NCBI GenBank assembly: GCA_024276495.1 | Contig: JAJRXC010000106.1 | Location: 1-32,526 of the forward strand | Reading direction: 5' to 3' | Origin: Actinomycetes bacterium | GTDB lineage: Bacteria > Actinomycetota > Acidimicrobiia > Acidimicrobiales > Aldehydirespiratoraceae | Length of the DNA: 32,526 bases | Shown: piece after piece, positions 1 through 32,526 of the stretch | Layout of the letters: each line of letters begins with the position of its first letter | How positions within the stretch are numbered: the stretch's first letter is position 1 | Translations under genes and position numbers: made by a program | The notes under the pieces: model-generated | What the model saw: the letters and a program-made list of their open reading frames with translations, nothing else | Databases searched by the model: none | What the model was told of the DNA's origin: nothing

Positions 1-169
1 CGACTTGACCTTCGTGATCAGCGAGGCTGACCTCGACCGGTTCGAGGCGGCATTCGAACATCCCGATGACGCCGAACTCGAGGCATCGGCCCTCGGCCCT
101 CCGCCGCCGGGATACACGGGATGGGCCGAGTGGACAGCCCAGCGCTGGCCCACATCCAGGCGCTGGTAG
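1..169 (+). CDS. C-terminal end of an unknown protein (partial)
   Basis: The reading frame beginning at base 2 is open from the window edge to TAG at 167-169, giving 55 residues ending in ...TSRRW. The other two forward frames hit stops within the first 30 bases. The visible tail is acidic, then Pro/Gly rich (ALGPPPPGYTG), then Trp/Arg rich. I recognise no domain and the start lies outside the window. The TAG stop is shared with a putative -10 box (TAGCGT) for the next gene. Confidence 0.5.
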   Translation, partial: DLTFVISEADLDRFEAAFEHPDDAELEASALGPPPPGYTGWAEWTAQRWPTSRRW

Positions 170-172
170 CGT
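167..172 (+). promoter_or_regulatory. Putative -10 box TAGCGT for a leaderless membrane-protein gene
   Basis: TAGCGT fits the actinobacterial TAnnnT pattern and ends 7 nt before the GTG at 180, so transcription would begin at or next to the start codon. There is no Shine-Dalgarno sequence before that GTG. The first three bases are the stop codon of the upstream gene. No good -35 hexamer sits 16-18 nt upstream. Confidence 0.4.
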
Positions 173-179
173 CGCTCCC

Positions 180-584
180 GTGCCCGAATCGTTGAATCGT
201 TCCGCCGTTCTCATCGGCGCCGTCTCGTGTCTGGTCATCGCGGTGCCGGCCGCGGTGGTCACAAGCGTGCTGGCCGACGACGGTTCCACCGATCAGTCGA
301 ACTGGGTGTTCCTGGCCCTTCTCGCGATCGTCGTCGCCTACCTGCTGGGCGGCGCCCAGGCCGGGGCCCGAGCACTCGACGCCCCCTTCCTCAACGGCGC
401 CGCCGCCGGGTTCGCCGCGTTCGCCGTCGTGCAGACGGTCGGAGTCGTGTTGCGGCTCGTGCGCGGCGACGACGTCTCGCTTGTCGGCATCGTCTTCAAC
501 GGCCTGCTCGCGGCGTCGTTCGGCACCGTCGGTGCCTGGTTCGGCGCCCGCCGGGCCGCTCGTTCGACGACACCGGTACGCTGA
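180..584 (+). CDS. Small four-helix integral membrane protein
   Basis: The product has 134 residues. Hydrophobic stretches at roughly 9-31, 42-63, 70-91 and 101-121 predict four transmembrane helices, with a short polar loop after the first and an Arg-rich C-terminus (GARRAARSTTPVR). GTG 180 was chosen because the ORF upstream of it is low-complexity and overlaps the preceding gene's end, while the hydrophobic segment begins right after this GTG. It resembles the small Gly/Ala-rich YrzE/TIGR04086-type membrane proteins in layout, but I cannot confirm a family. rnpB starts 5 nt after its stop codon. Function unknown. Confidence 0.7.
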   Translation: MPESLNRSAVLIGAVSCLVIAVPAAVVTSVLADDGSTDQSNWVFLALLAIVVAYLLGGAQAGARALDAPFLNGAAAGFAAFAVVQTVGVVLRLVRGDDVSLVGIVFNGLLAASFGTVGAWFGARRAARSTTPVR

Positions 585-588
585 CCAC

Positions 589-956
<368 letters not shown>

Positions 957-975
957 ACCAGCCTCGCCGAGTCAC

Positions 976-1010
976 TTGCACATCGCCCTCGACGCTTTCA
1001 TAATGAAAGC
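976..1010 (+). promoter_or_regulatory. vapBC promoter with palindromic operator over the -10 box
   Basis: TTGCAC (976-981) is followed by 17 nt and CATAAT (999-1004, five of six to TATAAT). The -10 box ends 6 nt before the ATG at 1011, so the mRNA is probably leaderless. The 17-bp sequence GCTTTCATAATGAAAGC (994-1010) is an inverted repeat with 8-bp arms around one central base and covers the whole -10 box. Antitoxin/toxin complexes commonly repress their own operon by binding such palindromes; that role is inferred here from position and symmetry. Confidence 0.7.
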
Positions 1011-1241
1011 ATGCCGAACATCTTGGTCCGCGACCTCCCCGACGATGTGCACGCGGCGCTGCTGCGGCGGGCGGAACGGGCGGGGCAATCGCTTCAGCAG
1101 TTCCTCACCGCAGAGTTGAACCGACTCGCCCGAAGACCGACGGTGGAGGAAGTGCTCGACCGCATCGAAGCCCGCCACGGCGGGGTCGTCGGGCTCGATC
1201 GGGCCACAAGTGACCTTGCGGAGGAACGAGCGAGCCGGTGA
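1011..1241 (+). CDS. vapB: FitA/VapB-like ribbon-helix-helix antitoxin
   Basis: The 76-residue protein begins MPNILVRDLPDDVHAALLRR, typical of FitA-type antitoxins: a short beta strand (NILVRDLP), then two helices (DDVHAALLRRAERA and SLQQFLTAELNRLA) forming a ribbon-helix-helix DNA-binding fold. The C-terminal half (VEEVLDRIEARHGG onward) is the part that usually wraps around and blocks the PIN toxin. Its TGA overlaps the toxin GTG, so the two are translationally coupled. A palindrome over the -10 box is its likely operator. ATG 1011 is favoured over earlier in-frame codons, which lie within the rnpB 3' region. Confidence 0.88.
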   Translation: MPNILVRDLPDDVHAALLRRAERAGQSLQQFLTAELNRLARRPTVEEVLDRIEARHGGVVGLDRATSDLAEERASR

Positions 1242-1639
1242 TCGTCGTCGACGCATCGATCCTGGCCAACGCACTCGCCGACGACGGCGAGGCCGGTGCG
1301 GTCGCCCGCATCGCGATCCGGGCAGACACCGATCTCGCCGCCCCAGACCTCGCCGACGTCGAGACGGTCGCGGTGCTCCGCAAGCGCTGGCTGGCCAAGA
1401 CCCTCTCAGCTCCACGGTTCCGCGCGGCCATCGCGGATCTCAACGACCTCGCCATCGTCCGGTACCCGACGCTCCCGCTGATGCGTCGGACCTACGAACT
1501 GCGCGCAAACGTCTCGACCTACGATGGCGCCTACATCGCGCTCGCCGAGGTCCTCGACTGTCCGCTCCTCACCGGAGACCACCGATTGGCGAAGGCCCCG
1601 GGGCCTCGATGCGAGATCCGGTTCATCTCGACTCGTTGA
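1238..1639 (+). CDS. vapC: VapC-type PIN-domain toxin ribonuclease
   Basis: The 133-residue PIN-domain protein shows the four expected acidic metal ligands: D5 (VVDAS), E42 (DVETVA), D96 (TYDGAYIALAE) and D114 (LTGDHRLA). In this family they bind Mg2+/Mn2+ and cleave RNA, often tRNA or rRNA, which halts translation; the target here cannot be read from sequence. GTG 1238 overlaps the antitoxin TGA (GTGA). The length is normal and no acidic residue is missing, so the toxin should be active. It ends 47 nt before the convergent minus-strand gene, with no strong terminator between. Confidence 0.92.
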   Translation: MIVVDASILANALADDGEAGAVARIAIRADTDLAAPDLADVETVAVLRKRWLAKTLSAPRFRAAIADLNDLAIVRYPTLPLMRRTYELRANVSTYDGAYIALAEVLDCPLLTGDHRLAKAPGPRCEIRFISTR

Positions 1640-1686
1640 ACCTGGGAGACACGACCACCGCCGATCGCCAACCGGTTCGGTGAGAC

Positions 1687-2262
1687 TCACGAGCCGCCGT
1701 TCGACAACAGAAAGCGGATCGAGACGGCGATCGCTTCGATGTGTTTCACGTCGGAAGAGACGATCAGTACTCCGAGGTCGCCGGCCGGGATGGAGACGTC
1801 CGGTCCGAGCTCGATGAACACGGCGCCCTCGGGGAAACCCCGGGACTCGGGGGCATCGCCCGAAGGCAACACCAGACGGCCCTCGGCGCCGTCCACGACA
1901 AGCTCGCGAATGGTTGGCGACGATCCGAATGGTTCCAGATCGTTGTTCACCGCTGTGTCGAGCACCCCTGCGAATCCGTCCGACGCGTCCGCGGCGGTCA
2001 CATCCACCCATCCGTTCTCCCCCACGCCCCATGGGAGCTCGAGGGATATCCCGAACTCGGCCATCTCGCGTCGCAACACGACCGCAGGAGTGGTTGTGGT
2101 CGTCGGGGGTCGAGTGACGCTCGTCGAGGGGAAATCGGTCGGGACGGCGGCAGGTTCGTCCGCAGCACTCAAAGTGGCCAGTCCCACAGCCACGGCGGCG
2201 GCGCTGACGACCACGACAGCGGGAAGCATCCATCGCCGATGCCGATCCTCGCGTCCGCTCAC
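1687..2262 (-). CDS. Membrane-anchored secreted protein of unknown function
   Basis: The 191-residue protein has a basic N-terminus (REDRHRRW), a single hydrophobic segment at about 12-33 (signal anchor or signal peptide), a low-complexity linker (TRPPTTTTTP) and then an extracytoplasmic domain of about 120 residues ending ...IRFLLSNGGS. I recognise no catalytic motif. GTG 2262 is chosen because it keeps the positive residues before the hydrophobic segment; ATG 2229 would begin directly at that segment. No Shine-Dalgarno sequence is visible. The next minus-strand gene upstream (2621-4507) also encodes a threonine/glycine-rich exported protein, so the two may be related in role. Confidence 0.7.
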   Translation of the reverse strand: MSGREDRHRRWMLPAVVVVSAAAVAVGLATLSAADEPAAVPTDFPSTSVTRPPTTTTTPAVVLRREMAEFGISLELPWGVGENGWVDVTAADASDGFAGVLDTAVNNDLEPFGSSPTIRELVVDGAEGRLVLPSGDAPESRGFPEGAVFIELGPDVSIPAGDLGVLIVSSDVKHIEAIAVSIRFLLSNGGS

Positions 2263-2330
2263 TTCGCCGAAGCCAACACTGCGACAGGGAGGGGCCGGCC
2301 GGCGACACCGGAGGAGGAGGCGTCGACATC

Positions 2331-2592
2331 GTGGGGCGACGAATGCAAGCTACGTACGTGCTGAACAAGACGATCAGCGTGCCCGACGACCTTCTCCCGA
2401 TCATCGAAGGTCTCGACGTCCCGTCCTCGACCCGGATCGGCCAACAACGACGGCGCTACGCGGCAACCAGTACGGGCTTGACCTTGCGCCCGCGGTTGCT
2501 CGCCGACTCCACCCTCGCCGGGGCCCCGACCGTCGAGGAATCCCGTGCGACGATCGAACGATCCGCACCTGCTGACCATGGGCCGGGTGTGA
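2331..2592 (+). pseudogene. Decayed antitoxin-like gene fragment
   Basis: GTG 2331 follows a strong GGAGGAGGAGG ribosome-binding sequence at about 10 nt. An in-frame ATG at 2343 begins MQATYVLNKTISVPDDLLPI, resembling the N-terminus of small ribbon-helix-helix antitoxins (K-x-I-S-V-P-D-D-L). The following text (GLDVPSS..., LLADSTLAGAPTVEESRATIERS) also looks like an antitoxin body. The frame then runs uninterrupted into the opposite-strand gene. A shift to the +1 frame near 2560 gives DPHLLTMGRV and a stop at 2590-2592, a sensible end. No toxin gene follows. I read it as a frameshifted, orphaned antitoxin remnant; a genuine small orphan gene is the alternative. Confidence 0.35.
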
Positions 2593-2620
2593 CGGCTCGA
2601 AGTGGACGGCCGTCGCGGCG

Positions 2621-4507
2621 TCAGGGCGCGAGGTCGGCGGCGAACAGCTGGACGGTCGGTGTTCGTGGAGGCCAGCGGGCCTGTGACGAGAATCGTGCGA
2701 CCGCGACCACGACCGCGTCGTCCATCACCCCGAGCGCACCCACCAAGCGTGGGCCGTCCGCCAGCTCCGAGGCGTCGCTGAGGCTCCACGTCTGTCCGTC
2801 GATGGAGGTCAAGATGAGCTGTGACGGCTGCGGTTCGACGCTCGCGGAGCCCAGCCACTGGAGCTCGCGAAGTTCCTCCACGGTGACGGTCACGATCGCT
2901 TCGGAGGTCACGGGATCGACGAAGGTGACCGTGCCCTCGGTGAGGTCGACCCGGTAGCTGCCGTCGATCGGGTCATATGCCGGCACACGGAGCCGTTCGA
3001 GACCGTCCTCGCGAACGATGATCTGGTCGTCGCCGCCGAGCAGAGTGAACCCCTCGACGACGATCGCGGCCGCCGGCACCGGCGAGCGCTCGACACGATC
3101 GGTATCGACGATCCCATCGGCCAGGGCGACGACACCCCGGTCGCCGGCCGCGACGCGCGTCATGAACCAGTCGGGGCCGGCCGGAAGGATCCTCCCCACC
3201 CGCACGGTTGCCCAGTCGGCACCGTTCGCCGACACCCGGAGGCCGGTGCCGGCGCCGTTGGCCACCCCGACGATGTTGGCCCCCCACCTCACGATCGACC
3301 CGACAGAGGCGTTGCCGTTGACCGTCCACTCGAGCCCGTCGATCGACACGAGCACCCCGTCGCCCCGGGCGAACCCGGATCCGAAGCCGGTGACCACGAT
3401 GCCGCCCTCGTTCACAGCGGCAAGACTGTTGGCGTAGAACTGGTCGAGCTCGGCAGTCTGCCAGTCGCCCCCGTCGGCGGAGCTCCACACCACGGTGACC
3501 GGCTGGATCGGTGCGGTTTCGAGCTCGGTCAGCTCCGATTCCGACAATCCGAGGTCGGCCGCGGTGAACTCGGCGAGCGGCAGCCCGAACGGTCCGCGGA
3601 GCCGGACGAGCAACGTCGACCCGCTGAAGTCCGTCTCCACATTGTCGTGGGTCAGATCCAGGTCGACGACATCGACCACAGCCGCTCGGACGAAATCGTG
3701 GAGATCGACCCGATCGAGGATCCCGACGATCACGGTCAGGTCGCCGCTGCTCGCCAACGCGGTCGGCTCGACCATGGCACCGTCGGGCACCAGATCGAGC
3801 GGGAGCGGCCGCACCTCCCAGTTGATCGCGTCGAGCGACGTCCACACAACGGGAGCCTGGTCTCCGTCGACTCCCACGGCGATGAGCCCGACGGGTCCGG
3901 CGATGACCGCGTTCACGGTGTTCGGCGCGGCGATCACCGGGCCCAGGCTCGACCAACGGGTCGCGTTGTCGGAGCGCCACACCGACAGTCCCTCGCCCCT
4001 GACCCCGAGCGGGTCGAGCGGTCCGGTGGCGAAGAACAGGGACGACCCGTCGCACTCGACGAACGCGAGGGGCCAGACACCGGAGATCTCCGGACCCGCC
4101 GTCCAGTCCAGGCCGGGGGCGGCGACGAGCTCGATCGCGGCGGCGGTGCCGACCTCCGTGCCGGCCGGGGAGTCCCCGATCTCCGGCGGCGACTCCGCGA
4201 GCGGAACCGCCGGATCCGGCGGCGACTCCACATCGCCGCCGGAAACGAAGGACAGCGCGACGGCGACACCGAGCGCTCCCAGCAATCCGAGAAGCAGCGG
4301 CACCCGACGGGGACTCCCCGCCGGGGCAGGCTCGACCGCGGTCGTCGGCTGTGGCGCTCCGGAGAACACGTCGAGCTCCACATCGGCGACGTCGAGCCCG
4401 GCACCGCACGCGGAGCAGAACCGCGCGGCCGCAGCCGTCCGCGCCCCGCAGGTGCCACACGATTCGACCGCCACGGCCTCCGAAACTACTCGCCGGGAAC
4501 CGTCCAT
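2621..4507 (-). CDS. Zinc-ribbon membrane protein with large extracellular repeat domain
   Basis: From ATG 4507 the protein has 628 residues. A zinc ribbon lies at 17-34 (CGTC...CSAC). A Pro-rich linker, RR and one transmembrane helix (about 69-89) follow, then an acidic/Pro segment and an exported domain of about 500 residues. That domain repeats a short motif of the type S-x-D-G-x-x-W: WTSLDAINWE, WSSADGGDWQ, VSIDGLEWTV, VSANGADWAT and TSIDGQTWSL. Such spacing suggests BNR/Asp-box-like beta-propeller blades. The zinc ribbon would be cytosolic and the propeller outside. A TTG at 4561 could add 18 residues; neither start has a clear Shine-Dalgarno. It is divergent from the histidine kinase gene. 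Function unknown. Confidence 0.8.
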   Translation of the reverse strand: MDGSRRVVSEAVAVESCGTCGARTAAAARFCSACGAGLDVADVELDVFSGAPQPTTAVEPAPAGSPRRVPLLLGLLGALGVAVALSFVSGGDVESPPDPAVPLAESPPEIGDSPAGTEVGTAAAIELVAAPGLDWTAGPEISGVWPLAFVECDGSSLFFATGPLDPLGVRGEGLSVWRSDNATRWSSLGPVIAAPNTVNAVIAGPVGLIAVGVDGDQAPVVWTSLDAINWEVRPLPLDLVPDGAMVEPTALASSGDLTVIVGILDRVDLHDFVRAAVVDVVDLDLTHDNVETDFSGSTLLVRLRGPFGLPLAEFTAADLGLSESELTELETAPIQPVTVVWSSADGGDWQTAELDQFYANSLAAVNEGGIVVTGFGSGFARGDGVLVSIDGLEWTVNGNASVGSIVRWGANIVGVANGAGTGLRVSANGADWATVRVGRILPAGPDWFMTRVAAGDRGVVALADGIVDTDRVERSPVPAAAIVVEGFTLLGGDDQIIVREDGLERLRVPAYDPIDGSYRVDLTEGTVTFVDPVTSEAIVTVTVEELRELQWLGSASVEPQPSQLILTSIDGQTWSLSDASELADGPRLVGALGVMDDAVVVAVARFSSQARWPPRTPTVQLFAADLAP

Positions 4508-4624
4508 CGACGCCAGGCCACTCGCCCCCGACACACCTCGAAACCGGACGAAGCCCGGCAAAGACTGATTCCGGGACGAAGCTTTGCGAAATATTGGCGA
4601 ACCGCTGGCAATCAGCTTCCGTTG

Positions 4625-4652
4625 TGACGACGGCGATCAATTATCGTCGTCA
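4625..4652 (+). promoter_or_regulatory. Inverted repeat and -10 box before the two-component operon
   Basis: TGACGACG (4625-4632) and CGTCGTCA (4645-4652) are perfect 8-bp inverted arms whose centres are 20 bp apart, about two helical turns. Between and within them lies TATCGT (4642-4647), a TAnnnT -10 box ending 7 nt before ATG 4655, consistent with a leaderless transcript. The arrangement suggests an operator that occludes the promoter. It also lies in the divergent gap to the zinc-ribbon protein gene. The binding protein is unknown. Confidence 0.45.
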
Positions 4653-4654
4653 TC

Positions 4655-5968
4655 ATGGCCATCGCGTTTGCCCGGCGTGTGCGGAATCGATTCTTCCGGC
4701 TCGACCCGTTTCGCTCGTTCGCGATCGCCGGGTTGGCCGGGATGCTCGCGATCGTCGGGGCGAGCCTGTTCGCGTCGCAAAAGGCGGGAGAAGCCGAGGC
4801 CACCTCCGATGTGCGCCGCCTGACCGAGCTCGTCGCGAAAACGGTCGTCGCGCCCAATCTCTCCTCCGAACTGCTGGCCGGCGACCCCGCGGCGATCGAA
4901 CAGTTGGACCGCATCATCAGCAGCCAGGTCCTCGACGACATCACATTGACCGTGAAGCTCTGGGACGATTCGGGCCGCGTCGTCTACTCCGATCAGGCCC
5001 CATTGATCGGCGAGACACACGAACTGGACGGAAGAGAACGTGAATCGATTCGGACCGGCGAGGTCCGGTCGGAGATCAGCACACTGGAGGGTCCCGACGA
5101 TCGGTTCATGACCGAATTCGATGAGCTTCTCGAGGTCTATTTGCCGATCGAGGGACCCGACGGCGAACCTCTTCTCTACGAGTCGTATTTCGCGATGTCC
5201 GGGGTCACGGCCTCGGTCAACAGGATTCGTGCGGAGTTCGTGCCGATCATCATCGCGGCGCTCGCCGTGATGGAGGCGATGCACGTGGCCCTGGCCTGGG
5301 GGATGAGCAAACGAATGCGGCGAAGCCAGCTGGAGCGGGAGCAACTGCTGCAACGGGCCATCGACTCGTCCGAGATCGAACGACGACGGATCGCGGCCGA
5401 CATCCACGACGGTGTCGTCCAAGAGATGGTCGGCACCAGCTTCGCCGTGTCCGCTGCGGCGGAGACCGCCGAGAAGTACGACTCCGAGCTCGCCGACGAC
5501 CTCCGGACGGCGTCCGTCGGCACCCGCAGGAGTCTGCAGTCGCTGCGCTCACTGCTGGTCGACATCTATCCACCCAAACTGTTGGAACACGGGCTGGAGG
5601 CCGCGCTGGTCGACCTGCTCGCGCCGGCCGCGAGCCGCGGGCTCGAGACAGAGCTCTCGATCACGGGCGCTCCCGACTCCACTCCCGATGCGGTCACGCT
5701 CGTCTACCGGGTCGTGCAGGAATCGGTGCGCAACGTGCTGCGCCACGCCGACGCCTCCTCGCTGCAGATCGACATCCTCGCCGCGCCCGACTCGATCAAG
5801 GTCACCGTCGGCGACGACGGTGTCGGGTTCTCCGACGAAAAAGTATCCCGCAACGGCCATCTCGGTCTTCGGCTCATGGCCGACCTGACCGCTGACGCCG
5901 GCGCCGACTTCCGCATCGACTCCACCCCGGGCCACGGCACCACGATCCGGCTGGAAGTTCCCCGATGA
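4655..5968 (+). CDS. NarL-class sensor histidine kinase
   Basis: The 437-residue membrane kinase has transmembrane helices at about 21-41 and 195-217, enclosing an extracytoplasmic sensor region of about 150 residues with no motif I recognise. A HisKA_3 dimerisation domain follows, with the phospho-acceptor H251 in ERRRIAADIHDGVVQ, and then an HATPase_c domain with N box (SVRNVLRHADA, about 357-367), G1 (DDGVGF, about 388) and GHGTTIRL near the end. HisKA_3 kinases pair with NarL/LuxR response regulators, and one follows with an ATGA overlap (5965-5968). The start is ATG 4655, after a -10 box 7 nt upstream. The signal sensed cannot be inferred. Confidence 0.93.
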   Translation: MAIAFARRVRNRFFRLDPFRSFAIAGLAGMLAIVGASLFASQKAGEAEATSDVRRLTELVAKTVVAPNLSSELLAGDPAAIEQLDRIISSQVLDDITLTVKLWDDSGRVVYSDQAPLIGETHELDGRERESIRTGEVRSEISTLEGPDDRFMTEFDELLEVYLPIEGPDGEPLLYESYFAMSGVTASVNRIRAEFVPIIIAALAVMEAMHVALAWGMSKRMRRSQLEREQLLQRAIDSSEIERRRIAADIHDGVVQEMVGTSFAVSAAAETAEKYDSELADDLRTASVGTRRSLQSLRSLLVDIYPPKLLEHGLEAALVDLLAPAASRGLETELSITGAPDSTPDAVTLVYRVVQESVRNVLRHADASSLQIDILAAPDSIKVTVGDDGVGFSDEKVSRNGHLGLRLMADLTADAGADFRIDSTPGHGTTIRLEVPR

Positions 5969-6585
5969 TCCGAGTGCTGCTGGTCGACGACCACACGCTG
6001 GTGCGAGCGGGCCTGAAACGGCTGCTCGAACAGACCAACGAGATCGAGGTCACCGTCGCCGACAGCGGCGAAGCCGCGGTGGCCCTCGACGCCGAGCTTC
6101 GACCCGACGTCGTCTTGATGGACGTCTCGATGCCGGGCCTGAGCGGGATCGAGACGACTCGCCGGATCTGTGCCGGGCGACGCGACGCGTCGGTCGTGAT
6201 GCTCACGGCATCGACGGACCGGGACGACGTCATCGGCTCGCTCGACGCCGGCGCGATCGGCTACCTGATCAAGGACGCCGAGCCGGCGGCACTGATCGAA
6301 GGGGTCCGGGCCGCCGCCCAGGGTGAGGCACCGCTCGACGCCCGCGCCGCCAAAAAGGTCCTCGACACCCGCACGTCGCGGGCCACCTCCTTGACCAGCC
6401 GGGAGACCGAGGTGCTCAACCTGATCTCCGACGGCTTGTCGAACAAGGCGATCGCCCGCCGGCTCGGGATCAGTGAGAAGACGGTGAAAAGTCACCTGAC
6501 CCGCGTCTTCGCCGAGCTCGGGGTCTCGGATCGAACCCAGGCCGCCCTCTGGGCCAGAGAGCACCTCGGCCCCGCCGACACCTGA
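5965..6585 (+). CDS. NarL/LuxR-family response regulator
   Basis: The 206-residue regulator has a receiver domain with acidic pocket D8/D9, phospho-acceptor D53 (VVLMDVSMPG), T81 and K103, followed by a LuxR-type helix-turn-helix (TSRETEVLNLISDGLSNKAI...TVKSHLTRVF) at about 140-200. Phosphorylation by the overlapping kinase should trigger dimerisation and binding to an inverted repeat. A 14-bp palindrome of the kind used by NarL-family regulators lies 33 nt past its stop codon and just upstream of the glycosyltransferase operon, which makes that operon its most likely target. All receiver residues are intact. Confidence 0.94.
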   Translation: MIRVLLVDDHTLVRAGLKRLLEQTNEIEVTVADSGEAAVALDAELRPDVVLMDVSMPGLSGIETTRRICAGRRDASVVMLTASTDRDDVIGSLDAGAIGYLIKDAEPAALIEGVRAAAQGEAPLDARAAKKVLDTRTSRATSLTSRETEVLNLISDGLSNKAIARRLGISEKTVKSHLTRVFAELGVSDRTQAALWAREHLGPADT

Positions 6586-6617
6586 CCGGTCCGACCCTTC
6601 ACCCCCGGCGCGAGGGA

Positions 6618-6631
6618 TGGTCCTAGGACCA
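6618..6631. promoter_or_regulatory. 14-bp perfect palindrome, likely response-regulator operator
   Basis: TGGTCCTAGGACCA is its own reverse complement. It sits between the response-regulator gene and the glycosyltransferase operon, centred about 51 bp upstream of the predicted start of transcription at ATG 6676. NarL-family regulators such as DosR bind palindromes with GGAC/GTCC half-sites, and a centre near -50 is usual for an activator. Binding by the adjacent regulator is inference. A terminator hairpin is unlikely: there is no loop and no T tract. Confidence 0.6.
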
Positions 6632-6641
6632 ATGTCCACTG

Positions 6642-6669
6642 TCGACTCGGACCTCATCTGCTCAAGAGT
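6642..6669 (+). promoter_or_regulatory. Putative promoter of the glycosyltransferase/kinase operon
   Basis: TCGACT (6642-6647, four of six to TTGACA) and AAGAGT (6664-6669, matching the A and T most conserved in -10 boxes) are 16 nt apart. The -10 box ends 6 nt before ATG 6676. No Shine-Dalgarno precedes that ATG, so the transcript is probably leaderless. The weak hexamers would suit activator dependence, and the 14-bp palindrome lies directly upstream. Confidence 0.4.
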
Positions 6670-6675
6670 CGCCTC

Positions 6676-6996
6676 ATGGCAACCCCCACCGGATCGGTCC
6701 AACGGCGAACACTGCGCCCGCTGAACCCGACGACGCTCGTGGAGGGCGTGTTGACCCGATCCGGGCCCGACGACGAGGTGATCGTCAGGATCCACGGCGG
6801 ACCACCCCACAAGACCGCGGTCGTCGCGGTCGACGGCGCGATCCCCCGCGGCATCCGTCTCAACGGTTGTGGCGCGGGCTGGACCCGGCTCGCCGAGGTC
6901 GACGGAAGCCCACGGGTGCAAGTGGCGGTCGACGACGACGTGCTGTTGACCGGCCGGCTCTTCGCCCGGCCGAACCGCTCCGGAGTCCGGCCATGA
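6676..6996 (+). CDS. Small unknown protein, first gene of the glycan operon
   Basis: The 106-residue protein has no signal peptide, membrane helix or motif I recognise. It looks beta-rich (VEGVLTRSG, DEVIVRIHGG, KTAVVAVDGA, RVQVAVDDDVLLTG), with Arg-rich ends. The ATG has no Shine-Dalgarno but lies 6 nt after a -10-like AAGAGT. Its TGA overlaps the next gene's ATG (ATGA), so it is translationally coupled to the first glycosyltransferase. That position suggests a structural or regulatory partner of the pathway. Function unknown. Confidence 0.65.
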   Translation: MATPTGSVQRRTLRPLNPTTLVEGVLTRSGPDDEVIVRIHGGPPHKTAVVAVDGAIPRGIRLNGCGAGWTRLAEVDGSPRVQVAVDDDVLLTGRLFARPNRSGVRP

Positions 6997-8147
6997 CCCG
7001 CTTCCTGTTCTACAGCCACGACACCTACGGCCTCGGCCATTTCCGCCGTTGCACGCTCTTGGCCTCCGGCCTGGTCGGCGACGACGCCACCAACGAGGTC
7101 CTCATCGTCACCGGCTCGCCCCGGGCCCACGCCTTCCCCCTTCCCGAACGAGTGGACACCGTCCAGCTTCCGTCCGCGACGAAGCGCGACGACGGCGCCT
7201 ATTGCCCCCGCAAGCTCGGAGACGACATCGCACGGCTGATCCGATTGCGAACCGAGCTGGTCCGCGCCGCGGTTCTCGCCTACCGGCCCGACGTGATCCT
7301 CGTCGACCACGCACCGCTGGGCATGGGCGGCGAGCTCGCACCGGTGCTGAACGACCTCCGACACCGGCGCCGCCGGCCCCGGCTCGTCCTCGGACTGCGA
7401 GACGTCATCGACGACGCTGCCCGGGTGGGAGCCATGTGGGAACGCGACGGCATCTGGGACGCGCTCGACCACTACGACGAGATCTACGTCTACGGAGATC
7501 CACGAGTCACCACCACCGCCCAGGAGCTCGATCTCGCCCAACGCACGAACGCCACCGTCACCCACACCGGATACGTGGCCCCGAACATGCCGGAGCCGAT
7601 CACCGACGACCCGTTCGTGCTCGTGACCCCCGGAGGCGGCGGCGACGGCCAGGCCCTGCTGCGGCGCTATCTCGATGCCGTCGAGGCCGGCGCGACCGCC
7701 GGCGTTCGGTCGGTCGTCGTCCCCGGCCCTCTCCTGTCGCCCCGCCGTCGGGCCGAGCTGCTGGTGCGCGCCGCCCGCCTCCCGTCGGTCGAGCTGATCG
7801 AGTTCTCGGATCGGATGCGCACCCTCATCTCCTCGGCCACCGGCGTGGTCTCCATGGCCGGGTACAACACCGTCGTCGAGGAGCTGGCCGCCGGCACTCC
7901 CGCCCTCCTCGTCCCCCGCCGCACACCCCGACTCGAACAACACATCCGGGCCACGAGGCTCGCGCCGTTCACCCAACTCGACAGCTGCCGCCTCGACGAC
8001 CTGTCACCCGAGCGGGTCCACGGCTTCGTCGCCGAGTCGCGCGACCGATCGATCCCGCCCGTCTCGATCGACCTGACGGGTGTTGCCACCGTCGTCGGCG
8101 CCCTGCGCCCATCAACCACCACGAAAAGGGAGCGCGCCCATGTCTGA
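6993..8147 (+). CDS. MurG-like predicted glycosyltransferase (COG4671 type)
   Basis: The 384-residue protein begins FYSHDTYGLGHFRRC, the hallmark N-terminus of the COG4671 predicted glycosyltransferases, which share the GT-B fold of MurG. The N-terminal acceptor half includes VDHAPLGMGGELAP. The C-terminal nucleotide-sugar half includes VTPGGGGDG, VVSMAGYNTVVEELAAGTPALLVPR and RLEQHIRA, equivalent to the donor-binding loop of GT28/GT1 enzymes. It should transfer a sugar from an NDP-sugar at the cytosolic face; donor and acceptor are unknown. The start overlaps the preceding stop (ATGA), and its end overlaps the next gene by 8 nt. Confidence 0.85.
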   Translation: MTRFLFYSHDTYGLGHFRRCTLLASGLVGDDATNEVLIVTGSPRAHAFPLPERVDTVQLPSATKRDDGAYCPRKLGDDIARLIRLRTELVRAAVLAYRPDVILVDHAPLGMGGELAPVLNDLRHRRRRPRLVLGLRDVIDDAARVGAMWERDGIWDALDHYDEIYVYGDPRVTTTAQELDLAQRTNATVTHTGYVAPNMPEPITDDPFVLVTPGGGGDGQALLRRYLDAVEAGATAGVRSVVVPGPLLSPRRRAELLVRAARLPSVELIEFSDRMRTLISSATGVVSMAGYNTVVEELAAGTPALLVPRRTPRLEQHIRATRLAPFTQLDSCRLDDLSPERVHGFVAESRDRSIPPVSIDLTGVATVVGALRPSTTTKRERAHV

Positions 8148-9372
8148 GCCGTGTCGTCCCTCCGATCGCCTCCACGTGGGCTACGTCCTCAAGCAGTACC
8201 CGAGGCTCTCGGAGACCTTCATCCTCAACGAGATCCTCGGCCTGGAGGAGAACGACGTCGACGTGTCGATCTTCTCGCTGCGATACGCCACCGAGGGCCG
8301 GTTCCACCCCGCGACCGCCGCGGTCAAGGGCTCGGTCCGCTATCTCGCCAATCCCGACAAGACGGCCTTCCTCGACGCGTTCCGGGCGCTCCCCGAGCTT
8401 CGTCTGGAACGGCTCGACCAGATCTTCGCGTTCATCGACCTGCTCCCGGCCGCCCGCCGAGCCCGCCTCGTTCTCCAGGCGATCGAGATCGCCGGCGCCG
8501 TCAACCGCTCCGGGATCGATCATCTGCACGCCCATTTCCTGACCGTGGCGGCCCACACCGCGCATCTCGTGCACCTCCTCACCGGTGTCCCCTACTCGGT
8601 CACCGCCCACGCCAAGGACATCTACCGGAACTCGGTCGACTGGGACATCGCCACCCGAGTGGCCCAGGACGCCGCGGCCGTCGTGACAGTGTGCGACGCG
8701 AACCTCCGGTATCTCGCCGACCGACTCGGAACGGGCTGTCGCCTCGTCCGGATCTACAACGGTCTCGGCCCCCAGGACCAGCCAACGCCCGTGGAATCCC
8801 GCACCGCGGGGTTGGTCCTGGGGGTCGGACGACTCGTGGAGAAGAAAGGTTTCGACCTTCTTCTCCGCGCGGTCGCCGACCTCGCGCCCGACCATCCCGA
8901 CCTGACCTGTGTGTTGGTCGGCGATGGAGATCAACGGGCTGCCCTCGAGGCGCAGGCGATCCACCTCGGCATCGAACCGCGGGTGACGTTCACCGGCGCG
9001 CAACCCCAGAACGAGGTCGCCGCGTGGCTCCGACGGGCCCAGATCATGGCGGCCCCGTGCCGGGTCGGGACCGACGGCAACCGCGACGCGTTGCCCACCG
9101 TCCTCCTCGAGGCCCTGGGCGCGGGGCTGCCCGTCGTCACCACTCCGGTCTCGGGGATTCCCGAGATCATCGCCCACGGGGAACAGGGCCTGATCGTCGA
9201 ATGCGACGACTCGGCTGCGTTCACCGCCGCCCTCGCGCGGCTGCTCCAGGACCGGCAGCTCGTCGCCTCCATGGCCGCGGCCGGCCCCCCGAAGCTGGCA
9301 CGCGACTTCGACCGGGCCGACACGATCGGCCAGTTGGTCGACACATTCCGAACCCGCGCCCTGGTCTCATGA
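8140..9372 (+). CDS. GT4-family glycosyltransferase
   Basis: The 410-residue GT-B retaining glycosyltransferase begins with a typical N-terminal segment (VGYVLKQYPRLSETFILNE), as in exopolysaccharide and colanic-acid glycosyltransferases. LHAHFLTVAAHTA and YSVTAHAKDIY lie in the acceptor half. The GT4 donor half contains VGRLVEKKGFDLLLRA, VLVGDGDQR and the E-x7-E region VLLEALGAGLPVVTTPVSGIPE. The ATG at 8140 follows an AGGGAG ribosome-binding site at about 9 nt and overlaps the previous gene by 8 nt; its TGA overlaps the next ATG. It should add a sugar to the same product as its neighbours. Confidence 0.92.
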   Translation: MSEPCRPSDRLHVGYVLKQYPRLSETFILNEILGLEENDVDVSIFSLRYATEGRFHPATAAVKGSVRYLANPDKTAFLDAFRALPELRLERLDQIFAFIDLLPAARRARLVLQAIEIAGAVNRSGIDHLHAHFLTVAAHTAHLVHLLTGVPYSVTAHAKDIYRNSVDWDIATRVAQDAAAVVTVCDANLRYLADRLGTGCRLVRIYNGLGPQDQPTPVESRTAGLVLGVGRLVEKKGFDLLLRAVADLAPDHPDLTCVLVGDGDQRAALEAQAIHLGIEPRVTFTGAQPQNEVAAWLRRAQIMAAPCRVGTDGNRDALPTVLLEALGAGLPVVTTPVSGIPEIIAHGEQGLIVECDDSAAFTAALARLLQDRQLVASMAAAGPPKLARDFDRADTIGQLVDTFRTRALVS

Positions 9373-10526
9373 ACGGCGTGGCGCTCCGTCCGCAGACCCT
9401 CGGGTGGTCGCCGCGGCGTGCGTCGCTCCGGCGGACTCCCGCGAACCGGACCCTCTCGTTCGTCCAGGTCTGCGCCGATCGCGGCGTCGCCCCGGGTTCG
9501 ACCAAGGGGGCGGCCCAGCACCTGCGCGGCATCGCAGCGGGGCTGACACGAGGCGGCCACCGGCTCGTCACCTACACCGCTCGCCGTTCCGAGGGACCGT
9601 TTCCCACCGAGGTCCGCAAGCTCAGCCGACTGGCCGACGAGGCGGCCGCCGGTGCCGATGTCGTCTACGAGCGCTACTCGCTCGGTCACCGCGGCGGCCT
9701 CGATCTCGCCCGCGCGATCGGGGCCCACTTCGTTTTGGAGGTGAACGCGCCGCTCGTCGACGAGGCCCTCGCTCATCGACCCGGGACCGTCGAATCCCAC
9801 CACCGCCGCGTCGAGGCCGACTTGTTGCGGGAAGCGGATCTGGTGATCACCGTGTCGAGCGCGCTGACCCGTTGGGCGATGCGGCACCGCTCCGGGCCGA
9901 CGATCACGGTGACCAACGGGTTCGAACCGGAGTGGTTTCCCACCGTCGACCGCCGTCACACAGAACCATCGCTGGTGTTCCTCGGACATCCGAAGCCGTG
10001 GCACGGCGCGCGACAGCTGCCCCGGATACTGGTCGACTTGGCCCTGCGTGGGCGCCGCCCCCCGATGCTCGTCATCGGGGGCGGCGCCGGAGCCGACGAG
10101 TTGATGGACGAGGCCCGGCGCCTCGGCGTCTCCGAGCAGATCACCGTCACCGGTCCCCTGCCGCCGGTGGTCGCCTCCGAGTTGCTCTCCACCGCGACGA
10201 TCGGGATCGCTCCCTACCTTCGCCAGGATCCCTTCTACTTCTGCCCGCTCAAGGTGGTCGACTACCTCGCCGCCGGTCTACCGGTCGTGTCGACCGACCA
10301 GGGTGACATCGCGTCGCTGGTCGGCGACGCCGGACTCGTCGTGGATCCCGACGACCCCGATGCCCTCGTCGAGGCGATCACGACGCTTCTCGACGATCCC
10401 GACCGGTGCGCCGAGCTCGGACGCGCGGGCCGTGACCGGGCGATGGCCACGCTGACCTGGGACGACGCCGCCGCCCGCACCGCCACGGCGATCCTGTCGC
10501 TCGACCGCCCACCATCGGCCCGCTGA
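9369..10526 (+). CDS. GT4-family glycosyltransferase
   Basis: The 385-residue protein has the GT4 layout. An N-terminal half carries APGSTKGAAQHLRGIAAGLTRGGH (the Gly-rich start loop) and a YERYSLGH segment. A donor half carries VFLGHPKPWHGARQLP, ITVTGPLPPVVASELL and CPLKVVDYLAAGLPVVSTDQGD. In the E-x7-E motif the first Glu appears as Asp (VVDYLAAG), a conservative change, so activity is still likely. The start overlaps the upstream stop (ATGA), and the stop overlaps the ABC transporter ATG (TGATG). It is not a close copy of the preceding GT4, so it probably makes a different linkage. Confidence 0.9.
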   Translation: MNGVALRPQTLGWSPRRASLRRTPANRTLSFVQVCADRGVAPGSTKGAAQHLRGIAAGLTRGGHRLVTYTARRSEGPFPTEVRKLSRLADEAAAGADVVYERYSLGHRGGLDLARAIGAHFVLEVNAPLVDEALAHRPGTVESHHRRVEADLLREADLVITVSSALTRWAMRHRSGPTITVTNGFEPEWFPTVDRRHTEPSLVFLGHPKPWHGARQLPRILVDLALRGRRPPMLVIGGGAGADELMDEARRLGVSEQITVTGPLPPVVASELLSTATIGIAPYLRQDPFYFCPLKVVDYLAAGLPVVSTDQGDIASLVGDAGLVVDPDDPDALVEAITTLLDDPDRCAELGRAGRDRAMATLTWDDAAARTATAILSLDRPPSAR

Positions 10527-12256
10527 TGCGACTCCTCCGCCGCAACCCGATCGAGCTTCCCCGCTCCGAGCTGCGCCGCGCCTTCACCACGTTTCGTCCC
10601 GCGTTGCGCGGCCAGGGCCGTCGGATCGGCGCCGCGGTCGTCCTCGCGCTCGCGATCACCGGGCTCGAGCTGCTGAAGCCATGGCCGATCACACTGGTCA
10701 TCGACCATCTGATCGCCGCCAACGACACCACCACCGTCTCGCTCACCCCCATCGTCGTCTTCGCCGCGGTCGCCTTCACGATCCCCCTCTTGTTGGGGCT
10801 CGCGAACGAACATCTGCAGCTGGTCGTCGCCCGGGTCAGCCGCAAGGCCACCGTGCGCATCCGCAGCGACGTCTTCGAGCACATCCAACGTCTCGAGTTG
10901 TCCGAGCACCAGCGCAGCTACAGCGGCGATCTGCTGATGCGGCTGATGGGCGACGTCAACATGGTGCGCGATCTGTTGTTCCCCAGCTGGCTCAACTTGT
11001 TGTCGCGCGGCTCCGTGCTGATCGGCGGCTCGATCGTGTTCGCGATCGTCGACTGGCGACTGTTCGCCGTCGCCCTCATCCCGCTCCCGCTGCTGTGGGT
11101 CAGCGTCGAACGTGGCTCTTCGGCGGTGAAGACCGCGGCCGGCAAACAACGCAAGAAGGAAGGCGCCATCGCGTCGACCGCGGCCGAGTCACTGCGCCAG
11201 GTCGGCATCATCAAGGCCTTCTCGGCCGAAGAACGCACCACCGAGGAGTTCCGCAGCAGCGCCCGCAGCGCCGAACGGGCCACGATGGCCGCGGCTCGTC
11301 ACACCGCCCGGATGGCCCGTTTCACCGAGATCCTCACCGGTGCCGGCGTGGCGACGGTGCTGGTTCTCGGCGCGATCCGCACCCGCGGCGGCGTCCTGAC
11401 CCCCGGACAGCTCGTCCTGGCGATCTCCTACACCCGCATGATCTACAAGCCCATCCGGAAGCTCACGGCGGAGGGGGCGAGAATCGCGAAGGCGACCGCC
11501 TGCGCGCTGCGGGTCATGGATCTGCTCGACCGACCCGTCGAGGACCCGTTCGACGGCATCGAAGTCGACGATCTCCGAGGCGACATCGAGTTCGACGGCG
11601 TCGGCCACACCTATCCCGACGGGCGTACGTCGCTCGAGAACCTCTCGGGCCGCATTCCGGCCGGGTCGATGGCGGCGGTCGTCGGCGAGAACGGCACCGG
11701 CAAGTCGACGTTGCTCTCCCTGCTGCTTCGCCTGCACCGTCCGAGCGCCGGCACCGTCAGCATCGGCGGTGTCCCGATCGAGACGCTGCAGCTCGCCTCC
11801 TACCGTGACCAGATCGCGTACGTCCCCCAGGAGCTAGCCCTGTTCGGAGGGACGATCAGGGAGAACATCTTGTTCGGGAAGCCGGAGGCGACCGAGGCCG
11901 AGATCGCCTCGGCCGCCGACGCCGCCCTGTTCACACCGGTACTCGAGCAGCTGCCCGACGGCCTCGACACGATCCTCGACGAGAGCGGTGCGTCACTGTC
12001 GGGTGGCCAGGCCCGTCGCCTGATGCTCGCCCGGGCGGCCCTTCGCGACGCGTCGATCCTCCTGCTCGACGAGCCGTTGGCCGGCCTCGATCCCGACGCT
12101 CGCGACACCGTCGCGAGCGCCATCACCAACATCGCCGCCGGTCGGACCACGCTCGTCGTCCACCACGGGAGCCTGGACGAGCTCGGGCCCGACTATTGCG
12201 TCACGCTTCGCCACCGGCCCGAGCGGGCCCGTCGCCTCCACGCGGTGAGCCGATGA
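10526..12256 (+). CDS. ABC exporter, fused membrane and ATPase domains (type IV)
   Basis: The 576-residue half-transporter should work as a homodimer. The N-terminal ABC_membrane domain (about 20-310, six helices) contains the intracellular-loop sequences typical of MsbA/lipid-type exporters (GDLLMRLMGDVNMVRDLL). The ATPase domain has Walker A GENGTGKST near 388, a Q-loop (YVPQELALFGGTIRENI), signature LSGGQ near 491, Walker B ILLLDEP near 513 and the H-loop histidine (LVVHH). It lies between three glycosyltransferases and two sugar-kinase-like genes, all overlapping, so the likely cargo is the glycoconjugate they make, possibly lipid-linked. No peptidase domain is fused, which argues against peptide export. 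Confidence 0.93.
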   Translation: MRLLRRNPIELPRSELRRAFTTFRPALRGQGRRIGAAVVLALAITGLELLKPWPITLVIDHLIAANDTTTVSLTPIVVFAAVAFTIPLLLGLANEHLQLVVARVSRKATVRIRSDVFEHIQRLELSEHQRSYSGDLLMRLMGDVNMVRDLLFPSWLNLLSRGSVLIGGSIVFAIVDWRLFAVALIPLPLLWVSVERGSSAVKTAAGKQRKKEGAIASTAAESLRQVGIIKAFSAEERTTEEFRSSARSAERATMAAARHTARMARFTEILTGAGVATVLVLGAIRTRGGVLTPGQLVLAISYTRMIYKPIRKLTAEGARIAKATACALRVMDLLDRPVEDPFDGIEVDDLRGDIEFDGVGHTYPDGRTSLENLSGRIPAGSMAAVVGENGTGKSTLLSLLLRLHRPSAGTVSIGGVPIETLQLASYRDQIAYVPQELALFGGTIRENILFGKPEATEAEIASAADAALFTPVLEQLPDGLDTILDESGASLSGGQARRLMLARAALRDASILLLDEPLAGLDPDARDTVASAITNIAAGRTTLVVHHGSLDELGPDYCVTLRHRPERARRLHAVSR

Positions 12257-13536
12257 CCGACGACTCGACGCTGGACGATCTCGTCGATGCCGACTCGGCA
12301 ACCGAACGCTTCCGCGCCGCCGGCCTCACGCTGACGAACGCAGAACCGGACCAGATCCGCCACAAGCAGGGCGAGACGACGGTCATCGCCTACCGTTTCA
12401 CCCTTCCCGACGGCGACCACACGTGGGGCTACGCCCACTGGTGCGTCCGATCGGAGCGGGCCGATGAGATCCACGCAAAGGCGATGACGTTTCGGCCCCG
12501 CCCCTCCCCGATCGGCACGACAGTTCACCGGCTCGATCGCCGGACGGTGCTGTTCGGCTTCCCCAACGACATGCGATTGCGCACGCTGCGTTGGTATGTC
12601 GATCCTCGCAAGCTCAAGCGGTCGTTGGCCGATCTCGTCGGCCCGGCCGAGCGGATCTCGGGTGGCCGGTCGCGCGTCGAGATCCTGCGCTACAAGCCCG
12701 AACGTCGTGTCGTCGCGAGAGTCGACCTGACGACGGTCGACGGAACCGCCCGACCGCTCCTGTTGCGCTACGGCACACGCCGCGAGGCCGGCCGGTTGGC
12801 CGCGATCGCGACCCATCTTCGCGACCATGGCACGGCCACGCCCGAGCCGATCGCCCAACTCGACGGCGACCGCGTCGCGGTCGACCGCTTCATCGACGGT
12901 GAACCGATGAGAGACGTGATCCGAACCGTCGGTGCCGACGGTGCCGCGCTCGGCGCGGCGTTGGTGCGCTTCCACACGACAGCGGCCCCGAGGGCGCTCG
13001 AGCGCCGCTCCGTCGGCACCGAGCTCGACAAGGCCAGGGCCGGACTCGCCGGACTCGCCGCCTGGGCACCGGCGCTGGCGGGTGCCGCGACCGCCCTGGC
13101 CGACCTTCTCGCCCGGAGCCGGCCCGACGACCCGCGCGCCGAGGTCTTGCTCCACGGCGACCTCCACTCGAACAACCTCCTCGTGCACCACGACGCCATC
13201 TCGTTCGTCGATCTCGAGCGGGTCGCCGTCGGACCGGCGGCCGTCGATCTCGGCTACTTCCGGGCCCACGCGATCGCCCTGTCGATCCGCCGGCCCGGTT
13301 GGTCACCGACCGCGCTCGACCATGCCGACGCCATGATCGAGCGCTACCGGACGCTCGCCGGGCCGATCGCCGATCGGGCGCTCGCCTGGCACGCGGCGAT
13401 CGGCCTCGTCGATCAGGCCCTCCTCGTCACCCGCCACCTGGAGGGGAACTGGTCACACACCGGGGCCGAGCTGCTCGCCGCGGCCCGAGGGCAACTCGAC
13501 GCCGGTGCGCGCGCCCTCTCGGTGGCCACCCGATGA
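12253..13536 (+). CDS. APH/choline-kinase-fold phosphotransferase A
   Basis: The 427-residue protein has a small-molecule kinase fold at its C-terminal part. The catalytic loop is LLHGDLHSNNLLVH (H301, D303) and the metal-binding Asp follows in FVDLERV. The N-terminal 130 residues are extra compared with typical APH enzymes (about 270 residues) and include FPNDMRLRTLRW. The nucleotide lobe begins around VEILRYKPERRVVARV. It should phosphorylate a hydroxyl of a sugar, lipid or amino-alcohol. Its ATG overlaps the exporter's TGA and its own TGA overlaps a second kinase gene. An antibiotic-resistance role is possible but unlikely in this setting. Confidence 0.85.
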   Translation: MTDDSTLDDLVDADSATERFRAAGLTLTNAEPDQIRHKQGETTVIAYRFTLPDGDHTWGYAHWCVRSERADEIHAKAMTFRPRPSPIGTTVHRLDRRTVLFGFPNDMRLRTLRWYVDPRKLKRSLADLVGPAERISGGRSRVEILRYKPERRVVARVDLTTVDGTARPLLLRYGTRREAGRLAAIATHLRDHGTATPEPIAQLDGDRVAVDRFIDGEPMRDVIRTVGADGAALGAALVRFHTTAAPRALERRSVGTELDKARAGLAGLAAWAPALAGAATALADLLARSRPDDPRAEVLLHGDLHSNNLLVHHDAISFVDLERVAVGPAAVDLGYFRAHAIALSIRRPGWSPTALDHADAMIERYRTLAGPIADRALAWHAAIGLVDQALLVTRHLEGNWSHTGAELLAAARGQLDAGARALSVATR

Positions 13537-14510
13537 TCGTCTCGACGAGCGGGCCGCGGTTCATGAGCCGGTGGCCGACGGCCTACCCACGTCACCGCGG
13601 CTGCTGGACCGTGCGCAGCCGCGACGGCCGGTGGGGCTCCCTCGATCCCGAGACGCACGAGATCGCGACCGGCGCGCCCGAGAACGACCCAGAGCTGCCC
13701 GCCCTGCGGGGGCTCCTGGCCCGCGGCGAGCTGATCGGCTACCGCGTCGGCCGTCGGGCCGTCATTCGAACGCCCGAGACCACCTTCTTGAAGGTCGTTC
13801 GTCCGAAACGGCTGGCGGCCCTGATCCGGGCCCACGAGGCGGCGGCGGGGACGCCGTCTGCGATGGTGGTCCCCGAGGTGCTCCACTCCGACCCGGCGGG
13901 TTGGGTCGAGCTGGGCCGCGTGCCGGGACGGTCGCTGCACGATGCCCTTCGCGCGGCAACACCGGTCCGCGGTGGAATCGACGACATCTGCGCGGTCGGT
14001 CGTGCGCTCGCCGAGTTCCACCAGGCGCCGCCGTCCCCGACGCTCACCCATCGTGTCCTCGACGATCAGGCCCGCTGGATCGACACGGTGGGCCGAATCG
14101 AGCCGCTGGCCCGCGCCGAGCTGACGAGGGTGGCAACCGAGCTTCCCGTGCTTACGCCGACGGGCGGCGTCGCGGTCCACGGCGACCTCCACGACAAGAA
14201 CGTCTTCGTCGCTCGTGACGGTGTCGGCCTCATCGACCTCGATGGGCTGGGCCTCGGCGCGCCCGAGGACGATGTCGCGAACCTGGCGGTTCATCTCCGT
14301 CTGCGTGCCCTCCAGGCCGGGGCCGACGCGCTCCTGGGCGAGCAGCGGGCCGATTGTCTCTACGCGGCGTACTCGTCGGTGCGGCCGCTGGATCCGGTCC
14401 GCGTCGATGCCGTCGAGCGGCACACCTGGTTCCGGCTGGCCTGCCTCTACCGCTTCCGAGACGGCAGCCGCCATCTGACGCCCGAGCTCCTCCGCCGCGC
14501 CCGCGGGTGA
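13533..14510 (+). CDS. APH/choline-kinase-fold phosphotransferase B
   Basis: The 325-residue kinase-fold protein has the catalytic loop VHGDLHDKNVFVARDGVGLIDLDG (H216, D218, then the DFD-equivalent DLD). The lobe before it contains ETTFLKVVRPKR, where the Lys is a candidate ATP-binding residue, and VVPEVLHSDPAGWVELGRVPG, a common hinge pattern. It shares little beyond the core motifs with the preceding kinase, so the pair is not a recent duplication and may act on two positions or substrates. ATGA overlap joins it to the upstream gene. It is the last gene of the operon; the next gene begins 38 nt later with its own -10-like box. Confidence 0.85.
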   Translation: MIVSTSGPRFMSRWPTAYPRHRGCWTVRSRDGRWGSLDPETHEIATGAPENDPELPALRGLLARGELIGYRVGRRAVIRTPETTFLKVVRPKRLAALIRAHEAAAGTPSAMVVPEVLHSDPAGWVELGRVPGRSLHDALRAATPVRGGIDDICAVGRALAEFHQAPPSPTLTHRVLDDQARWIDTVGRIEPLARAELTRVATELPVLTPTGGVAVHGDLHDKNVFVARDGVGLIDLDGLGLGAPEDDVANLAVHLRLRALQAGADALLGEQRADCLYAAYSSVRPLDPVRVDAVERHTWFRLACLYRFRDGSRHLTPELLRRARG

Positions 14511-14536
14511 AGCCGTCGAGTGTCACACCCGGTTCC

Positions 14537-14542
14537 TAGTCT
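14537..14542 (+). promoter_or_regulatory. Putative -10 box TAGTCT for the HNH gene (leaderless)
   Basis: TAGTCT fits TAnnnT and ends 6 nt before ATG 14549. No Shine-Dalgarno precedes the ATG. A -35 hexamer is not convincing (GTCGAG at 14515-14520 is the nearest in place). Confidence 0.45.
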
Positions 14543-14548
14543 GGGTCC

Positions 14549-15757
14549 ATGGTGCTGGCGGAGTTCGACGACATCGGCGAGGCGATCGAGTTGGCCGCGA
14601 AGGTCGACTTCTCCGGTCTGGCCGGGGCCGATGTGGAGGACGCCGCGGTTCGGATTCAGGCGTTGAAGGCGAAGTTGGCCGCGTTGGAGGCGGCCACGGT
14701 CGGTGCCTACGACGCCTCCATGCATTGGTCGATCGCCGGTCATCGCAACGCGGCCTGCGCCCTCCGACACCGCGGCCGGATGCGTGGAGGCGCCGCGGCC
14801 GGCTCGGTCACCCTGGCTCGCGCGCTGCGCGACATGCCCGGCACGGCCGCGGCGCTCGCCGACGGCACGATCACCGAGCCCCACGCCCGTCGCCTGGCTC
14901 GCGCGGCGATCCGTCCCGAGTTCGCCGCCGCCGAAGAGTTCCTGCTGCGCAAGGCCGCGTCGTTGTCATTCGCCGATTGGGAGCGGGCGGTGCGCTACTG
15001 GGAACAGGTCGTCGACGAGGCTCGCCGCGGCGACGATCCCGAACCTCCCGATCCGCGCGAGGTCAATCGATCGCTGCATCTGTCCAGAACACTCGATGGC
15101 ATGGGCCGCATCGATGGCTGGCTCGACCCGGTCGGCTCGAGCGATGTCCGAGAAGTGCTGCGCCGAATCGAAAAGGAGCTCTTCACGGCCGACTGGGCGC
15201 AGGCCAAGGAGACCCACGGCGACAAGACGACGGTCGACGCCTTGTGGCGCACCCCCACCCAACGACGCGCCGATGCCCTCGTGGAGATGGCCCGTCGAGC
15301 GGCGACCGCCCCGGTCGACGGCAAACGACCTCGCCCGCTGACCATCGTGCACGTCGACCATCACACCTTCGACCGCACCGTCGCCGCACTCTTCGGCCAA
15401 CGCCCGCCGGAGCCCGATCCCGACACCCCACGGCTGTGCGAGCTCGACGACGGCACCGTCATCAGCCCGACCCAGATGATCGAGCAGGCCATCGTCGGCG
15501 ACGTTCGCCGGCTCGTCTACGGCGCAGCCGGTGTGATCCTCGACTACGGCCGCAAGGTCCGCCTCTTCCAGGGTGCGCTGCGAGAAGCGATCTGCGCCCG
15601 AGACCGCCGGTGCGCCCACGATGGATGTGAGATCCCCGCCCGCGAATGTGAGATCGATCACATCGAGGAATGGAACGACGGTGGTTCCACCAGCCACCGC
15701 AACGGGAAAGCCAGATGCAGCTTCCATCACCGGCGCCACAAACACGGCCCCGGCTGA
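14549..15757 (+). CDS. DUF222 / 13E12-repeat HNH endonuclease-like protein
   Basis: The 402-residue protein has the layout of the actinobacterial DUF222-HNH (REP13E12) family. A helical N-terminal DUF222 region spans about 20-330 (ALADGTITEPHARRLARA is characteristic), and the C-terminal HNH nuclease begins after CARDRRCAHDGCEIP, with catalytic EIDHIEEWNDGG, then HRNGKARCSFHHRRHKH. The H-N-H residues and zinc-binding cysteines are present. These genes occur in many copies in actinobacterial genomes, and their role (repeat-borne nuclease or element-like gene) is not settled. It starts 38 nt after the glycan operon. I see no flanking repeats that would mark an element. Confidence 0.9.
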   Translation: MVLAEFDDIGEAIELAAKVDFSGLAGADVEDAAVRIQALKAKLAALEAATVGAYDASMHWSIAGHRNAACALRHRGRMRGGAAAGSVTLARALRDMPGTAAALADGTITEPHARRLARAAIRPEFAAAEEFLLRKAASLSFADWERAVRYWEQVVDEARRGDDPEPPDPREVNRSLHLSRTLDGMGRIDGWLDPVGSSDVREVLRRIEKELFTADWAQAKETHGDKTTVDALWRTPTQRRADALVEMARRAATAPVDGKRPRPLTIVHVDHHTFDRTVAALFGQRPPEPDPDTPRLCELDDGTVISPTQMIEQAIVGDVRRLVYGAAGVILDYGRKVRLFQGALREAICARDRRCAHDGCEIPARECEIDHIEEWNDGGSTSHRNGKARCSFHHRRHKHGPG

Positions 15758-15845
15758 TCCCGGGGCACCGCCGAGGCCAACCGCGACGACAACGCGCCCG
15801 ACGGGCGACGTCCACGGCCGCCCCGGCACCGCCCGTTGTCGCTGA

Positions 15846-15851
15846 GTAGGG
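15846..15851 (+). promoter_or_regulatory. Putative -10 box TAGGGT before the small winged-helix gene
   Basis: TAGGGT fits TAnnnT and lies 24 nt upstream of ATG 15876, which also has a GAGGTG ribosome-binding site (15864-15869). This would give a short leadered transcript. No clear -35 is visible. Confidence 0.3.
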
Positions 15852-15875
15852 TTGGGGAGCAGCGAGGTGCGTGCC

Positions 15876-16223
15876 ATGACCGATCGAACCCATGAACCGG
15901 CGGTCCCCGTCGGAGATCTGTCGCTTCCCGGACCACTCCCGATCGAGGCGCTGCGTTGGCTCGAACACGTCGCCGTGCTCGAGCTCTACACCGACCGGCT
16001 TCCCCGGAGAACCGGCCAGGTCGCCACCGCGCTCGTGTTCCTCGACCGCGAGCTTCCCATGAGCTCACGCGACATCGCCCGCTTCGCCCGCACCGGACAC
16101 GAGACCGTCCGTCGATCCGCCGACGCCCTCGAGCGCGAGCGGCTCATCGACCGGCATCGTCGGCCCGTCTACCCGGCCCGTACCCACCGCCCGGCCTCGC
16201 CGACCCGCCGTCAGTCGTCGTAG
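15876..16223 (+). CDS. Small winged-helix DNA-binding protein
   Basis: The 115-residue protein contains a likely winged helix-turn-helix: MSSRDIARFARTGHETVRRS (helix, turn, recognition helix), then ALERERLIDRHRRPVYPA (wing). This pattern fits MarR/GntR-like or plasmid-replication-type regulators; no ligand domain is present. ATG 15876 is chosen because GAGGTG lies 6 nt upstream; an in-frame ATG at 15852 would add 8 residues. The C-terminus is Arg/Pro/Ser-rich. Its last 13 bp overlap the convergent arfB gene. Its target is unknown. Confidence 0.65.
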   Translation: MTDRTHEPAVPVGDLSLPGPLPIEALRWLEHVAVLELYTDRLPRRTGQVATALVFLDRELPMSSRDIARFARTGHETVRRSADALERERLIDRHRRPVYPARTHRPASPTRRQSS

Positions 16224-16606
16224 CCCGGTCGTTTCCGCTGCCGTTTGACATCGCCTCGCCGCCGCTTCGAATCGAGTCGCCGCCGCTGACTCCCCCGTGT
16301 CGGCTTGGTCGCACGCCGGGGCCGTTCGACTCGGGCGGCCGCGTCGATCCGTTCCTGGATCCGCTCGAGGGCGAGCTGTCGGTTGCGGTGCTGGCTGCGC
16401 TCGTCGTCGACGGTCACCCGAACGACGTCGCCGAGCTTGGCCCGCACGCGGTCGCGCAGGGCCGGCGGCATCGACGGGGAATCGTCGATGCGGAACACCG
16501 CGTCGACCTTCGTGTTGGAGCGGTTCGCGTGCTGACCGCCGGGGCCACCCGAGGCGACGAAACGAAAGACCACTTCGTCGTCGGGAACGATCCACCGGCC
16601 GGCCAT
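16211..16606 (-). CDS. arfB: Peptidyl-tRNA hydrolase ArfB, ribosome rescue
   Basis: The 131-residue protein carries the class I release-factor catalytic motif GGQ at 23-25 (ASGGPGGQHANRSNTKV). There is no codon-recognition domain, and a very basic C-terminal tail (RRRLDSKRRRGDVKRQRKRPG) matches ArfB/YaeJ, where the tail enters the empty mRNA channel. It should hydrolyse peptidyl-tRNA on ribosomes stalled without a stop codon. ATG 16606 follows the histidine-phosphatase stop by one base (TGAGATG), so the two are coupled. It is the last gene of a five-gene minus-strand operon. Its 3' end overlaps a convergent gene by 13 bp. Confidence 0.93.
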   Translation of the reverse strand: MAGRWIVPDDEVVFRFVASGGPGGQHANRSNTKVDAVFRIDDSPSMPPALRDRVRAKLGDVVRVTVDDERSQHRNRQLALERIQERIDAAARVERPRRATKPTRGSQRRRLDSKRRRGDVKRQRKRPGYDD

Positions 16607-16607
16607 C

Positions 16608-17189
16608 TCAGGACGCCTCCGGATCGAGGTGATGGATCTCGTTGAAGCTGAACAGCACCGGCGCACCCGAGCGAATCGCGATCCGGGAGATCGACGCCTG
16701 TGCGACGTTGCAGCGCCATTGCGTCTCCACGCCGACGCCCAGGCTCCAGGCCAACGCGGCCTTGACCGGTGAGACGTGACTGACGACGAGGACATCGCGT
16801 TCGGTGGCTTCCTCGACCAGATCGTCGAGGGCCGAACCCACCCGAACCCCCACCGCTTCGAGGCTCTCCCCACCCGGCGGCGTCCACGCGACATCGGCCC
16901 GCCACGCCGCCCAGGTCGCGGCGGGAATGTCGGCCAGCGCCACCCCCTCGAGGTCGCCGTAGTCGAGCTCGATGAATCGCTCGTCGAGATCGACCGGTCC
17001 ACCGATCGCCTCGGCCGTCTCGCGGCAACGCCGCAACGGGCTCGACACGACCCGAGCGACACCGGCCAACGCCCGCCCGATCGCCTCGGCCTGACGGCGG
17101 CCGACCCGGTCGAGTCCGGGGTCCCGGCGACCGAGCAGCTCACCGGCCGCGTTGGCCCGGGTTCGACCGTGGCGAGCGATGATCAACAT
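16608..17189 (-). CDS. Histidine phosphatase (phosphoglycerate-mutase-like)
   Basis: The 193-residue protein starts LIIARHGRTRANAAGELLGR, with the catalytic RHG (H7 forms the phosphohistidine). SSPLRRCRETAEAI follows with the second Arg, then ELDYGDLEG with the acid Glu, and VVSHVSPVKAAL with the second His. All core residues are present, so it is probably an active phosphomonoesterase. The substrate is unclear: such proteins include CobC-like, broad acid phosphatase and phosphoglycerate mutase-like enzymes. ATG 17189 lies 4 nt past the upstream gene's stop, and its TGA is one base from arfB, placing it inside the operon. Confidence 0.92.
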   Translation of the reverse strand: MLIIARHGRTRANAAGELLGRRDPGLDRVGRRQAEAIGRALAGVARVVSSPLRRCRETAEAIGGPVDLDERFIELDYGDLEGVALADIPAATWAAWRADVAWTPPGGESLEAVGVRVGSALDDLVEEATERDVLVVSHVSPVKAALAWSLGVGVETQWRCNVAQASISRIAIRSGAPVLFSFNEIHHLDPEAS

Positions 17190-17193
17190 CGAC

Positions 17194-17682
17194 TCATGCG
17201 AGATGGGTGCGAGGAAGCCGTCCGCTTCGACGCAACTCCTCGCGATGTTCGGGACGGACGAGCTCGAAACGCCGGATCAACCAGACCAGCGCGGCGATGC
17301 CGGCCAACTCGAACGAGGCCAGCAGGATCGGCGGGCGATCGAACTCGGGAAGCGGCGCGGCGGCAATCCCGTCGAGACCTCGAACCGGCCACCAGAACAG
17401 CTCGCTTCGGGTCCACGCCCCCGACGCGACGAGGAACACGAACGTGCCGATGGGGACACCCAGCAGCCGGCGTCGACGCACCCTTCGACCGACGGTCACT
17501 GCCATGACGATCGCCATCAGCCCGACCGAGCCCACCAGGGTGTGCAACACCAGCGGGCGGCCCGTCAACGCCTCGGCCAACGGCAGCACACCACCGAACG
17601 CGACGAATCGGTAGTCGATCGCCGGACTGTCGAAGACGAAGAGCACGGTGAGGACCGCGGCGGCCACGAAGAAGAAGAACAA
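17194..17682 (-). CDS. Four-helix integral membrane protein of unknown function
   Basis: The 162-residue protein has hydrophobic stretches near 1-18, 41-62, 76-88 and 120-136, giving about four membrane helices, with the basic loop GRRVRRRRLLG between the second and third. The C-terminus is charged (RFELVRPEHREELRRSGRLP). The TTG at 17682 is used as start because GGAG lies 5 nt upstream and no ATG or GTG precedes the first helix. It begins 12 nt after the stop of the zinc-ribbon coiled-coil gene and ends 4 nt before the phosphatase. I recognise no family. Position between the two suggests a shared transcript. Confidence 0.7.
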   Translation of the reverse strand: MFFFFVAAAVLTVLFVFDSPAIDYRFVAFGGVLPLAEALTGRPLVLHTLVGSVGLMAIVMAVTVGRRVRRRRLLGVPIGTFVFLVASGAWTRSELFWWPVRGLDGIAAAPLPEFDRPPILLASFELAGIAALVWLIRRFELVRPEHREELRRSGRLPRTHLA

Positions 17683-17694
17683 CAGGACTCCGGC

Positions 17695-18402
17695 CTAGGT
17701 GACGACGATTCGCCCGCACTCGCGACAACTGAGCACGCTGCCGGAATCCGCGTGTTTCATCCGGTCGAGCTCGACTGCCGGCATCGTCGACGGGCATCCG
17801 ACGCAGTTGCTGCCGTCGAATCGGACCACCGTCGCCGAACCCATCCCGGGGCGCAGCCGTTCGTACTCGGCGAGATCGCCGGGGTCGACCGCCTCCGCCG
17901 CGACCTCACGTCGGGCGGCGACATCGGCGAGTTGTGCCGTGATCTCCGCCTCGGCATCGGCCAGCTCCGCTTCGGCAACCGTGATCGCCTCGGCGATCGC
18001 GGCGGACCGCTCGTCGGTCTCGGCCCGCCGAGCGGCCAGCACCTCGGCCTCCTCCATCGCCTCAAGCGCCTTGTCCTCGTGGTCCGCCTGACGCTCGCGC
18101 AGCCCCGCGATCTCTGCCTGGAGCGGCTGGAGGTCCTTCATGCCGACCTCTCCGCTGTAGAGCCGCTTCTCGTCCTCGTCGGCCTTCGTCGAGAAGATCT
18201 GGGCCTCGTCCTCGAATCGCTTCTGGCGGGCTGCCACCTCCAACCGGGCCACGTCGATCGCTGCGGACTCGGCGTCGACGCGCCCGAGCTCGACCCTGGC
18301 CGCCTCGAGTCGGGCCCGCTGCTCGAGATTGGCGTGTCGGTGGCGAAGCTGCTCCGCCTCGGTGTCGAGGCGCTGGATGTCGAGAAGGTGATGTTCAGTC
18401 AT
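17695..18402 (-). CDS. Coiled-coil zinc-ribbon protein (COG1579/CdsZ-like)
   Basis: The 235-residue protein is a long acidic coiled coil (about 10-175, many A/E/R heptads, including MKDLQPLQAEIAGLRERQ) followed by a C-terminal C4 zinc ribbon: CVGC ... CREC at about 203-230 (NCVGCPSTMPAVELDRMKH, LSCRECGRIVV). This matches COG1579 (zf-RING_7), whose members include chlamydial CdsZ/CT398 and are broadly described as putative nucleic-acid-binding or secretion-linked proteins. ATG 18402 lies 18 nt after the penicillin-binding-protein stop. In many actinobacteria this family sits near NIF3-like and RNase H genes; here it is instead next to a cell-wall synthase. Confidence 0.9.
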   Translation of the reverse strand: MTEHHLLDIQRLDTEAEQLRHRHANLEQRARLEAARVELGRVDAESAAIDVARLEVAARQKRFEDEAQIFSTKADEDEKRLYSGEVGMKDLQPLQAEIAGLRERQADHEDKALEAMEEAEVLAARRAETDERSAAIAEAITVAEAELADAEAEITAQLADVAARREVAAEAVDPGDLAEYERLRPGMGSATVVRFDGSNCVGCPSTMPAVELDRMKHADSGSVLSCRECGRIVVT

Positions 18403-18420
18403 GAGTGCCGTTGTTGCGCC

Positions 18421-20700
18421 TCAGCCGGTCGTCGTCGTGGTCGGCGGCACCGTCGTGGTTGTCGTGGTCGTCGTGCTCGTCGTGGTCGGCGGCACCGTCG
18501 TGGTCGTCGTGCTCGTCGTGGTGGTGGTGGGAACGGTCGTCGTGGTTGTCGTGGTCGTCGTCGGCATCACGCATGCGTCGGTCTTGCCGTCCTCGTCGCG
18601 GTCGACGGGAACCAGGAGGGTCGGACAGCGATCGATGTTCGGATCGTAGGTGAAGTCGGAGTTCTCGCAGAAGTCAGCGACCCCGTCGTCATCGGTGTCG
18701 ACCTCGGCGTCCTCGTCGCCACACGGGCTGCTAATCAACTTGCTGTAGGCCGCCTCGTCACTGTCGGTGCGGATGATCCGGCCGCCCCGGGTGGGCGCCG
18801 GAGGCGCGAACGTCCGCGGTTCGAGGTCGGCGTGGTACGCCTCGTTGAAAGCCTGCCACATCGCCGCCGGGGCCGAACCACCGGTGACGCTGCGAACCCC
18901 GAGCTCGGGAATGTTCACCCCCCGCATCTCGACCTCGGCGAGCGGATTGCCGAGCCACACCGCGGTGGCGAGGTACGGGGTGTACCCCACGAACCAGGCG
19001 TTCTTGAACGACTGGCCGGTTCCCGTCTTCCCGGCTGCGACCTGATCGGGAAGCTGGGCCCGAGTGCCGGTGCCGCCTCGCACGTTCGCCTCCAGAACCG
19101 ACGTCACCAGGCGGGCCGACTGCACCGACACCGCTCGCTGCGGCCTCGGCTCGTTCGCGAAGATCAGGTTGCCGGCACGGTCTTCGACCCGTTCGATGAA
19201 GATCGGATCGACCTGAAGCCCGTCATTGGCGAGGGTCGCGAAGGCGCTCGCCATGTCGAGCGGCGTGATGTCGAGAGGCCCGAGCGGCATCGAGATCGGC
19301 AACGACGACAGGTCGCTGGTGATCCCGAGCGCGCGGGCGGTGTCGGCGACATTGGACAGGCCGACGATCTGACCGAGTCGGAGAAATGCGCAGTTCGACG
19401 ACGACAACGTCTGACTCCGGATCGACTTGATCGATCCACCACCGCTGAAGTTCTTGGCCTGGTACGGATCGGGGAAGCCACCGGGATTGTCGAACTCGCA
19501 CGGCGACAACCCGCTCACCTGATCCGACGGCACCAGCCCCTTCTCCATCGCCGCAGCGAGGACGAAGACCTTGAACGAGGAGCCGGTCGGCCGGCCCCCC
19601 TGCGTCGCGATGTTGAACTCGCCGAAACCGGGAACGTCGAAGCCGGGACCACCGACGATCGCCCGAACCCGCCCCGTACCGGGCTCGACCGAAGCCAGCG
19701 CGCCGACAAACCCCCGATCGTCGTCGGGGGTGAACCTCGCGATCGCCGCCTCGGCCGCAGCCTGCGCGGCCGGATCGTAGGTGGTGTAGACCCGCAGTCC
19801 GCCACCGAACAAGGCCTCGGCTCGTTCCTGAGGGGTCGCGCCCAGCCGGGGATCGTCGAGAAGACGACGACGAACCTCCTCGATGAAGTAGTTGTCGGGC
19901 TGCCACTCCGACGGCAGAACCCGGGTGGTCGGCACCGGCACCGCCCGGTAGAGATCGGCCTGCTCGTCGGTGATCTCACCAACGGCCACGAGACGGCCGA
20001 GAGCGAAATCCCGACGGTCACGAGCGAGATCCGGCCGCAGGGTCGGGTCGAACTTCGACGGATTCTGGATCAGGCCGGCGAGCATCGCCGACTGGGCGTA
20101 GTCGAGCCGGTCGGGCGTCGTACCGTAGTAGATCTCCGCCGCAGCCCGGACCCCGTAGGCGCCACCGCCGAAGTACACGGTGTTCAGGTAGGCCTCGAGA
20201 ATCTCCTCCTTGGTGAGCTGCTGTTCGAGCCGACGGGCCAGCGCCGCCTCGGCGATCTTCCGATCGACGATCTGCTCGTCGCCCACCACGCCGTTCTTGA
20301 TCAACTGTTGGGTGATCGTGGATCCACCCTGTTCGATCCCGCCGGCGTTGACGTTGCGGATGAACGCCCGACCGATCGCCTTGGCGTCGATCCCGCTGTG
20401 CTCGTAGAAGCCCTCGTCCTCGACGGCGATCACCGTCGCGATCATCGCGTCGCTGACATCCGCGAGCGTCACCAGCTCCCGGTTCTCCACGTCGTAGAGC
20501 ACGTCGAACTCGTCGCCGTTGGTGTCGTACACGATCGACCGCAGCGCGAGCTCGTCGAAGCGGATCTCCGCGACCGTCGATTCGTTCGCGTTGTAGATCT
20601 CGACGATGCGCGGACCGAGCGCGGCGAAGGTGAAAGCCATCACGATTCCACCGCCGACGAGCACCGTCGCCAGTCGGACGAGCCCGACGATCCCACGCAC
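18421..20700 (-). CDS. Class A penicillin-binding protein with TSP3-like and poly-Thr tail
   Basis: The 759-residue bifunctional peptidoglycan synthase begins at GTG 20700 with a membrane anchor (about 7-26). The GT51 glycosyltransferase domain shows EDEGFYEHSG (about 92), GGSTITQQ (about 123) and RKIAEAALARRLEQQ...YLNTVYFG. The transpeptidase domain shows GSSFK (catalytic Ser near 373), SSSN (near 432) and KTGTG (near 556). After it, about 664-705, come two calcium-loop-like DxDxDG segments with paired cysteines (VDTDDDGVADFC, VDRDEDGKTDAC), as in thrombospondin type 3 repeats, and a Thr/Pro tail of about 47 residues. A -10 box 7 nt upstream suggests a leaderless mRNA. It leads a five-gene operon. 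Confidence 0.95.
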   Translation of the reverse strand: MRGIVGLVRLATVLVGGGIVMAFTFAALGPRIVEIYNANESTVAEIRFDELALRSIVYDTNGDEFDVLYDVENRELVTLADVSDAMIATVIAVEDEGFYEHSGIDAKAIGRAFIRNVNAGGIEQGGSTITQQLIKNGVVGDEQIVDRKIAEAALARRLEQQLTKEEILEAYLNTVYFGGGAYGVRAAAEIYYGTTPDRLDYAQSAMLAGLIQNPSKFDPTLRPDLARDRRDFALGRLVAVGEITDEQADLYRAVPVPTTRVLPSEWQPDNYFIEEVRRRLLDDPRLGATPQERAEALFGGGLRVYTTYDPAAQAAAEAAIARFTPDDDRGFVGALASVEPGTGRVRAIVGGPGFDVPGFGEFNIATQGGRPTGSSFKVFVLAAAMEKGLVPSDQVSGLSPCEFDNPGGFPDPYQAKNFSGGGSIKSIRSQTLSSSNCAFLRLGQIVGLSNVADTARALGITSDLSSLPISMPLGPLDITPLDMASAFATLANDGLQVDPIFIERVEDRAGNLIFANEPRPQRAVSVQSARLVTSVLEANVRGGTGTRAQLPDQVAAGKTGTGQSFKNAWFVGYTPYLATAVWLGNPLAEVEMRGVNIPELGVRSVTGGSAPAAMWQAFNEAYHADLEPRTFAPPAPTRGGRIIRTDSDEAAYSKLISSPCGDEDAEVDTDDDGVADFCENSDFTYDPNIDRCPTLLVPVDRDEDGKTDACVMPTTTTTTTTTVPTTTTTSTTTTTVPPTTTSTTTTTTTTVPPTTTTTG
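18424..18561 (-). repeat. Low-complexity tract encoding a Thr/Pro-rich tail
   Basis: The plus strand here is an irregular run of GTCGTGGT-like units, almost only G, T and C. On the minus strand it reads as ACN threonine codons broken by VP/VPP and Ser, giving the C-terminal tail of the penicillin-binding protein. Its repetitive codons make length change by slippage likely. Confidence 0.9.
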
Positions 20701-20707
20701 GTCACCA

Positions 20708-20713
20708 ACCGTA
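20708..20713 (-). promoter_or_regulatory. Putative -10 box TACGGT for the PBP operon (leaderless)
   Basis: On the minus strand TACGGT fits TAnnnT and ends 7 nt before the GTG at 20700. No Shine-Dalgarno is seen. It lies in the 66-bp divergent gap to the oxidoreductase gene. No clear -35 at 16-18 nt. Confidence 0.4.
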
Positions 20714-20754
20714 CTGGCGGCGAGCCGAACGCCGCAGTCGCGTCTCAACGATGG

Positions 20755-20760
20755 CACGAT
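20755..20760 (+). promoter_or_regulatory. Possible -10 box CACGAT for the oxidoreductase gene
   Basis: CACGAT keeps the A at position 2 and T at position 6 of -10 boxes and ends 6 nt before ATG 20767, the same spacing as other leaderless candidates in the window. On its own it is weak. Confidence 0.25.
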
Positions 20761-20766
20761 GGTCCG

Positions 20767-21723
20767 ATGACGCGCATTGCGATCATCGGTGGCGGGCCCG
20801 GCGCCGGCGTTCACGCCGAAGCGGCCCGGGCCACACCAGGCATCGAGCTCGTCGGTGTCGGCGGACGACCCGAGGGCACGGCCACCGCGCTCGCCGGGGC
20901 GATGGGCGTCCCCGACCTTTCCCTCGACCGCCTCCTCGCCGAGGCCGACGGCGTCGTCGTCGCGGTTCCGCCCCGGGCCGTTCCCGATGTCATGGGCCAC
21001 ATCCAGGTCGCGTTTCCCGCTCTCGTGGAATCACCGGTGGGCATCGATCCGGCACCCCGGCCCCGCACCGCCACCGCCGTCAACTTCCTGCACGCGAGCG
21101 TCGTGAAGCAGGCGCTTCGGGCGATCCACGACCTCGGCGACGTCCATCACCTCGTGTTGCGCTCCCGTGCGACGCGCCCGACGTGGGGCCATCACGGCAC
21201 CGCCGACTTCGCCGGGGGCGCCCTCTTGGACCCCGCGGCAGGTTCGCTTCCCGTCCTGCTCGCCGCGGCAGGATCCCCTGTCGTCGACGTCGCCGCCACG
21301 GTTCGCCGCGACGGCGCCATCGAGACCGCGGCATCACTCACCCTCGGGCTGAGCGACGGCCGACGAATCCGGGCCGAGCTCGAGTGGATCGACGGTCCGG
21401 GCGAGACCGTGCTCGAGGCGGCAGGCGCGTCCGGGGTCGTGTCGCTTCAACTCTGGCCCCGTCCCACGATCGAGCGCAACGGGGAACCTCTCACGCCGCC
21501 CGACGAACCGCCGCTGGTGGCCTTGGGGTTCACCGAGCAGATGCGCCGGTTCGCGGCGGTCGCCGCCGGCCGCGCCGAACCGTGGCCGCCACGCAGTGTG
21601 GGCGACGGGATCATGGCCCTGGCCGAAGCCGCCGCCCGCAGCTCGCGGGACAACGGGTCGACGATGCCCTGCGCCGGCCGGGCGGCCGCAGACCCGGCCA
21701 CCATCTTCGCCAAGACCGACTGA
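20767..21723 (+). CDS. Gfo/Idh/MocA-like NAD(P) oxidoreductase
   Basis: The 318-residue protein begins TRIAIIGGGPGAGVHAEAA, a Rossmann dinucleotide-binding loop, followed by ATPGIELVGVGGRPEGTATALAGAMGVP and LLAEADGVVVAVPP, the standard order for Gfo/Idh/MocA enzymes. The usual EKP motif is not present; the equivalent region reads ALVESPVGIDP. The C-terminal half has the beta-sheet-like substrate domain and ends with the helix around GDGIMALAEAAARSSRDNGS, typical of the family. The missing Lys suggests altered or lost dehydrogenase chemistry. It is a monocistronic gene divergent from the penicillin-binding protein. Substrate unknown, probably a sugar or cyclitol. Confidence 0.82.
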   Translation: MTRIAIIGGGPGAGVHAEAARATPGIELVGVGGRPEGTATALAGAMGVPDLSLDRLLAEADGVVVAVPPRAVPDVMGHIQVAFPALVESPVGIDPAPRPRTATAVNFLHASVVKQALRAIHDLGDVHHLVLRSRATRPTWGHHGTADFAGGALLDPAAGSLPVLLAAAGSPVVDVAATVRRDGAIETAASLTLGLSDGRRIRAELEWIDGPGETVLEAAGASGVVSLQLWPRPTIERNGEPLTPPDEPPLVALGFTEQMRRFAAVAAGRAEPWPPRSVGDGIMALAEAAARSSRDNGSTMPCAGRAAADPATIFAKTD

Positions 21724-21762
21724 CCGAACCCCCGGGATTGTGTGGCCCGGACGGGCAGAAGT

Positions 21763-21768
21763 TAGCGT
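21763..21768 (+). promoter_or_regulatory. Possible -10 box for the lipoprotein/ABC-export operon
   Basis: TAGCGT fits TAnnnT, and TTGTGT (21738-21743) lies 19 nt upstream as a possible -35. Transcription near 21775 would leave a leader of about 70 nt before ATG 21844, which has a GGAGAAG ribosome-binding site at 21834-21840. The remaining leader is G/C rich with no riboswitch pattern I recognise. Confidence 0.35.
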
Positions 21769-21843
21769 TGCCCGAGGTGGGGATGACGGGTTCTCGGGTT
21801 CCCGGCTGTCTCCGCCCGACCCCCGCCGCCGCCGGAGAAGCCC

Positions 21844-22575
21844 ATGACGTCCCCACCACGACTCGTGACGATCGCCCTCGTACTCACCCTGTTCGCCGCC
21901 GCGTGCGGAACCGGGGAGGGAGAGACGGCCACAGCCGGCGCCGACGAGTTCGTCCTGCAGGGGGAGGAATCGCTCGCGATCGACCCGACCACGACAACGA
22001 CCGGGGCACCCGACGCCGCCCCGACCGGCGCCGCCGAAGGTGGCGCCCCGGAGTTCGACACGACCGAGGACACCCTGCCCCAGGCCGAGGAACGAGACGC
22101 CGACTCCGAGTTCTTCGACGCGGTCGGTGAGTTCATGGCATGTCTCGGCACCGAGGGCTACACCTTCCTCGGCCTGCCCAACCAGGACGGGGACCCCGAC
22201 GACCCGGTCAACGACCCCGGCTACACGACCGCGCTCGGCGACTGCGCGGCGCTGACCCAGATCGTCAGCAAGATGGAGGCAGCCGAGGACACCAGCAACC
22301 TGACCGCGGAGGAGATCGAGACCCAGAACCGGCAGTTCACCATCTTCGTCGACTGCCTCGTCGGTCGGGGCTGGACCATCCCGACACCGACCCCCGATGA
22401 GAACGGCGTCCTTCAACCGCGCTACGTCGAGATCGCCGAGACCTGGATCCCACCCGACGGCACCTCGCTGCTGGCCGACGGGGAGGTCAACACCGACGAT
22501 TTCGTCGAATGCGGATTCGACCCGGACAATCCCTCCGAGCTCGACACCGGCGCGACCCCGACCGAGGAACCCTGA
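21844..22575 (+). CDS. Secreted lipoprotein with CLxxxG repeats, paralogue 1
   Basis: The 243-residue lipoprotein has a signal peptide and lipobox ending FAAAC (lipidated C21), then an acidic/Thr linker. Its folded part carries two C-L-x3-G segments, MACLGTEGYTF (about 99) and VDCLVGRGWTIP (about 169), with another Cys after each (GDCAAL, VECGFDPD). Four conserved cysteines suggest two disulfides. The first segment resembles the CMREHG-type lipoproteins that often accompany peptidoglycan-binding membrane-fusion proteins in actinobacteria (from memory, not searched). The next gene is a paralogue (TGATG overlap), followed by such a fusion protein. It is probably an extracellular accessory of that exporter. 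Confidence 0.85.
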   Translation: MTSPPRLVTIALVLTLFAAACGTGEGETATAGADEFVLQGEESLAIDPTTTTTGAPDAAPTGAAEGGAPEFDTTEDTLPQAEERDADSEFFDAVGEFMACLGTEGYTFLGLPNQDGDPDDPVNDPGYTTALGDCAALTQIVSKMEAAEDTSNLTAEEIETQNRQFTIFVDCLVGRGWTIPTPTPDENGVLQPRYVEIAETWIPPDGTSLLADGEVNTDDFVECGFDPDNPSELDTGATPTEEP

Positions 22576-23300
22576 TGGCCACGATCTCCCGCACCGCCGT
22601 CCTGCTCGCCCTCGCCCTCACCGCGGCCGCCTGCGGAGGGGGAAGCACCGACACCACGGCCGAGGGCGGTGCGAACGACTTCGTTCTCCAGGGAGACCAG
22701 GCCCTCGACGGCGACGCCATCACGAGCTCGACGACCACGTCGGCACCCGTCGCCGACGCGGCGGGCGGGGCCGCCGAATCGGTGGCCGGCGACACCGAGG
22801 CCTTCGAGTCCACGAGCGACACCGTCCCGCAGAACGAAGACGAAGGCAGCGCGATCGGCAACCTGTTCGAGGCCTTCGGTGTCTTTCGAACCTGTCTCGA
22901 CGACGAGGGCTACTCCTTCATCGGCCGCCCCGATCCCACCCTCGAACCGACCGATCCGGTGAACGACGCCGGCTATGTCGAAGCGCTGAGCAAATGTGCC
23001 GCCGTGAGCGACATCATCAACGCGCTCGAGGCCCAACAGGCCGAATCCGAGAACCTCGACACCGACGGCATCGAGACCCGCAACCGACAACTGGTGCTCT
23101 GGATCGACTGCATGGAGGGCCGCGGCTTCGTGATCTCGGAGATCACGACCGACGAGCGCGGGCTCAACAGCCCGACCGCGATCGAACCCCCCGCCGGCCA
23201 GTCGATCTTCGACGGCGACGACATGGGCGAATGCGCCGCGATCGCTGGCCGGCTCTACGACGAGCAGGTCGCGGACGAGACCGAAGGGACCGACGGGTGA
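22575..23300 (+). CDS. Secreted lipoprotein with CLxxxG repeats, paralogue 2
   Basis: The 241-residue lipoprotein (lipobox ending TAAAC, C20) is homologous along its length to the preceding one: both carry DFVLQG/EFVLQG after the linker, DPVND(P/A)GY, a DCAA/KCAA cysteine, ETQNRQ/ETRNRQ and a second CLxxxG-like segment (IDCMEGRGFVI). The order and spacing of the four cysteines are kept, so the two genes arose by tandem duplication and have diverged to about a third identity by eye. ATG 22575 overlaps the upstream TGA; its own TGA overlaps the GTG of the membrane-fusion protein. A functional heterodimer is possible but unproven. Confidence 0.85.
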   Translation: MATISRTAVLLALALTAAACGGGSTDTTAEGGANDFVLQGDQALDGDAITSSTTTSAPVADAAGGAAESVAGDTEAFESTSDTVPQNEDEGSAIGNLFEAFGVFRTCLDDEGYSFIGRPDPTLEPTDPVNDAGYVEALSKCAAVSDIINALEAQQAESENLDTDGIETRNRQLVLWIDCMEGRGFVISEITTDERGLNSPTAIEPPAGQSIFDGDDMGECAAIAGRLYDEQVADETEGTDG

Positions 23301-25498
23301 CCCTCAGCCGGACCCAGGTCCTCGGTATCTTCTCGGCGATCATCGTCATCGCCGGTCTCGTCGTCGTCTGGCAACAGACCGGGGGCGAGACCGACGAGGA
23401 ATCCGTCGCGCCGCCGTTGGTCCGCCGCGTCGACCGCCAGACGCTGCGCGACGAGCTCACCATCAACGGCGAGCTGCGCCGCGACGAGCTCTCGACGATC
23501 AACTCGCCGTTCGACGGCCGGGTCAGCCAGCTCTCGGTGGAGGACGGCGACACGATCAACGCCGGCGACGTGCTCCTCGCGCTCGACGGACGGCCCGCGG
23601 TGGCCACCCAGGGCGACTTCTCGTTCTACCGCCAACTCGACGTCGGCTCCGACGGCCCCGACGTGCTCCAACTCGAACGGATCCTGCTCGAATCGGGCTA
23701 CGACCCCGGCGCGGTCGACCTGCTCTACACCGAGGCCACCCGGGCCGCCCTCCGCCAATGGCAGATCGCCTACGGCTACGGCGGCGCAACCCCCGAACCC
23801 GAGGAGACGATCGTCATATCGCTGGTCGACGGCAACGGCTACACCGTCGCGGACAAGGACACCACGGCGCTGATCATCGGCCCGTCGGTCCCCGCGCAGG
23901 TCAGCGGGCCGATCGCGACCGGCGGAGGCGGCGGCGCCGCGTTGGTTCCCATGCAGACCTCCGACGTGCCCCGCCTCGGCGCCGCGACCGCGAGCGCCGA
24001 GGTCGACGAGGGCGACTCGATCGAGATCGTCCTCACCGCCTCGGTGGCGCCGACGGCCGACATCGAGGTCGACATCACCTTCGGTGGCACGGCGACCGGC
24101 GGAGACCAAGACGATGTCGACGATCCCGACATCGACGTCGACTATCTCAACGATCCGCTGGAGGACCTGCCGTTCCTGTGGCCCGCGGGCGAGACGAGCG
24201 TCACGTTGGTGCTGGAGACCCTGACCGACGATCTCGACGAGGAGGACGAGACCTGGTCCATCACCCTCGTCGCCGAACAGGTCATCAGCGGCGCCAACTA
24301 CGACATCGGCCCGATCAAGACCATGACCGTCGACATCATCGACACCAACACGGCAAAGGTCCCGACGCTGACGCTTCGAGTCGACGACGACGACAACCCG
24401 ATCGACGAAGGCGAGGATGCGACGTTCACCGTGGAGAGCGACATCGAGCTCGACGCCCCGGTCGAGGTTCGCTACATCGTGAGCGGCGGTACCGCGGACG
24501 AGACCGACGACTACGAGGAACAAGACGAACGCCCGACGTTCGTCTTCGGCGCCGACACGCTCGACGACACGTTCACGATCGCGACGATCCAAGACGACGA
24601 CATCGAGCCCGACGAGACGCTCACCGTCACCCTTCTCCCCGCGGACGACCCCGACGAGCAGTATCTCCTCGGCACCGTCACGACCGGGACCGTCATCATC
24701 GAGGACGAGGACGAACCGGAGCTCACGATGATCACCCGCGAGCGCACCGTCCCCGAGGGCGAGCACGTCGACGTGATCATCGAGGCAGACCAGGCTCCCA
24801 CCGAGGACATCTCGGTCGACTACCAGATCGCCGGCAGCGCGACGATGGGTGTCGACTACAACACACTCACCGGCTCCATCACCCTTCCGCGCGGCCAGAC
24901 CCGCGTGTCGCTGGTTGTGGAGACGATCGACGACGACGTGATCTTCGTTCCGTCCGACATGATCGTGAACGACTGGCCCGCACGCGTCGGCACCGTCTTC
25001 GTCGACGAGGGCGAGACCGTGCAGCTCGGCCAGGAGCTCCTCACGTTGACCGAACCCAACTTCACCATCACCTTGTTCGCCAACCCGACCGACCGCTCCG
25101 AGTTGGCGGTCGGGCAGGTGGTTCGAGTCGAGATCCAGGCCGGCGACCAGGAATCGAGCGGCAGGATCACCCAACTCGACGACGCGGCAACGATCTCCGA
25201 CAGCGGAAGCGAGACGTACGAGGGCGTGGTCGAGGCCGACAACGACCTCGCGGCCGTCGACGGGGCGAACGTCCGCATCGAGGTGACGCTCGACGAGCGG
25301 GTGGACGCGCTCGTCGTCCCGATCGCCGCGGTCAGCCAGGACGGCACCGGCAACGACGTGGTCACCGTGATCGACGAGGCCAACGGGAACCGCTTCGTTC
25401 CGACGCGGGTCGTGACCGGACTTCAGGAAGGCAGCTTCACCGAGATCGTCTCGGGCCTCAGCGGCGGCGAGCTCATCGTCGTCGAAGTCGACAACTGA
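23297..25498 (+). CDS. Membrane-fusion adaptor with peptidoglycan-binding and inserted Calx-beta domains
   Basis: The 733-residue protein starts with a membrane anchor (about 8-25). The first lipoyl/barrel-sandwich half follows (STINSPFDGRVSQLSVEDGDTINAGD...DGRPAV), then a peptidoglycan-binding domain (GPDVLQLERILLESGYDPG...ALRQWQ, about 112-155). About 222-545 holds two complete and one shorter Calx-beta-like domain, recognised from repeats of DEGDS/DEGED/PEGEH starts, the GGTAT..DYLN/GSATMGVDY turn and DDDxEPDE/EDE acidic ends. The second sandwich half and the membrane-proximal beta-barrel resume at FVPSDMIVNDWPARVG (about 549). Ordinary relatives run about 350-400 residues, so the Calx-beta block is an insertion. 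It should link the MacB-like pair to the cell wall. Confidence 0.88.
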   Translation: MTLSRTQVLGIFSAIIVIAGLVVVWQQTGGETDEESVAPPLVRRVDRQTLRDELTINGELRRDELSTINSPFDGRVSQLSVEDGDTINAGDVLLALDGRPAVATQGDFSFYRQLDVGSDGPDVLQLERILLESGYDPGAVDLLYTEATRAALRQWQIAYGYGGATPEPEETIVISLVDGNGYTVADKDTTALIIGPSVPAQVSGPIATGGGGGAALVPMQTSDVPRLGAATASAEVDEGDSIEIVLTASVAPTADIEVDITFGGTATGGDQDDVDDPDIDVDYLNDPLEDLPFLWPAGETSVTLVLETLTDDLDEEDETWSITLVAEQVISGANYDIGPIKTMTVDIIDTNTAKVPTLTLRVDDDDNPIDEGEDATFTVESDIELDAPVEVRYIVSGGTADETDDYEEQDERPTFVFGADTLDDTFTIATIQDDDIEPDETLTVTLLPADDPDEQYLLGTVTTGTVIIEDEDEPELTMITRERTVPEGEHVDVIIEADQAPTEDISVDYQIAGSATMGVDYNTLTGSITLPRGQTRVSLVVETIDDDVIFVPSDMIVNDWPARVGTVFVDEGETVQLGQELLTLTEPNFTITLFANPTDRSELAVGQVVRVEIQAGDQESSGRITQLDDAATISDSGSETYEGVVEADNDLAAVDGANVRIEVTLDERVDALVVPIAAVSQDGTGNDVVTVIDEANGNRFVPTRVVTGLQEGSFTEIVSGLSGGELIVVEVDN

Positions 25499-25503
25499 TT
25501 CCC

Positions 25504-26229
25504 GTGGCCGACGCCTCGCTCCTGCGCCTCGAGGAGGTCTCGCGGATCTACGGGGACGAGGTCAAGGTCCACGCGCTCGACCGGGTCTCGATGTCGATCG
25601 AGGCCGGCGAGTTCGTCTCGATCGTCGGGCCGTCCGGATCGGGGAAGTCCACGATGCTCGGCCTCCTCGGGCTCCTCGACCTCCCCACCCTCGGCACGAT
25701 GTGGGTCACTGGCAAATCGGTCAAGGAGCTCGGTGACACGGAACGCTCCCGGCTCCGCGGCGAGGTCGTCGGCTTCATCTTCCAACAGTTTCATCTCATC
25801 CCGCATCTCGACGCCCGGCGCAACGTCGAGACCGCCCTCTTGTACCGCAACCTGACGCCGGCCGAACGTCGACGCCGGGCGATGGCCGCCCTGGACGTGG
25901 TGGGCCTCGCCCCTCGCGCTGACCACCGACCCGTGCAGATGTCGGGTGGCGAACAACAGCGGGTGGCGATCGCCCGCGCCATCGTGACCGAACCGAAGCT
26001 CCTGTTGGCCGACGAGCCGACCGGTGCGCTCGACTCGACCAACGCAGCCAACGTCATGCAGATATTCCAGGATCTGCATTCCCCGCTTCGAGCCATCGCG
26101 ATCGTCACCCACGATCCTTCGGTCGCCGCGGCGGCCCAACGACGGATCTCGATGAAAGACGGACGGATCGTCGCCGACGAGCAGCTGGTCGACGCCGCTC
26201 CGACGACGTTCGGCGGCACGCTCGACTGA
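25504..26229 (+). CDS. MacB/LolD-type ABC transporter ATPase
   Basis: The 241-residue ATPase has Walker A GPSGSGKST (42-50), Q-loop FIFQQFHLIPHLDARRNVE, signature MSGGEQQRVAIARAI (about 146) and Walker B LLLADEPTGALD (about 166-177), ending with the H-loop VTHDPS. The EPTGALD form is typical of the MacB/LolD/FtsE subfamily, which couples ATP hydrolysis to an FtsX-like permease. GTG 25504 is used; it lies 5 nt after the adaptor's TGA, and an ATT codon directly upstream is not needed. Its TGA overlaps the permease ATG. It is the motor of the operon's exporter. Confidence 0.96.
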   Translation: MADASLLRLEEVSRIYGDEVKVHALDRVSMSIEAGEFVSIVGPSGSGKSTMLGLLGLLDLPTLGTMWVTGKSVKELGDTERSRLRGEVVGFIFQQFHLIPHLDARRNVETALLYRNLTPAERRRRAMAALDVVGLAPRADHRPVQMSGGEQQRVAIARAIVTEPKLLLADEPTGALDSTNAANVMQIFQDLHSPLRAIAIVTHDPSVAAAAQRRISMKDGRIVADEQLVDAAPTTFGGTLD

Positions 26230-27464
26230 TGCGAAGCATCCGTGACCTCATCGGTGTCGCCCTGAGCGGGCTCACGGCGAGGGTGAGCCGAACCCTGTTG
26301 ATCATGCTCGGTCCGATCATCGGCGTCAGCGCGATCGTCGCCGCGGTCGGGCTCACCGAGTCGGCCAAGGGCGACCTCCAACAGGACCTCGCCGAGCTCG
26401 GCACCAACCTCATCACAGCCGAGGCGGCGGGCTCCTTCGGAACCCAGAACCCGACGTTTCCCGAAGACGTGCGCGATCGCGTCCTGGCCCTCTCCGGCGT
26501 GGAGAGTGCCACGGCGACCCAATCGATCACCGGTGTCGTCACCGCACCGTACGACGCCGCCGCGACCTACTACACGGCGTTTCCGACCCCTGTGCTGACC
26601 GCCGATTCCGCCTTCCTCGAGGTGATGCAGATCGAGCTTCGCAGCGGACGTTGGCTCAACGACTTCGACTACAACACCGGGGCGCGCGTCGCGGTCATCG
26701 GCCTCGATGTCGCCAACGAGTTCGAGTACCGGGCCGGAACCAACCGCACGATCCAGATCAACGGCCTCGACTACGGAATCGTCGGCGTCTACGAGCCGGT
26801 CAAGCTGGTGACGAACTTCAACACCGCGGTGTTGATACCGCCGTTGACCGCCGACAACGACTTCGATGTCGGGCTCGAGACCAACACGATCTACGTGCGG
26901 GCCGACCCCACTCGGGTGGTCGAGGTCGAAGAAGCTCTTCCGGTGGCGATCAACCTCGGCGGGAGCGACGAAGTCAACACGTCGGTACCGTCCGACGCGC
27001 TCGAAGCGGCCGCCGCCGCCGACAGCACCCTGCAGATCATCGTGGCGTCGATGGGAATCCTCGCGCTGGTGGTCGGCGGGGTCGGAATCGCCAACGTGAT
27101 GTCCATCTCCGTGATCCAGCGCTCGGCCGAGATCGGCATTCGTCGAGCTCTCGGCCACGGGCGATCCGTCATCGCCTGGCAGTTCCTCCTCGAAGCGGTC
27201 GCCGTCGGCTTCTTCGGAGGGCTCGGTGGCCTGGCGGTCGGCGTGCTCATCGTGGTCTACGCGTCGCACATCGCCGGCTGGACCTATGTGCTCGAACCGG
27301 TTCTCGTGGTCGGCGGCTACGAGTTCCCCAGTGAGTTCCTCGGCGTACCCACGATCTACGTGCTCGGCATGGGGGCGGCGTTGTTCACCTCGGTGGTGGC
27401 CGGCCTCTACCCGTCGGTCAAGGCGGCCCGGCTCGAACCGCTCGAGACCCTGCGCCTCGGCTGA
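26229..27464 (+). CDS. MacB/FtsX-type ABC transporter permease
   Basis: The 411-residue permease has the MacB layout: one N-terminal transmembrane helix (about 17-40, RTLLIMLGPIIGVSAIVAAVG), an extracellular MacB_PCD domain (about 45-245, including GRWLNDFDYNTGARVAVIG, a MacB-typical segment), and an FtsX domain with three C-terminal helices near 255-285, 318-345 and 372-398. The cytosolic loop QRSAEIGIRRALGHGRSVI is the typical coupling sequence. With the adaptor and ATPase it should form a mechanotransmission-type transporter that moves substrates from the outer leaflet or extracytoplasmic space. TGATG overlap with the ATPase gene. Cargo unknown. Confidence 0.95.
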   Translation: MRSIRDLIGVALSGLTARVSRTLLIMLGPIIGVSAIVAAVGLTESAKGDLQQDLAELGTNLITAEAAGSFGTQNPTFPEDVRDRVLALSGVESATATQSITGVVTAPYDAAATYYTAFPTPVLTADSAFLEVMQIELRSGRWLNDFDYNTGARVAVIGLDVANEFEYRAGTNRTIQINGLDYGIVGVYEPVKLVTNFNTAVLIPPLTADNDFDVGLETNTIYVRADPTRVVEVEEALPVAINLGGSDEVNTSVPSDALEAAAAADSTLQIIVASMGILALVVGGVGIANVMSISVIQRSAEIGIRRALGHGRSVIAWQFLLEAVAVGFFGGLGGLAVGVLIVVYASHIAGWTYVLEPVLVVGGYEFPSEFLGVPTIYVLGMGAALFTSVVAGLYPSVKAARLEPLETLRLG

Positions 27465-27468
27465 ACGT

Positions 27469-29223
27469 TCACCTCGTCATCGTCTCGTGACGCCCGAGCG
27501 CGACGAGGCGGCGATCGATCGTCAGGAACTCGACGACCGGGTCGAGCGGCGCGTCCATCGGGTCGTCGAACGAGAGCCCGAGTCGGGTGCCACCGTCGGG
27601 GTCCTCGCTGCGGTGGGCCACATGAACGAGCGTCGAGACGCTCCGCCACGCACCGGCGGCGTCGGGAATCCGAAACGACAACGTCGTGACGACACCGATC
27701 TCGAAGGTCTCGTCGATCGGTGCGGCGACGACGACACCGGCCCCGCCGGTCGACAGGTCGACCAACTGCCCATCGTGTTCCTCGATGCGACAGGTCACGA
27801 GACCGAGCCGAACCCGGTGGTCCACCCGGCGTTGACGACGGGCGACGGCGTCGACGAGCACCTCGGTTCCCACACCGACGAAGCCGGCCGTGACGACGAA
27901 CGCCACCGCCGCCACCGAGACCGGAAGTCGGCCGTCGCCGCCATCCCACATCGAGAACGTGGCGAGAACGACCACGCCGACGAGCGCGCCGACCACGACC
28001 GCGAGAACCAGGAGACCGGCGCGACCGGCATCCTCGCGGACCTTCCCGAACGGCGCGAGGTCGACGCCGAGCGAACGAAGGTCGCTCCGCAGGATCGACA
28101 GGGGGCCGAGTCGGCCGCGGCCGAGCAGAAGATGGGCAGTCCATCTCAGCAGGTAGGCCGGAACGGTCAGCACCGCCAGCCCGACAAGCGATCCGACCAT
28201 CGGTGTGCGCGACAGGCCCAAGACGACGATCGCCGTGGCGGTCAGGAGGAGTCGCTGCAGGGCGCCGAGCAGCGGAGTGAGGGCAAGGAGGTGCGCCACA
28301 CGGGCGGTCCTGTCGACCTGTCCGAGGTCGGGCGATCGAAGTGATCGCAGCGCCGACCGGGTTCGCTCGTGGCGCCGAACGAGGCTCTCACCGAGACCGT
28401 GCGGGCCCCGGACCCGGGCCAACGTGACGGGCACATGGGTGACGGTCGAGCCCTTCGCGATGAGCTCCAGGCCAACCCGTCGGCTGTCGTCCGACATCGA
28501 CTCGAGACCGGGTCGGCGCGTCGAGGCGAGCGCGGCGCGCCGGACGAGCGCGGGACCGTCGCCGTACCACGGGATCGACCCGCGGGCGGCCAGCGACGGC
28601 CGCACGACGTGTTGCACGAATGGCTCGAGCGACCAGTAGGCGTCCGGGTCGTGCCCGAACGACGTCGGATCGGCCTCTTCGACACCGACCTGGATCACTG
28701 CGACCTCGGGGGCCGAACACCCGGGCGCGCACACCGAGACGAGGTCAGGCATCGGAAGGTCCCCGGACCGCAGGACGAGAACCCAACTCGTCGCGACACC
28801 GCGAATCGCGTCGCCGAAGGTCAGCGACCGATCGACGACTATCGCGCCGAGCCGTTCGGCGATCGTCGCCAACCAGCGGGACCCGTCGCCGTCGACCACG
28901 ACGATGTGGTCCACACCGACGACCCGACGCAACGCGAGCAGCGTGGTACGGAGCTCGTCGACGGAGGATCCGGTCGCGTCCACGACCGCTGCGGTGTCGG
29001 GGAGCGGTGCGTCAGGCGACGCGATCACATCGATCGGGGTCGCGGCCGTCGATCGGATCATCGCCGCGAACACGATGACGGAGAGGATCTCCGCTCCGAG
29101 AAGCAGCGACGCCGCCGTCGCATCCGCCCCCGGGAGGGTGAACGCGACCCGCCACACCAGATAGACCAACGACCAGACGAGGGCCAACCGGGCAATTGCC
29201 GTCACCGTGCGTTCCGCCGCCAT
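27469..29223 (-). CDS. BcsA-like GT2 membrane protein with PilZ domain, degraded catalytic motifs
   Basis: The 584-residue protein begins at ATG 29223, five nt after GGAGGT. Two N-terminal helices (about 9-28, 36-56; WRVAFTLPG resembles BcsA), a cytosolic GT2-like domain (about 60-330) and several C-terminal helices precede a PilZ domain. PilZ is recognised by RVDHR and DLSTGG, the two c-di-GMP-binding motifs, near 480-510. In the GT2 part the expected DAD motif reads RSGDLPMPD, TED reads SDD, and the Q-x-x-R-W motif is absent (RRHERTRS). It may be a c-di-GMP-sensing pseudo-glycosyltransferase or an enzyme of unusual chemistry. It is convergent with the permease, 4 bp away. Confident of the fold, not the activity. 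Confidence 0.8.
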   Translation of the reverse strand: MAAERTVTAIARLALVWSLVYLVWRVAFTLPGADATAASLLLGAEILSVIVFAAMIRSTAATPIDVIASPDAPLPDTAAVVDATGSSVDELRTTLLALRRVVGVDHIVVVDGDGSRWLATIAERLGAIVVDRSLTFGDAIRGVATSWVLVLRSGDLPMPDLVSVCAPGCSAPEVAVIQVGVEEADPTSFGHDPDAYWSLEPFVQHVVRPSLAARGSIPWYGDGPALVRRAALASTRRPGLESMSDDSRRVGLELIAKGSTVTHVPVTLARVRGPHGLGESLVRRHERTRSALRSLRSPDLGQVDRTARVAHLLALTPLLGALQRLLLTATAIVVLGLSRTPMVGSLVGLAVLTVPAYLLRWTAHLLLGRGRLGPLSILRSDLRSLGVDLAPFGKVREDAGRAGLLVLAVVVGALVGVVVLATFSMWDGGDGRLPVSVAAVAFVVTAGFVGVGTEVLVDAVARRQRRVDHRVRLGLVTCRIEEHDGQLVDLSTGGAGVVVAAPIDETFEIGVVTTLSFRIPDAAGAWRSVSTLVHVAHRSEDPDGGTRLGLSFDDPMDAPLDPVVEFLTIDRRLVALGRHETMTR

Positions 29224-29307
29224 CTCCACCTCCTGACGCATCCGGTTCTTCCCGTCGACCGCGAGCGGTCGAACTGAAGAGAATCCGGTGGGAAGCGAAC
29301 AAGAGCG

Positions 29308-29332
29308 AAGGGCACCCCGATGGGGTGCCCTT
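29308..29332 (-). terminator. Hairpin terminator after the cold-shock gene
   Basis: AAGGGCACCCC (29308-29318) and GGGGTGCCCTT (29322-29332) form a perfect 11-bp stem with a 3-nt loop, 44 nt past the cold-shock gene stop codon. The minus-strand sequence after it (CGCTCTTGTTCGC) is T-rich but not a true T run. On the plus strand only TT then C follows, so it works mainly for the minus strand. Confidence 0.7.
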
Positions 29333-29376
29333 CTCACGATCCCGCAGATCGGTGCCTGAACGTTTCAGCGCCGCAG

Positions 29377-29577
29377 TCAGACGACCTTCACGCCGAGGGC
29401 CTCGTCACCTTTGCGGCCGGGACCGACTTCGAATTCAACCCGCTGACCTTCCTCGAGAGTCTTGAAACCCGACCCGTCGATGTTGGAGAAGTGCACGAAG
29501 ACGTCGTCGCCGTCTTCGCGGGAGATGAACCCGTACCCCTTCTCGTTGTTGAAGAACTTCACTGTCCCCGTCGGCAT
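29377..29577 (-). CDS. Cold-shock protein (CspA family)
   Basis: The 66-residue cold-shock-domain protein begins [20 protein letters not shown] and contains both RNA-binding motifs, KGYGFI (RNP1) and DVFVHFSNI (RNP2). It binds single-stranded RNA or DNA and acts as an RNA chaperone. ATG 29577 is preceded by AAAGGAA at about 8 nt on the minus strand, one of the few clear ribosome-binding sites in the window. A -10 box (TAAGCT) about 55 nt upstream gives a leader of about 46 nt, shorter than E. coli cspA's. A strong hairpin follows. Single-gene transcription unit. Confidence 0.97.
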
Positions 29578-29629
29578 GACGGTATTCCTTTCGCTTTCCG
29601 TCGGCCCCAAAGTGAGACCGACAAAGGTC

Positions 29630-29635
29630 AGCTTA
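29630..29635 (-). promoter_or_regulatory. Putative -10 box TAAGCT for the cold-shock gene
   Basis: On the minus strand TAAGCT fits TAnnnT. Transcription near 29623 would give a leader of about 46 nt ending in AAAGGAATACCGTC before ATG. No consensus -35 at 16-18 nt. Confidence 0.4.
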
Positions 29636-29681
29636 GAGAACCACCGGACCAAAGGGCTGTCGCCCCGCGGCGGCGAGGTGC

Positions 29682-29687
29682 CAGACT
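29682..29687 (+). promoter_or_regulatory. Possible -10 box CAGACT for the carboxyltransferase gene (leaderless)
   Basis: CAGACT keeps A at 2 and T at 6 of the -10 box and ends 7 nt before ATG 29695, which has no ribosome-binding site. Same layout as other leaderless candidates here, but the hexamer is weak. Confidence 0.3.
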
Positions 29688-29694
29688 GCCGCCA

Positions 29695-31515
29695 ATGGAC
29701 CCCTTCATCGCCGTTGCCCCCACCGACTGCACCGTCGTGCGCCTCGATGTCGCCGCCGGCGATGAGGTTGGCGCCGGCGCGGTCATCGCGATCGTCGAGG
29801 TGATGAAGATCGAGCACCTCGTCACCAGCGACGTCGACGGAACGGTCGAATCGGTGGCCGTCACGGTCGGCGACGTGGTCGACCGCGGGGCCGAGCTCGT
29901 CCGCGTCGTCCCCGGTTCGATCACCCGCGGCGCCGAACCGGACCCAGCCGACGCGGCCCCGCGGATCCGCGCCGACCTCGAAGAGCTCCACGAGCGGCGC
30001 CGTCTGCTCGCAGACGAGTCCCGACCGGAGGCCGTCGCGAAGGTCCACGCCCGTGGCCGCCGCACCGCCCGCGAGAACCTCGCCGATCTGGTCGACGACG
30101 GCAGCTTCGAGGAGTACGGGTCGTTCATGTACGCAGCCCAGACCGCCCGGCGTAGCCGCGACGATCTGATCGCCAACACACCCGGCGACGGGATCGTGGG
30201 CGGGATCGGTCGGATCAACGGCGACCGCTTCGCCGACGAGGCCAGCCGCTGCGCGGTGATGTCCTACGACTACACGGTGCTGGCGGGAACCCAGGGGTAT
30301 CGCGGCCATCAGAAGAAAGACCGGCTGTTCGAGATCTGCGAGCGGTTGCGGCTGCCGCTCGTGCTGTTCGCCGAAGGCGGCGGCGGTCGACCCGGCGACA
30401 CCGACGTCCCGATCATCGCCGGCCTCAACGTGGCCTCGTTCGCGGCGATCAGCCGTCTGAGCGGGCTGGTACCGACCGTTGCGATCGTCTCGGGCCGGTG
30501 CTTCGCCGGCAACGCCGCCCTCGCCGCGGTGTGCGACGTCATCATCGCCACACCCGACGCCAATCTCGGCATGGCCGGCCCGGCGATGATCGAAGGCGGA
30601 GGCCTCGGCGTGTTCGCGCCCGAAGACATCGGCCCGGTCGACGTGCAGACCGCCAACGGCGTCATCGACATCGTTGTCCCCGACGACGCCGCCGCCGTTG
30701 CCACCGCCAAGCAGTATCTCTCCTACTTCCAGGGCCCGATCGACACATGGGAGTGCGCCGACCAGACGCAGCTTCGGGAGGTGGTTCCCGAGAACCGCAA
30801 GCGGGCCTATCAGGTACGCGACGTGATCGACCTACTCTGCGACCGCGAGACGTGGCTCGAGCTCCGCTCCGGGTTCGGTGAAGGAATGGTGACCGGGCTC
30901 GCCCGGCTCGAGGGGCGCCCGATCGGCGTCGTCGCCAACAATCCGATGCATCTCGGCGGTGCCATCGATGCCGACGGCGCTGACAAAGCGGCCCGCTTCC
31001 TGCAACTCTGCGACGGCCACGGCCTTCCGATCGTCAACCTGTGCGACACGCCGGGGTTCATGGTCGGTCCGGAGGCCGAGAAGCAGGCGCAGGTTCGCCG
31101 ATTCGGAAGGATGTTCGTCGTCGGGGCGAGCCTGACCGTGCCGTTCGCGACGGTGATCCTCCGCAAGGCAGTCGGACTGGGTGCCCAGGCGATGGCGGGC
31201 GGAAGTTTCCACGCGCCGCTGCTGACGGTGTCGTGGCCGACCGGCGAGGTGAGCGGGATGGGCATCGAGGGCGCGGTGACGCTCGGTGCTCGCCGCGAGC
31301 TCGACGCGATCGAGGATCCCGACGAGCGGGCCGCCGCCTACGACGAACGGGTCGACGCCATGTACGAACGGTCGAAGGCGCTCAACGCGGCGGCCCACAA
31401 CGAGTTCGACGACGTGATCGACCCGGCCGAGACCCGCCGTCGCCTCGTCAACCTTCTGCGGGCCGCGCCGGTCGATCCCGACCGACCGCGGCGGCCCCAC
31501 ATCGACACCTGGTGA
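29695..31515 (+). CDS. Biotin-carrier/carboxyltransferase fusion, acyl-CoA carboxylase
   Basis: The 606-residue protein joins an N-terminal biotinyl-lipoyl carrier domain (about 1-75, EVMKIEH with the likely biotinylated K38) to a complete carboxyltransferase (about 90-606). The CT part has the AccD/PccB hallmarks: ARERTAREN-like [56 protein letters not shown] and [11 protein letters not shown]. It should carry biotin and transfer CO2 to an acyl-CoA, probably with a separate biotin carboxylase, which is not in this window. Carrier domains normally sit with the carboxylase subunit, so this arrangement is uncommon. The start ATG is 7 nt past a -10-like box. It is convergent with the LLM gene: stops abut. 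Confidence 0.93.
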
Positions 31516-32445
31516 TCACGTCGCGGCGCGAAACGCCGCGACCAGCGCCGCCATCTTCTCCTGCGCGTCGGGGGCATCGGGGGCGATCCGTAGCGCGGCC
31601 CGGAAGTCGGTGACACCGGCTTCGACGAGCGCGGGCACACCACGCATCGTCGCGTCGTGGTCGACCCGGCCGTCGTCGTTCACGGACACCGCGAGGTTCG
31701 CCACCACCCCGATCCCGTCCGGGTCGCGGCCCTCGGCCTCCACGGCCGCCCGCATCCGGGCGATCCCGGCGGGAAGGTCGACGGCATCGGGTCCCCAGGG
31801 GATCCAGCCGGCGCCGAAACGGGCCAGGCGGCGCATCGAACGTCGGTTGACGGTCCCGCTCACCCATATCGGCACGCCTCCCGGTTGCACGGGTTTCGGC
31901 ATCTGATGGATGTCGTCGAACGAGAGCCGGTCCGTGTGCAGCGATGCTCTTGTCTCGGTCCAGAGGGTCTGGACCACCTCCAGCGTGTGATCGAGTTGGG
32001 CACCCCGGTCGGCGTAGTCGAGCCCACAGACCTCGTACTCCTCACGCTGCCATCCGACGCCCACACCCAGATCGAGCCGGCCGCCGCTGAGCACGTCGAT
32101 GGTCGCCACCGTCTTGGCCAGCACCGCGGGCCGGCGCAACGCGGCGATCAAGATGTTGGTCGAGAACCGGAGGTTGGACGTGACCGCGCAGAGGTGGGCG
32201 ATGGTGGACAGCGGTTCGAGCCAATGCCCGTCGGGCCCGGTCGGTTGACGACCTCCCGCGGTGCCGCCGGCGGCCGGATCGCCGTAGGCCTCGAGGTTCT
32301 CACCGAACGCAACATGGTCGGACAGCGCCATCCTGTCCACCCCGGCCGCGTCGGCGGCCCGAACCCGGTCGACGAGATGCCCCCAACCACCGGGATCGGC
32401 GGCAGCGAACGTGATGAGCGTCATCGAGAGCATGGGAGCCGGCAT
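31516..32445 (-). CDS. F420-dependent LLM-class oxidoreductase (TIGR03619-like)
   Basis: The 309-residue protein has the luciferase-like monooxygenase pattern: AADAAGVDRMALSDHVAFG, LSTIAHLCAVTSNLRFSTNILI, RRPAVLAKTVATIDVLSGGRLDLGVGVGWQREEYE, and VPIWVSG. The GWQREEYE and SGGRLDLGVG segments are characteristic of actinobacterial F420-type members (TIGR03619). It is expected to use reduced F420 for a hydride transfer; the substrate cannot be told. ATG 32445 is supported by GGAGGA 4-5 nt upstream. Its stop codon directly abuts the stop of the convergent carboxyltransferase (TGATCA, 31513-31518). Another minus-strand gene ends 23 nt upstream. Confidence 0.93.
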   Translation of the reverse strand: MPAPMLSMTLITFAAADPGGWGHLVDRVRAADAAGVDRMALSDHVAFGENLEAYGDPAAGGTAGGRQPTGPDGHWLEPLSTIAHLCAVTSNLRFSTNILIAALRRPAVLAKTVATIDVLSGGRLDLGVGVGWQREEYEVCGLDYADRGAQLDHTLEVVQTLWTETRASLHTDRLSFDDIHQMPKPVQPGGVPIWVSGTVNRRSMRRLARFGAGWIPWGPDAVDLPAGIARMRAAVEAEGRDPDGIGVVANLAVSVNDDGRVDHDATMRGVPALVEAGVTDFRAALRIAPDAPDAQEKMAALVAAFRAAT

Positions 32446-32468
32446 GTGTTCCTCCAGTGCGAACAGGC

Positions 32469-32526
32469 TCAGACTACGCCGCCCTTCGCGACCTCGACCC
32501 GGTCCACCATGTCGTCGGCGCCGACG
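32469..32526 (-). CDS. C-terminal end of a minus-strand gene (partial)
   Basis: The minus strand is open from the window edge to TGA at 32469-32471, reading ...VGADDMVDRVEVAKGGVV. It ends 23 nt before the LLM oxidoreductase start, a usual operon distance. Only 18 residues are visible, so no family can be given, and a chance open frame cannot be excluded. Confidence 0.4.
   Translation of the reverse strand, partial: VGADDMVDRVEVAKGGVV

Follow-up and report, generated by a model that had tools for sequence, protein, structure and literature searches.

We read the run of seven genes at positions 6676-14510 as one copy of a conserved module for glycan assembly and export with a kinase placed at the exporter, a reading that we favour with somewhat better than even confidence. 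The module itself is real, co-inherited and widespread, and apparently undescribed; no title in the open-licence literature was found to describe this gene set. It is preceded by the genes of a two-component system, and the nine genes together span positions 4655-14510 on the + strand of the window, i.e., the whole stretch of 32,526 nucleotides that was analysed. Reading frames, domains and junctions were checked and give the following layout:

4655..5968, + strand: sensor histidine kinase, HisKA_3 and HATPase_c (domain matches)
5965..6585, + strand: NarL-type response regulator, Response_reg and GerE (domain matches)
6618..6631, no strand: perfect 14-bp palindrome TGGTCCTAGGACCA in the gap between regulator and operon; candidate regulator site, weak by itself
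6676..6996, + strand: small orphan protein of 106 aa (ORF)
6993..8147, + strand: GT28-like (MurG-type) glycosyltransferase (domain match, profile hits, motifs)
8140..9372, + strand: GT4 glycosyltransferase a, GT4a (domain match)
9369..10526, + strand: GT4 glycosyltransferase b, GT4b (domain match)
10526..12256, + strand: ABCB-type exporter, ABC_membrane and ABC_tran in one chain (domains, motifs)
12253..13536, + strand: kinase A, APH fold (Pfam, motifs, structure model)
13533..14510, + strand: kinase B, APH fold (Pfam, motifs)

The genes of the sensor and the response regulator overlap by 4 nt, a gap of 90 nt (6586-6675) separates the regulator from the small-protein gene, and the six junctions within the seven-gene run are overlaps of 4, 8, 4, 1, 4 and 4 nt, in this order. 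This is in full agreement with an earlier reading made from the letters alone (the sequence-only reading), which had described a HisKA_3 kinase/NarL regulator pair followed by a seven-gene run, with six internal overlaps of 1-8 nt.

All ten genes tested, namely the nine listed and a tenth at 14549-15757, reveal one common codon-position GC pattern. Because the values of the small gene (0.73/0.56/0.84) follow the pattern of its neighbours, it is probably coding. Domain searches found no family match for its product, and the single-sequence structure model is unusable (mean pLDDT 43). Since tblastn found no relative above chance among the fetched loci (best E 0.2), the small protein was set aside as a conserved part of the operon. 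The tenth gene encodes a DUF222 protein (+ strand), starts 38 nt past the stop of kinase B and is probably not part of the operon. Further downstream, likewise on the + strand, an ORF of 1033 aa (22397-25495) with HlyD/biotin-lipoyl, peptidoglycan-binding and Calx-beta matches is followed by a MacB-type permease (26229-27461); the two look like a tripartite-like efflux set. At 29320-31512 (+), biotin-lipoyl and carboxyl transferase domains are combined in one chain.

Informally speaking, the module would work as follows. A glycan, probably lipid-borne and probably containing uronic acid, would be assembled at the inner face of the membrane by the three glycosyltransferases (GT28-like, GT4a, GT4b). 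Placed on the cytoplasmic face of the exporter, an APH-fold kinase would phosphorylate the product or an intermediate, and the ABCB-type dimer would then carry the product outward. The adjacent two-component pair may activate the operon. A stricter version, in which phosphorylation by the exporter-bound kinase acts as a licence for export and the ABC transporter moves just the marked product, strikes us as rather doubtful. A kinase that marks a glycan ahead of ABC export would act much like the O-antigen chain-terminating kinases such as WbdD. The kinase part of WbdD has another fold, however, and is joined to a methyltransferase, and the ABC exporter of that system is of a different type.

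The distribution of the module was studied from the family to higher taxonomic levels. A clear GT28 orthologue occurs in two of 51 family genomes, the window genome and G031 (67% identity); none was found in six other genomes of the same genus, and all other GT28 matches in the family reach at most 25.6 bits. With the best few first-look candidates scored per genome, GT28 matches were obtained in 12 of 395 class genomes (E 1e-20) and in 18 of 396 phylum genomes (1e-30), the window genome included in both cases. Since so few genomes of the family, class and phylum have a GT28 match, the distribution is patchy. A scan of genome contigs yielded at least 569 relatives, the best 80 of which were retained.

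Gene order was read from a profile scan of 113 loci, plus tblastn maps. Besides the window, ten genomes preserve the order GT28-GT4a-GT4b-ABC-kinA-kinB, namely the actinobacterial L048, L061, L062, L164, L166, L167, L170, L171 and L173, and L084, a Zixibacteriota MAG. A dehydrogenase gene is inserted between the kinases of L061, GT4a is split over two frames in L171, and kinase B of L084, which has no Pfam match, was assigned by profile (124 bits). The count leaves out L047 (a close relative) and L049, both with no kinase A match; L064, a 13-kb contig with no kinase B match; L161, L163 and L172, where a kinase precedes the exporter; the rearranged sets of L174 and L054; L044 with a split exporter and extra genes; L063 with GT28, a partial GT4b and no exporter; L056 with GT28 and ABC genes and no GT4 between them; and L050, L053, L060, L162, L165, L168 and L169, whose contigs end early. 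Positions 11893-15380 (+) of L049 hold an expanded kinase set after the exporter, made up of a 750-aa ORF in which two stretches resemble kinase B and of one more APH gene.

For the 11 genomes with all six genes, protein distances were compared using the best-matching piece of each gene. The 15 pairs among the six proteins reveal correlations of 0.82-0.96, none of which was reached in 2000 permutations, and these values are compatible with joint transfer as well as with shared descent. Because gene order is conserved and protein divergence is correlated, the data fit inheritance of the cassette as one unit, in either of these two ways. The sequence-only reading had proposed a single operon for glycan assembly and export, kinases included, and the order kept in ten other genomes, the correlated distances and the fusions described below strengthen this proposal. 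Scattering of the genes in relatives, which it named as the finding that would speak against it, is not seen in these ten genomes, while the sets of L054, L063 and L174 are incomplete or rearranged.

The kinases are confined to a part of these loci. No kinase match was found in L051, L052, L055, L057 and L058, all of which carry a dehydrogenase gene, nor in another 77 loci, most of them proteobacterial (L065-L138 without L084; L041, L042, L045, L046), and thus the kinases distinguish one branch within a broader GT28-GT4 group. Clusters on alphaproteobacterial replicons (L041, L042, L046) share the first glycosyltransferase genes with the window in the same order and read GT28-GT4-GT4-histidine phosphatase-GT28-deacetylase. 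They differ in having no kinase A or B match, in place of which an annotated histidine phosphatase and polysaccharide deacetylase occur, and in their other ABC proteins. The deacetylase of L041 has no Pfam match.

Two loci join kinase and exporter directly. L170 and L171, from different families, encode exporter and kinase A in one ORF, in frame (973 and 968 aa), with ABC_membrane, ABC_tran and APH domains and with kinase B next to it. Of all the evidence, this fusion argues most strongly that kinase and exporter act together. A search for further exporter-kinase fusions in the taxonomic order of G659, the genome of L170, matched one of 30 genomes, G659 itself.

ABCB-type exporters combine TMD and NBD in one chain and carry Walker A, signature and Walker B motifs, all of which are present in the window exporter (Walker A 387, LSGGQ 491, Walker B 511). 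It resembles the MsbA/PglK-type exporters of lipid-linked glycans in its one-chain architecture and in being encoded with glycosyltransferases. However, its scores lie far below the cut-offs of both models (MsbA, its best NCBIfam model, 295 versus 602 bits; PglK, 125 versus 1000 bits), and it is encoded with two APH kinases, one of them fused to the exporter in two relatives. Among solved structures, its closest relatives are ABCB proteins of eukaryotes, including many multidrug pumps; this likeness fixes no substrate and does not point to a glycan. The KpsMT/Wzm-Wzt capsule pathway uses a membrane protein (ABC2-type) and an ATPase as separate proteins; the window exporter, in which both parts form one chain, does not belong to it, and no ABC2 membrane family is found among the operon's family matches. 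No Wzx/Wzy flippase or polymerase is found among the family matches of the operon genes.

The GT28-like enzyme carries the motifs GLGH at residue 13 and SMAGYNT at 287 and a Glyco_tran_28_C domain above the Pfam cut-off. The domain is common to MurG/MGDG-synthase-type enzymes, and profile searches weakly hit the solved structures of MurG and MGD1, yet the protein misses the MurG equivalog cut-off by far (16.5 versus 250 bits). COG4671 was the label used in the sequence-only reading; our identification derives from Pfam and profiles. The best NCBIfam model of GT4a is EpsE (151 bits, below the cut-off of 400). No initiating enzyme, polymerase or ligase is found among the operon's family matches.

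Hints at the cargo come from genes near other copies. A gene of the UDP-glucose-dehydrogenase type (at least 336 bits with a profile that L061 and L084 helped to build) lies by GT/ABC genes in L051, L052, L055, L057, L058, L061, L084 and L173. The dehydrogenases of L052, L061 and L084 exceed the NCBIfam cut-off of the nucleotide-sugar dehydrogenase subfamily; the next model is TuaD, whose cut-off is not reached. Upstream in L052 lies a gene of the epimerase family (best model GalE, below cut-off). L084 encodes an alginate-export porin, L161 sulfotransferases (two of three scanned), and L044 both a heparinase II/III protein and a gene product annotated as alginate exporter. Because dehydrogenase, alginate-export, sulfotransferase and heparinase genes lie near some copies, an acidic polysaccharide is suggested, and the product would more likely be an acidic glycan or glycolipid of the cell surface than an antibiotic. 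Kinases are present in only three of the eight dehydrogenase loci (L061, L084, L173), and therefore the clue to an acidic sugar comes mainly from the kinase-free branch. The window operon contains no dehydrogenase; elsewhere, the window genome encodes two members of this dehydrogenase family that exceed the cut-off.

Both kinases score above the PF01636 gathering cut-off of 23.2 bits (kinase A 73.2, kinase B 51.5). Hallmarks of the APH family are an HGD....N motif, a metal-binding Asp and the beta-3 lysine. Kinase B reveals HGDLHDKN at 216, Asp235 and Lys87 in FLKVVR, and kinase A HGDLHSNN at 301 and Asp320, with Arg172 at the beta-3 position. In alignments read by eye, Arg172 pairs with Lys in 4h05 and 8agy and with Arg in 3dxq, a choline/ethanolamine kinase family protein; since 3dxq has Arg as well, the idea of kinase A as a dead kinase was dropped. 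The structure model of kinase A has a mean pLDDT of 88.4, and its residues from about 107 to 422 match APH-fold kinases (VIA-align, Z up to 21.5). Maltokinases carry an N-terminal cap, and the N-terminal 106 residues of kinase A may, by analogy, be such a cap. In the model, the first hundred residues form strands and a helix in an N-lobe-like arrangement, and a profile comparison of residues 22-112 with 132-215 gave probabilities of 89, 84, 72 and 47%, depending on direction and mode. The two stretches thus align with moderate support, and RxKP-like motifs occur in both; a duplication of the kinase N-lobe within kinase A is possible.

The fold and sequence matches of the kinases do not fix a substrate, and three further roles have to be weighed. 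The kinases may phosphorylate free sugars, as maltokinase and glucosamine kinase do, and feed nucleotide-sugar synthesis, such that the exported glycan is free of phosphate. We regard this as unlikely. The first Foldseek match of kinase A is indeed a mycobacterial maltokinase (4u94), with a glucosamine kinase (6hwl) at rank 35, but VIA-align places other APH-fold kinases at the top (3ats, Z 21.5), above a maltokinase (18.5), and the fold picks no substrate. Moreover, no nucleotidyltransferase is found among the operon's family matches, and the fusion of kinase A with the exporter in two genomes better suits a role at the exporter.

That fusion would also suit a switch, with the exporter itself or some protein as the target of one or both kinases; kinase A and the L044 kinases weakly match LxmK, a lanthipeptide kinase. 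This role seems quite improbable to us. APH kinases and an ABC exporter beside glycosyltransferases also resemble self-resistance clusters for glycosylated antibiotics, and a profile search of solved structures returned, for both kinases, an aminoglycoside phosphotransferase first and a corramycin phosphotransferase within the first three. If the product were a small glycosylated antibiotic, kinases and exporter would confer self-resistance by phosphorylation and export. However, a scaffold-making gene is absent among the operon's family matches, and the core occurs in several lineages with the dehydrogenase, sulfotransferase, heparinase and alginate-export genes named above near some copies, which points to a polysaccharide. 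We consider the antibiotic very improbable.

The upstream pair has the domains of a HisKA_3/NarL two-component system. By eye, two membrane stretches of the sensor flank an extracytoplasmic part, and the likely phospho-acceptors are His251 of the sensor and Asp53 of the response regulator. Recurrence was assessed in 11 close genomes with GT28 profile scores above 400 bits (window, L047-L050, L060-L064, L144); the profile was built from the first five of these (window, L047-L050). L144 lies outside the 113 loci scanned for gene order. Among those 113 loci, L059 and L047 come from a single genome, as do L160 and L064, and each such genome was counted once in the close set.

A check suggested by the sequence-only reading was whether the gene order recurs together with a two-component pair. 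It does so in part. Five of the 11 close genomes (window, L048, L049, L050, L063) have a NarL-type pair upstream on the same strand, but the sensors of L049 and L050 belong to another subfamily (about 31% identity), and L063 has an incomplete cassette with a second sensor gene between pair and GT28. The other six have no upstream pair, with just 2.3 and 1.2 kb available there in L060 and L144, respectively. L056 has a pair downstream on the opposite strand. At E 1e-70, the window sensor is matched in none of the 50 other family genomes and in 13 of 394 other class genomes, where again the best few candidates per genome were scored. Eleven of the resulting 14 sensor-bearing class genomes lack a GT28 match at 1e-20, and the idea of a cassette-specific sensor was therefore dropped. 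The surroundings of these 11 reveal no GT28, GT4a or kinase match; ABC-ATPase matches occur just in L178 and L179, and L183 alone has a GT4b match, a very weak one. G245 and G271 have sensor and GT28 matches close together, and the adjacent response regulator of G271 ranks best of 11 regulator matches. An ECF sigma factor gene follows directly after kinase B in G271 (L048 2718-3272, -), and a gene weakly similar to it lies near kinase B of L062, on the other strand.

The 12-bp core of the window palindrome occurs once in the 4.33-Mb genome. When the 90-nt gap was shuffled with dinucleotides preserved, 44 of 500 shuffles held an equally good inverted repeat, and the palindrome was therefore dropped as proof of regulation. 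Simple scans of 4400-14700 found no terminator-like site and no site of the sigma-70-like consensus, the one promoter type covered. Thus, of the palindrome and promoter claimed earlier, the former is present, with the shuffle count given, and the latter was not recovered. The gap of L050 contains a 24-bp palindrome equalled in 0 of 500 shuffles, that of L048 one equalled in 2 of 200 as well as two copies of GGAACTC-N3-GAGTTCC, and that of L049 a weak one only (71 of 500).

Because the same sensor occurs elsewhere without the cassette, control of the operon by the adjacent pair is plausible, a fair guess only. That the pair is a chance neighbour without control is a sizeable possibility, short of even. 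The 11 sensor-bearing genomes devoid of the cassette genes, the six close genomes with no upstream pair and a window palindrome that alone is not significant agree with it; the same-strand pair in five close genomes, a sensor missing from the 50 other family genomes, the best-ranking regulator of G271 and the L050 palindrome argue against it.

Export of glycans by ABC transporters is well known, and the APH family is usually encountered as antibiotic-resistance enzymes. For a pair of APH-fold kinases co-inherited with the transporter, and for the fusion of one such kinase with it in two genomes, we found no open-licence title. If the kinase marks the cargo, the APH family would have a part in cell-surface construction in several lineages, and the operon would offer a compact system for studying how glycan modification and export are coupled.
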